Of a stretch of DNA of 64,000 nucleotides, positions 1 through 64,000 are shown in pieces. Below the pieces are notes generated by a model. The model made no database searches, was not told the DNA's origin, and was given only the letters and a program-made list of their open reading frames with translations. The DNA lies in NCBI RefSeq assembly GCF_001425385.1, contig NZ_LMQO01000001.1, positions 744,001 through 808,000 of the forward strand, given 5' to 3'. Source of the stretch: Sphingomonas sp. Leaf407. GTDB lineage: Bacteria; Pseudomonadota; Alphaproteobacteria; Sphingomonadales; Sphingomonadaceae. Both the position numbers and the translations under genes were made by a program. Every line of letters starts with the position of its first letter. Positions within the stretch are counted from its first letter, which is position 1.

Positions 1-182
1 CCGGCGACGAAGTCTCCGACGAAAATTGCGCGGGTCTATCCCCGCGCATGCGGGGGAGCCATCTGGATGACCTTCGCTTTCTTTGGAGTAGGGGGTCTAT
101 CCCCGCGCATGCGGGGGAGCCGTTCTCTGTGTGGCGGCTCCTGCCTCCGCACAGGGTCTATCCCCGCGCATGCGGGGGAGCC
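1..182 (-). CRISPR. Type I-E CRISPR array, leader-proximal end (three repeats)
   Basis: Three identical 29-nt repeats lie at 32-60, 93-121 and 154-182, separated by 32-nt spacers (61-92, 122-153); bases 1-31 are most of a further spacer, so the array continues beyond the left edge. The 61-nt period is typical of type I-E. Read on the minus strand, each repeat is 5 nt, a 6-bp stem (CCCCGC/GCGGGG) with an ATGC loop, then an 8-nt tail ATAGACCC. This matches the layout of the E. coli repeat, whose tail is ATAAACCG. Transcription is therefore inferred on the minus strand, running from cas2 outward, with Cas6e cutting 3' of the stem to leave that 8-nt handle. The repeat at 154-182 is leader-proximal. 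Confidence 0.97.
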
Positions 183-228
183 TCTGCCACCCAACTGGCT
201 GTTCTCTCTAACAATGTCAAAGATCCAT
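183..228 (-). promoter_or_regulatory. CRISPR leader, very short
   Basis: Only 46 bp separate the cas2 stop from the first repeat, so this and the 3' end of cas2 must act as the leader. It is less GC-rich than its surroundings. On the minus strand a perfect TTGACA (220-215) is followed after 17 nt by CAGTTG (197-192), a weak -10. The promoter reading is an inference; the leader assignment follows from array orientation. Confidence 0.5.
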
Positions 229-543
229 TCAATCCTCCGTTCGGGCGGGGAGCGCGCGGCGGACCAGGAGGATGCCGTCGTGCGCCGTCACATCCTTGGG
301 CGGTTCGCCCAGCGTTGCAAGCCCCAGACCGCCGGCGGCGGCGGATTCGGCCCAGCACATCACGATGCTGCCGCGGCGCAGGCGGCCATGCCATTCCTCG
401 ACCACGGCCCAGATCCGGCCGCGCACGCCAGCACTCATCCGGGGCTGGGCATAGACGCCGGGGGCCAGTTCGAGCATCGCCGAGCCGAGAAACCCGCGGT
501 AGCGATCCTCGACGTCGCGGGTGATGACGACGGTAAGCGGCAT
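229..543 (-). CDS. cas2: CRISPR adaptation protein Cas2, type I-E
   Basis: 104 aa; a structural partner of Cas1 in the integrase that inserts new spacers at the leader end of the array. The N-terminus MPLTVVITRDVEDRYRGFLG, followed by PGVYAQPRMSAGVR and then a helix with the EEWH motif, is characteristic of the Cas2e subfamily, which is somewhat longer than the Cas2 of other subtypes. The ATG lies 5 bp after the cas1 stop, so the two are translationally linked. It is the last gene before the array, the standard I-E order. No truncation is visible, and with cas1 intact the adaptation module looks functional. Confidence 0.95.
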   Translation of the reverse strand: MPLTVVITRDVEDRYRGFLGSAMLELAPGVYAQPRMSAGVRGRIWAVVEEWHGRLRRGSIVMCWAESAAAGGLGLATLGEPPKDVTAHDGILLVRRALPARTED

Positions 544-548
544 CGACG

Positions 549-1448
549 TCAGGCCATGCCCGCCGGGGGCGCCGGCGGCGGCGTTTCGCCCGGGAGCAGC
601 AGCGTCTTGATCCGGTCGATCATGCCGGGGATGACGGCACGCTGACGGAACAGCAATGCCGAGCGTTTGCGCACCAGACGTTCAATCGGGGCGGCACCCC
701 GGGCGCGCGCCTCGCGGACGGCGCCGAAGGCGATGTCGAGCAGCACGTCGTGACGATAGAGATCGGCGATGTCGAGGACGAAGCTCTGGCCCGAATCCTC
801 GTGGACGAAGCCCAGTTGCGGGATCGCACCGGTCGCCGCTACCGCGACGCAGGCGGCGGCGGTCATCGCCGATCCGGCATGGTTGATCGCCTGATTGGCA
901 AGATCGCTGGCTTCGGGGTTCTCACGGTCGTAGCGTCGCCCGTTCCACACGATGCCGTGTCGTTCGGCCGCGAGCGCATAGGCCCGCTTGATCCGCGCGC
1001 CCTCCTGTCCGCGCAGTACGGCGATCTCGCGCGTCCGCACGATCTCGCCGAAGCGCATCGCGTACATCGCGCGTGCGGTTTCCATACGCAACTTGGGGTC
1101 GGCCCAGCGCGTCACCTGCGCCCGCGCCAGCGCCGAACTGTCGGGCATCAGCGGCGGTGCGGTATAGAAGCGGACCGCGCCGTCGCCGATCGCCGCCAGC
1201 GCGCATCCGTGGCGGGCGAGCAGGCGCAGCGCATCATGGGTGACGCTCGATCCGGGGCCGAGCAGCACGATCGAGATGGCGTGATAGGGGATCTGATAGT
1301 CCCCGGCCGCCATCTGCCCGCCGCCCGCGGTCACGAACCGCAGGCAGCCGTTCTCAACTTCCAGCCGCCCGCGATCGAGCCAGACCAGCCCCTGACGGTC
1401 GGCATGCGGGATGCGGGCTTTCTCGAGGCCCAGCCGACCGGAGAGCAT
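549..1448 (-). CDS. cas1: CRISPR integrase Cas1, type I-E
   Basis: 299 aa, close to the usual Cas1e length. The metal-binding active site of the integrase is complete: Glu149 in RGQEGARIKRAY, His216 in GFVHEDSG, and Asp226 with Asp229 in FVLDIADLY. The N-terminal beta domain begins with RIPHADRQGLVWLDRGRLE. A proline-rich tail (PPPAPP) closes the protein, as in other Cas1e, where it can contact Cas2. The ATG follows the cas6e TAG stop with no gap (TAGATG), so translation is probably coupled. It works with Cas2 to capture protospacers and integrate them at the leader-repeat junction at 182/183. Confidence 0.97.
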   Translation of the reverse strand: MLSGRLGLEKARIPHADRQGLVWLDRGRLEVENGCLRFVTAGGGQMAAGDYQIPYHAISIVLLGPGSSVTHDALRLLARHGCALAAIGDGAVRFYTAPPLMPDSSALARAQVTRWADPKLRMETARAMYAMRFGEIVRTREIAVLRGQEGARIKRAYALAAERHGIVWNGRRYDRENPEASDLANQAINHAGSAMTAAACVAVAATGAIPQLGFVHEDSGQSFVLDIADLYRHDVLLDIAFGAVREARARGAAPIERLVRKRSALLFRQRAVIPGMIDRIKTLLLPGETPPPAPPAGMA

Positions 1449-2225
1449 CTACCCGTTCCGCCCCGGCGGCCGGAGCAGCAGCATGCCGAAGCCGAACGCG
1501 GCATGCCGGCCGACGCCGCGCGCCAGCAGCGCGGCGAACCGGTCGGGGTCGGTCACGCGCAACGTACCCGCGAGGAGGGCATCCGGTCCTTCCACCGGGC
1601 AGGTACGCGCCGGCTTGTCGGGCGTGGCATGCCGGCTGCGCCGGGTGCGCTGGCGCAGCGCCATGCGCAGATCGACCGCCTCGATTTCGGCGATCCCGTC
1701 GAGCCGGGCGAGCAGCCAGTCGCGATAGACGTGTTCGCGATGGACGGTCTTGCTGTCGCCACCTGCCGCGACCACCCGTTCGCAGGCCGCGACATAGGCG
1801 TCGATCTCGCTCGCGCTACGTTGCCACGCGTCCTGCCGCCCGGCCCGTTCGGCGCGCTTCTTCTTGCCGAAACGGACGACCGGGCGGGCGCGAACCTCGA
1901 AATCATAGCGGCTGCCGGCGCGCCACGTCGCCGGCATTTCCTGAACATCGGGCGGTGTGGGAAAGACCGAGCGCAGCAGATCGTCGGCGGAGGGAAGGGC
2001 CGCCGCATCATCAAGCGCCGACCGGTCGGCAACATAGCCCAGCAGATGCGGACCGCGCGGATGTTCGGCGAAATAGCGGAACGGTTGCGGGGCGGCGCTG
2101 CTGAACCGGTTGCGAAGCGCATGGTGCAAGGCATAGCCGCCGTCATCGTCGGCCAGCCGCCGCTCGGCGGCGTAGACGGCGAGCGGATGCCGGTCGATCG
2201 CCAGCCGGACGAGATGCAGCGTCAT
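1449..2225 (-). CDS. cas6e: Cascade crRNA endoribonuclease Cas6e (CasE/Cse3)
   Basis: 258 aa from the ATG at 2225-2223, which overlaps the cas5e TGA in an ATGA junction; a longer open frame upstream is antisense-quality sequence and was not used. The protein starts MTLHLVRLAID, as expected for the first ferredoxin-like fold. His34/His35 in ALHHALRNRF occupy the position of the catalytic histidine in the family. The C-terminal glycine-rich loop is GVGRHAAFGFGMLLL, the signature of Cas6e. It recognises the repeat hairpin, cuts 3' of it and stays bound to the crRNA as the Cascade head subunit. Confidence 0.95.
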   Translation of the reverse strand: MTLHLVRLAIDRHPLAVYAAERRLADDDGGYALHHALRNRFSSAAPQPFRYFAEHPRGPHLLGYVADRSALDDAAALPSADDLLRSVFPTPPDVQEMPATWRAGSRYDFEVRARPVVRFGKKKRAERAGRQDAWQRSASEIDAYVAACERVVAAGGDSKTVHREHVYRDWLLARLDGIAEIEAVDLRMALRQRTRRSRHATPDKPARTCPVEGPDALLAGTLRVTDPDRFAALLARGVGRHAAFGFGMLLLRPPGRNG

Positions 2226-2959
2226 GCGGTCGTCTCCGGCCATGCGATCGATCCGCGCATCACCCGGCGCAGTCCGGCATGGACCCCGGCCGGCCAGTGG
2301 CGTTCGTCGGTCAGTTCCTCTTCCTCCGCACTTGCCACGTCCACTGCTTCGCCGATCGGCCATTGCGCGGGCAGGGTGGCGGCCGCGTTGAAGCCCGTCG
2401 GCAAGTCCTTGAGCAGCGCTAGCCCGTCTACCAGCGCGGCGGGGATCGTCGCCGCGTCGACGATGTCCAGCACCAGAGGTCGTGACGGCACGAATGGCTT
2501 GCGGCCGATGAACAGCGGGCGTTCCGGCCGGTCTAGCGCTGCCCCCAGCGTGTCGAGGTCGGGCGCGACCTCCGCCGGGGTCAGCCGGAAAGCGATCAGG
2601 ACGCGGGCATCGGCATCCATGTCGCGATAGCGGATGTGCGGCGCGTTATAGGTCGCCGCACCGCCCGCACGTCCCTCCACCCGGCCGCGCGTCGTCCAGC
2701 CGCGATCGTTCGCGCCCAGTTGCGCGGTCTGGAACTCGCGCAGCCGTTGTCCGGCGACGACCCGCACCGACCCCATCACGATCCGCTCCTGCAAGGCGGC
2801 ATGCGCCGCCGCATCATGCCGTTCCCAGCCGAGTGCGTTGGCGAGCAGCCCGGCCAGCATCGACTTGGCGGGAAAATCGCGCACCACCCCGTACGCATCA
2901 ACCAGATCGCCGCCGAAACTCATCAGCGGCGCGTCGAGATCGAGAAGCAGATGCCTCAC
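2222..2959 (-). CDS. cas5e: Cascade subunit Cas5e (CasD)
   Basis: 245 aa with a GTG start at 2959-2957, 11 bp after the cas7e stop. This start puts the protein at the family's normal N-terminus (RHLLLDLDAPLMSFGGD, like the E. coli SYLILRLAGPMQAWG). A GGAG lies only 1 nt upstream of the GTG, closer than ideal, so translation may depend on coupling to cas7e. The next ATG at codon 13 would delete the first strand. FPAKSMLAGLLANALGW is the conserved helix of Cas5e, and GRKPFVPSRPL the later conserved block. It caps the 5' handle of the crRNA. The stop overlaps the cas6e start (ATGA). Confidence 0.94.
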   Translation of the reverse strand: MRHLLLDLDAPLMSFGGDLVDAYGVVRDFPAKSMLAGLLANALGWERHDAAAHAALQERIVMGSVRVVAGQRLREFQTAQLGANDRGWTTRGRVEGRAGGAATYNAPHIRYRDMDADARVLIAFRLTPAEVAPDLDTLGAALDRPERPLFIGRKPFVPSRPLVLDIVDAATIPAALVDGLALLKDLPTGFNAAATLPAQWPIGEAVDVASAEEEELTDERHWPAGVHAGLRRVMRGSIAWPETTA

Positions 2960-2970
2960 GCTCCGGCGCC

Positions 2971-4200
2971 TTACAACGTTGCCGTGCGCACGACATGACC
3001 GGCCCAGTCGGCCAGTTCGCGCAGGCTGTGGTTGGTCACGTCCGGCAGCATTGCAGGATACAGCGCAGCCCAACGCCGCTTTTCACCGGTGTCGTACATT
3101 CCATCCATGGCACCTAGCCAATCGGCCATTGTCTGCGCTGTCCGCATGCCGAGCGAAGCGTTGCTGTTCTTGTCGACCAGCGGCACCGCGTCGCGAAAGG
3201 CGTTGGCCAGCGTGCGCGGCTGGCGATCGCCTCCTTCGATTAGCATCAGTTCCGCCCGACCATAGGGGGCGGTCGATCCCTTCTTCGCGCCCGGCGTCAC
3301 CTCGGCGATGAGGTAGACGAGATGTTCGACGACCTGCGCGGCAAGATCGCGGTCCTGATCGCTGGCCCAGTCGCCACGCGCACAGCCGGTCAGGTTCGAG
3401 ACCAGCAGCGGTACGTCGACCACGACATAGCCATAATAGAGGCCCGAGGTCAGTTGCGTGTCGAATACACCGGCGGCACCGGCGTCACTCTCTTCCTGGC
3501 GCAAATCATCGACGACCGTGAAATAATCGAGTTCGGACTGTTCCTGATGGACGGTGAAGGCGTGGGCGACGTGGATTGCGGCGTCACGGTTCGCGCGCGC
3601 ATCGCTCGTTACCATCCGGCCGAACAGTGCCGCTTCAAGGCTTGATGCCAGTGCGTTTTGTTCACGCAACTGCTTCAGATTGCCTTTTTGGTCGCGTTCC
3701 TTCGCCCATGTCTCAACCAGCGTTTTGGCCTCTTTCGGATCGTCGGTTTCGCTGGCGAAGCGTTCCGCCTGCGCCTTCAGATACGCCAGTTCGACGGGGC
3801 CGAGCAGCAGCGCCTGCCGTTCGCGGACGCTGGCCGACGTGCCATCGTACAATTTGGCCTTGTCGCCATAGATCGTTTTCAGGATCGCCAGTTCGATCGC
3901 GTCGACCAAATCTTTCTTGGGGTGCCTTTGTCGCAAACCGTCCGTAACCCGCTGTTCGATCGCGAACTTGCTGCGAACGCCGTCCGCGCCATGTGCCTTT
4001 GCCAGCTTGTCGATCGCATGCTGGTCATCGGCGGTCCGCCAATGCCGCTTGAGACATTGCGACGAAATTCGCGTCCGCGTCGCATTGCCGAACGGCAATT
4101 GCTTGGCCAGACCGGCATCGTCGCGGTTGAGCAGCGCGCCGGGCCATGCCGCGAGGAAATGGATTTGCAGGAATTTTGGCAGCATGTCGCTGTTCGTCAT
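2971..4200 (-). CDS. cas7e: Cascade backbone subunit Cas7e (CasC)
   Basis: 409 aa; in E. coli six copies line the crRNA to form the Cascade backbone. The diagnostic N-terminal run is FLQIHFLAAWPGALLNRDDAGLAK followed by the LPFGNATRTRISSQCLKRHWR RNA-binding stretch. The start at 4200 has a GGGGA 4 nt upstream. An alternative ATG at 4221, seven codons earlier, overlaps the casB stop (ATGA) but lacks a Shine-Dalgarno. The gene is visibly less GC-rich than the drm genes upstream. It sits between casB and cas5e in standard I-E order. Confidence 0.95.
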   Translation of the reverse strand: MTNSDMLPKFLQIHFLAAWPGALLNRDDAGLAKQLPFGNATRTRISSQCLKRHWRTADDQHAIDKLAKAHGADGVRSKFAIEQRVTDGLRQRHPKKDLVDAIELAILKTIYGDKAKLYDGTSASVRERQALLLGPVELAYLKAQAERFASETDDPKEAKTLVETWAKERDQKGNLKQLREQNALASSLEAALFGRMVTSDARANRDAAIHVAHAFTVHQEQSELDYFTVVDDLRQEESDAGAAGVFDTQLTSGLYYGYVVVDVPLLVSNLTGCARGDWASDQDRDLAAQVVEHLVYLIAEVTPGAKKGSTAPYGRAELMLIEGGDRQPRTLANAFRDAVPLVDKNSNASLGMRTAQTMADWLGAMDGMYDTGEKRRWAALYPAMLPDVTNHSLRELADWAGHVVRTATL

Positions 4201-4217
4201 GGGATCCCCGTCGTGAA

Positions 4218-4766
4218 TCATGGTTTGGCAATGTAAAAATTATGCGCGATTGCGATGCGGGCGGCCTCGGCACTCTTCGCATCGCCGCTCAGGAGGTGGT
4301 ACAATCTCCAAAGATTCACCTGACGTTCGCCTTTCTGCGCCAATATCCGGGCAACGCGCCGAACTTGGTCGTCGAGTGCTTCGCCACGCACACTCAGCAG
4401 CCGTAACAGCCGAACTTCGGGATAATCGAGCGTCCCTAATATCGTGCCCAGACACTTTTTTTCTTTGTGAACAAAAGGCAAGTTAGGCCCTGCCTCGCCC
4501 GTTCCAACCAGCATGGCGGCGAAGTGCGTTAGCATTCGCCAGCGATCGAAGTCGTGTTCCCGCTTGTATAATGGAACATTCGCCTTGGTAATGAAGGCGA
4601 TGATAGTGCCATCGGCTTTGAACGACTTGGTCAGTGGTATCCGTCGCAGGCTGGCTCGCTGGCCGGTCGAACTGTACTGCAATTGCCACGACAGGCATTC
4701 CATCCAGTCGTTGACGTTTACCGAACTGCTTCGCTGGGTAGCAACGGTGGTTGCGCTACTTGCCAT
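4218..4766 (-). CDS. casB: Cascade small subunit Cse2 (CasB, Cas11)
   Basis: 182 aa, a little longer than E. coli Cse2 (160 aa). The helical protein has a basic segment (GQRASLRRIPLTKS) and the family's C-terminal VNLWRLYHLLSGD...ARIAIAHNFY region. Two copies normally stabilise the R-loop along the Cascade belly. The start overlaps the casA stop by 11 bp; the stop overlaps an upstream cas7e ATG. Three 60-base lines counted by hand in this gene carry 28-34 G+C, against 45 of 60 in a drmD sample, so it has a different compositional history from the DISARM cassette. Confidence 0.92.
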   Translation of the reverse strand: MASSATTVATQRSSSVNVNDWMECLSWQLQYSSTGQRASLRRIPLTKSFKADGTIIAFITKANVPLYKREHDFDRWRMLTHFAAMLVGTGEAGPNLPFVHKEKKCLGTILGTLDYPEVRLLRLLSVRGEALDDQVRRVARILAQKGERQVNLWRLYHLLSGDAKSAEAARIAIAHNFYIAKP

Positions 4767-6258
4767 GTTCCGCTTTCTTTATCCACGGGTCCATTTTATC
4801 GTCGAACTTTATTCGAGCTTTGGGGCGGGCTCGCAGCAGGCGCATTTCGCCAAGTGGTCCGGCATCGGCCGCGCGGTCCAGTTCGGCACCTGCCATCAGG
4901 CGCAACCGCTTGCGCCATTCCTGGAGATGGTTGCCCGGGTCGTTTACCACTTCGGCCCAGAAATCCTTGTCAAAGAACACCTGGTCGACGCAGGCGTCGA
5001 ACCGTTCGACGTAGCGGTCGGTTTTCTTCCGCCCCGAACTGTCGTCAAGGCGCGGTTCGTCTGGCCCGCCCTGAACCAACACCAGCAAAGCGTCGCGCAG
5101 AAATTTAGCAGCCATTCCGGCCTGAACCGCGCGTTCTTCCGCTACCTTGCCGACGCGGTCGAGCGGGTCCTCGCTGAAACCGTCCCATTCGCCCATCCGG
5201 CTGGTGCGTACCGGGCGGCGGTGCAGTCCTTCGGTCTTGCCCTGTCCGCGCACCAGTGCGGCGGCGAGGATGGTGAGGCCCGCGGGATCGTCGCCGTCGT
5301 AGGGATTGGCGAGCAACGGACGGGTGATCTTCTTGTCGTCGAGCAGATGCGTGATCTGACGATAGCCGAAGCCGGCGCTGCTAGGGGTATGACTGGATGA
5401 CCGGTCAACCTTGATCGGCGCCCAGGGATCGTCGGTGACGCCCTTCGAATCGCCGGGGGCGATCCGCGCGACCTTCGATCCAGCGGCCAGTCCCTCGACC
5501 CCATTTAACGGCGTGTGGGTCAGGCGGATGCGACGGCAAATCTCGACGTACAGTTCGTCGAGGTCGGGTAAGCGTAGCGACAGCGTCCCGTCCCACGGCA
5601 CGGTCCAGAGCAGCGCGGTGCCCTGTCGACGTTGGGGACGGGCGCGGCCATGCTGCACTAGCCGCACCACATCGCGCCAGAACGCCGCCGCCGCGCCACC
5701 GTTGCCCGGCCGGATGCCCAGTGTCATCCGCGTGGCAAACCCGCCATTCATCCGCGAGATGCCGTAGTTGCCCGCGCCCAGAAACCCCTCGGTCGTCTGG
5801 AGCGTGACCAAGGCGAAGAGCCAGTCCTCCTCGCTCGCGACGGCGATGCGTTCCTGCTTTACGTCGTGGTTGCGCGAGGTGACGAGCATGTCGAGCGCGT
5901 CGGGGGTGCGTAGCGGGTTCTTGTAGTCGGCGCGATTGGCCGGGATCACGACCGGCGGCTGGAGCAGCGCGGGTCTGGTCCAGTCCTCGACGACCAGCGA
6001 CCATGGCTCGCCGTCGGGATACGCGGGGGTCAGCGCGAGCAGCAGCTCCCGCCAAGCGGCTTCGTCGTGCGGCGGTTCGTCGGTTCCGGCGTTCAGCAAG
6101 GCGAGTGCTGCGACCTGTACGGTGAAACTATGCCATGGCTCGCGCTGATGCGGGCGCAGCGCGGGGAAACTCCATGCCTCGCCACGCGACAATGCCGCGA
6201 ACGCGGCGAACAGCGAGCCACGATGCACCGCTCCGTCGCCGTCACGCCAACCGATCAT
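4756..6258 (-). CDS. casA: Cascade large subunit Cas8e (Cse1, CasA)
   Basis: 500 aa, the normal Cse1 length. It recognises the PAM, opens the DNA and docks Cas3. The conserved Cse1 N-terminal region is present (AALSRGEAWSFPALRPHQREPWHSF), as is TPAYPDGEPWSLVVEDWTRPALLQPP, then LDMLVTSRNHDVKQERI and TLQTTEGFLGAGNYGISRMNGGF. The C-terminal four-helix bundle ends in a basic tail. The ATG is preceded by a GGGAGGGGA ribosome site. Its upstream neighbour is drmB, 123 bp away, not cas3 as in E. coli; this is the only gap of that size in the minus-strand run. Confidence 0.95.
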   Translation of the reverse strand: MIGWRDGDGAVHRGSLFAAFAALSRGEAWSFPALRPHQREPWHSFTVQVAALALLNAGTDEPPHDEAAWRELLLALTPAYPDGEPWSLVVEDWTRPALLQPPVVIPANRADYKNPLRTPDALDMLVTSRNHDVKQERIAVASEEDWLFALVTLQTTEGFLGAGNYGISRMNGGFATRMTLGIRPGNGGAAAAFWRDVVRLVQHGRARPQRRQGTALLWTVPWDGTLSLRLPDLDELYVEICRRIRLTHTPLNGVEGLAAGSKVARIAPGDSKGVTDDPWAPIKVDRSSSHTPSSAGFGYRQITHLLDDKKITRPLLANPYDGDDPAGLTILAAALVRGQGKTEGLHRRPVRTSRMGEWDGFSEDPLDRVGKVAEERAVQAGMAAKFLRDALLVLVQGGPDEPRLDDSSGRKKTDRYVERFDACVDQVFFDKDFWAEVVNDPGNHLQEWRKRLRLMAGAELDRAADAGPLGEMRLLRARPKARIKFDDKMDPWIKKAEHGK

Positions 6259-6314
6259 GCGTTCCCCTCCCGTTCACGCCAAGCTGCCGGGAAGCACCGC
6301 GCGACGCAAGCCGA

Positions 6315-6341
6315 AATTTACCAACAGGAACAGCATGAAAA
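6315..6341 (-). promoter_or_regulatory. Possible casA promoter
   Basis: The 123-bp drmB-casA gap (6259-6381) is the largest in the minus-strand run and is less GC-rich than its flanks. On the minus strand TTTTCA (6341-6336) and TAAATT (6320-6315) are spaced 15 nt apart, a poor match to the housekeeping consensus. If real, it would let Cascade be expressed apart from DISARM. A transcription-start map is needed to decide. Confidence 0.25.
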
Positions 6342-6381
6342 CTGGCGCTAAACCGCCGCCCGGCCATGATTGCGACGCTCC

Positions 6382-8253
6382 TCATCCGGTAGCCTGCCCG
6401 AACAGCGCAGCGCCGTGATCGAGCACGGTCGCCGTGGCAAGCGTACGATCGAGATAGAGGTTACGCGCCTCGCAGCTCGTCTCGGCGACCAGCAGACAAC
6501 TGTGGCAGGCGGCACCGCTCAGCGCGCGTTCGTCCATGTGGGAATCGGGATCATGTTCGGTGCAGATCGGATCGCCCGAACACAGCGCCAGCCGGTCGAG
6601 CGCGCGTTCGATGATCGCGCCCAGCCGGGGGACGACGGCGGTGAGGCCACCTAACGTACCGCCCGCGCCGGTGCTGGCGGTATAGAGTAGCAGCCCGTAG
6701 CGCTCGCCATCGGGGTCGAGCAGCGCGTAGAGCCGTTCCTTGAGCGAGGTCGCGGGATAGCCGCACTCCAGCGCGATCTCGTTGAGTAGCGCATGCGACA
6801 GGCTGTGGATCGCGTAATAGGCCAGCGTCGGGAAGCGCAGCCGGTCGCCGCCGATCTGCCCGTCGCGCCAGCGGTCCCAGCCGCGATAGAGCAGGTCGTG
6901 GCGTCGCGCGACTTCGGGGCGGCTCAGCCAGTCGCGCATCACCGCCGGGTCGAAACGCAGGAAAATGCCTTCGCCAAGTTGCTCGACCGCCGGTAGCCAT
7001 TCGAGATGGTCGGCCAGCGCCGCGCCCTCGACCGCGAGATAGAGTTCCTCCAGATCGCCGTCGATCGCGGTCGGGGCCGCTTCGAACCGGGTGAAGCCGT
7101 AGAGGCAGGACACTTCGCGCAACCGGTGGACCGACACCACCGAGGCGATCGGGGCGAGGCGCGCGCGGTTGCCGTCCCATGCCTCGCGCGGCAGCGTCCG
7201 GGCGTGCAGCCGTGCTTCGGCATGGTCGGAACCGATCTCGGCCAGTCCGCTGGCCAGCAGGTCGAATTCGGCGACCTTGGGGGCCTTGTCCAGATTCTGC
7301 TGGCCGGTCGCGCGAAGCTGGCCGATGCGCCCGACGATCTCCGCGTCGCTCCAGCCGGCGAGCGCGGCGCCGACGGCGGGGTTGGCGCGGCGGGCGATGG
7401 CCATCTCCGCCGTCCGCTCGACCCAGCCGATCGCGTCCATATGCTGTTCGATCAGCCGGGTCAGTTCGTCCTCGGCGGCGGGCAGCGAGATGACGGTCAG
7501 CACCTGCGGGAAATAGGAGTTGGTCGCGGTGCGGGTGAGAAAGCGCAGATCCTCGCTGCATCCGCCCGGTTCGTCGGTCCGCAACCATGGGCGGCGTCCC
7601 CGGCACGGGCCGAACCGGCCTTTCGTCTGCGCATCGCGCAGCGACAGCGCCGCGCCGCAATCGCAGACGATCCGCGTCGCCGCCGGGCTGCCCGACGTGC
7701 CCTGTTCCTCCAGCCACAGCGGCTGCGCGCACCGATCGGGCGATCCGATATGGACCGCGAAGGTCCAGTCGATGTCCTGCAAATGCCCCTTGCGGCAGCC
7801 GGCGACGAAGCGGATCGGCGTCACCGCCTTGCGCCGGCCGTCGTCGTCGACGAAATCGGCACGGCCGCGTGGATTGAGGTCACGCCAGCGCACCAGCCGG
7901 CGGCGGCGGACGTCGCCGACCACCTCGGCATCGCGCGCGACGAACCATGCCGGAAAGATACGTGCCTCGATCCCCGGCGGATCGGCCCGACCGTTCGCTC
8001 CTTCGTCATGCGCCGGCGGCGTGCGCAGCGACAGGCGAACGCCGTCGTCGAGCCGCCCGCCGGCGCGCAGCAGCGTTTCGAGCACCGCGACCGCGCGCGG
8101 TTCGTGGATCGGCCGCCAACTGCCGCGTTCGCGCATGTGCCACAGGTCGAGCCCGCCGATGATGACCGACCGGGTCGGCAGGTCGACCATAGCGCCGGGA
8201 CCGAAACCGGTAATGAGCTGCGACTGGCGCAGCGTCGGGCGGTGTCCGCTCAT
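6382..8253 (-). CDS. drmB: DISARM protein DrmB (DUF1998)
   Basis: 623 aa. DrmB forms a complex with DrmA in class 1 DISARM. The N-terminal half has paired cysteines suggesting metal binding (GCRKGHLQ; VCDCGAALS; FGPCRGRRPW; GGCSEDLRFLTRTATNSYFPQ). The C-terminal DUF1998 shows AIHSLSHALLNEIALECGYP, LLLYTASTGAGGTLGGL and a cysteine cluster (LCSGDPICTEH...AACHSCLLVAETSCEARN). The ATG at 8253 overlaps the drmA stop (ATGA); a longer open reading frame upstream is the wrong frame of drmA. It ends 123 bp before casA on the same strand, directly joining the DISARM and Cascade blocks. Confidence 0.92.
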   Translation of the reverse strand: MSGHRPTLRQSQLITGFGPGAMVDLPTRSVIIGGLDLWHMRERGSWRPIHEPRAVAVLETLLRAGGRLDDGVRLSLRTPPAHDEGANGRADPPGIEARIFPAWFVARDAEVVGDVRRRRLVRWRDLNPRGRADFVDDDGRRKAVTPIRFVAGCRKGHLQDIDWTFAVHIGSPDRCAQPLWLEEQGTSGSPAATRIVCDCGAALSLRDAQTKGRFGPCRGRRPWLRTDEPGGCSEDLRFLTRTATNSYFPQVLTVISLPAAEDELTRLIEQHMDAIGWVERTAEMAIARRANPAVGAALAGWSDAEIVGRIGQLRATGQQNLDKAPKVAEFDLLASGLAEIGSDHAEARLHARTLPREAWDGNRARLAPIASVVSVHRLREVSCLYGFTRFEAAPTAIDGDLEELYLAVEGAALADHLEWLPAVEQLGEGIFLRFDPAVMRDWLSRPEVARRHDLLYRGWDRWRDGQIGGDRLRFPTLAYYAIHSLSHALLNEIALECGYPATSLKERLYALLDPDGERYGLLLYTASTGAGGTLGGLTAVVPRLGAIIERALDRLALCSGDPICTEHDPDSHMDERALSGAACHSCLLVAETSCEARNLYLDRTLATATVLDHGAALFGQATG

Positions 8254-11200
8254 GTCATGTCTCCGGCGCCGCTGACCGTCTCGCCGGTCGGTCCACGGGG
8301 TTTGACGAGGACGCCCGGCTCGACGTCGCGCATGCTCCACCCCGCCTGGAACCGGCGGTGCGCGGGGTCGAGGTTGGGCAATGCCGGGTCGAGCGGGGGA
8401 TGGAGCAGCCGTTGCGGCCGGGTGTCGTAGGTGAAGCCCGCGCCGGTCGCGATCTGGGCATCGGCGATGGCGGTCCAGTCGTCGAGCAGGCCCTCTATCG
8501 TCGCCGCCAGCCGTTCCTTGCCCCCGGCAATATCGGCGGGCGCGCGATCGACCAGATGGCGGAGGACGGCGGCCCGGACGGCGGGCGCGTTCGCCAGCGC
8601 GTCGACCGCATCGGACGGGGTCAGCGCCGGATCGAGATGGCGGGCGATCGCCACGACCACGGCGGCCAGCGACCGGTCGAGCGCGCGGGCGGACCATGGC
8701 GTCACGCTCGTCGCTTCCACCGCGCGGTAGAAGGTGTCGTGGAAATGACCGAATTGTTCGAAGTGCATCCGGTCGCGCGGCTTGTGGACGTTCAGCACCG
8801 CCACGACCAGCCCCGGCCGGGCGGGATTGCGCCCGACGCGGCTGGTCGCCTGGATATATTCCGCCGCCGTCTTGGGCTGCCCCTGCACCAGCATCAGTCC
8901 CAGCCGGTCGATGTCGAGGCCGACCGAGATCATGTTGGTCGCCAGCGCGACGTCGACCGGCGCTTCGCCGGCCGGATCGGGCAGGAACAACGTTTCGAGC
9001 CGGCGCTTGGCCGCCGCCACCTGATCGGTCGACACGCGCGAGGTCAGCTCGACCGGTTCGCCCAGCAGGCGGTTGCCGAACGGGCGGTCGACCGGCTCGA
9101 TCCGGCGGCGGCGGTCGCCGTAATCGAGCAGGCGGGTCGCCACCTCGTCCTCGACGATCCGCCGCGCGCCGCCCAGTTCGCGCAGCGCGTTGAAATAACA
9201 CAGCGCGGTGCGATAGGCATCGGCGTCGCCGCCCTCGTCGGCAAGGCCCTGCGCCGCGCCGAGCAGCGTGACGAGCGCTTGTAGGAACACCAGCTTCGGT
9301 CCGCGCCCCGCCGCGGCGATGCCGACATACCAGCGTGCCGGATCGGCATCGCTTTCGGGCCGGGTTTGCGCGAAAAAGCTGTCGCGGCGATCGACGCCGG
9401 GGGCGGGAAAGATGCGCGTGTCGTGCCGGTCGAACAGTGCGCGGATCTGGTCGCTCGCGCGGCGGACCGTCGCGGTCGAGGCGACGATCTTCGGCCGCAC
9501 CCGCCGTCCGCCGACGTCGCGAGTTGCCAGCGCGTCGATCGCGGCTTCGTACAGCCCGGCGACGGTGCCGAGCGGACCGGAGATCAGATGCAGCTCGTCC
9601 TGGATCACCAGATCGGGTGGCGCGAGCGGATGATCGCCGAGCGTGCGGCCATGCCCCGGTTCGGCCGCGCCATAGAAGCCGGTATCGTCGTGCCGGTCGA
9701 CATGGCCGAAGAACGCCCCCGCCGGCCCGTTCCATGGCAGCGCGGCGAATTTGTCGACCGTCGCGATCAGGAAGGCGGGCAGGCGGCGATAGATCGCCTC
9801 GTCGACCGTCACCACCGGCAGTGCGCGGTCGCCGGTGAACGGGCAGGCGAGGTTCACGCAGCGCAGTTCGAGGTTGGTCGGCGCGTCGGCATTGGGTACG
9901 CAGCGAAAGCTCTGCGGGGTGAACGCCGTGTCGCACCACGGGCAGGTCTTGATCGGCGCGGGCGCGCGCGTGTCGCGACCGCTGGTATAGGCGCGGACGC
10001 GGCGGACGGCGGTGCCGTCGCTGCGGTCGCCGCGTCGCCCCAGCCGGTTGGGGCTGGCGTCCGATCCCACCCACAGCCCGATCTCGATCGGCCAGTCGCC
10101 AAGCAGGGGACGACCCCGATCGTCGCGGTAAGCATCGCCGGTGCGCAACAGCTCCAGCGCGCAGACGACGCCGGCCGCGCGTCCCAACTGGTCGAGCGTC
10201 AGCAGCCGCAGCGTATAGCGCATGATGACCGCGACCCCGGCCCCGAGGACGCCGTCCGCACCCAGCCGGCGCAGCGCGATGGTGAAGGCGGCGAGGCCGA
10301 GATAGGCTTCGGTCTTGCCGCCGCCGGTCGGGAAGAACAACAGGTCGGCGGTTTCGCGATCGTCATGGCCGCGATCGACCAGCCCGGCGAGGTTCAGCAG
10401 CAGGAAGGCGAGCTGGAACGGTCGCCACGCCGGTGCGCTGTCCTGCGGCCGGCGCGCGCGGGCGGCATCGGCGATGGCGCGGTTCGCGATCTCGAACGCG
10501 GTGCGCGCGCGTTCGTCTTGGGCAAGTAGCGCGATGCCCGCCGCGATCCGGTCGCAGGCCACCCGTTGCGCCGCCAGCAGCGTGGCGGCGGTGCGGGTGC
10601 GTTGCGGTGCGCCGACGATCGCCGGATCGCTCGCCGCCATCGCCTCCTGCGCGAGCGACCATGCGCGATAGGCGGGGATGAGCGGGGCGAGCGCGTCGGC
10701 AAGTGCCGTGCCATCGGTTCGCGCGAGGTCGGCCAGCCGGTCCATGGCGAAGGTCACGTCGGCGACCGGGGCCGCAACGGTACGCTCCACCGCCGCGCGC
10801 GGCAGATGGGTGGTATGGATGCACCGGACTTGCCCGTCGCCCCCGACGACATGGCCGGTCGAACAGCCGAGGCCGGCGGAATAGGCGGCGCTGTCGCGGT
10901 AATGCAGGTCCGCCAACTGGTCGTCCCAGTCGTCGCGGGCGATGCGCGACAGGTCGTGCTGCGCCACGAAGCCCCCGGCGCAGGTCACGTCGAGTTGCAC
11001 CTGATAGGCATAGGCGAGGTCGCGGTAGTGCGACGCCGGTTCCAGCCGCTTGTTGATGAGAAAGACCGTCACGACCTGCACCGCGCGCGTGGCACCGGTG
11101 GCGAGGTTGAGGCGGAACGGCCGCGTCCGCACCGCCAGTTCGAGCGCGCCACCGGGCCGCGCGGTCGCCGCCGAGCCGGGCAGGGGGTGATGCACGATCC

Positions 11201-11711
11201 CCGCCGCCGCGTCGGGCAACGCGATGGTGATCGTCGCGTCGCGGGGCACGCGCCGCCAACTGATCGGCTGGCCCCTGGGCTCGCCGCCGCTTTCCAGCAT
11301 TTCGAACGGCACCGGTGGTTCGGGGACATAGTCGCCCCAGCGCACGGTCACGTCGATCGTCGTTGCCGCCGCATCGACCATCGTCGACAGGCCGATGCTG
11401 CTGGGCAGGAACCGTCGCCGGGTGGCCGGCGGATCGGGCTCGTCATGGTCGCCGGCGGCACCGCCGGCACCGAACCCCTCGGTGTCGGGGATGAAGCTGT
11501 CGACCTCGTCCTCCTGCGCTTCGCCGGCGAGGTCGCCCAGCACGGTCAGTTCGCCCGACGGCGCGATGAAGCCGGCGAGATACCAGCGCGACGGGCTCTC
11601 GCCCGGCGGCAGCCGTTCGCTCGCGAGATCGGCATCGGCGGGGTCGGACGGGCCGATCAGATTGCGGCGCAGGCGATCGACGATCGCCGTGCGAACTCCG
11701 GCGGCGGTCAT
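8250..11711 (-). CDS. drmA: DISARM helicase DrmA
   Basis: 1153 aa. DrmA is the SF2-type helicase core that loads on phage DNA together with DrmB. Walker A is FPTGGGKTEAYLGL with Lys466. The Walker B-like box is IQDELHLISGPLG at 705-708. The C-terminal helicase domain has ALATNMISVGLDIDRLGLM and AAEYIQATSRVGR. The motif-II spelling DELH and the MISVGLDI block are characteristic of DrmA. A cysteine pair (KTCPWCDTAF) sits between the motifs. Both ends overlap neighbours by ATGA (drmMI before, drmB after), so translation is coupled. No frameshift was seen. Confidence 0.93.
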   Translation of the reverse strand: MTAAGVRTAIVDRLRRNLIGPSDPADADLASERLPPGESPSRWYLAGFIAPSGELTVLGDLAGEAQEDEVDSFIPDTEGFGAGGAAGDHDEPDPPATRRRFLPSSIGLSTMVDAAATTIDVTVRWGDYVPEPPVPFEMLESGGEPRGQPISWRRVPRDATITIALPDAAAGIVHHPLPGSAATARPGGALELAVRTRPFRLNLATGATRAVQVVTVFLINKRLEPASHYRDLAYAYQVQLDVTCAGGFVAQHDLSRIARDDWDDQLADLHYRDSAAYSAGLGCSTGHVVGGDGQVRCIHTTHLPRAAVERTVAAPVADVTFAMDRLADLARTDGTALADALAPLIPAYRAWSLAQEAMAASDPAIVGAPQRTRTAATLLAAQRVACDRIAAGIALLAQDERARTAFEIANRAIADAARARRPQDSAPAWRPFQLAFLLLNLAGLVDRGHDDRETADLLFFPTGGGKTEAYLGLAAFTIALRRLGADGVLGAGVAVIMRYTLRLLTLDQLGRAAGVVCALELLRTGDAYRDDRGRPLLGDWPIEIGLWVGSDASPNRLGRRGDRSDGTAVRRVRAYTSGRDTRAPAPIKTCPWCDTAFTPQSFRCVPNADAPTNLELRCVNLACPFTGDRALPVVTVDEAIYRRLPAFLIATVDKFAALPWNGPAGAFFGHVDRHDDTGFYGAAEPGHGRTLGDHPLAPPDLVIQDELHLISGPLGTVAGLYEAAIDALATRDVGGRRVRPKIVASTATVRRASDQIRALFDRHDTRIFPAPGVDRRDSFFAQTRPESDADPARWYVGIAAAGRGPKLVFLQALVTLLGAAQGLADEGGDADAYRTALCYFNALRELGGARRIVEDEVATRLLDYGDRRRRIEPVDRPFGNRLLGEPVELTSRVSTDQVAAAKRRLETLFLPDPAGEAPVDVALATNMISVGLDIDRLGLMLVQGQPKTAAEYIQATSRVGRNPARPGLVVAVLNVHKPRDRMHFEQFGHFHDTFYRAVEATSVTPWSARALDRSLAAVVVAIARHLDPALTPSDAVDALANAPAVRAAVLRHLVDRAPADIAGGKERLAATIEGLLDDWTAIADAQIATGAGFTYDTRPQRLLHPPLDPALPNLDPAHRRFQAGWSMRDVEPGVLVKPRGPTGETVSGAGDMT

Positions 11712-14700
11712 GGCAGCGCCCCTTGCATCGCGCGTTCTCCGTTGAGTTTCAGCAATCGCGCCAGCACCTCGTCGCGGAACGCGGCCGGCCAGAACAGCCG
11801 GTTCTGATAGCGATGATCGTCCTCGCTCCCGGCGGTCAGGAACACCGGCGCGGCGGCATCGGCCAAGTCGTCCCAGCCATAGGCGACGAGGACCGCGCGA
11901 TCTATCGCATGGTGCAGTTCGCGCAGGCGAACGATGTCGGCGGCGGTATCGCCCGGCCGGTGGAAACGGTTGTAGGTCGGCGTCATGCCCTGATCGCAGG
12001 CGATCATCAGCGCGGCGCGATGGTCGTGATAGGCTTGGCCGACGGTTTCCAACGACACGTTGCTGGAGTAGTCGGTCGGGAAGGGGAAGGTTTCGAAACA
12101 GTCGGATGGTGTGTAGCGAACGTCGTCTTTCATTGAGGACGCAAAGAACCGCGTCCAAACCTCATGGACCCGGCATTGCAGCACCGCGAACGCCGACAGC
12201 GTCGGAAGTGCGAAGACAGCGGCGGTGTGGGAGAACACGACATTCCCGGGACGTCGCGCGAAACAGACATGCGGTGTCGCACCACAGTTGATGACCAGTA
12301 CCTGATCGAGCGGTGCGATCGTGCGGTACAATTCGCCGCGACCCCGCAGGAATCGCCACCATATCCGCTGGCCATTGGGGTCGCCCTGCGAAAGCCGGTC
12401 GGGCTTTACCCGTTGTTCGACGATAGCGAGCAGGTCCGCCCAATCCGCCGCGACCGGTCCGGCGTACTGCGGCGACACGATGCCATGGCGCAGGCGATCG
12501 GCGCGCTCCGCGTCCGAAAGGCCATGCCAGACAAGGTCGCTTTCGCGTCTGAGCGGCCAGTCGGCGAAATCGATGGTATGGCGATGATGGGCATGGGTCG
12601 GAGAATTGTTGATCTCCTCGCCGCCGAGATAGGGTTTGATTACCGCTCCGTTTCGCGGATCGACGGACAACAATCGTTGCATCTCGGCGAGTGGCGATGC
12701 CTTACCCTTGGCCGCGTTCACATCGTCGAAGGTGAAACCCATGCCGAGCAGGAACGAACCAATGAACGACTGACCTTCATTCTTCACCAACCGGGCCGGC
12801 GATCCGTCGAGATCCCCTTCCATCAAATAGGCCGAAATCCGCTGCACCGGGCGATCGTCGAGGATCACCGGTCCGCTCGCCGCACCCTTCACCACGAAGA
12901 CCTGCGCCACCACGACGGCGGCGTCGCCTTCCCATTGATACCGGCTGACCGCGCGGTAGATCGTGCCGCCGTCCTGCACGATCCGGTGCAGCCCGGTTTC
13001 GCGGGTATCGCCCTGGCGGATGGTGTTGGTCGCGATCAGGCCGAACGCGCCGCCCCGCCGCAGCAGCGCGAACGCGCGGCGGAAGAAATGCGCCGCCAGA
13101 TCGGCATTGCCGTGCGCGCCGGGATGCAGCGTCTTGAGCCAGTCGGGATAGGCGCGGGCGTGACCGGCGGCGATGGTGTTCTTGCCGGCGAACGGCGGGT
13201 TGCCGATGATCGCGTCGAACCCCGGATTGGGCCGGGTGAACACATCCTCGAATTCCAGTTCCCAATGGAAGCTGGCGATCCCGATCGGCGATGCCTGCAA
13301 CCGATCGCGCAACGCCTCCAGCGCGGCCCAGCTTCGCTCGCTCGGTGCCAATACCAGTTGCTGCACCTCCGCCAGCCGCACGTCGCGATCGCGCGCGCCG
13401 GTGCCCTCGAAGAACGACTGGAGGATCGCGTCGGCAACCAGATGCGCGCGCTTCAGCGCGGTTCCGGCGGCGCGGTGACGCGCTTCCTGCACGTCATAGG
13501 CGGCGACCTCCGCCTCGGTGCGGACCAGCCGGCGCAGTTCGGCCGCCGCATCGATGCCGTCCTGCACGATCGCCTCGACAAAGCTGTGCTGGCCCGACAC
13601 CTTGCCCCAGGTGACGGCGACGATCTTGGGATTGGGCAGCCCGACCAGACTGTCGCCGGCACGCAGCACATTGTCGAGGAACGTGAATTCATGGTTGCTC
13701 GCCAGCGTCTCCAGCCACAGCGACAGCTTGGCGAGATCGATCGCCAGCGGATTGCGATCGACGCCGCGCAGGCAATGCTGCGCGACCAGCCGCTTGGCAT
13801 GGAGCAGTTCGTCCTCGTCGGCGGGGATCGTCGGCCGCTGCACCGGCCAGCGCCCCCACGCATCGACCAGCCGCTGGCCGAGCTGCCGGCACGCCTCGAC
13901 CAGAAACGCGCCCGACCCGGCGGCGGGATCGCAGACTTTCAGATCGAGGACCTCTGACGGGCGCGCATCGGGGCCGATCCGGTCGAACGCGGGCCGCAGC
14001 GCATGGGCGACGATCGGCCCGGTCAGCGAACGCGGGGTATAATGGCTGCCGGTCCGGCGGCGTTCGTCGGTGGGTTGCAGGATCGGGGTGCCGGCCGCGA
14101 CCGGGCTGCCGCGCGGCGACGCGCGCGGATCGACGACGGGGGCGAGCGTCGCTACCAGCGCGGCGACGTCGACCGCCTGTCGCAGCCCCTTCGCGACAGC
14201 GGCGGGAAAGGTACCGCGCCCGGTCGCCTCCTTCAGCCACTTCTCGCGCTCGCCGCCACGAACCGCGGCGAGCGCAGCGAGATCGACCCACACCGGCACG
14301 CGGTTGGTCTTGCCCGCGCGGATCGCCAGCATCGCGCCGCCCGCCGCCTCGACGGTGAAGCCCATCACCGTTTCGTAGACCGACCCGATCTGTTCGACGC
14401 TGAGCGACCGATAGGCGACCCGTTCGCCGTCCAGCAGCAGCAGCCCGTCGAGCACGCGCAGGATACAGCCGTCGCCGACCGGCAGCACCCGCGCCAGATC
14501 GTCGATGCCATCTTGCCCGAGCAGGAACGGAAACGCCGCCTCGCGGAACAGCTTGCCGCCGCGCGCCTGCATGAAGCCCGAGGGATGCCCGCGCTCGACC
14601 AGCCGGAACAGCGCCAGCAACCGCCCCCATGCCCCGCGCCGCTCGTCCATGCCATCGGGGTGGCGCGCGGCATCGTCGCGCAGGTGCAGGTGAAGCGCGC

Positions 14701-15640
14701 CCAGTGAATAGCCGCGTTCGTACAGCATCGCCGCCGCCGCGCCGCCTGCCGAGGGCATCAGCGCGCGATCCTCGGCATAGAGGATGAAGATCAGCCGCAA
14801 CAGGACGGTCAGCAGCCCTTCGTACAAATGCTGCGGGTCGTGCGCGGCCAGCCGGCGGACGGGTTCGGGCGACGCCGCGTCGATACCGCGCAACAGTTCG
14901 TGCAGGCTGGCGAGGACCTGCCCCGCCAGCCGGATCGACACATCGGCCTGCGCGGCACGGCTTTCGGCGAGCAGGGCTGGCAGCCGGTGCGACGGCGGCC
15001 CGGTGAACAGCGCATGGGCATCGAGCAACAATTTCAGCCCGCCGAGCATCGCCCGGCCCGACACCTCGCCCAGCGGGGCCAGCGGCCACGTCATATGCCC
15101 CGACACGTCGCCGCGCGGCGCGACGACGAGGCGCAGGACCGCCTCGTGCGCCGGTCCCTCCTTCCGCCCGGTCGGCCGCGCGCCGATCAACACGCCTGCC
15201 GGAACGCCGGTTTCACGCAGCAGGCGTTCGAAGCGCTGGTGCGCGGTAGCCGCCCAACCGTCCAGCATGCCCCGCCGGTCGAGGTCGACGTCATCGCCCT
15301 CGATCCGTACGAGCAACTGCACCGACCCGTCGGCGGCGAACACCGCCCAGTCCGGTTCAAGCAGCGTCGCGCCATCATCGAGCGAGCATCGCAACCCATC
15401 GGGCAGCGCCGGTCCGCCGGGTGCCCCCGCGACCCGCTCGGCGGGCCAGCCCAGCGCGTCCCGAAAGAAGGGCCAGCGATCCGTGCCCGCCAGCGCGCGT
15501 GCCACGGCCGCGCCGTCATCCGCGCCCTGCGGCGTCGGCCATGCGCCGATCCGCGCGAGCGCGGCGGACGCGACGACCAGCCCGGTCGGCTGGAGATAGC
15601 CGATCCAGTCGTGCGCATCGGTGGGCGATGGCCGGCTCAT
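11708..15640 (-). CDS. drmMI: DISARM class 1 N6-adenine DNA methylase DrmMI
   Basis: 1310 aa. Motif I is DPAAGSGAFLVEACRQLGQR (571-579 for the core), and motif IV is IIGNPPFAGKNTI with NPPF at 814-817, which marks an amino-methyltransferase acting on adenine. A long N-terminal region precedes the methylase, and a likely target-recognition region follows, as in type IIG and PglX-like enzymes. In class 1 DISARM this enzyme is thought to mark self DNA. A type IIG single-protein restriction enzyme is the main alternative, but the fixed drmD-drmMI-drmA-drmB order argues against it. ATGA overlaps join it to drmD and drmA. Confidence 0.9.
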   Translation of the reverse strand: MSRPSPTDAHDWIGYLQPTGLVVASAALARIGAWPTPQGADDGAAVARALAGTDRWPFFRDALGWPAERVAGAPGGPALPDGLRCSLDDGATLLEPDWAVFAADGSVQLLVRIEGDDVDLDRRGMLDGWAATAHQRFERLLRETGVPAGVLIGARPTGRKEGPAHEAVLRLVVAPRGDVSGHMTWPLAPLGEVSGRAMLGGLKLLLDAHALFTGPPSHRLPALLAESRAAQADVSIRLAGQVLASLHELLRGIDAASPEPVRRLAAHDPQHLYEGLLTVLLRLIFILYAEDRALMPSAGGAAAAMLYERGYSLGALHLHLRDDAARHPDGMDERRGAWGRLLALFRLVERGHPSGFMQARGGKLFREAAFPFLLGQDGIDDLARVLPVGDGCILRVLDGLLLLDGERVAYRSLSVEQIGSVYETVMGFTVEAAGGAMLAIRAGKTNRVPVWVDLAALAAVRGGEREKWLKEATGRGTFPAAVAKGLRQAVDVAALVATLAPVVDPRASPRGSPVAAGTPILQPTDERRRTGSHYTPRSLTGPIVAHALRPAFDRIGPDARPSEVLDLKVCDPAAGSGAFLVEACRQLGQRLVDAWGRWPVQRPTIPADEDELLHAKRLVAQHCLRGVDRNPLAIDLAKLSLWLETLASNHEFTFLDNVLRAGDSLVGLPNPKIVAVTWGKVSGQHSFVEAIVQDGIDAAAELRRLVRTEAEVAAYDVQEARHRAAGTALKRAHLVADAILQSFFEGTGARDRDVRLAEVQQLVLAPSERSWAALEALRDRLQASPIGIASFHWELEFEDVFTRPNPGFDAIIGNPPFAGKNTIAAGHARAYPDWLKTLHPGAHGNADLAAHFFRRAFALLRRGGAFGLIATNTIRQGDTRETGLHRIVQDGGTIYRAVSRYQWEGDAAVVVAQVFVVKGAASGPVILDDRPVQRISAYLMEGDLDGSPARLVKNEGQSFIGSFLLGMGFTFDDVNAAKGKASPLAEMQRLLSVDPRNGAVIKPYLGGEEINNSPTHAHHRHTIDFADWPLRRESDLVWHGLSDAERADRLRHGIVSPQYAGPVAADWADLLAIVEQRVKPDRLSQGDPNGQRIWWRFLRGRGELYRTIAPLDQVLVINCGATPHVCFARRPGNVVFSHTAAVFALPTLSAFAVLQCRVHEVWTRFFASSMKDDVRYTPSDCFETFPFPTDYSSNVSLETVGQAYHDHRAALMIACDQGMTPTYNRFHRPGDTAADIVRLRELHHAIDRAVLVAYGWDDLADAAAPVFLTAGSEDDHRYQNRLFWPAAFRDEVLARLLKLNGERAMQGALP

Positions 15641-18600
15641 TCGCCGCTCCAGCCGGGCGGATGGAGATAGACCAGCCCGATCGGCTCCAGCCGGCTCGCG
15701 CGCACCCTGGCCGCCGCGCGCAGCCGTTCCGGCTCGCGGACCAGTTCGTCGTCGAGCCGCGTCGCCGCGCGCTCCCACGACCGGCGGTCGGCGGCGCGCT
15801 GGCGCGCCTCGGCGGGATCGAGCAGCAGCGCGAACTGGCGATCGTCGCTGCCCCGTTCGCGGCGGATGCGATCGATCCGCTGTTGCAGCAGCGCGTGGAG
15901 CGTATCGGCCTCACCGGCGGCGCGACGGTCGAGTTCGGCGGCAATGCGCGCCTGCCGCACCGCTGCCCGTTCGGCAAGGACCGGGCGAAGATCGGCGACG
16001 TCGACGGCGGCCTGCGCGGTGATCGCCGCGGCGACGTCGGGCGCGGCCATCCGCGCCTCGCCCAGCGCCGCGATCAGCCCGTCGAGCACGCGCCCCTCCG
16101 CCTCGCCGCCCTCGGCCAGTGCCCGGAGCGACCCGTCGCGCGGGGCGGGCCGCCAGTCGGCGGCGACGCTCATCACCTCCTCGTGCAGCCGGGCCGCGCG
16201 TTCGCCGAACAACGCCAGCCGTCCGATCAGCACGACACGCGGGCGCGGCACGCTGCCGGTTTCGATGACGCAGGCCCGTTCCAATCCCTGCTGGAACCCC
16301 GCCGACAGGAACTGGCCGAGCAGCCGGCGGACGAGGCGATGTTCCAGATGTACCTGCACCACATCGCCGGCGTCGCGGCCGTCGGGCAGGATCGCGGGTG
16401 CGAAGCTGACGCGCCGGACCTGCGCATCGGCGCTGGCACGCCATTCCCCCGGCCGCTCGCCGGGGCGGGGGCCACGGGCGCGCAACTCGTCGAACAGCGG
16501 TTGCCAGCCGGAATCGCTCGCGAACGCCGGATCGAGCCGGAATACCGGAGTTTCTCCGATCCGTTCACCATCGCTCCAGCCGCCACCCGACCGTTCGAGC
16601 GCCAGCGCCACGACCGATCGCAGGTCGTCCGGCTCGACGCCGACCCGGCGGCGCGCGCGTTCCAGCGCGACGGCAAGCTCGGCCTGCTCGCGTTTCAGCC
16701 GGGCGCGGCGGGCGACGTCGCCATCGTCGAGATCGCGGACCGCCGCGCGGACCCGTTCGTCGGCTTCCTCGTCGCGGATGCGGGCGGCGAGATCGATGGC
16801 CGCCGTGCGGGCGATCCCCCCGCCCATACGATCGGCGATCCGCGCGCCCAGCACCTGACCCGCCGAGCCCAGTTGACGGCGGATCAGCTCGGTCTTGCGG
16901 ACCAGCGCGTCGAGCACGACGTCCTCTGGCCGGTCGGCATAGACGAAATAGCGGCAGGTGACGGTCGGGCTGGGTTGCAGCTTGCGGTCGATCCGTCCGT
17001 TGCGCTGTTCCAGCCGGGCGGGGTTCCATGGCAGGTCGACATGGATCAGGTCGTGGCATTGCGCCTGAAGGTTGATGCCCTCGCGCGCGGCATCGGTGCA
17101 GATCAGGATACGCAGCGGATCGTCGGGATCGTTGAATGCCCGCTTGATCGCCTCGCGCCGTTCGGCCGAGGTGATGCCGGTGAAGCTGGCGATGCGCGAC
17201 GCCTCATGGCCGTCGGCCGGATCGAGCAGCACCCCCAACTGCCGTTCGAGCCAGCGGCGGGTATCCTCATATTCGGTGAACAGGATCAGCCGCCGGTCGC
17301 GCCACCGCCCATTCCCGTCGAGCAGATGCGCGGCGGCCCAGTCGAGCAGCCAGCGCACCCGCGCATCGCCCTGGCCACGCACGCTGTCGGCCACGTCGAG
17401 CATCGCGGCGGCACAGGCCCGCTCGGCCAGCAGATGGGCATGCGACGCGCCACCGATCCCGGCCAGCGTCGCCGCCTCGGTCTGGACGGCGGCGGCGCTG
17501 TCGAGCCGGTCGAGCGAGGCCGCTTCCTGATCGGCGCGTTCGGGGGGCTCGACCTCGACATCGTCGGGCATCGCAACCGGTGCCGCCGGCCCGGCGATCG
17601 CCCGGTCGAGCGTCGCGAGATGCACCCGCAGCGTCCGTGCGAAGGCCGGGATCGACGACAGCAACCGCTGTTGCAGGCCGACGAACGCAAGGCGCGCCCG
17701 CGCCGCCGCTGGCCCCTTGAGCGCGCCGATCCGCCGCTCGCGCACCTCACGATAGGCGGCGAGCATCGCGGCAAGGCGAATCTCGGGCGCGTCGGCGGGC
17801 AGGCCGGTCAGGACGACCGGTTCGACAACCCGTTCGGGAAATGCCTCGCCCAATGCGCGCAGGTCGCTTTTCAGCCGGCGGACCATGACCGGTTCGAGAT
17901 CGGCGGGCCGCACCGGCACCCCGCGCGTGAACCGCTGCGGATCGAGCAGTTCGAGCAAGGTCGCGAAGCTGTTGGCGTGACCGTTGTGCGGCGTGGCCGA
18001 CAGGAACAGGCGATGTTCGAACCGGTCCGACAGGTCGCGCAGCGCGCGGGTGAACTGGCTTTCGATCCCATAGCGCCCGCCGCCCGACGGCGCGGCATGA
18101 TGCGCTTCGTCGAGGATCAGCAGCGAACGGGCGCGAAAATCCTCCAGCACGTCGCGTAAGCCCGCGACATAGGCTTCGTCGGTCAGCAAGCGGTGCGACA
18201 GGATGAAGCGCGATCCCGTCGCCCATGGGTTCGCACCATATCCCCGCCGGCGGCGCAGCGTTTCGAGATGCTGGCGATCGACGATCTCGAACGCGAGGCC
18301 GAACTTCGTCTGCAACTCATCGCGCCACTGGCCGGTCATCGCCGCCGGGGCGACCACGACCGCATAGTCGACCCGCCGCCGCAACAGCAGTTCGCGCAGG
18401 ATCAGCCCGGCCTCCACCGTCTTGCCCAGCCCGACGTCATCGGCGATCAGCAGGTTGACGCGCGGCAGGCGCAGCGCCTTGCGCAGCGGCAGCAACTGAT
18501 AGGGGTCGAGCCGGATGCCCGCGCGAAACGGCGCCTGGAACAGATCGCGTTCGGCGGCGGTCGCGGTGCGCCAGCGGACGGTGCGCAGATAGGCGGCGAA

Positions 18601-18858
18601 CAGCCGGGCGTCGCCGCCGCTGTTGGCCAGCGTGTCCCACGCCTCCTCGTCGCGCAGCCGGGGATCGATCTCGGCGCTCCACAGGACGCGGGCTTCCTCG
18701 CCGCCGGCATCGTCGTCGACGCAGGCGAGATGATGGCCGTCATACGGGCCATCCGGTTCGCCTTCGACCAGCCACAGCCGGCCGCGCAGCGACACGAACT
18801 GTCCCACCGACGGGCCTGATCCGCCTGTTGCGCCCCGTCGTTCCCGTAACCCGTCCAT
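15637..18858 (-). CDS. drmD: DISARM class 1 SNF2-family helicase DrmD
   Basis: 1073 aa from the ATG at 18858. N-terminal helicase lobe: [16 protein letters not shown] (Lys146), ILDEAHHAA with DEAH at 250-253, and [13 protein letters not shown]. C-terminal lobe: [58 protein letters not shown]. This is a SNF2/RapA-like ATPase, which defines class 1 DISARM together with drmMI. A GGGAGGGG lies 11 nt upstream of the start, rather far, so a start at a nearby GTG is possible. It is the first gene of the minus-strand defence run and diverges from cas3. It ends in an ATGA overlap with drmMI. Confidence 0.9.
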   Translation of the reverse strand: [1073 protein letters not shown]

Positions 18859-19046
18859 CCGGTCCGTGTCCCCTCCCGAACGGAGAGGGTGAGGGGGTGG
18901 GGGGAGGGGGACAACGCGGACTGGGTCCGTTACCGACCGTTCGGCCCGCGACCGCTGGCGAGAATACATCCGTTATGGATATGAATGGGGCGGCGATGCC
19001 GACCGATGATGAATATGCCGGCGGTACGGGAATGGGGAGAAAGCAA
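18859..19046. promoter_or_regulatory. drmD/cas3 divergent intergenic region with G-run cluster
   Basis: This 188-bp spacer must hold the promoters of both the DISARM run and cas3. At 18887-18910 the plus strand has four consecutive G-runs of 3, 5, 6 and 5 separated by 3, 1 and 1 nt, fitting the G-quadruplex pattern. Just left of it, 18871-18889 forms an imperfect palindrome (CCCTCCC/GGAGAGGG arms). No confident -35/-10 pair was found on either strand. The GC-rich block also resembles repeats common between genes in GC-rich proteobacteria. Confidence 0.55.
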
Positions 19047-21539
19047 GTGGACGTCATGCGACCATGGGCGAAGCTCGAGCGGGACGGGGACGACCGCATC
19101 GTCGCGGCGCTGCCGCTGCTCGATCACTGCCTCGACGTGGCGGCGGCGTTCCTCGCGCTGCTCCCGGCATGGCGGCCCGCGCTGGAAGCGGCGGCGGGCA
19201 GGTCGTTGACCGAACAGGATGTCATCCGCCTCGCGGTGCTGGTCGCGCTCCACGACATCGGCAAGGTGAACTGGGGGTTTCAGGCACGCTCGACCCCCGG
19301 TCGAGAGCCGATTGGCCATACCGCGCAGGTGGCGGGACTGCTGCTGCACACTGAATTAGGCCAAGGTGACGCGGCGACGATGGTCAAGGCGCTGCTCCGA
19401 TCGTGGAACGCGGCCGATCTGTTCGTGGCGGCGCTGGCGCATCACGGCCGGCCGATCGAGGCGTTCTGTAAGGGTGCGAGTGTCGACTCTCGGGTCGGCT
19501 TGGTCGATTATTGGCATTCCGACGCCGGCTATGATCCGATCGCGGCGCTGCTGGACGTCCTTGCCGCCATCCGCGACCGCTACCCGCAGGCATGGGCGGA
19601 AGGCCCGCCGCTTCCCGCCGCGCCGCGATTCACCGCGCTGTTCGCCGGGCTGGTGACGCTGGCCGACTGGGTCGGATCGGACACGCGCCGGTTTCCGGTC
19701 GGCGCACCGCATGGGACCGAACGCGAGGCGCTGCGTCAGGCATCGGCACAGGTGGCGGTCACGACGCGCGGCATGACCCTCCTGCCGACGCCCGAAGCCG
19801 ACTTCGCCCAGGCGTTCGGCAATGACCCGTACGACTTCCAGTACGCCGCAGCCGCCGACGATCTCGGCCCGATCGCCCTGATCGAAGCCGAAACCGGATC
19901 GGGCAAGACCGAGGCGGCGATGTGGCGCTGGCTCGAACTCCGCCGGCAAGGCCTTGTCGACGGACTCTATTTCGCGCTGCCGACCCGATCGGCGGCGGTG
20001 CAATTGCACGGCCGGGTCGACCGGATGTTGCAGCAAGTATGGGGCGATGGCGCGCCCGAAGCGGTGCTGGCGGTGCCCGGCTATCTGCGCTCGGGCGACG
20101 CGGAGGGGCAGCCGCTGCCCGACTTCGCGGTCCGCTGGGATAGGGGCGAACCCGATATGGCGGTGGATGCGCGCTGGGCGGCGGAGCGATCGGACCGGTA
20201 TCTTGCGGCGCGGGTCGCGGTCGGCACGATCGATCAGGCATTGTTCGGCGCGATTCCGATCCGCCACGCACTCTTCCGCGCCAGCGCGCTGTCGCGCAGC
20301 CTGCTGGTGGTGGACGAGGTTCATGCGTCGGACGCCTATATGACCGGTCTGCTCAAGCAACTGCTCGCCAATCATCGCGCGGCGGGCGGTCATGCGCTGC
20401 TCCTGTCGGCCACGCTCGGCGGAACGGCGCGCGCCGATCTGTTGAACCCGGCCGGCCCCAAGCCGACGCTGGCCGAGGCCGAGGCGGCCCCCTATCCCGC
20501 GCTGACCGCGTCCGACGGCATTGCGCGCGCGGTGCGGACCGGTGGGCGAACGAAGCAGGTCGGCATCACGACGGTCGGCTGGATCGACGATGTGGACGCC
20601 ATCGCCGCCGCCGCGATCGACGCGGCGCGTGCCGGGGCATCGGTGCTGGTCATCCGCAACACCGTCGACGATGCGGTAGATGTCGCGGAGGCAGTCGCGG
20701 CGCGTGCCGGCGATCTCGCCTTCGCGGTAGGCGACGTCGCCACGGTCCACCACGGCCGGTTCGCGCCCGATGATCGTCGCAAGCTCGATCGCGCGGTGGA
20801 GGCGGCTTTCGGCAAGGGACGCTCGGCAAAGGGGCGGATACTGGTCGGCACGCAGACACTCGAACAGTCGCTCGACATCGACGCCGATTATCTCATCACC
20901 GATCTTGCGCCGATGGACGTGCTGCTCCAGCGGATCGGCCGTCTCCATCGGCACGATCGCAACGATCGCGGCGCCTTTGGTGCGGCGCGTGTCCTGGTCC
21001 TGCGGCCGGCGGATCGCGATCTGACGTCGATGCTGCGTGGTGGCAATCCGGTCTATCGCAATGTCGTCGTGCTGGAGACGACGCTCGCCCTGATCGAAGC
21101 GAATCCGCACATCGCGATACCGCACGACAACCGTCGGCTGGTCGAGCATGCGCTCCACCCGGACGCCATCAAGGCAACCGCGACGGCGCGAGCAAACACC
21201 TGGCAGAACCATGCCAATGAGGAAGCCGGTCGCAAACATACGGAGGCCAAAACAGCCGAGGCGCTGGCGATCGATCTGACGCGGGACTATCGCCTGCTGA
21301 GCTTCGCCCCCGATGTGGAGGTCGCGGTCGCCACCCGCCTCGGTGGGCGCGACCTGATCGTCGATCTTCCCGAAGGTCTTGCCGGACCGTTCGGCGGGTC
21401 AGTCACACGGCTCAAGATTCCCGACTGGATGGCGAAGGGGATGAAGCCCGACAGTCCGGTCACGATCGTCGACACCGCCAGCTTGACCCTTGGCGAGCAC
21501 CGCTACCGCTACGACCAATGGGGATTGCGCGCCGGCTAG
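19047..21539 (+). CDS. cas3: CRISPR-associated nuclease-helicase Cas3 (HD-DExH)
   Basis: 830 aa from the GTG at 19047, which has GGGGAGA 6 nt upstream; an ATG three codons later (19056) and one at 18975 are alternatives. It is recruited by Cascade to nick and degrade target DNA. The HD nuclease domain has LLDHCLDVA and HDIGK (His69-Asp70), then AHHGRP. The helicase has ETGSGKTEAAMWRW (Lys287), VVDEVHASDAYM (Asp423), LLSATLGG, GTQTLEQSLDID and QRIGRLHRH. All motifs are intact. It stands alone on the plus strand, separated from its Cascade partners by the 12.5-kb DISARM cassette. The stop lies inside the left arm of an inverted repeat. Confidence 0.95.
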   Translation: MDVMRPWAKLERDGDDRIVAALPLLDHCLDVAAAFLALLPAWRPALEAAAGRSLTEQDVIRLAVLVALHDIGKVNWGFQARSTPGREPIGHTAQVAGLLLHTELGQGDAATMVKALLRSWNAADLFVAALAHHGRPIEAFCKGASVDSRVGLVDYWHSDAGYDPIAALLDVLAAIRDRYPQAWAEGPPLPAAPRFTALFAGLVTLADWVGSDTRRFPVGAPHGTEREALRQASAQVAVTTRGMTLLPTPEADFAQAFGNDPYDFQYAAAADDLGPIALIEAETGSGKTEAAMWRWLELRRQGLVDGLYFALPTRSAAVQLHGRVDRMLQQVWGDGAPEAVLAVPGYLRSGDAEGQPLPDFAVRWDRGEPDMAVDARWAAERSDRYLAARVAVGTIDQALFGAIPIRHALFRASALSRSLLVVDEVHASDAYMTGLLKQLLANHRAAGGHALLLSATLGGTARADLLNPAGPKPTLAEAEAAPYPALTASDGIARAVRTGGRTKQVGITTVGWIDDVDAIAAAAIDAARAGASVLVIRNTVDDAVDVAEAVAARAGDLAFAVGDVATVHHGRFAPDDRRKLDRAVEAAFGKGRSAKGRILVGTQTLEQSLDIDADYLITDLAPMDVLLQRIGRLHRHDRNDRGAFGAARVLVLRPADRDLTSMLRGGNPVYRNVVVLETTLALIEANPHIAIPHDNRRLVEHALHPDAIKATATARANTWQNHANEEAGRKHTEAKTAEALAIDLTRDYRLLSFAPDVEVAVATRLGGRDLIVDLPEGLAGPFGGSVTRLKIPDWMAKGMKPDSPVTIVDTASLTLGEHRYRYDQWGLRAG

Positions 21540-21759
21540 GGCCGATCGACACTTAATTGGCCGTGACGTCCGCATAGACCATTTCCGTCACCCCGGACTT
21601 GTTCCGGGGTCCACAGTACAACGATCGATGCCGATCGAGGCGCTTGCGACAGCGTTCGCGGCCAGGTGGACCCCGGAACAAGTCCGGGGTGACGAAGGTA
21701 GGGTGGTGTTTTCGACTACGGACTGCACCAGAATAGCTGGATGACGATCGGCCCTAGCC
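21534..21759. repeat. Nested double inverted repeat after cas3 (MITE- or REP-like)
   Basis: Two nested inverted repeats are present. The outer arms are 15 nt and perfect (GGCTAGGGCCGATCG at 21534-21548, complement at 21745-21759). The inner arms are 28 nt and perfect (21587-21614 and 21666-21693; core ACCCCGGACTTGTTCCGGGG), each itself nearly palindromic, with a 51-nt spacer. The outer left arm includes the cas3 stop codon. The element could be a small non-autonomous mobile element or a strong bidirectional hairpin ending cas3 transcription. No open frame of coding quality is inside. Confidence 0.85.
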
Positions 21760-21922
21760 CTTGCACCGATTGTCACCACCGGCCAAAATCGTATCGGGTG
21801 TAACGTAAATGTCGCACTCGCCGGTTTCGTATCCGGTTCCGCCGATGGCTGATGGACAGCCACCAAACCCTTCCATAACCTTAACAGGGATTTAGATTGA
21901 TCCGTCACCGGTGGGGTATCGT
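21760..21922 (+). promoter_or_regulatory. Upstream region of the autotransporter gene
   Basis: Together with the repeat to its left this makes the only gene-free stretch over 300 bp (21540-21922). The right part, about 21860-21905, is AT-richer (CCATAACCTTAACAGGGATT) and probably holds the promoter of the autotransporter, but no clear -35/-10 pair is visible. GGTGGGG at 21910-21916 is the likely ribosome site. Confidence 0.3.
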
Positions 21923-24900
21923 ATGACTGTTGTTTCGCGTCGCAATCGTCTTGCAATGCTGCTGGGGGCGGCGTGGCTGGGATCGACCGCGCTGGTCGCG
22001 ATGCCGGCCGCCGCGCAATCAACCAACCTGCCCGCACCGCCGGCACCGACCGGCGGTTATTTCATGGCCAACGGACAGCGGACGACCGACTATGCCGCAG
22101 CACTCGATTCATGGCGCAAGGACGCGCAGTTCGCGGTCGATTATACCAAGAGCTATCTCGGTCTCGAATATGCCTATGTCCTCGGACTGAACGGCAGCGG
22201 GCAGACGATCGGCATCAACGATTCGGGCGTCGCCTTCGGCCATCCGCTGTTCGGCGGCAGCGGCAAGATCAGCGGTATCCGCACCGTCGCCCCCGCCGGC
22301 TATGGCAATGACGGGCAGGTCAATCCCCGTCGCCCGTGGGAAATCCACGGCACCCATGTCGCCGGAACCGCCGCCGGCGCGCGTGTCGCCGGGCAGCGGA
22401 TGTTCGGCAATGCCTATGGCGCGAACATCCTGTCGGCGACGATCAACTTCGCGGCGGGCGATTTCCTGTGGTGGAAGGATCAGGTGCTCGACGGCACGAC
22501 CGTGTCGACCCCGCGCGACAACATCGTCGACCTTGCCAATACGGGGAAGGTTCGGATCATCAACAATAGCTGGGGATCGGGCACTTCGCTGCCCTATACC
22601 GCGTCGCTCGCCACCGCGCAGGCGCAGTTCCGCCAGGTGCTGAACGGCTTCTACGATCCGGTCCTGAAGAACGATGTGCTGGTCGTCTTTTCGGCGGGGA
22701 ACGGCGGCGGCGTCCATGCCAGCATCGATGCGGTGACGCCGCTTAACGACATGCGGCTGCGTTCGAACTGGCTGTCGGTCGCCAATTACCAGGCGAACGG
22801 CACCGCAGCGCCGAGCACCAGCTTCTGCGGCCAGACCGCAACGTGGTGCGTCGCCGGCCCGGGCAGCTCGGTCATCTCCAGCGTCACGACCTATACCGTC
22901 GATACCGCCGCGATTCAGGCGAAATATACCCGCGCCGCCTATCCCGGCATCTATGCCGCGACCACGCTGGCCACGTTGCAGAATGCCGCGACCAACGCAT
23001 GGCTGACCGTCCTCAACGGCTATCTCAACCGTCGCGCCGCCGCCGCTGCCGCCGGCACCAGTTTCGACGAGGCGGCCGAGCGGACCTTCGCCGCGCAGCA
23101 GGCGGTCGGCATCTCGCTCGCCTATGGCGCGCGCTTCGTCGGTGGCGATCCCGACGGCTATACCAGCACGCTCGCCAACATCCTGACCGTGCCCGGCAAC
23201 GTCGCGCTGATCGGCCGCGACTTCTCGGCATCGGTGCTGACCCAGGCGAACACGATCATCACCGCCGAATTGCAGCAGTTCATCCGCTTCAGCGGTCCGG
23301 GCTATGGCGCGCTGACCGGCACGTCGATGGCCGCGCCCAATGTGTCGGGTTTCGCCGCGCTGCTGATGCAGGCGTTTCCCGAATATAACACCGGGCTGAT
23401 CGCAGACATCCTCGTGTCCAGCTCGCGCGATCTGGACACGCCGGGCGTCGATCTGAAGTCCGGCTGGGGCGCGCCGCAGATGGGCGTGGCGCTGGCCGGG
23501 CCGACCGCGCTGCGTCAGACCCGCGAGGTCACGGTCGCGTCGGGCACCGTCGACGTCTGGACCAACGGCATCACCGACGCGCGCGATCGCTATTCGGCGG
23601 AAGTGCTCGCCGGCTTCGGCAATGACATCGGCGGGCTGACCAAGCGCGGCGGCGGCGAGCTGATCCTTGCCGGGGTCAGCAGCTACGGCGGCCCGACCCG
23701 GGTCGAACAGGGCCTGCTGACCGTCAACGGGCAACTTACCCGATCGGCACTGACCGCCGCCGGTGGCGGCACCATCGGCGGCAACGGCACGCTTGCCACG
23801 CTGACCGCCGCCTCGGGTGGCATCGTGTCGCCTGGCAGCGCGAATGCGATCGGCACGCTCTCCGTCGCCGGTGCGGCGGCATTCGGCAGCGGCAGCCAGT
23901 TGCTGGTCGACATCGGCGCCAGCGGCACGTCGGACCGGCTGGTCGCCGGCACTGCATCGCTCGGCGGCACGCTCACGCTGCGCCCGCTCGACCGGCTGCC
24001 GCGCTTCGGCGATGCCTATACAGTGCTCAGCGCCAATGGCGGTGTCACCGGCACCTTCGCCGCCGCAACCTCGTTCAGCGCGATCCTGTTCCCCGAACTG
24101 CGCTATTCGGCGACGCAGGTCGCCGCAACCGTCGCCGCGCGCCCCTATGCCAGCGTGGTCGCGGTCACGCCGGTGCAGACGTCCTACGCCCGCCTGCTCG
24201 ACAACAACCGCGCGGCCTATGCCTCGCTGCGCGGCACGTACGATCTGCTCGACTTGCAGGATGTCGCGACGATCCGCGCCTCGCTCGAAGGGCTCGCCCC
24301 CCGTGCAGAAACCGCGCGCCGCGCGATCGGGACGGTCAGCCTCGACAATATGGCGCGCTTCTATCGCGAGCGGACGGCGGCGATGCAGCCGGGCAATTTC
24401 ACCGGCGGATCGGTCGCGATGATCGGCAAGCCGCTGGAATTCGCCGCGACCGCCGTGGTCGCGCCGGGGCAGGCGATGAGCGTCGGCGACACGCCGATCA
24501 CCAACGTCCGCGAAAACGTGTTGCCCGACACCGTCTCCGCCTATCTGGCGGGCGGTTATCTCAAGGGATCGGGCGCGTCGATGCCCAGCACCTTCGGCAG
24601 CGACACGCGCGATCCGTTCGACGGCTTCTACATCGCCGGTGGCGTGGAAGCGGCCGTCACCGACACCGCGATGCTCGGCTTCGGCCTGTCCTATTCGGAC
24701 ATTGACGGCGAGCGCCGCTTCGGTCAGGTCGCGAACGGCGAACTGATCCTCGGCACGCTGTACGGCAAGATCGGGACCGTCACCGGGCCGGCGCTCGACG
24801 CGCAGTTCGGCGCGGGCGTGTTCCAGTCGCAGACGCGGCGTGCCGGCACGCTGGTCGGCACGGCGGTCGACCTGCGCGGGCGCGACAATGCGCTGGCGCT

Positions 24901-25357
24901 GTCGAGCGAGGTCGGCGCGAGCTACAGCCTCGGTAGCGAGGCGCTGCGCATCGGGCCGCGCGTCGCGATCCGCGCGAGCCGGATCGACTTCACGCCGATC
25001 GCCGAGCGTGGCACCGGGCCGGCATTGCTGATCGCCGAGGACCGCTTCACCAGCGTGCAGGGTCGCGCCGGACTGTCGTTCGACGGACAGGCGAACGGGC
25101 TGCGGCCATTCGGTTCGGCATATTTCGTCCATGACTTTCACGACCGGCCGGGCGTGTTCGACGCCGGCTTCGTCGGCGGCACCGGGGTGCGCGCACCGTT
25201 CGCGGTGGCGGGGCAGGACCAGAACTGGGGCGAGATCGGCGCGGGACTTGCCTATGGCGGCGAGCGTGTCGAATTCTCGATCGCGGCCGATGCCTCGGTC
25301 GGGCGCGACGATGTGCGCAACCAGTCGTACCGTGCCGGCGTGAAGGTGCGCTTCTGA
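21923..25357 (+). CDS. Subtilisin-like (S8) autotransporter serine protease
   Basis: 1144 aa from the ATG at 21923; a GTG four codons earlier is less likely given GGTGGGG 6 nt before the ATG. A signal peptide ends at AMPAAAQ. The S8 catalytic triad is Asp100 (GINDSGVA), His142 (HGTHVAGT) and Ser468 (GTSMAAPN), counted from this start; the oxyanion Asn is in INNSWG. After the protease comes an autotransporter-associated beta-strand repeat (LTKRGGGELILAGVSSYGG), a Gly/Ala-rich linker, and a C-terminal 12-strand beta-barrel ending in VKVRF, with the terminal Phe of outer-membrane proteins. It is likely surface-displayed or released. Substrate is not predictable. Confidence 0.93.
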   Translation: MTVVSRRNRLAMLLGAAWLGSTALVAMPAAAQSTNLPAPPAPTGGYFMANGQRTTDYAAALDSWRKDAQFAVDYTKSYLGLEYAYVLGLNGSGQTIGINDSGVAFGHPLFGGSGKISGIRTVAPAGYGNDGQVNPRRPWEIHGTHVAGTAAGARVAGQRMFGNAYGANILSATINFAAGDFLWWKDQVLDGTTVSTPRDNIVDLANTGKVRIINNSWGSGTSLPYTASLATAQAQFRQVLNGFYDPVLKNDVLVVFSAGNGGGVHASIDAVTPLNDMRLRSNWLSVANYQANGTAAPSTSFCGQTATWCVAGPGSSVISSVTTYTVDTAAIQAKYTRAAYPGIYAATTLATLQNAATNAWLTVLNGYLNRRAAAAAAGTSFDEAAERTFAAQQAVGISLAYGARFVGGDPDGYTSTLANILTVPGNVALIGRDFSASVLTQANTIITAELQQFIRFSGPGYGALTGTSMAAPNVSGFAALLMQAFPEYNTGLIADILVSSSRDLDTPGVDLKSGWGAPQMGVALAGPTALRQTREVTVASGTVDVWTNGITDARDRYSAEVLAGFGNDIGGLTKRGGGELILAGVSSYGGPTRVEQGLLTVNGQLTRSALTAAGGGTIGGNGTLATLTAASGGIVSPGSANAIGTLSVAGAAAFGSGSQLLVDIGASGTSDRLVAGTASLGGTLTLRPLDRLPRFGDAYTVLSANGGVTGTFAAATSFSAILFPELRYSATQVAATVAARPYASVVAVTPVQTSYARLLDNNRAAYASLRGTYDLLDLQDVATIRASLEGLAPRAETARRAIGTVSLDNMARFYRERTAAMQPGNFTGGSVAMIGKPLEFAATAVVAPGQAMSVGDTPITNVRENVLPDTVSAYLAGGYLKGSGASMPSTFGSDTRDPFDGFYIAGGVEAAVTDTAMLGFGLSYSDIDGERRFGQVANGELILGTLYGKIGTVTGPALDAQFGAGVFQSQTRRAGTLVGTAVDLRGRDNALALSSEVGASYSLGSEALRIGPRVAIRASRIDFTPIAERGTGPALLIAEDRFTSVQGRAGLSFDGQANGLRPFGSAYFVHDFHDRPGVFDAGFVGGTGVRAPFAVAGQDQNWGEIGAGLAYGGERVEFSIAADASVGRDDVRNQSYRAGVKVRF

Positions 25358-25362
25358 TCGCG

Positions 25363-25758
25363 TTGCTGCTGGTGTTGGCGGGACCGGAAGCGGTTCCGCC
25401 GACGTTCCTCAACCGGCCGGGTGCGTCCGCCGCCTTGCTTGATCGCGAGACGGCACGGTGTCGGGCGATCGCCACCGGCCCGGCGACGACGATCGACGGC
25501 AGGCAGTTGACGCCTGCCGTGCCGACGCCATTGCCGCGCGCGATCGAACCGGTCCGGTCATCGACCGACACCTGCATGATCGCGCGCGGTTGGCGGCGCT
25601 TCGTCCTGTCCTTCGGCGAACAACGCGCGTTGGCGCGAATGTCCGCAGCGCGGCGGATGCGAACCCTCGCGGCATTGCGCAGTGCAAGGCAGCCCGCGAT
25701 GGGGCGGCTGGTCGATGCTGGTGAACCGATGCTCCGTTCGCCACTCAGCCCGGACTGA
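25363..25758 (+). CDS. Small hypothetical protein with two cysteines
   Basis: About 131 aa, beginning 5 bp after the autotransporter stop. The start is uncertain: TTG at 25363, or CTG at 25354, which would give a short hydrophobic leader (IALLLVLAGPEA). Codon use has the strong third-position GC of its neighbours. Two cysteines, in TARCRAIATGPATTID and STDTCMIARGWRRFVL, recall small secreted or envelope proteins of alphaproteobacteria with a C-M-x-A-x-G-W motif. No function is assigned. It may be cotranscribed with the autotransporter. Confidence 0.45.
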   Translation: MLLVLAGPEAVPPTFLNRPGASAALLDRETARCRAIATGPATTIDGRQLTPAVPTPLPRAIEPVRSSTDTCMIARGWRRFVLSFGEQRALARMSAARRMRTLAALRSARQPAMGRLVDAGEPMLRSPLSPD

Positions 25759-25772
25759 AGCCGCTGCGCCGA

Positions 25773-26654
25773 TCAGTCCGCCGCGACCGCGATCGGCAAG
25801 CGCTGGCTCGCCTCGGCCTTCAGTCTCGGCGCATGGGTGAGGAAGTTGCGCAGCTCGGTCCGGCGGAGATGCTCGTCGGCGAACTGATCGTCGACGCCCA
25901 GCATCCATCGCGGTGCCAGTCGCTCCGGCGTGCGGTGCAGCGCGGTCAACTGCGCGGCGCGATCGCGTACCGCACCGGTGTCGTCCGCCAGCCCGGCGTC
26001 GACCAACTGGTCCGCCTGCCGCTCCAGCGCGACGGCGATCTCGCCGGGGGCCAGTTCGGGGTGATATTGTACGCCCCAGAACACGCCGCGATCATGGCGA
26101 ATCTCCGCCGCCTGCACCCGCGTCGCGGCATTGCCGGCGAGCAGCGTCGCGCCATCGGGCAGGATTTCGACCTCGTCGCCATGGATCGCCGGCGCGTCCC
26201 AGCAGCATGGTCGCCCGTCGAGCAGCGGATGATCGCGGCCATCGGCGGTCGCGACGATCCTGCGCGCGATGCCGGCCTCCATGCGTTCCGGCATCTTGCG
26301 GACCGTGCCGCCCGCCGCCGCTACCGCGACCTGTAGCCCGGCGCACGAGCCGAACGCCGGCGTGCCCGAGGCGAAGACCACCCGCATGAAAGCGATCTGT
26401 CGTTCGACCTCCGGGGTCGGGTCATAGACGTGCAACGGCGACCCGGTCAGGAACACCGCATCGAAACGCTCCAGCGCGTCGATCCCGATCGGTTCGCCAT
26501 CGGCGTCGGCGGGCGCGACGATCGTGATGTCGGCATGCGGTGCCAGTTGCCGCAAGGTCGCGGCATAGCTTTCGCCCGAACTCTTGCCGGCATGGTCGCG
26601 GCGGGCATCGCGTTCTTCCCGCGTTTCGCTTTCGGCAATCAGGAAACGGGGCAT
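25773..26654 (-). CDS. Class I glutamine amidotransferase (GuaA-type GATase domain)
   Basis: 293 aa. The nucleophile is Cys in AFGSCAGLQVAVAAAGG, and the His-Glu pair is in GVQYHPE, so the triad of class I glutamine amidotransferases is complete. There is no synthetase domain, so it is a stand-alone GATase, perhaps acting on a glutamyl or similar amide. The ATG overlaps the stop of the upstream ABC1-kinase gene by one base (TGATG), so the pair is an operon. The last 80 residues form a helical C-terminal extension beyond the usual fold. Partner enzyme and substrate are unknown. Confidence 0.8.
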   Translation of the reverse strand: MPRFLIAESETREERDARRDHAGKSSGESYAATLRQLAPHADITIVAPADADGEPIGIDALERFDAVFLTGSPLHVYDPTPEVERQIAFMRVVFASGTPAFGSCAGLQVAVAAAGGTVRKMPERMEAGIARRIVATADGRDHPLLDGRPCCWDAPAIHGDEVEILPDGATLLAGNAATRVQAAEIRHDRGVFWGVQYHPELAPGEIAVALERQADQLVDAGLADDTGAVRDRAAQLTALHRTPERLAPRWMLGVDDQFADEHLRRTELRNFLTHAPRLKAEASQRLPIAVAAD

Positions 26655-28009
26655 CACGATTCTTCGGCAAGCGCGGGGGAGGCACCGATCGCCCGGCTGG
26701 CGAGGCCGCGGACGTCGACCCGCGCCTTCAACCGTGCGGCAAGCAGCGCGGTGCCGCTGACCTTGCGCTGGACGAACAGCGTTTCGACGTCGGGAACGTG
26801 CCATGTCGCGCGATCGGCAACCAATGCCTTTGCTTCCTCGCGCACGACCGGTGCGAAAGCGCGATCGCCGAAGTCGAACGGGCCGGAGCGGTTCATCGCT
26901 TCGTCGATCGCCGCGATCATCCGGTCGACGGCCGGACGATGCGCCTCAGCCGCCGCTGCCCCCAGAAACCCCGTCGCGACCGCCGTTTCACGGATGCGGT
27001 TCCGGTCGCGCGCCAGCCCGGCCTCGATCAGCGAATGATAGGCATCGGCGGTCGTCGCCGGCACCGTTCGCGCCGCGCCGAAATCGAGCAGCACAATCGC
27101 GCCGGTCGCCGGTTGCCAGCGGTAATTGGCGAAGTTGGGATCGGTCTGCATCACCCCGAATTCAAAGATTTCGCGCAGCACCAGCTCGATCAGCGCGGTC
27201 GTCACCGCGTCGCGGCGCTCCTGCGGCGCATCGCTCAGGCTCTCGACCGGCTCGCCCTCGACATAGGACATCGCCAACACCTGTCCGGTCGTCAGCGGTT
27301 CATACAGATCGGGCACGACGAAGCGCGCGTCGCCGTTCAGCCGCGCGGCATAGGCCTGCATCTGCGTGCCCTCGCGCCGGTAATCCGCTTCCTCGGCCAG
27401 TTGCCGCTTCGCTTCGCCGAGCAGCGGTTTCAGGTCCAGCGTCGATGGCAGCAGGTTGGAGATGCGCAGCAGCGTCGCGACATTGTCGACATCGGCATCG
27501 ATGCTGTCGCGGACGCCGGGATATTGCACCTTGATCGCCAGCAGCCTGCCGTCGGGCAGCGTGGCGCGGTGGACCTGCCCGATCGAGGCGGCGGCGATCG
27601 GCGTCGCGTCGAACTGGCGGAAGCGACGACGCCAGTCGTTGCCCCATTCGCCGCGCAGCACCCGGTCGAGCTGTTGTGGCGGCATTCGGTATCCCTGATT
27701 GCGCAGGCGCGACAGGATCGTCGACAATTCGGGCGGCAGCACGTCGCCGGCATCCATCGAGATCATCTGGCCCAGCTTCATCGCCGCGCCGCGCATGTGC
27801 GACAGCCGGTCGGCCACCCGCGTGGCATTGGCGGGGGTGAGGACGAGGTCGCTCAGTTGCGGCCGTTCGCCGCTTGCCAGTCGCCGTGCGCCCTCGGCCA
27901 GCATGCCACCGGCGACGCCACCGGCAAGGCGGCCGAAGCCGCTCAGCCGCGCGAAGCGTCCGGTGGGAACGGCGCGGCCGCGTGCGGCGGGGAAATCATC
28001 GTTTGCCAT
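26654..28009 (-). CDS. ABC1/AarF/UbiB-type atypical kinase
   Basis: 451 aa, with the invariant features of the ABC1 family: the KxGQ motif (MKLGQMISMD), the alanine-rich loop (PIAAASIGQVHRA) replacing the glycine loop, LAIKVQYPGV with the ATP-binding lysine, MQTDPNFANY as the catalytic loop, and VLLDFGAAR as the DFG equivalent. Members support ubiquinone biosynthesis or membrane lipid homeostasis. No C-terminal membrane helices of E. coli UbiB type are evident, so it is nearer to the soluble AarF-like proteins. It is the first gene of a two-gene operon with the glutamine amidotransferase. Confidence 0.88.
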   Translation of the reverse strand: MANDDFPAARGRAVPTGRFARLSGFGRLAGGVAGGMLAEGARRLASGERPQLSDLVLTPANATRVADRLSHMRGAAMKLGQMISMDAGDVLPPELSTILSRLRNQGYRMPPQQLDRVLRGEWGNDWRRRFRQFDATPIAAASIGQVHRATLPDGRLLAIKVQYPGVRDSIDADVDNVATLLRISNLLPSTLDLKPLLGEAKRQLAEEADYRREGTQMQAYAARLNGDARFVVPDLYEPLTTGQVLAMSYVEGEPVESLSDAPQERRDAVTTALIELVLREIFEFGVMQTDPNFANYRWQPATGAIVLLDFGAARTVPATTADAYHSLIEAGLARDRNRIRETAVATGFLGAAAAEAHRPAVDRMIAAIDEAMNRSGPFDFGDRAFAPVVREEAKALVADRATWHVPDVETLFVQRKVSGTALLAARLKARVDVRGLASRAIGASPALAEES

Positions 28010-28060
28010 GCGCGCATAGCTCCCGCCGCCCCGGTCGGGTTCCGTGCGGTACGCAATGGA

Positions 28061-28807
28061 TCAGCCGGCGACCGGCAGCAGCTCCGCCAGATAGGGATGG
28101 GCGAGCACTCGAGCGGCGTTGCGCGCACCGATCGCGGTATCGTTGACCAGCCTGCTGCCGGCGACGGTGCGGTACAGCGCGACACAGGCATCGATCCGCG
28201 CGAAGCGGGCACCGGCCGCGCCGGCGCGGGTGTAGAAATCCCAGTCGTTGCAATTGTGGAAGCTCGGATCGAATCCGCCCACCGCCTCGACCGTCGCCCG
28301 GCGGACCACCGACCAGCTCGGCCCGATGACGCCGCCGCTGGCCAGACCCCGCCGGATGCAGTCGCCGTCCCAGCCGCATTCGGGGTCCTGTGGCGCGGCA
28401 TCGCCCTCTACCCGGGCGAAATGACCGACGACGATGTCATGGCCGTGCGCGACCTTGGGGTCGAGCAGCGTGCGAGCGGCACCCGGCAACCAGATGTCGT
28501 CACTGTCGAGGAAGGCGATCCAGTCGGCACGGGCGAGCGCCGCGCCGGTGTTGCGTGCCTGCGATGCGCCGACGTTGCGCGGCAGGATGAGCGCCGTCAC
28601 CTGCGGATGGACATCGGCCAGCGCGCGGATCACGCCTGCGCTATCGTCGCGCGACCCGTCGTCGACGACGATGACGTGATCGGGCGCATGATCCTGTGTC
28701 AGCACGCTTTCCACCGCGTCGGCGACGACATGGGCACGGTTATGGCACGGGATGACGACGTCGTAGCGCCCAAGCGGCGCGAACAGCGGAACGGGGCGAT
28801 GCAGCAT
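28061..28807 (-). CDS. Family 2 glycosyltransferase
   Basis: 248 aa with a GT-A fold: YDVVIPCHNRAHVVADAVESVL at the N-terminus, VIVVDDGSRDDS for nucleotide-sugar binding, NVGASQARNTGAA, and WIAFLDSDDIWLPGA carrying the DxD metal site. No membrane segments are visible, so it is probably cytoplasmic or peripheral. No other cell-surface polysaccharide genes are adjacent, so the acceptor is unknown. It lies alone on the minus strand between the ABC1 operon and a TonB receptor. Confidence 0.85.
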   Translation of the reverse strand: MLHRPVPLFAPLGRYDVVIPCHNRAHVVADAVESVLTQDHAPDHVIVVDDGSRDDSAGVIRALADVHPQVTALILPRNVGASQARNTGAALARADWIAFLDSDDIWLPGAARTLLDPKVAHGHDIVVGHFARVEGDAAPQDPECGWDGDCIRRGLASGGVIGPSWSVVRRATVEAVGGFDPSFHNCNDWDFYTRAGAAGARFARIDACVALYRTVAGSRLVNDTAIGARNAARVLAHPYLAELLPVAG

Positions 28808-28845
28808 GCACGCCCCATGCCGGATTTCCGCGACGGATCATAGGC

Positions 28846-31731
28846 TCAGCGTGGACCGTAGCGCAGCTTGGCGCCGACGTAGAAGAAGCGCCCGACCGGC
28901 GAGATCGGCACGTTCGTCTCGAAACCAATATCGGGCTTCTGGTCGGCCAGATTGTTGACACCGCCGTAGAAGGAGAAGTCGTCGCCGGCCGCCACTTCCG
29001 CCTGAAGGTCATGCTGCCACAGTTCGTTGTAGCGGAAATATCGCGGGGCGACGAGCGTCGGGTTGGTGTCGGTATCGATCCGCGCGAAACGGCGGACGCC
29101 GTTCTGCCAGCGCAGATTGTACGACAGCGTCAGCGGCCCGGCGATCCAGCTTGGCGAGAACACGAAGTTGTATTGCGGGCGGAACGGCTGATCGACGTTG
29201 TTCTCGGTCACGGCCCCCGGCGTCGCGATCTGTTCGAGCCGGTCGAGATAGCCACCGACGAACCGGAGGTCGAACGTCCCCGCGCTCGCCGTGGTGAAGC
29301 GGTAGGCGATATTCAGTTCGGCGCCGGCGGTGCGGAAAGCGGCGACATTCTGCGGCTGGACGATGAAGCCGTTGATGAAGCCGCTGCCCGGTGCGCGGGT
29401 GATCGAGCGGCAATAGGCGTTGTCGAGGGTCGGCTGGTCGACGCAGAGTTCGGCGACGGTGTTGGCGTCGGGGGTGTTGATCGCGTTCCTGAGGTCGATG
29501 TCGTACCAGTCGACCGCGATCGACAGGCCGGGAACAAAGTCGGGGCGCAGCACCACGCCCGCCGTCCAGGTGCGGGCGGTTTCGGGACGCAGGTCGCGAT
29601 TGCCCTCCTGCGTGCCGGGAATGAAGATGGTGGCGTTGGGATTGTTGGCGGCGGTGAAGCTGCCGAAATTGCCCCCGGCGGCGGCGATCAGCGCGCGGCA
29701 GTTTTCCGACCGGAACGAGGTGCCGAGGCTGCGATTGGCGACGTAGCAAGGGTCGGAGAAGAAGTTGCTGGTGCCGGTGCGCGGGCGGAAGATCTCGCCG
29801 ATGTTGGGCGCCCGGACCGACCGGCCATAGGAGCCGCGCAGGGTGATCGCCCGGATCGGCGCGTAGATGCCGTTGAACTGATAGGTGCGGGTGGAGCCGA
29901 TCGTCGAATAGTCCGACAGGCGGCCCGCCGCGCCGACCGACAGGAGGTGCGCGAACGGCACGTCCTTCAACAGCGGGGCGTTCAGTTCGCCGAACGCTTC
30001 CCATACGTCGAACGCGCCGGCCGACGGGGTAGGGATGATATATTCGTCATACTGATAGAAGCGATTGTCGACCAGTTCCTGCGCGGGATCGAAGCGGCTG
30101 GATTCGCGGCGATATTCGCCACCGACCGCAAAGGCGACCGGGCCGCCGGGCAGGGTGAACGCCTGGCCGAAGTCGCCGGTCAGCGCCGCATTGGCGACAT
30201 GTTGTTCGATACGGGCGTTGCTGACCGGATCGAACAGGAAATAGCCGAACGAGCGACCATCGACGCTGTTGCCGCCAAAGGTGTTGACCGGCAGGCAGCC
30301 GGCCGCGCGTGCCGCCGCCGAGCGGCACACGACTGCCCCCGAAGCCGGATCGCGTACCGCGTCGAGCGCATTGACGAACTGGTCGTTCAACCGGTCGTTC
30401 AGCTTGGTTGCGCGGATGTCGGTGCGGCCATAGGTGTAGGACACGTCGTAGCTGGCATGATCGCTGATCGCCCCGGTCACGTCGACCACGCCGCGCCACG
30501 TCCGGCGGCGGTCGCGCTCGCCCCGGCGGGGAATGTCGAAGTTGTTGCGGCTGACATCCACCGAGGAAAGGCCGGCGGCGCGTGCGGCATTCAGGATCGA
30601 CAGCGGAAGGAACGGATTGTCGAGCGCGATGGTGGCGGGGTAATTGCCGCCATAGCCGCCGAAGGTCGTCACCTCGGTCTGGACGAACTTTCCTTCGAGG
30701 CTGAGCTTGAACGCATCCGAAACGTCGAAATGGGTCAGCGCGTTCACCGCGTGCCGCTCGGTGCGTGGAAAGATGTCGCCGATATAGCCCGCGACCGGCG
30801 TGTCGTCGCCGCCGATCGAATAGCCGTCATTCACGAGGTTGCGGCCCGGCGTATAACGCGCGCCGTCGCCCCGGAACACCTGATCGCCGATGACGACATA
30901 GCCCTGGTTCGAGCCATAGGGATAGCGCAGGTCGCGCACCGGTTCGATCTTGTAACTGCCCGCGCGGGCCGGATCGTAAGTGTCGCTGTTCACGAAATAC
31001 TGCCGCTGGGCGAGCGACAGATAATCGCGATCGTCGTTCGCCAGCGGATCGTCGGCGTTATATTCATAGGCCAGCGTGACGTTGCCGCGACCATCGGTGA
31101 AATTGCGCCCGGCGATGATCGAGGCGAAGCGATTGCCCGCGTCGCCGCGCTCGGAAATGCCGACCTGGCCACGCGCGGCGACCCCGTCGAAATCGCGGCG
31201 CAGAACGAAATTGACGACGCCCGACACGCCATCGGCACCATAGATCGCCGAGACGGCGCCGGTCAGCACGTCGACCCGCTGGATCAGGTCGGTCGGGATG
31301 GTGTTGATGTCGACGGCGGCGGTATCGGCCTGTCCCGCGACATGGCGACGGCCATTGACCAGCACCAGCGTTCGCGACGGGCCGAGGCCGCGCAGATCGA
31401 GCAGGTTCAGCCCGACCTGTCCCACCGCGCCATCGGCCTGCGAATTGCCGGCGGTCCGGGTGGAATCGCGCGAGTTGGTGAGTGCCGGCACCCGCTGGAG
31501 AAAGGTCGTGACGTTGGTGTTGCCTGACTGCTGCAAATCCTCCGCGCCGAACGACACGACCGGATTGGGCGCGGTATAATCCGGCCGGGCGATGCGTGAT
31601 CCGGTGACGACGATCTCGGCACCCTCGTCGTTTTGGGGCACCGACACCTGTTCCTGCGCATGGGCGTTTGCCGTGAACAGGACGAACAGCGCAACGCCGC
31701 ACGAAAGGCGACGACGACCGGAAACCGACAT
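28846..31731 (-). CDS. TonB-dependent outer-membrane receptor
   Basis: 961 aa from the ATG at 31731, which has AGGGGA 6 nt upstream. A signal peptide ends in ANAHAQ. The TonB box-like region is EIVVTGSRI; the plug domain contains LLDLRGLGPSRTLVLVNGRRH and VDVLTGAVSAIYGADGVSGVVNFVLRRDFDG; the barrel ends in FYVGAKLRYGPR. This sequence type is widespread in sphingomonads. It diverges from a sugar ABC transporter gene set 174 bp away, so its cargo may be an oligosaccharide, but siderophores cannot be ruled out from sequence. Confidence 0.92.
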   Translation of the reverse strand: MSVSGRRRLSCGVALFVLFTANAHAQEQVSVPQNDEGAEIVVTGSRIARPDYTAPNPVVSFGAEDLQQSGNTNVTTFLQRVPALTNSRDSTRTAGNSQADGAVGQVGLNLLDLRGLGPSRTLVLVNGRRHVAGQADTAAVDINTIPTDLIQRVDVLTGAVSAIYGADGVSGVVNFVLRRDFDGVAARGQVGISERGDAGNRFASIIAGRNFTDGRGNVTLAYEYNADDPLANDDRDYLSLAQRQYFVNSDTYDPARAGSYKIEPVRDLRYPYGSNQGYVVIGDQVFRGDGARYTPGRNLVNDGYSIGGDDTPVAGYIGDIFPRTERHAVNALTHFDVSDAFKLSLEGKFVQTEVTTFGGYGGNYPATIALDNPFLPLSILNAARAAGLSSVDVSRNNFDIPRRGERDRRRTWRGVVDVTGAISDHASYDVSYTYGRTDIRATKLNDRLNDQFVNALDAVRDPASGAVVCRSAAARAAGCLPVNTFGGNSVDGRSFGYFLFDPVSNARIEQHVANAALTGDFGQAFTLPGGPVAFAVGGEYRRESSRFDPAQELVDNRFYQYDEYIIPTPSAGAFDVWEAFGELNAPLLKDVPFAHLLSVGAAGRLSDYSTIGSTRTYQFNGIYAPIRAITLRGSYGRSVRAPNIGEIFRPRTGTSNFFSDPCYVANRSLGTSFRSENCRALIAAAGGNFGSFTAANNPNATIFIPGTQEGNRDLRPETARTWTAGVVLRPDFVPGLSIAVDWYDIDLRNAINTPDANTVAELCVDQPTLDNAYCRSITRAPGSGFINGFIVQPQNVAAFRTAGAELNIAYRFTTASAGTFDLRFVGGYLDRLEQIATPGAVTENNVDQPFRPQYNFVFSPSWIAGPLTLSYNLRWQNGVRRFARIDTDTNPTLVAPRYFRYNELWQHDLQAEVAAGDDFSFYGGVNNLADQKPDIGFETNVPISPVGRFFYVGAKLRYGPR

Positions 31732-31905
31732 GAATATTCCCCTGACGACGCCCGCCAAATTCCCCCGGCCGGCGCGAAACTAACCGGTATCAACCCATGA
31801 AAACCATTGCGGTTCAATTGTGTACGGAACGGACGCTGAACATACCGGGCATATCGAAAGTACCGTCAGCCACTGGCGCGAAGCGCTGCATTGCGCCATC
31901 GTCCG

Positions 31906-33174
31906 ATGATGAGGGCGAGTGTCAGCTTCGAACGCCCGAGCAGGCGCAGCGTCCTGAAGGCGGTTCCGGCACTGGCGATCGGCGGCTGCGCGCGGACGCC
32001 AATCAGTGAACCGCTCAAGCTGTGGGCGATGAGCTACGAGGGCGATTATTCGCCGATGCTGATGCCGCGCTTTACCGCCGCGACCGGCATCGCGGTCGAC
32101 GTCCAGTCGCTGCCCAGCACTGCCAGCCATGAGAAACTGTTGACCGCGTTCGCCGGCGCGGCGCTGCCCGATGTGTTCATGCTGTTCAATAGCTGGATTC
32201 GCGAATTCGCGCTGATCGGGGCGATCGCGCCGGTGCGCTCCCCCGCGCTGGTCGCACCGCTGTTCCCCGAGATGCGCGCCGGGGTCGCGGTCGATGGACG
32301 CGACTTTGCGATTCCGTGGTCGGTCGCGCCGCAGGTCCAGTATTTCCGCCGCGATATTCTTGGGCAGGCGGGCTATGATACGCCACCGCTCGACTGGGCG
32401 GGATGGCGCGCGATGGGCCGGGCGCTCAAACGGCGGCGGCCGGACGAGTATGTGTTCCTGATGCTGCTCAACTGGCCCGGCGCGCTGGTGACGATGCTGC
32501 ACCAGAGCCGTGCCGAGCCGCTGCGCGACCGAGCGACACGGGGCAATTTCCGTGCCCCCCGCGCACGGGAGGCGTTCGCCTTCTACAAGTCGCTGTTCGA
32601 CGAAGGGCTGGCCCCGCGCGCGCTGTCGACCGAGGTGCAAGATCCGCTGGCGGCGTTCGCGCAGGGCTATTTCGCGATATGGCCGAGCGCGCCGACGACA
32701 TTGCGCGACCTGACGCGGCGGGCGAAGGAAATCCCGGCGGAGCGATGGGGCACCGCGCGGCTGGCCGGTCCGCGTGGACCGGGGCCGGTATCGGGCGACA
32801 GCGCCAGCCTGTGCGTCTCGATGTCGACCACCCGCCCGGCCGAGGCATGGGCGCTGGTCCGCCATCTGACATCGGTGCAGAGCGAATTGCGGTTTCAGGA
32901 CCTGATCGGCAACCTGCCCGCGCGGGTCGATGCGTGGTCCTCGCCACAGCTCGCCCAGCCCCAGCTCGCCGCATTTCGCGAACAGATGCGCCAGCCCGCG
33001 CCGATCCCGCCGGTGATCGAATGGGAGCGCATCCAGACCGAGATCCAGTTGGCCGCCGAACGGATGGTGCGCGGCACGCTGACGATCGACGAGACGCTGG
33101 TGGTGCTCGACGAACGGGTCGACCGGTTGCTGGCCAAGCGGCGTGCGCTGGTGGATGCGGGGCGGCTGGCATGA
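31906..33174 (+). CDS. Sugar ABC transporter substrate-binding lipoprotein
   Basis: About 422 aa from the ATG at 31906 (a second ATG follows at 31909). The N-terminus holds a twin-arginine-like stretch (RPSRRSVLKAVPALAIGGC) ending in a lipobox, so Cys is the likely lipidated residue. The rest is a cluster B, MalE-type binding protein (LKLWAMSYEGDYSPML, LPDVFMLFNSWIREFALIGAI, IPWSVAPQVQYFRRDIL). Its stop overlaps the first permease by ATGA. The two permeases follow, and the ATPase is on the opposite strand. Ligand is probably a sugar, by family and neighbourhood. Confidence 0.88.
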   Translation: MMRASVSFERPSRRSVLKAVPALAIGGCARTPISEPLKLWAMSYEGDYSPMLMPRFTAATGIAVDVQSLPSTASHEKLLTAFAGAALPDVFMLFNSWIREFALIGAIAPVRSPALVAPLFPEMRAGVAVDGRDFAIPWSVAPQVQYFRRDILGQAGYDTPPLDWAGWRAMGRALKRRRPDEYVFLMLLNWPGALVTMLHQSRAEPLRDRATRGNFRAPRAREAFAFYKSLFDEGLAPRALSTEVQDPLAAFAQGYFAIWPSAPTTLRDLTRRAKEIPAERWGTARLAGPRGPGPVSGDSASLCVSMSTTRPAEAWALVRHLTSVQSELRFQDLIGNLPARVDAWSSPQLAQPQLAAFREQMRQPAPIPPVIEWERIQTEIQLAAERMVRGTLTIDETLVVLDERVDRLLAKRRALVDAGRLA

Positions 33175-34052
33175 CCCGTCAGGAACGGACCGCATGGGGC
33201 TTCACCCTGCCGGTGCTGGCGATCATCCTGTTGGTGTTCGTGGTGCCGACGCTGCTGGCGCTGGCGCTCTCGCTGACCGATTATTCGGTCTATGCGCTGA
33301 TCGATCGGGCGAACCTGAAGTTCGTCGGGCTCGACAATTTCACCGGACTGCTCACCACCCCGCTGTTCTGGCGGGCGCTGGGCAATACCATATTGTTCGC
33401 CGTGCTGGGCGTGCCGATGGCGATCGGCGCGTCGCTCGCCGCCGCGTTGCTGCTGAACGATGCGACCGTCCGGTGGAAGCCGTTGTGGCGGGTGGCGCTG
33501 TTCGCCCCCTATGTCACCAGCGTGGTTGCCACGGCGGTGGTGTGGCGGTTCCTGTTCAACGAACGCTTCGGGCTCATCAACCAGGGGCTGGCGATCATCG
33601 GGCTGGGGCCGGTCGACTGGCTGGGCAATCCGGCGACGTCGATTCCCGCGATCCTGATCTTCGTGACGTGGAAGATCTTTGGCTACAACATGATCGTGTT
33701 CACCGCCGCGCTGTCTGCGGTGCCGCAGGATCTGATGGAGGCGGCGCGACTGGACGGTGCGGGGCGCTGGACCCGGTTCCGCCATGTGACGCTGCCGGCG
33801 ATCGGGCCGACGCTGATGCTGGCGGCGGTGATGAGCGTCGCCGGCTTCCTCCAGATTTTCGCCGAACCCTATGTGATGACGATGGGCGGGCCGGCGCAGA
33901 GCACGACGACGGTGCTGTATTTCATGTTCGACGAAGGCTTCAAATGGTGGAATCTAGGGCAGGCGAGCGCGGTCGCCTTCATCCTGTTCCTGATGATTCT
34001 GGCGGTAACGCTCGTCCAGACGCGGCTGGCGCGCCGGGCGGAGTGGTTGTGA
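33171..34052 (+). CDS. Sugar ABC transporter permease, MalF type
   Basis: 293 aa with six hydrophobic segments. The N-terminal segment is WGFTLPVLAIILLVFVVPTL. The cytoplasmic EAA loop that touches the ATPase reads LMEAARLDGAGRWTRFRHVTLPAIGP. It is the MalF/UgpA-like partner of the next gene. The ATG overlaps the binding-protein stop (ATGA), and the TGA overlaps the GTG of the next permease (GTGA). Confidence 0.93.
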   Translation: MTRQERTAWGFTLPVLAIILLVFVVPTLLALALSLTDYSVYALIDRANLKFVGLDNFTGLLTTPLFWRALGNTILFAVLGVPMAIGASLAAALLLNDATVRWKPLWRVALFAPYVTSVVATAVVWRFLFNERFGLINQGLAIIGLGPVDWLGNPATSIPAILIFVTWKIFGYNMIVFTAALSAVPQDLMEAARLDGAGRWTRFRHVTLPAIGPTLMLAAVMSVAGFLQIFAEPYVMTMGGPAQSTTTVLYFMFDEGFKWWNLGQASAVAFILFLMILAVTLVQTRLARRAEWL

Positions 34053-34897
34053 CGAAGCCGTTGCGCGCCACCCTGATGACGACGCTGGTCGCGGGCCTCA
34101 CCCTGCTGACGGTCGCGCCGTTACTCTACATGCTGATCGTGTCGTTCATGCCGCGCGGGGAATCGACGATGCTGCCGATCCCGCTGTGGCCGTCGCGCTG
34201 GTCGCTGGAGAATTATCACGAACTGCTGGTGCGCCGCCGGATCGACGATGCGTGGTTCGATTATCGCATCCTGCCCGCGCTCAGGAACAGCATCGGCATC
34301 GCCGCGCTATCGACGCTGCTCGGGCTGCTGCTGACGGTGCCGGCGGGATATGCCTTCGCCAAGCTGCGGTTTCGCGGGCGCGACCGGTTGCTGAAACTGC
34401 TGATCGCGTCGCTGATCGTGCCGGGGCAGGTCGCGATGCTGCCGCTGTTTCTGATCTTCCGGCAACTGGGGCTGGTGAACAGCTATGCCGGGGTGATCCT
34501 GCCGGGGCTGGCGGGAATCTTCGCCATCCTGTTCGTGCGGCAGGCGACGCTGTCGATCCCCGATGAACTGATCGATGCCGCGCGGATGGACGGGGCGAGC
34601 GAGCGGCGCATCTTTCGCGTCATCGTCCTGCCGCTGCTGACGCCGGTGGTGGTCACGCTCGCGCTGTTCCTGTTCCTCGGGAGCTGGAACGATTTCCTGT
34701 GGCCGCTGATCGTGCTGGCGGACCAGCATCGCTACACGCTGCCCGTCGCGGTGGCGGCGATCGCGCGCGAACATGCGGCGGACGGCGAACTGATGATGGC
34801 GGCATCGGTGGTGACGACGATGCCGGTATTGCTGCTGTTCCTGTTGCTCCAACGCTATTATCTGACCGGGCTGCTCGGCGGATCGGTGAAGGGATAG
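34049..34897 (+). CDS. Sugar ABC transporter permease, MalG type
   Basis: 282 aa with a GTG start overlapping the upstream permease stop. It has six membrane segments and the EAA loop ELIDAARMDGASERRIFRVIVLPLL. It is the MalG/UgpE-like half of the channel. Its 3' end overlaps the 3' end of the convergent ATPase gene by 40 bp, so in the overlap both strands are coding. No terminator can fit between the two. Confidence 0.93.
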   Translation: MTKPLRATLMTTLVAGLTLLTVAPLLYMLIVSFMPRGESTMLPIPLWPSRWSLENYHELLVRRRIDDAWFDYRILPALRNSIGIAALSTLLGLLLTVPAGYAFAKLRFRGRDRLLKLLIASLIVPGQVAMLPLFLIFRQLGLVNSYAGVILPGLAGIFAILFVRQATLSIPDELIDAARMDGASERRIFRVIVLPLLTPVVVTLALFLFLGSWNDFLWPLIVLADQHRYTLPVAVAAIAREHAADGELMMAASVVTTMPVLLLFLLLQRYYLTGLLGGSVKG

Positions 34898-35967
34898 GCG
34901 CGACCGTCGGGCGCGAACAGGTGCGTTTCGGCCGGGTCGGCGGCGAAGCACAAGGTCTGGCCGAGCGTCACATGGCGGTCGGGGGGAAGCTGGGCGACGA
35001 TGGTATCGGTCGCGCCGCGCCGGCCAAGATGCGCGAACGATAGCGGCCCGAGCCGCTCGAACAGCTCCACCGCGCCGCAGAACGCGCCATCGTCCGCCGC
35101 GCGCAGATGTTCGGGGCGGATGCCAAGGGTGGCCTGACTGCCGATCGCGGAGGGCGGGACCTGCGCGGCGGTCGACAGCAGCGTGCCGTCGGGCAGCCGC
35201 ACCTGCGTGCCCGAGGGGCCAGCGGCGACGATCATGACGGGCAGCAGGTTCATCCCCGGCGATCCGATCGCGGCGGCGACCGCGAGGCTGGCGGGGCGGT
35301 GATATACCTCGATCGGCTGCCCCACCTGTTCGATGCGGCCGGCGCTCATCACCACGATGCGTTCGGCCAGCGTCATCGCCTCCAACTGGTCGTGCGTCAC
35401 ATAGATCATCGTCGCGCCGAGTTGCTGGTGCAGCCGGGCGAATTCGTGCCGCATCCGCGCGCGCAGCGACGAATCGAGATTGGAGAGCGGCTCGTCGAGC
35501 AGCAGCACCTGCGGGCGGCGCACGATCGCGCGGGCGATCGAGACGCGCTGGCGCTGTCCGCCCGACAAGGCGCGGGGGCGGCGGTCGAGCAGGTCGGTGA
35601 GGTCGAGCATCGCCGCCGCTTCCTCGACCCGGCGGGCGATCTCCGCTTTGGGCAGGCGGGCGACCTTGAGCGGAAACGCGATATTCCCGGCGACGGTCAG
35701 GTGCGGGTAGAGCGCATAGGACTGGAACACCATCGCCACGCCGCGATCGGCGGGGGCGGCGTGGGTGACGTCGCGTCCGCCGATGGTGATGCGGCCGCCG
35801 CTCGGATCTTCGAGGCCGGCGATCATCCGCAACAGCGTCGACTTGCCGCACCCCGATGGGCCGACCAGCACGACGAATTCCCCGTCGGCGATGGTCAGGT
35901 CGCTGGGGTGAAGGACCGTCGTGTCGCCGAAGCGCTTGGACAGCCCCCTGATGTCGACCGCCGCCAT
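34858..35967 (-). CDS. Sugar ABC transporter ATPase, MalK/UgpC type
   Basis: 369 aa from the ATG at 35967, preceded by GAAGGAGG. Walker A is GPSGCGKST (36-44), signature LSGGQRQRVSIARA, Walker B VLLLDEPLSNLD, and switch His in YVTHDQLEAM. The C-terminal TOBE region (LGIRPEHLRA) is the regulatory domain of MalK-like ATPases. It probably energises the two permeases encoded convergently on the other strand. Being on the opposite strand, it must have its own promoter, in the 157-bp gap shared with the oxidase gene. Confidence 0.93.
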   Translation of the reverse strand: MAAVDIRGLSKRFGDTTVLHPSDLTIADGEFVVLVGPSGCGKSTLLRMIAGLEDPSGGRITIGGRDVTHAAPADRGVAMVFQSYALYPHLTVAGNIAFPLKVARLPKAEIARRVEEAAAMLDLTDLLDRRPRALSGGQRQRVSIARAIVRRPQVLLLDEPLSNLDSSLRARMRHEFARLHQQLGATMIYVTHDQLEAMTLAERIVVMSAGRIEQVGQPIEVYHRPASLAVAAAIGSPGMNLLPVMIVAAGPSGTQVRLPDGTLLSTAAQVPPSAIGSQATLGIRPEHLRAADDGAFCGAVELFERLGPLSFAHLGRRGATDTIVAQLPPDRHVTLGQTLCFAADPAETHLFAPDGRAYPFTDPPSSPVR

Positions 35968-36124
35968 CGTTCCTCCTTCACGTTTCGGACCGAAGCAACG
36001 ACCGTGCCCTATCAAACAGGAACCGGCGGCAGCGTCAAACCGGCGCGGCGTACCGAACCCTTGGGGCGCCTGAGCGTTCAGCGCGCACCGGCATCACTGG
36101 CCGGTTCGTTCCCCGGAGTAGTTC

Positions 36125-37879
36125 ATGCCCAAGACCAGCGTCGCCGATCTCTTTGCCGAAACCCTGCATCTGGCCGGGGTCGAGCGCATCTATGGCGTGG
36201 TCGGCGACAGCCTCAACGGCCTGACCGACAGCCTGCGGCGGCAGGGCAAGATCGAATGGGTCCATGTCCGCAACGAAGAGGCGGGCGCGTTCGCCGCCGC
36301 CGCCGAGGCGCAGTTGACGGGCAAGCTGGCGGTATGCGCGGGATCGTGCGGGCCGGGCAACATGCACCTCATCAACGGGCTGTACGACGCGCATCGCAGC
36401 CGCGTGCCGGTGCTGGCGATCGCCGCGCAGATTCCCAGCGGCGAGATCGGATCGAATTATTTCCAGGAGACGCGGCCCGAGGCGCTGTTCCGCGAATGCA
36501 GCGTCTATTGCGAGACGATCACGACCGGCGAGCAGATGCCGCGCACGCTCGACACCGCGATCCGCGCGGCGACGGGGCATCGCGGCGTCGCGGTGGTGGC
36601 GATGCCGGGCGACGTGGCGCTGACCTCGACCGAGGGGGTGCTGGCGCGCAATGGCGGTGCGCTGTTGCCGGCCGCACCGGTGGTGGTGCCGGGCGAGGGC
36701 GAACTGGCGAAGCTGGCGGCGGTGCTAAACGGTGCGGGCAAGGTGACGATCCTCGCCGGGCGCGGCTGTCGCGGCGCGCATGCGCAGTTGATCGCCATCG
36801 CGCAGCGGTTGCAGGCGCCGGTCGTCCATGCGCTGGGCGGCAAGGAGTTCGTCGAATACGACAACCCCTATGACGTCGGCATGACCGGGCTGATCGGATT
36901 TTCGAGCGGCTACGACGCGATGATGGGTTGCGACACGCTGCTGATGCTCGGCACCGACTTTCCCTATCGGCAATTCTACCCCGAACAGGCGAAGGTCGTG
37001 CAGATCGACCTGCGCCCGGAGAATCTGGGGCGGCGGACCGCGATCGATCTGGGCATTGTCGGCGATGTCGCGGCGACGATCGATGCGGTGCTGCCCCGGC
37101 TGACGACCGGGCGGGACGGGGCGTTCCTCGCCGATGCGCGCGAGAATTATGCGAAGGCGCGCAAGGGGCTGGACGAACTGGCGCATGGCAAGCCGGGGAG
37201 CGGCATCCTCCACCCGCAGGAAGTGGCGCGGGTGGTCAGCGACCTCGCAAGCGACGACGCGGTCTTCACCGCCGATGTCGGCACGCCGACGATCTGGGCG
37301 GCGCGCTACCTGAAGATGAACGGGCGACGGCGGCTGATCGGGTCGTGGAACCACGGATCGATGGCCAATGCGCTGCCCCATGCCATCGGCGTGCAGGCCA
37401 GTGCGCCCGGCCGTCAGGTCGTCAGCCTGTCGGGCGACGGCGGCCTCGCCATGTTGATGGGCGAGTTGCTGACGGTGCGGCAGTCGGGGTTGCCGGTGAA
37501 GATCATCGTCTTCAACAACGGGACGCTGGGGTTCGTCGAACTGGAAATGAAGGCGGCCGGCATGATCGAGACGGGCGTCGCGCTCGACAATCCCGATTTC
37601 GCCGCCGTCGCGCGGGCGATGGGCATTCACGGCGTGCGCGTGACCGATCCGGCGCACGTACGGGCAGGCGTGGCCGAGGTGCTGGCGCATCCCGGCCCCG
37701 CGCTGCTCGACGCGGTGACGGCGCGGACCGAATTGTCGATGCCGCCCAAGCTGACGCTCGAACAGATGACCGGCTTCACCCTTTATGCCGCGAAGGCGAT
37801 CCTGAGCGGACGCGGCGATGCGGTGGTCGAACTCGGGCGGACCAATATCGGGCTGATCGGCAGCCTGCTGGGGCGCTGA
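36125..37879 (+). CDS. poxB: Thiamine-diphosphate-dependent pyruvate oxidase/dehydrogenase (PoxB-like)
   Basis: 584 aa (E. coli PoxB is 572). It would decarboxylate pyruvate to acetate and CO2, passing electrons through FAD to the quinone pool. The ThDP activator Glu lies in VRNEEAGAFAAAAE; GSCGPGNMHLINGLYDAH is the conserved N-terminal block; the ThDP-binding motif is GDGGLAMLMGELLTV...FNN. FSSGYDAMMGCDTLLMLGTDFPY is typical of PoxB rather than acetolactate synthase. A GGAG precedes the ATG by about 7 nt. It ends 1 bp from the convergent GH16 gene. Other ThDP enzymes of the group cannot be fully excluded. Confidence 0.85.
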   Translation: MPKTSVADLFAETLHLAGVERIYGVVGDSLNGLTDSLRRQGKIEWVHVRNEEAGAFAAAAEAQLTGKLAVCAGSCGPGNMHLINGLYDAHRSRVPVLAIAAQIPSGEIGSNYFQETRPEALFRECSVYCETITTGEQMPRTLDTAIRAATGHRGVAVVAMPGDVALTSTEGVLARNGGALLPAAPVVVPGEGELAKLAAVLNGAGKVTILAGRGCRGAHAQLIAIAQRLQAPVVHALGGKEFVEYDNPYDVGMTGLIGFSSGYDAMMGCDTLLMLGTDFPYRQFYPEQAKVVQIDLRPENLGRRTAIDLGIVGDVAATIDAVLPRLTTGRDGAFLADARENYAKARKGLDELAHGKPGSGILHPQEVARVVSDLASDDAVFTADVGTPTIWAARYLKMNGRRRLIGSWNHGSMANALPHAIGVQASAPGRQVVSLSGDGGLAMLMGELLTVRQSGLPVKIIVFNNGTLGFVELEMKAAGMIETGVALDNPDFAAVARAMGIHGVRVTDPAHVRAGVAEVLAHPGPALLDAVTARTELSMPPKLTLEQMTGFTLYAAKAILSGRGDAVVELGRTNIGLIGSLLGR

Positions 37880-37880
37880 G

Positions 37881-38729
37881 TCAGCGTGCCCAGTAACGGA
37901 CGTAATCGACCCGCATCGCCTGTGGAAAGGCGGTGTCGTCGATTCCGCGCGCGCCGGCCCAGTCGCCGCCGACCGCGACGTTGAGGATCAGGTCATACGG
38001 GCGGGTGAACGGCCATGCCGCTTGCCCGCCCGGCTGGTCGTTGCGGACCCGCATATAGCCCCGCCCGTCGATGCCGATGGTGATCGTGTCGGGGGTCCAT
38101 TCGAGCTGATAGCGGTGCATCGAATCGCAGGCGCGGGGCAGGGTGGTTTCGGCGCCGCGCTGCGTCCCCTTCACATGGTTGAACGCACCGCTGTGAACGG
38201 TGCCAAGCACCACGCCGGGATTCGAGCCGACCATTTCCATGACGTCGATCTCACCGGCATCGGGCCATTTGCCGTCGGGTGGCAGCAGCCAGATCGCCGG
38301 CCAGATGCCGCGTCCGCACGGCAGTTGCGCGCGGATTTCATAGAAGCCGTAGCCCAGCGGCTGGCGGGTCACGAGCTTCGCCGAGCTATACGCCTGTCCG
38401 CCCCAGTCCGGCCGATCGCGCAGCCGTTCGGCCCGCGCCTCGATCACCAGCGCGCCGCGCTCGATCCGCGTGTTCTCGGGGCGGTCGGCGGCGTAATATT
38501 GCCGTTCGTTGTTGTACCATCCGGCCTTGTTGCGCGCCGTGTCGTAGCGCCAGCGGGTGGTATCGATCGCAGGCGCGTCGAACTCGTCGGCGAAGCGCGG
38601 GGTGCCGGCGGGGGCCGCCATCGGCACGTCCACCCGGTAATTGTCCGCGCCCAGCGACGGCGAAGTCTGCACGGGACCAGCCACGGCGGGGGCCGACGCC
38701 GCAAGCAGGATGAATGCCAACCGTTTCAT
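37881..38729 (-). CDS. GH16 family endo-glucanase (laminarinase-like), secreted
   Basis: 282 aa from the ATG at 38729 with GGAGAAGG upstream. A signal peptide ends near APAVAGP. The GH16 active-site signature ExDxxE is GEIDVMEMVG (Glu160, Asp162, Glu165): one Glu is the nucleophile and the other the acid/base. GFYEIRAQLPCGRGIWPAIWLLP and NVAVGGDWAGARGID are further hallmarks of the 1,3-beta-glucanase clade. It probably cuts beta-1,3 or mixed-linkage glucans in the periplasm or outside the cell. It diverges from the MFS-GH36-GH68 operon, with a palindromic operator candidate between. Confidence 0.9.
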   Translation of the reverse strand: MKRLAFILLAASAPAVAGPVQTSPSLGADNYRVDVPMAAPAGTPRFADEFDAPAIDTTRWRYDTARNKAGWYNNERQYYAADRPENTRIERGALVIEARAERLRDRPDWGGQAYSSAKLVTRQPLGYGFYEIRAQLPCGRGIWPAIWLLPPDGKWPDAGEIDVMEMVGSNPGVVLGTVHSGAFNHVKGTQRGAETTLPRACDSMHRYQLEWTPDTITIGIDGRGYMRVRNDQPGGQAAWPFTRPYDLILNVAVGGDWAGARGIDDTAFPQAMRVDYVRYWAR

Positions 38730-38811
38730 CACCTTCTCCCGTTGTGGACCTTCTGGTCCGCTTGCCACACGAATGGCATGCGTCGGGTATCCAAGGCAAC
38801 GCAGACTATCC

Positions 38812-38825
38812 TGCAATCGATTGTT
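38812..38825. promoter_or_regulatory. LacI-type operator candidate, GH16/MFS divergent region
   Basis: TGCAATCGATTGTT matches 12 of 14 positions of the palindrome TGCAATCGATTGCA. It lies between the divergent GH16 (start 38729) and MFS (start 38903) genes, with a second TTGCAAT half-site at 38824-38830. Related sites precede the second TonB receptor and the halogenase/GH2 pair. Regulation is an inference. Confidence 0.5.
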
Positions 38826-38902
38826 GCAATGATCCCGGCGGCTGCGTATCATATTCACAAGCTCGCGCCAGACGGGCTTGTCCGCGACTGTGAGGATGTC
38901 CG

Positions 38903-40240
38903 ATGCGTCTGCCCGCCACCAAGCCCCGCCTGTCCCTGCCCCGTATCCTCGAAATGAACCTCGGGTTCCTCGGGCTGCAATTCTCGTTCGGGTTGCAGCA
39001 GGGGAATATGGCGCCGATCTACAGCTATCTCGGCGCGTCGGAAGCGACGTTGCCGTTGCTGGGGCTGGCCGGGCCGATCACCGGGCTGCTGGTCCAGCCG
39101 GTCATCGGTGCGCTCAGCGACCGGACCGACAGCCGCTTCGGACGGCGCACGCCCTATTTCATCGCCGGTGCGGTGCTGTGCGCGCTGGGGCTGTTCTTCA
39201 TGCCGCTCAGCTCGTCGCTGCTGATGGCGGTGTCGCTGCTGTGGATTCTCGATGCCGGCAACAACATCACGATGGAGCCGTACCGCGCCTATGTGTCGGA
39301 CCGGTTGAACGAGGACCAGCACCAGATCGGCTTCCTGTCGCAAAGCGCCTTCACCGGCCTGGCGCAGATGCTGGCGTTCCTCACCCCGTCGCTGCTGGTG
39401 TGGGCGGGGATGAACCAGGACTGGGTCGATACCCACAACATCCCCTACACCGCGCGGATCACCTTCATGCTCGGCGCGATCCTCAGCTTCTCGACGATCC
39501 TGTGGTCGATCTGGCGCGTCCCCGAACTGCCGCTGGCACCCGAGGAGCGCGCGCGGATCGCCGCCGAGCCAAAGGGGTTCGGCGCGATGCTAACCGAAAT
39601 CGGATCGGCGATCCGCGACATGCCGCAGGCGATGCGCAAGCTGGCGCTGATGAGCCTGTTCCAATGGTATGCGATGGCGGCCTATTGGGGCTATGTCATC
39701 TATTCGATCGGCCGGTCGGTCTATGGCACGTCGGTCGCGACCTCGTCGGGCTTCCATTCGGCGGTGCTGACCAACGGCGAGATGGCGGCGTTCTACAACG
39801 GTATCGCCTTCCTCGCCGCCTTCGCGATGGTGCCGCTCGCCAAACGGATGGGCGCGGCGTCGCTCCATGCGCTGTGCCTGATGCTGGCGGGGGCGGGGAT
39901 GCTGTGGCTGCCGCATATCACCGACAAATGGATGCTGTTCCTGCCGGCGATCGGCATCGGCATCGGCTGGGCCAGCATCATGGGCAACCCCTATGTCATC
40001 CTCGCCGGATCGATCCCGCCGGAGCGGACCGGGGTCTACATGGGCATCTTTAACATGATGATCGTCATCCCGATGCTGATCTTCTCGGGCACGATGTGGC
40101 TGTTCTATGACCGGCTGCTGGGTGGCGATCCACGCAACGTGCTGACGTTGTGCGGCGTGCTGATGTTCGCCGCCGCCGCCGCGGTGTGGAGCGTGCGCGA
40201 GCGCAACGCCGCCGGGCTGCCGGTCGGAGCGACCGCATGA
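38903..40240 (+). CDS. MFS sugar transporter (sucrose/maltose-type symporter)
   Basis: 445 aa with twelve predicted membrane segments. The N-terminal region [25 protein letters not shown] and the loop between helices 2 and 3, [18 protein letters not shown], belong to the glycoside-proton symporter branch that includes plant-type sucrose carriers. It is likely to take an oligosaccharide across the inner membrane. Its stop overlaps the alpha-galactosidase start (ATGA), followed by a GH68 enzyme in the same way. Operon content points to an alpha-galactoside of sucrose, such as raffinose, as cargo. Confidence 0.88.
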
Positions 40241-42345
40241 TCGCCGCGCTCCATGCCGGCGACGCCTGCGTCGTGATCGAACAGCGCGGCGTGTTGCCGC
40301 CGGTGTGGCGCTGGTGGGGGCCGCGCGTCGGGACCGACCGGCTGCCGCCGATCGGCGACGTCCGCCCGCCGGCCTCCTTCTCGCTCGACGTGGATCAGCC
40401 GTTGCCGGTGGTGCCGGCGCGCGGAACCGGCTGGTTCGGCCCCGCCGCGCTCGACGGCCACCGCGCGGGACGATCGTTCGCCCACTGGTTCGAAACGCAG
40501 TCGGTCGAGACGGGCGACGATGCGATCACGGTGACGCTGGTCGATCGTACCGCGCGGGTCACCCTCGTCCAGCGGATCGCCCGGACCAACGGCGCGCTCG
40601 TCCTGTCGGCATCGGTGGTGAACGACGGCGACGACCCGCTCGACATCGCGTGGCTGGCGGCGGGGACACTGCCGCTGCCCGCCGACTGCGCGGCGATCCA
40701 CAGCTTCACCGGGCGGCACAATGCCGAATTCGTGCCCCATGCCGAACCGATGCCAGCGCATGGCTGGGTGCGGGAGAACCGCCGCGGGCTGACCGGCCAT
40801 GCCGGGCCGCCGGGGCTGTTCGTGACCGGACCGGCGGCGGGGTGGCATGCCGGACGGGTGCATGGCGCGCAACTGGCGTGGTCGGGCAACCACCGGCTGG
40901 CAGTCGAGCGCGACGACGACGGCGTCTGGATGTTGCAGATGGGCGAGGCGCTGGCCCCCGGTGAGGTCCGGCTGGCCCCGGGCGAGCGCTACGACAGCCC
41001 GGAGATGCTCGCGGTGTGCTCGACCGACGGCATCAACGGGGCGATTCAAGCCTTTCACGCGGCAGTCCGCGCCCGCGCGCCATGGCCCGCCGCCGGCGCG
41101 CCGCCGCGCCCTGTGCATGTCAACAGTTGGGAAGGCTTCTACTTCGATCATGACGAAGCGGCGTTGATGGCGCTGGCCGACCGGTCGGCCGCGCTCGGCG
41201 TCGAGCGGTTCGTCCTCGACGACGGCTGGTTCACGGGGCGAAACGACGATACCGCCGCGCTCGGCGACTGGAGCACCGATCCGGTCAAATATCCGCGCGG
41301 GTTGAAACCGCTGGCGGACCATGTCGTCGCGCTGGGCATGGAATTCGGGCTGTGGGTCGAACCGGAAATGGTCAATCCCGACAGCGACCTCGCCCGCGCC
41401 CATCCCGACTGGGCGTTGCAGGTGGCCGGCGTGCCCAGGCTTACCTCGCGCAACCAGTGGGTGCTCGATCTCGGGCGCCCGGCAGTGCGTGACTATCTGT
41501 TCGATGCGATCGACCGGCTGCTGCGCGACCTGCCGATCGCCTATCTCAAATGGGATCACAACCGCGATCTGGCCCCCGCCGGCGGGGCCGACGGACGCGC
41601 GGGCTATCATGCGCAGGTGCTGGGTGCCTATGCGCTGTTCGACCGGCTGCGCGTGGCGCACCCGGCGGTCGAGATCGAGGCGTGCGCCGGCGGTGGCGGG
41701 CGGATCGACGCCGGCATCGCCACGCGCAGCCACCGGTTCTGGACCAGCGACTGTATCGATGCGGTCAGCCGGGTCAGGATGCAGCGCGGCTTCCTCCATT
41801 TCCTGCCGCCCGAGATGATGGGCGCGCATGTCGGCGCCAGCCCGGCGCATTCGACCGGCCGCCGCCAGGGGATGGCGTTCCGCGCCGCCGTGGCGCTGCC
41901 GGGGCATCTCGGCGTCGAACTCGACCCCGCGACGATCCGCGATCGCGAGGCAGAAATCCTGGCAACGGCGATCGCGCGCTACAAGGCGCTGCGCGGCTGG
42001 CTTCATCATGGCCGGCTGTGGCTAGGCGAGGGCGCGGACGGGCTGGTGTGGCAGTTGCACGGCGAACCGGGCGACTGGCTGCTTAGCGTCACCCGCACCG
42101 ATCCGACCACCATCCGCCGCCCGCCGGCGATCCCGCTGCCGCCGCTCAGCGGAGCGGGCGCGGTGCGCGTCCGCCTGATCGATCTGGCGAGCGAGGACGG
42201 CCACCCGCCCCCCGACGCCCCGCTGTTCGCCGCGATGCGGGGGGAGGGCGTGGCGTTCGATGGCGACTGGCTGGCGCAGGCCGGCCTGCCGATGCCCGCA
42301 ATGAAGGCGGAGAGCGTCGCGCTCTTCGCGCTGGAGACGCTATGA
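40237..42345 (+). CDS. GH36 alpha-galactosidase, cytoplasmic
   Basis: 702 aa. The catalytic nucleophile is Asp440 in YLKWDHNRD, and the acid/base lies in WTSDCID (Asp505/Asp508). Substrate-site blocks HVNSWEGFYFD, RFVLDDGWF and FGLWVEPEMV complete the GH36/clan GH-D barrel after an N-terminal beta-sandwich. No signal peptide is present, fitting import by the adjacent MFS carrier. It would remove galactose from melibiose, raffinose or stachyose. ATGA overlaps link it to both neighbours. Confidence 0.92.
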   Translation: MIAALHAGDACVVIEQRGVLPPVWRWWGPRVGTDRLPPIGDVRPPASFSLDVDQPLPVVPARGTGWFGPAALDGHRAGRSFAHWFETQSVETGDDAITVTLVDRTARVTLVQRIARTNGALVLSASVVNDGDDPLDIAWLAAGTLPLPADCAAIHSFTGRHNAEFVPHAEPMPAHGWVRENRRGLTGHAGPPGLFVTGPAAGWHAGRVHGAQLAWSGNHRLAVERDDDGVWMLQMGEALAPGEVRLAPGERYDSPEMLAVCSTDGINGAIQAFHAAVRARAPWPAAGAPPRPVHVNSWEGFYFDHDEAALMALADRSAALGVERFVLDDGWFTGRNDDTAALGDWSTDPVKYPRGLKPLADHVVALGMEFGLWVEPEMVNPDSDLARAHPDWALQVAGVPRLTSRNQWVLDLGRPAVRDYLFDAIDRLLRDLPIAYLKWDHNRDLAPAGGADGRAGYHAQVLGAYALFDRLRVAHPAVEIEACAGGGGRIDAGIATRSHRFWTSDCIDAVSRVRMQRGFLHFLPPEMMGAHVGASPAHSTGRRQGMAFRAAVALPGHLGVELDPATIRDREAEILATAIARYKALRGWLHHGRLWLGEGADGLVWQLHGEPGDWLLSVTRTDPTTIRRPPAIPLPPLSGAGAVRVRLIDLASEDGHPPPDAPLFAAMRGEGVAFDGDWLAQAGLPMPAMKAESVALFALETL

Positions 42346-43490
42346 CGACGACTGCCTGCTCCCCGGCCATGACCCGGACCACCCCGACCCACTGGTCGAT
42401 CGAGGCCGCGCGACTAGCGGCGGATCAACCCGCCGCCGCGCTGCCGGTGTTCATGCAAGCGGACGTTTGCGCGATCCTGCCCGGTCATGACCTGTGGGAC
42501 ATGTGGCAGATCGCCGATGCCGACGGGCGTACCACGATCGTCGACGGGCGGAGCTGGTGGTTCTTCCTCGCCACGCCGCAGTTCGCCGATCCCGACGATC
42601 GCCACGACGCCGCGCGCATCCGCCTGACCAGCCATGGCGCGGACGGCTGGCGCGATCATGGCGATGCCTTTCCCGACGGCTTCGCGCCGGGCAGCCGCGA
42701 ATGGTCCGGGTCAGCGGTACTCGCCGACGACGGCACGACGCTGACGATGTATTTCACCGCTTCGGGCCGGCGGGGGGAGGCGCGTACCTTCGAGCAACGC
42801 CTGTTCGAAACGGTCGGGCGGTTCGCCGATGGCCGCGTTGGTGACTGGTCGCCACCGGTCGAATCGGTCGCGGCGGACGGTGTCACCTATCTGCGCGCGG
42901 ATCAGGGCGACGCGGTCGATGGCCGTATCAAGGGGTTCCGCGATCCCGGCTATTTCCGCGATCCCGCGAGCGGCATCGACTATCTGCTGTTCGTCGGATC
43001 GGCCGGCTGGGTCGACGATGTCCACGACGGCATCATCGGCGTCGCCGAACGCGCCGCGCCCGCTGCGCCATGGCGGCTTAACCCCCCGCTGGTCGAGGCG
43101 ATCGGCGTCAACAGCGAACTCGAACGACCGCATATCGTGCTTCGCGACGGTCGTTATTATCTGTTCTGGTCAACGCAGGGGAAGCGGTTCGCCCCCGGCA
43201 CCGGCGCGCCGACCGGGCTGTACGGAATGGTCGCCGACACCATGACCGGGCCGTGGCTGCCGCTCAACAGCTCGGGGCTGGTCGCCGCCAATCCGGCCGC
43301 CGAACCGTATCAGGCCTATTGCTGGTGGGTGACGGGCGAGCTAGACGTCATCAGCTTCGTCGATAGCTGGGGCCTCGCCGGGGCGGAGCCGACCGACGCC
43401 GCCACCCGCCGCGCGCATTTCGGCGGAACGGCCGCGCCGTTCTTCCGCCTCGCACTGGACGGGACGACCGCCCGGATCGTCACCGACTGA
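42342..43490 (+). CDS. GH68 fructosyl hydrolase/transferase (levansucrase family)
   Basis: 382 aa. The GH68 triad is visible: nucleophile Asp53 in LWDMWQIADADG, stabiliser Asp201 in GFRDPGYF, acid/base Glu261 in ELERPHIV. The REWSGSAVL block is also typical. There is no signal peptide, and the start overlaps the alpha-galactosidase stop (ATGA). Most GH68 enzymes are extracellular, so here it probably acts inside the cell as a sucrose-cleaving enzyme on the product of GH36. Hydrolysis versus polymer synthesis cannot be told from these motifs. A clear terminator follows. Confidence 0.9.
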   Translation: MTTTACSPAMTRTTPTHWSIEAARLAADQPAAALPVFMQADVCAILPGHDLWDMWQIADADGRTTIVDGRSWWFFLATPQFADPDDRHDAARIRLTSHGADGWRDHGDAFPDGFAPGSREWSGSAVLADDGTTLTMYFTASGRRGEARTFEQRLFETVGRFADGRVGDWSPPVESVAADGVTYLRADQGDAVDGRIKGFRDPGYFRDPASGIDYLLFVGSAGWVDDVHDGIIGVAERAAPAAPWRLNPPLVEAIGVNSELERPHIVLRDGRYYLFWSTQGKRFAPGTGAPTGLYGMVADTMTGPWLPLNSSGLVAANPAAEPYQAYCWWVTGELDVISFVDSWGLAGAEPTDAATRRAHFGGTAAPFFRLALDGTTARIVTD

Positions 43491-43515
43491 CCAGGTGTAT
43501 CATGTGAAGTGCCGA

Positions 43516-43550
43516 CGCCCGGCCGGGACTGCTCCGGTCGGGCGTTTTGT
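43516..43550 (+). terminator. Rho-independent terminator of the MFS-GH36-GH68 operon
   Basis: An 11-bp GC stem (43516-43526 with 43534-43544, one G-U pair) with a 7-nt loop is followed by TTTTGTTG, 26 bp after the GH68 stop. Confidence 0.85.
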
Positions 43551-43583
43551 TGTGCGTGGCCTGCCTCCCGGCAAACAATGAAC

Positions 43584-43618
43584 AAAAAAAGGGCGGCGGG
43601 ACCGAAGTCCTGCCGCCC
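43584..43618 (-). terminator. Rho-independent terminator of the TonB receptor
   Basis: On the minus strand a stem GGGCGGCAGGAC/GTCCCGCCGCCC (43618-43607 with 43602-43591, one mismatch or wobble) around a TTCG tetraloop is followed by seven T (43590-43584), 25 bp past the receptor stop. Confidence 0.9.
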
Positions 43619-43642
43619 ATGGTCAGGCTGGGGAGAAAATGG

Positions 43643-46183
43643 TCAGAAGCGGTAGCGCACCGACGCCGTCACCGTCCGGCCATAGAGCGCGGTGTTGTTG
43701 AACACAGCGCTGGTCGACGACAGGATCGGGTTCAGGCTGCCGCCGCCACGGAAGCCGAGCTTGTCGAACAGATTGTTGACGTTCAGCCCCAGTTCGACCC
43801 GCTCGATCGGCCGCACGGTCACGAAGCCGTTGACGAAGGTCGACCCCTTGATCGTGTAGAGATTGAAATCGTCCGACGGCGTGGCGGTCTGCCCGTTCAC
43901 GCTCACGCCGAAGGCGACGATCCCCGCGTCATAGGACGGCGAGACGACATAGAGGAACTCGGGCAGGCCGCCGGGGCGGTTGCCGACGAGCGCCGGGGTC
44001 ACGCTGCTGACGATCTTCGAGTTGGAATAGGTCGCATCGACCGACAGGTGGAACCCGCCGCTGTTGAGCCGGCTGGAGAATTCCACGCCGAACGAGCGAT
44101 ACCCATTCGAAATGTTCGGGTCGTTGTTCGGTGCCGGATTGTTGATCCGGGTGAAGTCGTAGTTGTTCTCGGTCAGCGTCGAGCGGAAGCCGGTGACTTC
44201 GACCGAATAGGACCCGCCGAACACTTGGCCCCGCTGCTTCAGGCCGATTTCCTGTTGGTTGAGGAAATTGACCGAGGTCGACTGCCCCTGCGCGTTGAGC
44301 GAGCCGTCGGCATTGAAGTTGCCCGACAACACCCGGCGATCGGCGTTGAAGCGACCGCCGCGGCTGACGCGACCGAACACGCTGGTATTGCCGCTGAAGG
44401 CATAGAGCGCGCCCAGCGACCAACTGACGTAGCTGTCGCTATAGTCGATCTTCTCGATCGTTGGGCTGAGCACCAGCGACGGGATCAGCGCCGATCCCAG
44501 CGCATCCGACACCCGCGTCGTCGGCCCAGCGACGCCGCCCTGCGCAGTGCCGTTACCGCTGACAGTATCGTAGCGGACGCTGGCGTCGAGGTTCAGCCCG
44601 CCGGTTTCATAACCGACCTGAAGGAACGGCGCGACGTCGGTGTAGCTCAGGTCGACGCGACGGGCGCAGCAGCTTCCCCAATTATCGTTGAACCCGGCCT
44701 GACCGGCGGCGGTAAGCTGCGTGCCGGTGGTCGAGAACAGGTCGAGCGGTGCCGCATTCTCGCCGTTCAGTTCGGCGAAGTTGCGGTTGACGTGCCAGTC
44801 CTGCTCGATGTTCTGCTTCATCACGAACACACCGGTCGACACCGTCGTCTTGCCGCCGCCGACGTCGAACTTGCCGTTCAACGCCAGATTGTTGGCGAAG
44901 TTGTTCATGTTCTTCATCAACGTGTTGATGTTCGGATTGTTGTTCACATAGGCGCCGGTATAGACCTGCCCCTGGCTCGGCCCGGCGGCATAGCGCAGCG
45001 AACCCACGACCTGTCCGTTAACGGTCGATCCGATCACCCCGCCGGCACCGGTACGCGACGCGACATTGATGAACTGGGTGGTGAAGTTGCCGCTGATCCA
45101 CTGGTAGCGCGCGACATTGTCGAGCGTCAGCCAGTCGTTGACCTCGTAATGGAACTGCGCGCCGAGCCCGGTGACGCGCGGATGGATGCCCTCTACCTCG
45201 GCGTTGCGGATGCCTCGGCCGTCATAGTCCAGATACTGGAAGCTGCGGTTGTAGATCGAATAGGACGATCCGTCGCGCCCGTCGAAGGTCGGCAGCGGCT
45301 TGAAGTCCGTCACCTTGTTGCCGTCGAGCGTGGCGATCGACGGGGTGGTGGTGTTGGTCGGTGCCTGTTCGTCGAGCCGCTTGAAATACAGCCGCACGAA
45401 ACCGCGCCCGTCGGCCAAATCCTTGGTGACGTTGGCCTTGATCTGGTAGCCACGCAGGATGTTGAACCGCTCGTTGGTCAGGCCGCCGCCGTTGCGGGCA
45501 TAGCCACCGACATGGAAGCGCAGCGTATCGTCGATCGGCGCGCCGTAATCGAAGTCGAGGCGGTGTTCGCGGAAGCCGACGCCGTTCGAATAGGCGATCT
45601 GTCCGCCGGCCTTGTCGCCGGTCTTGCTCAGATAGTTGATGACCGCGCCGGGCGCCTGGCTGGAAAAGGTCGAGGCCGAACCGCCGCGCACCGCTTCCAC
45701 CCGCTGCACATTCTGGTCGAAGCGCAGCCAGTAATCGTTGTTGCCGAAGTTCATGTCGCCGAACAGGACGGTGGGCAGGCCGTCTTCCTGAAGCGCGACA
45801 TATTCCGAACCGCCGGTCGACACCGGAATGCCGCGCACGCCGATGTTGGCGTTGCCGCCCGGACCGGCGGTGTCGCTGGGCTGGAGGCCGGGGATGTTGC
45901 GCAGCACTTCGGCTTCGGAACGCGGCGTGAAATTCTGGATCGCCTCGTTGCTGATCTGGCTGACCGAGATCGAGCTGCGGAAGCGCGAGCGTTCGCCGCT
46001 GCTGGCGGTGACGACGATCTCGTCACTCTGCGCGGCGGCGTCGGGCGTGTCGCCGGCCTGCACGGTCGCATCGGCGACGGCGGCCGGGGCGGTGGGCGCG
46101 GCCGGATCGGTCTGGGCGAGCGCCGGGGCGGCGACGAGCAAGGCGATCGTCGAGGTGCAGGCGAGCAGAAGCGTGGGTTTCAT
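43643..46183 (-). CDS. TonB-dependent receptor, carbohydrate-locus type
   Basis: 846 aa from the ATG at 46183, preceded by AGGAGGG. The signal peptide ends PALAQ. DEIVVTASSGERSRFRSSISVS is the TonB box and plug start; the plug includes NIGVRGIPVSTGGSEYVALQEDGLPTV and VEAVRGGSASTFSSQAPGAVINYLSK. The barrel ends in GRTVTASVRYRF. It lies 110 bp downstream of a halogenase-like gene on the same strand and beside GH2, GH36 and GH68 enzymes, so an oligosaccharide cargo is likely. TTGCAA-type sites precede it, and a strong terminator ends it. Confidence 0.93.
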   Translation of the reverse strand: MKPTLLLACTSTIALLVAAPALAQTDPAAPTAPAAVADATVQAGDTPDAAAQSDEIVVTASSGERSRFRSSISVSQISNEAIQNFTPRSEAEVLRNIPGLQPSDTAGPGGNANIGVRGIPVSTGGSEYVALQEDGLPTVLFGDMNFGNNDYWLRFDQNVQRVEAVRGGSASTFSSQAPGAVINYLSKTGDKAGGQIAYSNGVGFREHRLDFDYGAPIDDTLRFHVGGYARNGGGLTNERFNILRGYQIKANVTKDLADGRGFVRLYFKRLDEQAPTNTTTPSIATLDGNKVTDFKPLPTFDGRDGSSYSIYNRSFQYLDYDGRGIRNAEVEGIHPRVTGLGAQFHYEVNDWLTLDNVARYQWISGNFTTQFINVASRTGAGGVIGSTVNGQVVGSLRYAAGPSQGQVYTGAYVNNNPNINTLMKNMNNFANNLALNGKFDVGGGKTTVSTGVFVMKQNIEQDWHVNRNFAELNGENAAPLDLFSTTGTQLTAAGQAGFNDNWGSCCARRVDLSYTDVAPFLQVGYETGGLNLDASVRYDTVSGNGTAQGGVAGPTTRVSDALGSALIPSLVLSPTIEKIDYSDSYVSWSLGALYAFSGNTSVFGRVSRGGRFNADRRVLSGNFNADGSLNAQGQSTSVNFLNQQEIGLKQRGQVFGGSYSVEVTGFRSTLTENNYDFTRINNPAPNNDPNISNGYRSFGVEFSSRLNSGGFHLSVDATYSNSKIVSSVTPALVGNRPGGLPEFLYVVSPSYDAGIVAFGVSVNGQTATPSDDFNLYTIKGSTFVNGFVTVRPIERVELGLNVNNLFDKLGFRGGGSLNPILSSTSAVFNNTALYGRTVTASVRYRF

Positions 46184-46244
46184 GGCAATCCCTCCTGATT
46201 CGTCCCACTGGCGGGGACGCTGTCGAGTGTTGGAATAGCAGTCT

Positions 46245-46280
46245 CGCAATCGTTTGCAATATAAATTGCAAAGGATTGCA
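46245..46280. promoter_or_regulatory. Cluster of TTGCAA operator half-sites before the TonB receptor
   Basis: CGCAATCGTTTGCA (46245-46258) matches 12 of 14 positions of TGCAATCGATTGCA. It overlaps a second symmetric arrangement, TTGCAA-N6-TTGCAA (46254-46271), and a third, TTGCAAAGGATTGCA (46266-46280). The cluster sits 62-97 bp upstream of the receptor start and right at the stop of the halogenase gene. The shape suggests a LacI-family repressor binding cooperatively. Confidence 0.55.
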
Positions 46281-46293
46281 TTTATGTCTTTTG

Positions 46294-47814
46294 TTACGGC
46301 TGGATCGCGCCGATCCGTTGCAGATAGGCGGCATGGCCCGGCATCGACCGCGCCATCGCATCGATCGCGCCGGCCAGCCGGTCGACGAAGCCGCTGCTGG
46401 TCTGCGCCCCGGCGGCATAGGCCAGGAGCGGATCGCCCCCGCGCGGATCATTACCCTGACCGATATGGACCGCGAGCCAGCTTGCCGGACCGAACAGGTC
46501 CATGTCGCGCGCGATCAGCCGCCCGGTGCTGCGGAAATGATCGATCTTCATCGCCAGCGTGTCGGGGATCGCCATCGCCGCGCAGTCGCGCCACAGCGGC
46601 GCATCGCTCCGTTGCGTCAGCTTGTAATGCAGGATCAGGAAGTCGCGGATCCGTTCGCATTCGGTGATCGCGACACGGTTATATTCGTCGACGACCGCCG
46701 GATCGAAGTCGCGCGTCGGAAAGAACGCGAGCAGCTTGGCGATCGCCGCCTGGATCAGATGGATGCTGGTCGACTCCAGCGGCTCCATGAACCCGCTGGC
46801 CAACCCCACCGCCACGACATTGCGGTTCCAGAATTTGGTGCGACGTCCGGTCGTGAAACGCAGGAAGTGCGGGTCGCCCAGCGCCGGCCCGTCGAGATTG
46901 GCCAGCAGCGTCGTGGCGGCCTCTTCATCCGACAGGTGGCGGCTGCAATAGACATAACCGTTGCCGGTGCGATGCTGGAGCGGGATGCGCCACTGCCACC
47001 CCGCCGCCCGCGCAGTCGACCGAGTATAGGGGGTCATGCCCTCGCCCCCGGTGGCGCACGGCACCGCCACCGCCCGGTCGCACGGCAACCAGTGGGTCCA
47101 ATCCTGATACCCGGTCCCGAGCGCCTGCTCGATCAGCAGCCCGCGAAACCCCGAGCAGTCGACGAACAGGTCCGCCGCCACCTGCCGCCCGTCGGCAAGC
47201 GTGACGCTGGCGACATGGCCGTTGTCGCCGTGCAGCGTGACGTCGACGACCGCGCCCTCGATCCGCTCGACCCGCCGTGCCTCGGCATAGCGGCGCAGGA
47301 ACGCGGCGTAGAGCCCGGCATCGAAATGATAGGCATAGTCGAACGTCGAGGCGACGCTGCGCGGATCGCCGACCGGCGGCGCGAACCGGCCGTGGCGTGC
47401 CGCGCCCCACGCCATCGACAGTTCGTCGAGCGGAACGCGCGATCCACCGGCCCGCGCCGCCAGCCAGTGCTGATGCACCGCCAGCAGGTCGAACGGCTTG
47501 CCGAACGTCCCGAACGGATGAAAATAGCGCTGCCCGGTCCGCGCCCAGTCGACAAATTCGATGCCCAGCTTGAAACTGCCCTTCGTCTCGCGAAGGAACT
47601 CGGCCTCGTCGATGCCGAGCGTCTGGTTAAAGACGCGGATCGGCGGAATGGTCGCCTCACCGACCCCGACCGTGCCGATCGCATCGGATTCGATCAGCGT
47701 GATCGTGCAGCCGCGCGGGATGGCATGGGCGAGCGCTGCCGCCGTCATCCAGCCGGCGGTGCCGCCGCCGACGATCGCTATCGACCGGATCGCAGTATCG
47801 GCGGCCTGTTCCAT
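46294..47814 (-). CDS. Flavin-dependent tryptophan-halogenase-family protein
   Basis: 506 aa. The FAD dinucleotide motif is VGGGTAGW (15-22). The family's catalytic lysine is Lys82 in [15 protein letters not shown] is the WxWxIP halogenase signature; and [14 protein letters not shown] carries the conserved Glu-Ser segment. By sequence it should be an active halogenase needing reduced flavin, but relatives are common beside TonB receptors in sphingomonads, where the substrate is not known. It lies upstream of the TonB receptor on the same strand and diverges from GH2, with an operator-like palindrome in the shared promoter. Confidence 0.88.
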
Positions 47815-47886
47815 CGTGCATCCCCTTCCCGTCGCTCCGATGCTTTCCGCATCGTTTCCAGCAACCTATGCCGGCACGTCTGGCGT

Positions 47887-47900
47887 TGCAATCGATCGCA
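47887..47900. promoter_or_regulatory. LacI-type operator candidate, halogenase/GH2 divergent region
   Basis: TGCAATCGATCGCA matches 13 of 14 positions of the palindrome TGCAATCGATTGCA, 73 bp upstream of the halogenase start and about 110 bp upstream of the GH2 start. It is the closest of the three sites to the symmetric consensus. Confidence 0.55.
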
Positions 47901-48007
47901 GCGGCGATGATCCGAACGGCTGAATCGAGCATTGCACTGTCCCTGAATGTGGATCATCATCCCATATATAGATTCGGTTGGACGAACCGAGGTACGGAGA
48001 GGCAAGG

Positions 48008-50410
48008 ATGACCCGATCGGGATGGCTGCTTGCGGCGGCGGCGACCATGGCGCTGACCACGCCGATGGCACATGGCGCGCCACGGACCGTGACGCCATTG
48101 GCCAACGACTGGCGCTTCGTTCAGGCCGATCCGGCCGGCGCGGAAACGCCCGAACTCGATGACAGCCGCTGGGCAACGGTATCGGTGCCGCACGACTGGG
48201 CGATCGCCGGTCCGTTCGACGCGAACGCCAAGGCGGCGGGCGAGAACGGCTTCCTGCCGAGCGGCGTTGCCTGGTATCGTAGGGCGCTATCGCTGACGCC
48301 AAAGGCGGGGCGACGCTATTTCGTCGAATTCGACGGGATCATGGAACGCAGCGGCGTGTGGGTGAACGGCCATCATGTCGGCTATCGCCCGATGGGCTAT
48401 GTCGGCCAGCGTTACGACATCACCCGCCACCTGCGCGCCGATGGCCGCAATATGATCGCGGTGCGCGCCGATACGTCGGCGGCACCGTCGTCGCGCTGGT
48501 ATACCGGGTCGGGCATCTATCGCCATGTCCGGCTGATCGAAACCGACGACGTGCATATTCCGCAGGGCGGGGCGTTCGTGCGGACCGGCGCGCTTGCCGC
48601 TGATCGCGCGGCGATGACGGTCGGCAGCGATGTCGAGAACCTGACGGCGCAGGATGCGACCGTCCGGCTGGCGATCGTGCTGCGCGACCCGAACGGTCGC
48701 GAAGTCGCCCGCACGACGACCGCGCCGGTAACGGTCGCTGCCGGGCGTACCGCGCTGGTGCAGGGCGACCTGACCCTCACCGATCCACGCCGCTGGGATA
48801 TTCGCGATCCCGCGCTCTATCGCGCAAGCGTGCAGGTGTTGACCGGCGACAACGCGGTGCGCGACGACGAGACGGTTCGCTTCGGCATCCGCGAGGCGCG
48901 GTTCGATCCCGCGACCGGCTTCTGGCTCAACGGCCGCAACTTCAAGCTGAAGGGCGTGGCGCTGCATCACGACGGCGGCGCGGTCGGCGCGGCGGTGCCG
49001 CTGGCGGTGTGGCGGCAGCGGCTGGGCGCGCTCAAGGCGCAGGGGGTGAACGCCATCCGCACCGCGCACAACGTGCCGGCCCCCGAATTCCTCGACCTGA
49101 CCGACGAGCTGGGCCTCATCGTGATGGACGAGCTGTTCGACCAGTGGAACGTCGCCAAGACGCCCGAGGACTATCACCTGTTCTTCGGCGACTGGCACAA
49201 GCGCGATACGCTCGACATGGTCCGCCGCGACCGCAACCACCCCAGCATCGTGCTGTGGAGCGCGGGCAACGAAATCCACGACACCGCCTATCCGGTGCAG
49301 GCCAAGGCGGCGCTGCGCAGCATCCTCGACATCGTCCATGCGACCGATCCGACCCGCCCCGTCACCATGGCGCTGTTCCGGCCGAACGTGACCAAGGATT
49401 ATGACAACGGCCTTGCCGACATGCTCGACGTGATCGGGCAGAATTATCGCGAGAACGAACTGATCGCCGCCAGTCGGCAGAACCCGAAACGCAGCATCGT
49501 CGGCACCGAGAATGCGCTCAACCGCAGCAACTGGCTGCCGGTGCGCGACTATGCTCCGTTTTCGGGCATGTTCCTGTGGACCGGCGTGGATTATCTGGGG
49601 GAGGCGAACCGGTCGGGCTGGCCCAATATCCAGAACCCGGCCGGGCTGCTCGACCGGACCGGCCGGCAGAAGATCGCCGGCATGGAACGCGAAAGCTGGT
49701 GGTCCGAACGGCCAGTCGTCCATGTCGTGCGCAATGCCGATCCGGGCGCGGCGGGACCGGCGACCGACGGCGCGGGCGGCCCCAACCAGCCGGCGCTGCC
49801 GACGATGATCGCGGTCGCGACACCGAAGCTCAAGGTCGCGCTGTTCGACGACTGGACCCCGGCCGACCGGACGCCGCATGACGAGACGATCGAGGTCTAC
49901 AGCAACTGCGCCCGGGTCGAGGCGCTGCTGAACGGCCGTTCGCTCGGCATGCTGCCGATCAACGCCGATGCGTCGCCGCGCCGTTGGCGGGTACGTTATG
50001 CGCCGGGCGAGGTTCGCGCGGTGTGCCGCGATGCCGGGCAGGGTCATGTCGCCGACAGGCTGCGGACCGCCGGGCCGGCGGCGCAGATCGATCTCGTCGC
50101 GGATATGCCCTCGGTCGGCTCGACCTTTGACGAGCTGGGCTATGTCCGCGCGCGGGTGGTCGATGCGAAGGGGACGACAGTGCCCGACGCCGCGCACCGC
50201 CTGCACTTCGCGGTCGAGGGGAGCGGCACGCTGGTCGCGACCGACAATGGTTCGTCGGTCGATCACACGCCGTTCGCCTCGCCAGATCGTGCCGTGCTCG
50301 ACGGCATGGCGGTGGCACTGGTGCGTGGCGCCGGACGCGGCCGGCTGCGCGTGACGGCCAGCGCCGACGGGCTGGCCAGTGGGACCATCACGCTTCGGAC
50401 ACAGGAGTAA
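48008..50410 (+). CDS. GH2 beta-galactosidase-like glycosidase, secreted
   Basis: 800 aa from the ATG at 48008 (GGAGAGGCAAGG upstream). A signal peptide ends near PMAHGAP. The domain order is jelly-roll, Ig-like, TIM barrel, then C-terminal Ig-like domains. NDWRFVQADP...VPHDWAI and SGIYRHVRLI are typical of GH2. The acid/base Glu422 is in LWSAGNEI, and the nucleophile is probably Glu501 in IVGTENAL, followed by FLWTGVDYLGE. Beta-galactosidase is the best guess; other GH2 activities are possible. It diverges from the halogenase gene across an operator-like palindrome. Confidence 0.9.
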   Translation: MTRSGWLLAAAATMALTTPMAHGAPRTVTPLANDWRFVQADPAGAETPELDDSRWATVSVPHDWAIAGPFDANAKAAGENGFLPSGVAWYRRALSLTPKAGRRYFVEFDGIMERSGVWVNGHHVGYRPMGYVGQRYDITRHLRADGRNMIAVRADTSAAPSSRWYTGSGIYRHVRLIETDDVHIPQGGAFVRTGALAADRAAMTVGSDVENLTAQDATVRLAIVLRDPNGREVARTTTAPVTVAAGRTALVQGDLTLTDPRRWDIRDPALYRASVQVLTGDNAVRDDETVRFGIREARFDPATGFWLNGRNFKLKGVALHHDGGAVGAAVPLAVWRQRLGALKAQGVNAIRTAHNVPAPEFLDLTDELGLIVMDELFDQWNVAKTPEDYHLFFGDWHKRDTLDMVRRDRNHPSIVLWSAGNEIHDTAYPVQAKAALRSILDIVHATDPTRPVTMALFRPNVTKDYDNGLADMLDVIGQNYRENELIAASRQNPKRSIVGTENALNRSNWLPVRDYAPFSGMFLWTGVDYLGEANRSGWPNIQNPAGLLDRTGRQKIAGMERESWWSERPVVHVVRNADPGAAGPATDGAGGPNQPALPTMIAVATPKLKVALFDDWTPADRTPHDETIEVYSNCARVEALLNGRSLGMLPINADASPRRWRVRYAPGEVRAVCRDAGQGHVADRLRTAGPAAQIDLVADMPSVGSTFDELGYVRARVVDAKGTTVPDAAHRLHFAVEGSGTLVATDNGSSVDHTPFASPDRAVLDGMAVALVRGAGRGRLRVTASADGLASGTITLRTQE

Positions 50411-50487
50411 AGGTGCGAACAACAAGGGCTTGCCCCCGTCCACGCTAACGGACACCATACACGCATCGTCAGTATCGGGGGTTGTTC

Positions 50488-52914
50488 ATGGTTCGGAAAA
50501 CGGCATTTCTGCTGTCGCTGCTCGCATCGGGCGCGGCATGGGCGGCGGACCCGGCACCGGCCTATCACCGCGCGCCCGATGCGATCGCGCGCATCCTCGA
50601 CGCAGCCCCGACGCCGTCGGTCGCGGTCAGCCCGGATCATGCGACGCTGGCGATCCTCGGGCGGGAGAATCTGCCGTCGATCGCCAATCTGGCGAAACCG
50701 ATTTTGCGGCTGGCGGGCTATCGCATCGATCCGGCGACCAACGGCCCGGCGGAGGTCCGCGTCCAGTGGCTGAACGCGCTGTCGTTCAAGAACATCGCCA
50801 GCGGCCGCACCGCCCGGGTGACGCTGCCGGCGGGGACGCGCTTCACCTCGCCCGACTGGTCGCCGGACGGCCGGTATCTGGCATTCGTCGTGCAGGAAAG
50901 CGACGGGCTGGCGCTCTGGATCGCGGGACGCGATGGCACGGCGCGGCGGCTGGTGCGCGGGCTGAACGCGGCGTTCGGGTCGTCGTTCGCATGGACGCCC
51001 GACAGCGCGTCGATCGTCGCACGGCTGGTGCCGGCAGATCGCGGCGCGCGTCCGGCCGCTATCGATACGCCGACCGGGCCGGTGGTGCAGGAGAGCATGG
51101 GCCGCACTTCGGCGGCGCGCACCTATGAGGATTTGCTCAAGAACGCCGCCGACGAGGCGCTGTTCGATTATTATTTCACCGGTGTGCTCGGCCGGATCGA
51201 CATCGCCAGCGGCACGCTCCAGCCGCTGGCGGCCAAGGGGATGTGGCGCAGCTTCGCCGTGTCGCCCGATGGCCGCTATCTGCTGACCGAACGGCTGAAA
51301 CGCCCTTACAGCTATCTGCTCCCGGCCGGTTTCTTCCCGACCGAAGTCGCGGTCCAACTGATGGCCGGCGGGGCAGGGGGCCGGGTGATCGTCGATCGCC
51401 CGCTTGCCGACGACCTGCCGGTCGATTTCGACGCGGTGGTGAAGGGGCCGCGCGAGGTGGAATGGCGCAGCGACGCGCCCGCCACGCTGCTGTGGGCCGA
51501 AGCGCTTGACGATGGCGATCCCAAGGCGAACGTGCCGTTCCACGACCGGCTGGTGACGCAGGCCGCGCCGTTCGACGCCGCACCGGTCGAACTCGCCAAG
51601 ACGGTCAAGCGCTACGCGGGGACGCTGTGGGGCGACGACGGCTTCGCGATGATCGTCGATCGCGAATGGCGCACCCGGACCGAGCGGCGCTACGCGGTCG
51701 CCCCGTCGCAGCCGGGGACCGTGCGATTGGTGGCGACGCGCAACTATCAGGATCAATATGGCGATCCCGGCATGCCGATGGTCGAGGAGAATGCGGCCGG
51801 CAAGCCGGTGATGCGCTTCACCCCCGATCGCAAGGCGGTGTTCGTCACCGGCGACGGCGCGACCAAGGAAGGGGCGTTTCCGTTCCTCGCGCGGATGCCG
51901 GTCGCGGGCGGCGAACAGACCCGGTTGTGGACCGCCAGGGCCCCCTATTACGAAAGCGTCGTGTCGCTGCTCGACGACAAGGGCGCGCGCATTCTGACGC
52001 GGCGCGAAAGCGCGAAGCTCGCCCCCAACTATGTCATCCGCAGCGTGCGCGGTGGCGGTGCGAAGCCGATCACCGATTTCGCCGATCCTGCTCCGACCTT
52101 CGCGAACGTGACCCAGCGGACGATCACCTACAACCGCGCCGATGGCCTGCCGCTGTCCGGCACGCTGTATCTGCCCGCCGGCTATGACGCGAAGCGCGAC
52201 GGACCGCTGCCGACGCTGCTCTGGGCCTATCCGTCCGAATATACCGATGCCAAGGTTGCCGGGCAGACCGTCGATCAGGGCAACCGCTTCACCCGTCCGC
52301 GCGGCATCAGCCACCTGTTCCTGCTGACGCAGGGCTATGCCGTGCTCGACGATCCGGCGATGCCGATCATCGGCGAAGGCGCCGCCGAAGCGAACGACAC
52401 CTACATCAAACAGTTGCGCGAGGATGCCGAGGCGGCGGTCGAGGCTGTGGTGAAGCTGGGCGTCGCCGATCGCGACCGGATCGCGGTCGGCGGACACAGC
52501 TATGGCGCGTTCATGACCGCCAACCTGCTGGCGCACACCGACCTGTTCCGCGCCGGAATCGCCCGGTCGGGCGCGTACAACCGCACGCTCACCCCGTTCG
52601 GCTTCCAGGCGGAACAGCGCACCTATTGGCAGGCGACGCCGACCTATACCGAAATGTCGCCCTTCACCTATGCCAACAAGATCAAGGAGCCGATCCTGCT
52701 GATCCATGGCGCGGCCGACGATAATTCGGGCACTTTCCCGATCCAGTCGGAACGGATGTACGCTGCGCTGAAGGGTAATGGCGCGACGGTGCGCTATGTC
52801 GTGCTGCCCAACGAACCGCACGGCTATCGCGCGCTGGAATCCACCGGTGAGACATTGTGGCAGATGACCGACTGGCTCGACCGTTACGTAAAGCCCGCCC
52901 GACCGGTTAAATAA
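50488..52914 (+). CDS. S9 family (prolyl oligopeptidase/glutamyl) serine peptidase, secreted
   Basis: 808 aa from the ATG at 50488. A signal peptide ends at GAAWAAD. The N-terminal beta-propeller is followed by an alpha/beta-hydrolase domain with the triad Ser671 (GGHSYGAFMTANLLAH), Asp744 (HGAADDNSG) and His778 (NEPHGY). The GHSYGAFMTANL spelling is that of the glutamyl-peptidase branch of S9. It is probably periplasmic. It lies 77 bp after GH2 on the same strand, but without operon signs. Confidence 0.92.
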   Translation: MVRKTAFLLSLLASGAAWAADPAPAYHRAPDAIARILDAAPTPSVAVSPDHATLAILGRENLPSIANLAKPILRLAGYRIDPATNGPAEVRVQWLNALSFKNIASGRTARVTLPAGTRFTSPDWSPDGRYLAFVVQESDGLALWIAGRDGTARRLVRGLNAAFGSSFAWTPDSASIVARLVPADRGARPAAIDTPTGPVVQESMGRTSAARTYEDLLKNAADEALFDYYFTGVLGRIDIASGTLQPLAAKGMWRSFAVSPDGRYLLTERLKRPYSYLLPAGFFPTEVAVQLMAGGAGGRVIVDRPLADDLPVDFDAVVKGPREVEWRSDAPATLLWAEALDDGDPKANVPFHDRLVTQAAPFDAAPVELAKTVKRYAGTLWGDDGFAMIVDREWRTRTERRYAVAPSQPGTVRLVATRNYQDQYGDPGMPMVEENAAGKPVMRFTPDRKAVFVTGDGATKEGAFPFLARMPVAGGEQTRLWTARAPYYESVVSLLDDKGARILTRRESAKLAPNYVIRSVRGGGAKPITDFADPAPTFANVTQRTITYNRADGLPLSGTLYLPAGYDAKRDGPLPTLLWAYPSEYTDAKVAGQTVDQGNRFTRPRGISHLFLLTQGYAVLDDPAMPIIGEGAAEANDTYIKQLREDAEAAVEAVVKLGVADRDRIAVGGHSYGAFMTANLLAHTDLFRAGIARSGAYNRTLTPFGFQAEQRTYWQATPTYTEMSPFTYANKIKEPILLIHGAADDNSGTFPIQSERMYAALKGNGATVRYVVLPNEPHGYRALESTGETLWQMTDWLDRYVKPARPVK

Positions 52915-53021
52915 CGGGTCACGCTACCCATTTTGCCGATCATACTTTCGGTGGTGAACCCCTGTTAACGTCTTTCCAATATGCTGCTCGTCGAACGGAA
53001 GGCGGCAGCGGCGGACAGGAC

Positions 53022-55529
53022 GTGAAGCGCAAGATTATCTGGATCCTCGCGCTGCTCCTGCTGGCGTTCGGCGCATTGGCCGAACGCCCGACGACCACGG
53101 CGATCGCGCTGCACCACCCGCTGTGCAGCGCGGTGCTGGGGGACGGCGCGGGCGACCGCGCGGTGATGACCGCCTCCTATCGCTGCGGCGCGCAGGCCCC
53201 GACCGACAGCGAGGACTGGCTGTGGCTGCGGCTCGATACGCGCGGGCTGGGCGCGCTTCCGGCCGGCTGGCAGTTGCTCGTCGACCAGACGCGCTTCGAC
53301 GAACTGGCGATCCTGAGCGTCGGGCAGGGCGGGGCATCCCGGTCGACCTGGCGGGCCGATGCGCTGGCCGGGCACTGGGCGCCGGGCGGCATGCTGCGCT
53401 TCGACATGGCCCCGCCGGGGCGCGAGGTGCGCGCGCTCTACCTCGGCTTTCGCCGGATCGACGACCTGTCGCTGATGCGCAAGGTCGGCGCGGTCGCGGC
53501 ACCGGCGCAGGCGGGGGCCGACACCCGCTGGCTGCTGCTTATGGGCATCTTCGCCGGCACGATGCTGTCGGCATTGCTCTACAACGTCGTCATCAACACC
53601 GGCCGGCGCCACGCCTTTCAGCGCTGGTATCTGCTGTGGGTCGCGGTGTCGTTCGCCTATGGCATGACATGGACCAACATGTCGGCGCTGCTGCTGCCCG
53701 ATCTGGTCGGGCCATGGGCGGTGCGGGTCGATTTCGTACTCGTCGGGCTGATGGTCGCGGCGGGCAACATGTTTTTCTATGCAGTGATCGAACGCGGCAT
53801 GGTGCCGCGCGGGTTGATGCGGACCGGGCGGACGCTCGCCGTGCTGGGGGCGGCGCTGGGGGTCATGGCGGCGCTCGACCATGTGTTCCCGCCGGTGCCG
53901 GCCGATCGCTGGCTGAACTATGTGATCGCCGCGACGGCGGTGACGGTCGCCCTGTCGTGCGTCATCGCGGTCCGCCGCGGCAGCCGGGTGGTGTGGTTCT
54001 ACCTGCTCGGCTGGGGGCCGGTGATCTTCGTGTTCGTCGCACGGCTGGTCCGCAACCTCGGCCTTACCGCGCAGAACGACCTGATCGACATGGCGACCTT
54101 CGCCGCGCTCGCCTTCGAGGCGCTGGTGCTCTCGCTCGCGATCGCCGACCGGTTCCGCCGGGTCCAGCGCGAGCTGGACGACGCGCGGCAGCGGCGCGCG
54201 GTGGACCATGCGGAGGCGCGGACGCTGCGCCATGCCGCGCAGACCGATTTCCTGACCGGTCTGGGCAACCGCGCCGCGTTCCACGACGCGGCGGGAACGC
54301 TTGCCGACCGGGGGACCGCGTTCGACCTGTATCTGATCGACGTCGATTTCCTGAAGGACGTCAACGACCGGCTGGGGCATGGCGGCGGCGACGCGCTGCT
54401 CCGGCTGGTCGGCGAGCGCCTCGCCGCGCTGCGCACCATATTGCCCGACCTGCATTGCTCGCGGATCGGCGGCGACGAATTCGCCATTCTGTGCCCCGGC
54501 GGTCCGGCGGAGGCGGAACTGCTGACCGCGCGGCTGGACGCGCTGCAAGGCATCGCGTGGCGCTTTCAGGGACGCGAGCGTACGCTGTCGCTCAGCATAG
54601 GGCGTGCCGATTTCCCCGCCGACGCCGCCGATGTCGATCAACTCTACCAGAACGCCGATCTCGCGCTCTACAGCGCCAAGCGGCTCGGCCGGGCGCAGCT
54701 CTATCGCTACGATCCGCTGCAACGCATCCTGCGCGACCTTCAGACCGAATTCGTTCGCGATGCCGATGCGGCGTTACGGCGCGACGAATTCTGCCTGCAC
54801 TATCAACCAATCGTCGACATCGGCACGGGCGCGGTGCGCGGCTATGCCGCGCTGCTGCGCTGGGACCATCCGCGCCATGGCCTGTTGCCCCCCGATCGCT
54901 TTGCCGACGTCCTAGTCGCCGAACGGATCGGGCTGCGGGTGCAGGAGCATATCCTCGATCTCGCGCTGCGCCGGTTGCAGGCCGATGGCGACCGCATCGG
55001 TCAGGTCGCGCTGACCTTCACCGCGGCGCAACTGGCCGGGTCACGCTCGGCGGAGGCCGTGCTCGACCGTCTTGCCCGCTACGGCGTGCCGCCCGCCCGG
55101 CTGTGCATCGAGATCACCGAAAGCGCCCTGCTCGACCGTGCCGCCGATGTCATCGCGGCGACGTTGCAGCGGCTTCATGCTGCCGGCGTCTGCATCACGC
55201 TGGACGGCTTCGGAACGGGCGCGGCGTCGCTCGCCCATCTGCGCCGCCTGCCGATCGACCGGATCAAGCTCGACCGGTCGTTCGTCGCCGGACTCGACGG
55301 CGATGGCGGGGGCACGCTGGAGATCGTGCGCGCCATCGTCGGGCTGGGCAAGGGACTGAGCAAGACCGTCGTGGCGGAGGGGGTCGAAACCCAGGCGCAG
55401 GCGCTGGTGCTGCGCGACCTCGGCTGCGATCTGGCGCAGGGGCTCCGCTATGGCCGGCCCGCGCTGCTGCCCGATGCCGTCGTCGCGCAGCAGGATAACG
55501 CTATGCCGCGACAGGCCGGCGCACGCTGA
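53022..55529 (+). CDS. Membrane GGDEF-EAL protein with degenerate EAL domain
   Basis: 835 aa, GTG start with AGGA upstream. A signal peptide or first helix is followed by a periplasmic sensor domain, seven membrane helices (7TMR-DISM type, roughly 165-375), a short coiled linker, GGDEF and EAL. The cyclase site is intact (RIGGDEFAIL, 483-487), but no RxxD inhibitory site lies before it. In the EAL domain the motif is AAL (609-611, in RGYAALLRWD), and the DDFG loop is DGFG (728-731), so metal binding should fail. EITESALLD and VAEGVETQ remain. It is best read as a c-di-GMP synthase with a binding or regulatory EAL domain. Confidence 0.9.
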   Translation: MKRKIIWILALLLLAFGALAERPTTTAIALHHPLCSAVLGDGAGDRAVMTASYRCGAQAPTDSEDWLWLRLDTRGLGALPAGWQLLVDQTRFDELAILSVGQGGASRSTWRADALAGHWAPGGMLRFDMAPPGREVRALYLGFRRIDDLSLMRKVGAVAAPAQAGADTRWLLLMGIFAGTMLSALLYNVVINTGRRHAFQRWYLLWVAVSFAYGMTWTNMSALLLPDLVGPWAVRVDFVLVGLMVAAGNMFFYAVIERGMVPRGLMRTGRTLAVLGAALGVMAALDHVFPPVPADRWLNYVIAATAVTVALSCVIAVRRGSRVVWFYLLGWGPVIFVFVARLVRNLGLTAQNDLIDMATFAALAFEALVLSLAIADRFRRVQRELDDARQRRAVDHAEARTLRHAAQTDFLTGLGNRAAFHDAAGTLADRGTAFDLYLIDVDFLKDVNDRLGHGGGDALLRLVGERLAALRTILPDLHCSRIGGDEFAILCPGGPAEAELLTARLDALQGIAWRFQGRERTLSLSIGRADFPADAADVDQLYQNADLALYSAKRLGRAQLYRYDPLQRILRDLQTEFVRDADAALRRDEFCLHYQPIVDIGTGAVRGYAALLRWDHPRHGLLPPDRFADVLVAERIGLRVQEHILDLALRRLQADGDRIGQVALTFTAAQLAGSRSAEAVLDRLARYGVPPARLCIEITESALLDRAADVIAATLQRLHAAGVCITLDGFGTGAASLAHLRRLPIDRIKLDRSFVAGLDGDGGGTLEIVRAIVGLGKGLSKTVVAEGVETQAQALVLRDLGCDLAQGLRYGRPALLPDAVVAQQDNAMPRQAGAR

Positions 55530-55545
55530 TCCATCCTGCTGCGGC

Positions 55546-56517
55546 CTATCCCTTCCGGTTCAGCTCCGCCGTTTCGGACACCGGCGTCAGCGCCGGTTTG
55601 CCGTCGAACCACGCGACCAGATTGTCGACCACCAACTGCCCCATCGCCGCGCGCGTCGCCTCCGACGCCGAACCGACATGCGGCAGCAGCACGACATTGT
55701 CGAACGCGAGCAGGGCGTCGGGCACGTTCGGTTCGTCGTCGAACACGTCCAGCCCGGCCCCGCCGATCGTTCCGGCGTCGAGCGCGGCGATCAGCGCCGC
55801 CTCGTCGACCACGCTCCCCCGCGCGACGTTGATGAGAACGCCGTCCGGCCCCAGTGCCGCCAGCACTGCGCCATCGATCATACGGCGTGTTTCCGCCCCG
55901 CCGGGGACGATCGCAATCAGCACGTCGCACGCCGTCGCCAGCGCGACCGGGCTGTCATAATAGGGATAGGCGACCCCCGCCTGCTGCGAGCGGCCATGAT
56001 AGGCGACCGATACCGCGAACGCATCGAGCCGCCGCGCGATCGCCTTGCCGATCGCCCCCAGCCCGATGATGCCGATCCGTCGGCCACGCAGCGTCGGCGA
56101 CAGCGGAAACGGCGCATCGCCCCAGTGCCCGGCGCGCAGATAGCGATCGGCCTGCGGAATCCGTCGTAGCGTGGCGAGCAGCAGGCCGATGGCAAGGTCG
56201 GCGACTTCTTCATCCAGCACGCCCGGCGTATTGGTGACGACGACCCCGCGCGCTGCCGCCGCCGCCGCATCGACATTGTCATAGCCGACACCGAAACTGG
56301 AGACGATCTTTAGCGCGGGCAACCGGTCGAGCCACGCCGCGTCGATCATCCCCGACAGCGTGCTGACCGCCATGCCGGCAATCTGCGGCCCGTGTTCGGC
56401 AAGGAAAGCGTCGGGATCGCTCTGTTCCCACAGGCGGTGGAGCGTGAAGTGGCGATCGAGCGCGTCGATGACGTTCGCAGGCATCGGTGCGGGCATGAGA
56501 AGCTCTGTTGCGGTCAA
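55546..56517 (-). CDS. D-2-hydroxyacid dehydrogenase
   Basis: 323 aa from a TTG at 56517, chosen because AAGGAGGA lies 4-5 nt upstream and it restores the normal N-terminus (TATELLMPAPMPANVIDAL); the ATG at 56496 has no such site. The NAD(P) fold is RIGIIGLGAIGKAIARRL. The catalytic Arg is in NVARGSVVDEAALIAAL, Glu in DVFDDEPNVP, and His in LLPHVGSAS. It would reduce glyoxylate, hydroxypyruvate or a similar 2-oxoacid. It is convergent with the GGDEF gene and divergent from the glycine-tailed protein. Confidence 0.9.
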   Translation of the reverse strand: MTATELLMPAPMPANVIDALDRHFTLHRLWEQSDPDAFLAEHGPQIAGMAVSTLSGMIDAAWLDRLPALKIVSSFGVGYDNVDAAAAAARGVVVTNTPGVLDEEVADLAIGLLLATLRRIPQADRYLRAGHWGDAPFPLSPTLRGRRIGIIGLGAIGKAIARRLDAFAVSVAYHGRSQQAGVAYPYYDSPVALATACDVLIAIVPGGAETRRMIDGAVLAALGPDGVLINVARGSVVDEAALIAALDAGTIGGAGLDVFDDEPNVPDALLAFDNVVLLPHVGSASEATRAAMGQLVVDNLVAWFDGKPALTPVSETAELNRKG

Positions 56518-56636
56518 ACGATCCTCCTTGGCGGGCGCGGTGGGTCGGAAAGAGGTACGAACGGGCGGCGGGGAGGTTTCGTCGGAGCGACCGGGTTTCA
56601 CACAGTCGTAACAATATCCCACTAATATGATGGGAC

Positions 56637-57380
56637 ATGGAAGCGAACAGCTCCGCGCATCGGGCGCGAAGGGTCCTCATCGGGAGGATCGAAACCCTGG
56701 CCATTGGCCGGAACGACGCGGCGCTCGGCTTCGAAGGGAGGCTGGCCGCAGAGAATGGATGGACGGCGACCTTCGCCGACCGGGTCGCCACCGAATATCG
56801 CCGGTTCCTCGTGCTGATTGCGACCAGCGATGAAACGCTCACGCCATCGGATGCGGTCGATCAGGCATGGCACCTGCACATGGCCTATACCCGCGACTAT
56901 TGGCACGGCCTGTGTCGCGACATCGTCGGGCGCGAGCTGCATCACGAACCGACCTCGGGTGGCCCCGACCAGCGCGACTATTACCGCGACCGCTATGCCC
57001 GGACCCTCGACCGGTATCGCGCGACGTTCGGCGCCGAACCGCCCCGCGACATCTGGCCCGATCCCTCCGAACGGTTTGCGGGCGAGTTCGAACGGGTCGA
57101 CCGCGCCGGTACGATCCTGCTGGGGGCCGAAGCGACGACAGGGCTGGGGATCGTCGCGGTCGGGCTGGTCTTCCTGATCGCGCAGGGCATGGCCCTGTTC
57201 GCCGCTGCCCTGCTCGCCGTCATCGCGATCGGCGCGTTCATCGCGAGCGTTGCCTTGCGAACCCGAAGCTTCCGCCGCCGCTTCCAGTGGAACTTCGATG
57301 GCGGTGACGGCACCGGATCGGACGGATGTGGCGGCGGTGATGGCGGCTGCGGCGGGGGGTGCGGTGGCGGTTGCGGATGA
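56637..57380 (+). CDS. Membrane protein with GRDP-like domain and Gly/Cys-rich tail
   Basis: 247 aa. The N-terminal part has VDQAWHLHMAYTRDYW, the DxxWHxH motif of glycine-rich-domain-protein-like (GRDP) families, which may bind a metal. Two hydrophobic helices follow (about 160-210). The C-terminus is a low-complexity Gly/Cys tail (GCGGGDGGCGGGCGGGCG). Proteins of this layout with a C-terminal cysteine-glycine tail occur scattered in bacteria; their job is unknown. The ATG lies 119 bp from the divergent dehydrogenase. Confidence 0.75.
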   Translation: MEANSSAHRARRVLIGRIETLAIGRNDAALGFEGRLAAENGWTATFADRVATEYRRFLVLIATSDETLTPSDAVDQAWHLHMAYTRDYWHGLCRDIVGRELHHEPTSGGPDQRDYYRDRYARTLDRYRATFGAEPPRDIWPDPSERFAGEFERVDRAGTILLGAEATTGLGIVAVGLVFLIAQGMALFAAALLAVIAIGAFIASVALRTRSFRRRFQWNFDGGDGTGSDGCGGGDGGCGGGCGGGCG

Positions 57381-57448
57381 CGCCGCGTCGATTCCGGCTT
57401 CCCGCGCGCGGCCGATCGGGCAAGATGCGGCGATAAAGGGGAGAGTCG

Positions 57449-58732
57449 ATGCGATATATCTTGGGCCGGATCACAACGGGCGTGGTGCTCGCGGCGACGT
57501 CGCTCGCGCCCGCACAGGCGCAGCGGCCACGTGCGGTCGTTCAGCCCGCCGCCGCGGTATCGGCCGAACGGCTGGCCCGGCTCGACCGGGTGTTGCAGGC
57601 CTATGTCGATCAGGGGCGGATCGCCGGAGCGGTGGTGCAGATTCAGCGCGACGGGCGCACCATTCATAGCAAGGCGGTCGGCTGGCGCGACAAGGAGGCA
57701 CGCGATGCGATGCGCACCGATTCGCTGTTCCGCATCGCATCGCAGACGAAAGCGCTGACCAGCGTCGCGGTGATGATGCTGATGGAGGAGGGCAAGCTGG
57801 TCCTGTCCGATCCGGTCGGCAAATATCTGCCCGAATGGAAGGCGACCACCGTCGCGGTCGCGAAAGCCGGTGGCGGCTATGACGTGGTGCCTGCCAAGCG
57901 GCCGATCACCATCCGCGATCTGCTGACGCACACCGCCGGTATATCCTATGGCGCGGGGCCGGCGGAAAAGGCGTGGCGCGACGCGGGCATCTTCGGCTGG
58001 TATTTCGCCGATCGCGACGAACCGGTGGCAACGGTCGTCGCGCGCATGGCGGCGCTGCCGATGGCCGAGCAGCCGGGCGAGAAATTCGTCTATGGCTACA
58101 ATACCGACATTCTCGGCGTACTGGTCGAAAAGCTGAGCGGGCAGACGTTGGAGCAGTTCCTGCGCGAACGGCTGATCGATCCGTTGGGGATGAAGGATAC
58201 GGCCTTTTATGTTCCGCCGGCCAAGGCGAACCGGCTGACCACAGTCTATGCCGCCGATCCGAACGGCGTGCGGCGTGTGCCCGACCCCGGCGCATGGCAG
58301 GGCGGCGGGCATGTCGGGCAGGGCCATTATCTGCGCGGGCCGCGCGTGGCGTTCTCGGGCGGGGCAGGGCTGGTGTCGACCGCGCCGGATTATGCGCGGT
58401 TCCTCGAAATGCTCCGGCATGGCGGCGAACTGGACGGGCGGCGGTATCTCGGCCGCAAGACCGTCGAACTGATGATCGCCGACCAGCTCGGCGACATTCC
58501 CTATCAGCCGGGCATGGGGTTCGGGCTGGGCTTCAGCATCCGTACCGATCTGGGCAAGGCGGGCCAGCCGGGGTCGGTCGGCGACTATGGCTGGGGCGGG
58601 GCCTATCACAGCACCTATTGGGTCGATCCGCACGAGCGGCTGACCGTCGTCTACATGACCCAGCTTCTGCCGGCGGGCGACATCGACGATCATGCCAAGC
58701 TTCGGGCGCTGGTGTATCAGGCACTGAACTGA
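57449..58732 (+). CDS. Serine hydrolase of the class C beta-lactamase/DD-peptidase family
   Basis: 427 aa with a signal peptide ending around APAQAQ. The SxxK nucleophile is Ser98-Lys101 (IASQTKALTS). The second motif appears as Tyr215-Gly-Tyr-Asn218 (VYGYNTD) rather than a plain YxN. The HTAGISYG block and GGAGLVSTAPDYARFLEML are typical of the esterase/peptidase members rather than of true AmpC. It is thus more likely an esterase or D-amino peptidase than a resistance enzyme. Confidence 0.88.
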   Translation: MRYILGRITTGVVLAATSLAPAQAQRPRAVVQPAAAVSAERLARLDRVLQAYVDQGRIAGAVVQIQRDGRTIHSKAVGWRDKEARDAMRTDSLFRIASQTKALTSVAVMMLMEEGKLVLSDPVGKYLPEWKATTVAVAKAGGGYDVVPAKRPITIRDLLTHTAGISYGAGPAEKAWRDAGIFGWYFADRDEPVATVVARMAALPMAEQPGEKFVYGYNTDILGVLVEKLSGQTLEQFLRERLIDPLGMKDTAFYVPPAKANRLTTVYAADPNGVRRVPDPGAWQGGGHVGQGHYLRGPRVAFSGGAGLVSTAPDYARFLEMLRHGGELDGRRYLGRKTVELMIADQLGDIPYQPGMGFGLGFSIRTDLGKAGQPGSVGDYGWGGAYHSTYWVDPHERLTVVYMTQLLPAGDIDDHAKLRALVYQALN

Positions 58733-58737
58733 CGCAG

Positions 58738-59427
58738 CTAGTTAGGCACCCGCTTCAGCTTCGCCTGCGCGGTGCCGACCTCGACCTCGATCGTGTCGGC
58801 GCGGGGATCGAGCGCGATGGCGGCAAGGTCGAACGGCTCCTGATCGCTTGGATAATAGGTGAAGCGGAAGCTGTTCGGCCCGCCGGGCCGGACGTTCACT
58901 GTCTGCAATATCCTGCGGTCCGATGCTCGCACGATCTCCACCACCGCTGCGCCAGCCGGCTCGCCGGAACGGGTGGTGTGCCGGCCATCGGACAGCATGT
59001 AGAGCCCGTTCGCATCCGCCCATGTCACGCCCAGACCCTGGGCCGGGCTGCCATCCGCGTTCATCGCCGTGACCGACAATCCCACCGACGGATCGCGTGT
59101 CGGAGCGCCCGCCGCCACCAGCCGGACCGGTCCGGGCTTGTTGTGGATATGGATATGTGGATTGTCGAGCGTCCAGAACCCCGTCAGACGGATGAACTCC
59201 GCCTGATCCTTGCCCGTTGTGATCCGGTAGAGCGCGGTATGATCGGCGTTCAGATGAACGTCCATTTTGAAGTCGTCGCTCGCTTCCTCATAATGATACC
59301 GGCCGATCAGCACCCGCTCGTCGGCGATGAACGCCGGCCGGCTGTTGGAGGGCAGTTGCGCGCTGGCCGCTCCCGCCCCCGCGACGAGGAACAGCAGCGG
59401 GCAAGTCATTCGTATCATGCGCTTCAT
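58738..59427 (-). CDS. Secreted protein of unknown function
   Basis: 229 aa from the ATG at 59427, preceded by GGGAGTGGGA. A signal peptide ends at AASAQ. I recognise no family with confidence. Notable stretches are YRITTGKDQAEFIRLTGFWTLDNPHIHIHNKPG and a C-terminal beta-rich part (FRFTYYPSDQEPFDLAAIAL) that repeats the F-x-Y pattern. It is convergent with the serine hydrolase gene, 5 bp apart. Confidence 0.8.
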   Translation of the reverse strand: MKRMIRMTCPLLFLVAGAGAASAQLPSNSRPAFIADERVLIGRYHYEEASDDFKMDVHLNADHTALYRITTGKDQAEFIRLTGFWTLDNPHIHIHNKPGPVRLVAAGAPTRDPSVGLSVTAMNADGSPAQGLGVTWADANGLYMLSDGRHTTRSGEPAGAAVVEIVRASDRRILQTVNVRPGGPNSFRFTYYPSDQEPFDLAAIALDPRADTIEVEVGTAQAKLKRVPN

Positions 59428-59467
59428 GTCCCACTCCCGTTCATCGCCTCCGGTCGGTCCGAAATGG

Positions 59468-60319
59468 TCAGGCCGGGCGATCGCCCATGGCCTCGCCCAG
59501 ACGAACCTTCGCTTCCGGTGCCCAGTCCTTGTTGAACGCAATGGTTCCTTGCCCGAACAGCATCACGATCGTCGAACCGAGGAGAAAGCGGCCCATCTCC
59601 TCACCTTTCTTCAACACGATCTCCTGATCGGCATAGCGCCATTCGGCGGTCCGGCCGGTCCGCCGCGAATTGACGACGCCGTGCCACACGGTCGCCATGC
59701 TCCCGACGATGGTCGCGCCGACCAGCACCATGACGAACGGGCCATGATCCGCCGACTCAAAAATGCAGACCACCCGTTCGTTGCGCGCGAACAGGTTGGG
59801 CACGCCACGCGCCGTGACCGGGTTCACCGAAAACAGCTTTCCCGGCACATAGATCATGCGGGTCAACCGGCCGTCGCAGGGCATGTGCAGACGGTGGTAA
59901 TCGCTGGGCGACAGATAGAGGTTGGCGAAGCTGCCGTGACGAAAGCGCGCGGCCAGCGCAACATCGCCGCCGACCAGTTCGGTCGTGGTGAAGCGATGCC
60001 CCTTTGCCTGCACCATATGATGGTCGTCGATCGGCCCGAACTGGCTGATCGCGCCATCGACCGGACAGACGAAATCGGCGGTGGCCATCGGGCGCACCCC
60101 GGCCCTGAGCGGACGGGTGAAAAAGTCGTTAAAGCTCTGGTAGCTGGCGATGTCGCTATCGGCGGCCTCGCCCATGTCGACGGCATATCTGCCGACGAAC
60201 CAGCGGATCAACCGCGTCGTCATCGCGCCGCCCCGTGCCCGGGCGATGCGGCCGGCGAAAACGGTCAGGCCCTGCTTGGGCAGCACATGCTGGAACAGGA
60301 CTTTCAAACGATCGGACAT
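59468..60319 (-). CDS. psd: Phosphatidylserine decarboxylase proenzyme
   Basis: 283 aa. It makes phosphatidylethanolamine from phosphatidylserine. The autocleavage motif is LGST in GRFLLGSTIVMLF, where the Ser becomes the pyruvoyl group. The conserved PVDGAISQFG and SPSDYHRLHMPCDG blocks carry the Asp/His pair, and YQSFNDFFTRPLR is the usual N-terminal signature. The length matches the short proteobacterial form. It stands alone. Confidence 0.95.
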   Translation of the reverse strand: MSDRLKVLFQHVLPKQGLTVFAGRIARARGGAMTTRLIRWFVGRYAVDMGEAADSDIASYQSFNDFFTRPLRAGVRPMATADFVCPVDGAISQFGPIDDHHMVQAKGHRFTTTELVGGDVALAARFRHGSFANLYLSPSDYHRLHMPCDGRLTRMIYVPGKLFSVNPVTARGVPNLFARNERVVCIFESADHGPFVMVLVGATIVGSMATVWHGVVNSRRTGRTAEWRYADQEIVLKKGEEMGRFLLGSTIVMLFGQGTIAFNKDWAPEAKVRLGEAMGDRPA

Positions 60320-60552
60320 CGGAACCTCGAAACGTCGCCGCTGTCGGGCAAGGGCGTGATCCGACAGCTTGGCCTGTAAAAGTGCGGGGCAACGACGCGG
60401 TCCGTCGATACGCTTGCGGACAGGCTATCAGCACAAGGCGACAATGATAACCGAATACGCATCCGGTTGGGGGAAGCCCCGCAACGGCCGCGCCCATAGC
60501 GCGTTCACCCTGATGATCGCCACATCGGAGTTGCCGTGCTAATCCCGTCGAC

Positions 60553-60873
60553 ATGTCGAAATCCAGAAGCAATGCCGGAACCATCGAAGTGGACGGGGTC
60601 AAATATGACTGGCAACTGCACCGCGAGCCGCATCTGTCGGATGACGAAGGGTGGAAGGGGATGACCATCGCGCTGGTCCAGCGCGATGCCAAGCGCGAGG
60701 CATGGGTGGAATTTCCCGCGCCCAAGCGACTCCTGAAGGGGTTGCCGCGCGGGCGTCTTCAGCTCGATGATGCGACGATCTCGCGCTGCACGCGCGCGGC
60801 CCTGTCGGCAGGGTGGGACCCGATGTCGCGTGGAAAGCCGGTCGTCATGATGGTCGACGCCGAAGGCAATTGA
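60553..60873 (+). CDS. Small conserved-looking hypothetical protein
   Basis: 106 aa, starting MSKSRSNAGTIEVDGVKYDW. It is charged, with no membrane segment or signal. Segments such as WQLHREPHLSDDEGWKGM and VEFPAPKRLLKGLPRG look structured rather than random, and codon use matches real genes here. No Shine-Dalgarno is obvious. Function is unknown. It ends 25 bp before a strong bidirectional hairpin. The 233-bp gap upstream (60320-60552) shows nothing further. Confidence 0.7.
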   Translation: MSKSRSNAGTIEVDGVKYDWQLHREPHLSDDEGWKGMTIALVQRDAKREAWVEFPAPKRLLKGLPRGRLQLDDATISRCTRAALSAGWDPMSRGKPVVMMVDAEGN

Positions 60874-60897
60874 GCCGCTCCGACGGTCGCGTCAGGC

Positions 60898-60936
60898 GCC
60901 AACGGCCCGTCCGGGTTCATCGGACGGGCCGTTGGC
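60898..60936. terminator. Bidirectional hairpin terminator
   Basis: A perfect 16-bp stem (60898-60913 with 60921-60936) and a 7-nt loop lie between the convergent small gene and the SDR gene. No long T-run follows on either strand. Confidence 0.75.
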
Positions 60937-60942
60937 GGTTCG

Positions 60943-61677
60943 TCAGGCCGCCGCGCCGCCGTCGACGTTGAGCGTGGTGCCGGTGATATAGCCTGCATCC
61001 GGTCCGGCAAGGAATGCGACCGCGCCTGCGATGTCCTCGACGCTGCCATACCGGCCAAGCGGGATGGCGCCCATCATCTGCTGGGCGAACTCGCCGTCAG
61101 CGGGATTCGTGTCGGTGTCGATCGGTCCCGGCTGCACGGTATTGACGAGGATATTGCGCGAGGCGAGATCCTTTGCCCAGCCGCGTGCCAGCGCGGCCAC
61201 CGCCGCCTTGGTCGCGCTGTAGACCGCGGTCGCGGGGAACGCGACTTCACCCGAAATGCTGCCAATCAGGATGATCCGTCCGCCATCGCGAAGATGTGGC
61301 AGGGCAGCGCGCGTGCCGACATGCAGGCCCTTCACGTTGACGCCGAACTGACGGTCGAACATCGCGTCAGTATCGTCGGCAACGGTGGCGAATTCCGCCA
61401 CGCCGGCGTTATGGACCAGAATGTTGATCCCGCCCAATGCGGCGGCGGCCTGCTCAACACCGGCGCGCTGCGATGCGGGATCGGCGGCATCGGCCTGAAA
61501 GGCGAAGGCAGTGCCGCCCGCGCGCTCGATCGCCGCCACGGTGGCGTCCGCTGCGGCCCTGTTTCCGGCATAGGTGATCGCAACCGCCGCGCCATCGGCC
61601 GCCAGTCGTTTGGCAATGGCCGATCCGATTCCGCGCGATCCGCCGGTGACGAGCGCGTTCCTGCCCTGAAGCGACAT
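60943..61677 (-). CDS. SDR family oxidoreductase
   Basis: 244 aa, classical short-chain dehydrogenase: NALVTGGSRGIGSAIAKRL (TGxxxGxG cofactor site), NILVHNAGVAE (NNAG motif), Ser in LIGSISGE, and YSATK as the YxxxK catalytic pair. The C-terminus GYITGTTLNVDGGAA is typical. The Arg near the first strand (YAGNRAAAD) suggests NADP preference. It diverges from an ArsR regulator, 130 bp apart, which probably controls it. Confidence 0.92.
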   Translation of the reverse strand: MSLQGRNALVTGGSRGIGSAIAKRLAADGAAVAITYAGNRAAADATVAAIERAGGTAFAFQADAADPASQRAGVEQAAAALGGINILVHNAGVAEFATVADDTDAMFDRQFGVNVKGLHVGTRAALPHLRDGGRIILIGSISGEVAFPATAVYSATKAAVAALARGWAKDLASRNILVNTVQPGPIDTDTNPADGEFAQQMMGAIPLGRYGSVEDIAGAVAFLAGPDAGYITGTTLNVDGGAAA

Positions 61678-61745
61678 AGATATTCTCCGAAATATGGCCC
61701 GCGATCACGGCGTCGTGCGCGGCTGACATGACGGAAAATGGCGTG

Positions 61746-61765
61746 ATATTTCGATGGTTCAATAT
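61746..61765. promoter_or_regulatory. ArsR operator candidate
   Basis: ATATT-N10-AATAT, an inverted repeat in an AT-rich patch of the SDR/ArsR divergent region. A second imperfect repeat (ATATT-N5-AAATAT) lies next to the SDR start near 61680. Binding is an inference. Confidence 0.35.
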
Positions 61766-61807
61766 TCCCGAACTATTAAATTCACAGCATCGCCTTATAT
61801 CTCGTCC

Positions 61808-62134
61808 ATGCCCCGCTTTACCCATCCCCGGCTGGAGGACGTCCCGCTCGATCTGGCGCTGCATGCGCTGGCCGATCCCAATCGGCTGGGCATGGTCGCT
61901 CGCCTCGCCGCCACCGAGCGGCTGAGCTGCGCCGGTGCGGCGCCGTGCGACTCGATTCCCAAAAGCACGCTATCGAACCACCTCAAGCTGCTGCGCGCGG
62001 CAGGGCTGATCGAGACGACGCAGGCCGGGCGGGAGATGATTAACACGCTGCGGCGATCCGAATTCGATCGGCGCTTTCCGGGCCTGCTCGACGCGGTACT
62101 CGCCAACCGGGCGAACCGCTCTGGCATGGGGTAG
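61808..62134 (+). CDS. ArsR family transcriptional regulator
   Basis: 108 aa from the ATG at 61808; the longer frame upstream runs through the promoter. Winged helix: LALHALADPNRLGMVARLA, then IPKSTLSNHLKLLRAAGLIET as the recognition helix and wing. Two cysteines (SCAGAAPCD) lie just before the recognition helix, which could form a metal or redox sensor but do not match the ELCVCDL motif of ArsR itself. It diverges from the SDR gene and probably represses it. Confidence 0.88.
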   Translation: MPRFTHPRLEDVPLDLALHALADPNRLGMVARLAATERLSCAGAAPCDSIPKSTLSNHLKLLRAAGLIETTQAGREMINTLRRSEFDRRFPGLLDAVLANRANRSGMG

Positions 62135-62152
62135 CGGGTGCCGCTTCGAGGC

Positions 62153-63208
62153 TCAGCCGATGCTGCGCGGGGGTGAAGTCGAAGCCCTTACCGTCAGTTG
62201 GGCCGGCACCGACTTCGGTTCGATTGACAGCCTCGCGCCATGTTGCTCGGCGATGATGCGTTCCACCGCCTCGGCGACGACGGCAGCGATCGGTTGCGTC
62301 ACGGCCGTCAGCGGCGGCGACGCATAGCGGGCGATCGGCGTGTCGTCGAAGCTGATGATCGACAGGTCGTGCGGCACGGCCAGCCCGCGTTCGAGCGCGA
62401 CGTCGAGTGTCGCGATCGCCATCTGGTCGCTGCTGGCGATAATGGCGGTCGGCGGATCGGTGGCATCGAGCAGCGCACCCGCCGCCGTTCGGCCCGATGC
62501 GTAATCGAAATCGCCGGGTTCGATCAGATCGGCGACCAGCCCCGCCGCGTCCATCGCCGCGCGCCAGCCGGTGACGCGCCAGCCGCTCAGTTCATAATCG
62601 TCCGAGCCCTTGATGAAACCGATCCGGCGATGGCCGAGGTCGAGCAGATGGCCGGTCGCAAGGCGCGCCGCGGCCTCGTCGTCCATCGTCAGGCAGAATC
62701 CGGGATCCGGGGTCAGCGAACCGATGCGGGCGATGCTGATCCCGCGCTTCGCCAGCAGGTTCAGGATCACCAGATCCTGCGAATGCGGCGGAGTCAGGAT
62801 GACGCCATCGGGTTGCAGCGCGCCGATCGTCGCCGACAATTCGCGTTCGATATGGTCGCTGTGGGTGTCGACTAGTTCGAGGATGAGGCGATAGCCATGC
62901 GCGCCGCAGGTCAGCATGCCGCCCAGCAGCATCTGATCGACCCAGTCGGTCCCTTCGCGGTTGCGCCACCCCGCGATCGTCCGGTCGCGATCGTTGAGTG
63001 CCAGGATCAGCCGCGATTTCGATCCGCCCATGCGCTGCGCCGCGATCAGCGGGACATAACCCAGCCGGTCGATCGCCGCCTGCACCCGTTCCGCCATTTC
63101 GGGGCGGACATTGGGTTCGTTGTTGATGACGCGGCTGACGGTCTGCAACGACACGCCGGCATCGGCGGCGACATGCTTGATCGTCACGCCCCCCCGGCGA
63201 CGTGGCAT
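62153..63208 (-). CDS. LacI family transcriptional regulator
   Basis: 351 aa. The N-terminal HTH is TIKHVAADAGVSLQTVSRVIN, followed by a hinge helix (RPEMAERVQAAIDRLGYVPL) and a periplasmic-binding-like effector domain (RIGFIKGSD, IIASSDQMAIATLDVALERG, SIISFDDTPIARYASPPLTAV). The ATG overlaps the halogenase stop by one base (TGATG), so both are in one operon. A sugar effector is expected for the family. It is a possible, but unproven, reader of the TGCAATCGATTGCA sites further left. Confidence 0.93.
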   Translation of the reverse strand: MPRRRGGVTIKHVAADAGVSLQTVSRVINNEPNVRPEMAERVQAAIDRLGYVPLIAAQRMGGSKSRLILALNDRDRTIAGWRNREGTDWVDQMLLGGMLTCGAHGYRLILELVDTHSDHIERELSATIGALQPDGVILTPPHSQDLVILNLLAKRGISIARIGSLTPDPGFCLTMDDEAAARLATGHLLDLGHRRIGFIKGSDDYELSGWRVTGWRAAMDAAGLVADLIEPGDFDYASGRTAAGALLDATDPPTAIIASSDQMAIATLDVALERGLAVPHDLSIISFDDTPIARYASPPLTAVTQPIAAVVAEAVERIIAEQHGARLSIEPKSVPAQLTVRASTSPPRSIG

Positions 63209-64000
63209 CAGGGGCGGTCCGCCGGGCAGTAGCGCGCGAGATAGTCGCCATGCGGCGGCATCGTCGCGACGGTGTCGGCCACCTGCCGCCGGACCATCGA
63301 CAACAGCCGGTCCAGCTCGTCATCGGTCAGCCTGGCCGCGATCGGATGGTGACGTTCCGGCACGATCCCCTGACCCATCATCACCTGCACCCAGCTATTC
63401 TCACCGAATAATTCCTCGTTGCGGCGGAATACCCGCCCGGTCTGGCGGAACAAGTCGATTTTCTGCGCGAGGCTGTTTGGTACGTCCATTGCGGAACATT
63501 GCCGCCAGAAGGGGGAGTCGCGGCGATCGGTGGCCTTGTAATGCAGGATCAGGAAGTCGCGGATCTGCTCCATGTCCTGCAATTGCTGGTCATTGAATTC
63601 GGCGACGTCGGCCGGGCTGACCCGCGCTTGGGGGAACAGCCGCAACAGGCGAAGGACGGCACGCTGGATCAGGTGGATACTGGTCGATTCCAGCGGTTCC
63701 ATGAACCCTCCCGACAGGCCGATCGCCACGCAGTTGCGATGCCATTGCCGCCGCCTGGCTCCGGTGGTGAAGCGCAGGAAATTGGGATCGGTCCGCACCT
63801 TGCCTTCGACATTGTTCACCAGCCGGTCGAGCGCGGCATCGCGATCGAGATAGCGGCTGCAATAGACGATGCCGTTGCCGACCCGGTGCTGGAGCGGGAT
63901 ACGCCATTGCCAGCCGGCATCATGCGCCATGGCGCGGGTATAGGGCACCGGCGGACCGACGCTGTCGGTCTGGAGCGCGATCGCGGCATCGCACGGCAGC
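63208..64000 (-). CDS. Second tryptophan-halogenase-family protein (5' end outside window)
   Basis: The visible part is the C-terminal ~263 residues; the gene continues past the right edge, so the FAD motif is not seen. [11 protein letters not shown] is the WxWxIP signature; [16 protein letters not shown] carries the conserved Glu-Ser segment. It is similar along its length to the product of 46294-47814 (shared blocks include FLILHYK and the [12 protein letters not shown] run). It is followed directly by the LacI gene, which suggests a second sugar-type regulon starting beyond the window. Confidence 0.9.
   Translation of the reverse strand, partial: LPCDAAIALQTDSVGPPVPYTRAMAHDAGWQWRIPLQHRVGNGIVYCSRYLDRDAALDRLVNNVEGKVRTDPNFLRFTTGARRRQWHRNCVAIGLSGGFMEPLESTSIHLIQRAVLRLLRLFPQARVSPADVAEFNDQQLQDMEQIRDFLILHYKATDRRDSPFWRQCSAMDVPNSLAQKIDLFRQTGRVFRRNEELFGENSWVQVMMGQGIVPERHHPIAARLTDDELDRLLSMVRRQVADTVATMPPHGDYLARYCPADRP

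Follow-up and report, generated by a model that had tools for sequence, protein, structure and literature searches.

In the genome of Sphingomonas sp. Leaf407, a class 1 DISARM operon, drmD-drmMI-drmA-drmB, sits between a divergent cas3 and a type I-E Cascade operon and lacks drmC, the gene of the phospholipase D (PLD) nuclease component. The lack of drmC is long-standing in this lineage, and absences of this sort have been reported before; the nest, in which DISARM has been kept in the same CRISPR locus in most related carriers, is the less expected and more notable feature. Taken as a whole, we consider it probable that a class 1 DISARM lineage without drmC nested once in this locus, that host nucleases would do the cutting, that the CRISPR system would act independently and that both are co-inherited as an island. 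By the window we mean the whole stretch of 64,000 nucleotides that was analysed.

From left to right, the window holds the array end followed by cas1, cas6e, cas5e, cas7e, cas11e and cas8e on the minus strand, then drmB, drmA, drmMI and drmD, also on the minus strand, and finally cas3 on the plus strand (Table 1). Cas8e, Cas11e, Cas7e, Cas5e, Cas6e, Cas1 and Cas3 together with the array make up the identified type I-E set; the array comprises 79 repeats in total, a count that tolerates up to 6 mismatches and was made in L106, which shares 300 bases with the window. The start of drmD at 18858 was placed by homology to an annotated homologue on NZ_CP155757.1, and the true start of cas3 probably lies near 18.97-19.06 kb. 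A gene for a subtilase autotransporter (Peptidase_S8, PATR, Autotransporter; 21911-25357) adjoins cas3 in the window. Starts overlap as ATGA, by 4 bases, at all three internal drm junctions, and the translations of DrmA, DrmD and DrmMI contain readable strings that we take to be Walker, DEAH-like and NPPF motifs. The cassette carries the marks of class 1 DISARM in that the drmA helicase and drmB (DUF1998/MZB) are separate neighbouring genes and the drmMI adenine methyltransferase and the drmD SNF2-like helicase lie within the operon. DrmE, which marks class 2, was not among the PADLOC matches listed for 14 proteins of the cassette and its neighbours, the best 25 for three of them.

Table 1 Features of the nested DISARM operon and the surrounding type I-E CRISPR locus in the window
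Feature	Coordinates	Strand	Remarks
CRISPR array end, type I-E	1..182	none	29-nt repeats, 61-nt spacing; array extends leftward
cas1	549..1448	-	Pfam PF01867
cas6e (ORF extent)	1449..2363	-	Pfam PF08798
cas5e (ORF extent; true start probably internal)	2222..3073	-	Pfam PF09704
cas7e	2971..4221	-	PADLOC Cas7e E 2e-92; Pfam PF09344
cas11e	4218..4766	-	PADLOC Cas11e E 5e-19
cas8e (casA)	4756..6258	-	PADLOC Cas8e E 5.7e-135
drmB-cas8e gap, 123 bp	6259..6381	none	position where drmC comes after drmB in drmC-bearing relatives
drmB, 623 aa, MZB domain	6382..8253	-	PADLOC DrmB E 1.2e-76; Pfam PF09369
drmA helicase, 1153 aa; PTGGGKT and DELH strings	8250..11711	-	PADLOC DrmA E 1.9e-251
drmMI methyltransferase, 1310 aa, MmeI/type IIG-like; NPPF present	11708..15640	-	PADLOC DrmMI E 0; Pfam Eco57I, MmeI_Mtase
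drmD SNF2-like helicase	15637..~18858 (ORF to 18969)	-	PADLOC DrmD E 2.4e-273
cas3 ORF, HD nuclease-helicase, divergent from drmD	18828..21539	+	PADLOC Cas3e E 2.4e-161; Pfam Cas3_HD

The earlier note on this DNA had claimed a DISARM cassette without drmC at 6382-18858, and both the claim and the extent, which agrees with the refined gene ends, were borne out. Neither PLDc_2 nor PLDc identified a PLD gene in the window, our own DrmC HMM had no match in positions 1-30000, and the drmB-cas8e gap is too short to hold drmC. The single H-x-K-x4-D string listed near drmB falls in the cas7e frame. According to the PADLOC 2022 paper (PMC9252829), detection of type I requires all five genes, drmC being one of them. 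Because the drmC PLD nuclease component is absent, the cassette is incomplete by this five-gene rule; its gene content, gene order and position in the tree place it in the class 1 DISARM lineage.

The age of the drmC-less state was read from a tree of DrmB. Loci were drawn from 396 order-level, 295 genus-level, 385 class-level and 398 phylum-level genomes (overlapping sets) and from plasmids, where 59 records matched drmB and 16 of these were used; a contig scan contributed 16 loci, in 13 of which the genes from cas8e to cas1 follow drmB. We made a DrmC HMM from nine DrmC proteins; applied to ORFs of at least 80 codons, it finds drmC directly after drmB in 12 loci, namely the nine seeds and L059, L101 and L102. 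In the 41-row tree, 27 rows without drmC form one clade (100/99), inside which the 16 rows that are nested, or once were, make up a subclade (100/100), with L031 of genome G550 counted among the nested rows though its Cascade is now on another contig. The remaining 11 rows of the larger clade stand alone (L033, L034, L039, L049, L050, L051, L053, L054, L056, L058 and L099). None of the 27 rows yielded a drmC in the stretches searched, which for most rows reached up to ~22 kb, with 2 to 11 kb after drmB. The comparison proposed in the earlier note, between stand-alone and CRISPR-nested loci, therefore gives drmC in 0 of 16 nested rows and in 12 of 25 stand-alone rows, the other 13 being without it. 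The 12 rows with drmC fall into two other groups of the tree, and the 27-row clade does not include two drmC-less stand-alone rows, L052 and L057. Presence and absence of drmC amount to 2 changes on the 41-row tree, the 53-row tree agrees, and some deep forks within the 27-row clade have bootstrap values of only 81-84. Because drmC is absent also in the stand-alone sisters, its absence is older than the nesting. We conclude that drmC was missing before the CRISPR nesting or was never present in the lineage; the tree is unrooted, so that loss and gain look alike on it.

The 41-row tree leaves out 15 'other_noC' rows, the duplicates L040 and L071, the remnant L041, L100 and L103-L105. The 15 'other_noC' rows are DISARM-like loci that form a separate branch in the 53-row tree; a NERD-type helicase follows drmB in L043 and L046 and a Vsr nuclease in L045, and L044 begins like L043. 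Among the 11 stand-alone rows of the clade, drmMI was matched in all, and the stretches covering L039 and L099 showed no drmD. The best drmMI match in L033 (G039) spans only residues 10-881, and this stand-alone sister may thus be broken; in L049 a transposase lies inside the methylase gene. L050 encodes, between drmMI and drmA, a protein whose annotation is phospholipase D; it contains a single H-x-K-x4-D string, matches neither Pfam nor our own DrmC HMM, and may be another PLD nuclease. Contig C32 of G372 (L039, L040) has two equal-scoring drmB copies 76 kb apart, reflecting a duplication or an assembly artefact.

We also considered that the missing nuclease is encoded elsewhere. A six-frame profile search of the 3.78 Mb genome (9 contigs, completeness 100%), as the earlier note had advised, gave five PLDc_2 matches in four genes, none in the window; PLDc had four matches in two of the same four genes, again none in the window. 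All four host genes of the PLD superfamily lie more than 100 kb from the cassette or on different contigs, and none adjoins drm genes. Judged by length, motifs and context, L001 is presumably cardiolipin-synthase-like, L003 a general PLD protein, L005 a polyphosphate kinase and L004 the neighbour of a type I restriction gene, and on these grounds the four were rejected as partners of the cassette, L001 on context only. Their matches to DrmC profiles are modest, the best being that of L001 (E 1.8e-14; two PLDc_2 matches), and we take them to reflect the shared superfamily. The possibility of a drmC flanking the window, or sited elsewhere but found together with the cassette, was likewise checked among relatives, with a negative outcome: of 20 other genomes with the window's drmB lineage (17 with the cassette nested now or formerly, plus G039, G172 and G372), none has a PLDc_2 match next to the cassette. 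The nearest such match noted, a 727-residue frame in G414 ~33 kb from drmB, is by its length probably of the polyphosphate-kinase kind. Bravo et al. 2022 (PMC9142583) propose, for other hosts, that a host PLD protein supplies DrmC in trans. In favour of this proposal, each of the 20 genomes has 3 to 7 PLDc_2 matches, and L001 with its DrmC-profile match could act in this way. PLD proteins are generally common, though, with PLDc_2 matches in 12 of 14 control genomes, and the host's only unusual PLD gene, L004, had a protein match in 0 of the 20 related genomes, a search that included no positive control among those 20. Supply of DrmC in trans is therefore unlikely in our judgement.

As another candidate, a hidden PD-(D/E)xK nuclease in the N-terminal region of DrmMI was rejected, because the expected site reads LLVRIEAP or similar. 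The alignment showed no ExK in the nuclease-like region in 15 drmC-less and 5 drmC-bearing rows, L039, L055, L073, L074 and L079 having gaps at the motif region. An AlphaFold2 model of DrmMI residues 1-560, made from 13 rows, was of middling confidence (mean pLDDT 71.6), and a Foldseek search with this model matched no PDB entry at an E-value of 0.001 or below; its weak matches include lambda exonuclease and DrdV, a type II enzyme.

Turning to the nest itself, the window's cas8e is present in 18 of 295 Sphingomonas genomes and its drmB lineage, at an identity of at least 68%, in 20 of 295, one of them (G225) by a 238-residue remnant. All 18 genomes with cas8e also carry the drmB lineage: 16 side by side, one as the G225 remnant and one, G550, on separate contigs. 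If the two were independent, ~1.2 shared genomes (18 x 20 / 295) would be expected, with rows dependent through shared descent. All that remains of DISARM in G225 is the end of drmB, located between cas8e and cas3; at the deletion scar (L041, 7267-8000) this end abuts the start of cas3, drmA, drmMI and drmD are gone, and cas3 seems to be without its usual upstream region. In the split nest of G550 (L070-L072), read by eye, the contig with cas3 and DISARM continues into aroB/aroK-like genes, and the other contig has Cascade and the array beside an apparent tRNA and a recombinase-like frame. A Sphingomonas parapaucimobilis plasmid of 138 kb, classed as non-mobilizable, carries the nest as well, a hint that the arrangement has moved from one replicon to another. 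Six plasmid records had a cas8e match, and the three opened besides the nest hold type I-E loci without DISARM. At the family level, 2 of 159 genomes matched cas8e, the window's own and G1426; the latter has a type I-E locus with a ~50% identical cas8e, and the 5.8 kb before it (L110, 1-5782) contain almost no long ORF and gave no match to cas3 or the drm genes.

Between nests the genes differ in their similarity. The identity of other nests to the window is 90-95% for cas1, 60-67% for cas8e and mostly 58-63% for cas3. Cas11e is only 52% identical between L036 and L048, while cas8e is 95% and cas5e 100% identical, and between L027 and L032 it is 44% against 92% for cas8e; Cas11e thus seems to have been swapped between close nests. 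A contig titled Bacillus sp. 2B10 (L035) carries a Sphingomonas-type nest and is probably from a mislabelled or contaminated assembly.

This conservation could mean that the two systems form a coupled two-step defence in which DrmAB opens unmethylated phage DNA and so provides Cas3 and Cas1-Cas2 with single-stranded or broken DNA for cutting or spacer capture; such coupling would be why the window's cas8e was not found in any of the 295 Sphingomonas genomes lacking a drmC-less DISARM or its remnant. We consider it improbable. Transcription of DISARM and Cascade as one operon was rejected as the main reading on two observations, a box before cas8e and the G225 deletion. In 12 of 15 nests a TTGAC box stands 46-51 bases upstream of the cas8e start, compared with a mean of 0.27 and a maximum of 4 in 2000 base shuffles, the 15 loci being related and their kinship ignored. 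The exact box is absent in the window and in L029 and stands at -61 in L038; the drmB-cas8e gap of L029 contains a CRISPR-repeat-like stretch, read by eye. From sequence, the box suggests that Cascade has its own promoter, and together with G225, which kept cas8e while losing most of DISARM, it points to separate transcription. We read the nest as two co-inherited defences, not one fused machine.

A closer tie, in which Cas3 replaces DrmC, is very unlikely. Here DrmAB would unwind phage DNA, the HD domain of Cas3 would cut the single strand, and the nesting would have made drmC superfluous. In its favour, cas3 adjoins drmD divergently, the lower coordinates of drmB and cas3 are 12.6-13.3 kb apart, in opposite orientation, in the 14 genomes with both on one contig, and cas3 of G550 remains beside drmD though Cascade is on another contig, which can be cited for coupling. 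Against it, Cas3 requires loading by Cascade, and the clade's 11 stand-alone rows yielded no drmC either. Specifically, the window's Cas3 has no match genome-wide at E 1e-20 in the two genomes with the closest stand-alone systems, G039 and G172, which have no drmC beside drmB either; Cas3 is thus unnecessary to explain the drmC gap. Of the two options in the earlier note, the Cas3 HD nuclease as a stand-in is accordingly not supported, while a dispensable drmC fits, given that the gene was found in none of the 27 rows, 11 stand-alone ones included, and that Bravo et al. 2022 (PMC9142583) already describe DrmC as dispensable and frequently absent.

That the cassette is in decay with drmC as its first loss is most improbable. 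Broken relatives do occur (a drmB stop and split cas3 in G425, cas8e stops in G498 and G501, a cas3 stop in G440, the G225 deletion and the partial drmMI in L033), but the four drm genes of the window are all full length with their overlaps intact, and a drmC-less state common to 27 rows, with DrmB identities to the window down to 39%, is too old for ongoing decay. The cassette could be inactive.

Our preferred account of one nesting, host nucleases and independent systems can be spelled out as follows, with the biochemical steps taken by analogy from published DISARM work and the gene content, the 27-row absence of drmC, the tree order, the nesting and the box observed directly. A class 1 DISARM of a drmC-less lineage would have come once to lie between cas3 and cas8e of a Sphingomonas type I-E locus. 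DrmMI would methylate host DNA as self; DrmA and DrmB, with DrmD, would load onto phage DNA that is unmethylated and has a single-stranded 5' end, and the loaded proteins would translocate and unwind it so that replication is blocked. Any cutting would fall to host nucleases, without a dedicated DrmC. Because either system can be found alone and Cascade apparently has a promoter of its own, the neighbouring CRISPR system most likely works independently, and DISARM and CRISPR would be inherited together as a defence island.

Compared with class 1 DISARM as described by Bravo et al. 2022 and, reportedly, by Ofir et al. 2018, the window has the same order of drmD, drmMI, drmA and drmB and differs in having no drmC after drmB. 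In class 1 DISARM of Nostoc and Trichormus plasmids (L055, L073, L074), drmA is 46-47% and drmB 39-40% identical to the window's and the two genes are adjacent as well, but drmC directly follows drmB; L073 and L074 also have extra genes between drmMI and drmA, and L055 a transposase inside the methylase gene. Stand-alone class 1 systems without drmC in G039 (L033), G172 (L034), Paracoccus pMARC5, Sulfitobacter and Sinorhizobium share the order drmMI, drmA, drmB, with no drmC found and DrmB 39-68% identical; unlike the window, they had no match to its cas proteins in the stretches examined, and the drmMI match of L033 is partial. Type I-E loci on Bosea, Azospirillum and Pontibrevibacter plasmids have the order cas3, cas8e, cas11e position, cas7e, cas5e, cas6e, cas1, cas2, as in the window for the genes identified there; in them, however, cas3 is co-directional with cas8e and near it, and DISARM does not intervene. 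Among the literature matches listed, none described DISARM nested in a type I-E locus by title or abstract start, and the arrangement is new as far as we searched.

The Shield paper (PMC10270631) gives drmABC as common to all subtypes, and a 2025 YprA preprint (PMC12458937) describes DrmC as typical of DISARM, mostly with a Cas11-like four-helix bundle. A detection rule that demands all five genes would miss the drmC-less lineage. Where the frequent lack of drmC had been a matter of scattered cases, our data define a lineage of DISARM without its nuclease, which is a natural setting for asking how DISARM stops phage without cutting, and the conserved nest with type I-E CRISPR allows testing whether innate and adaptive defence benefit from adjacency.
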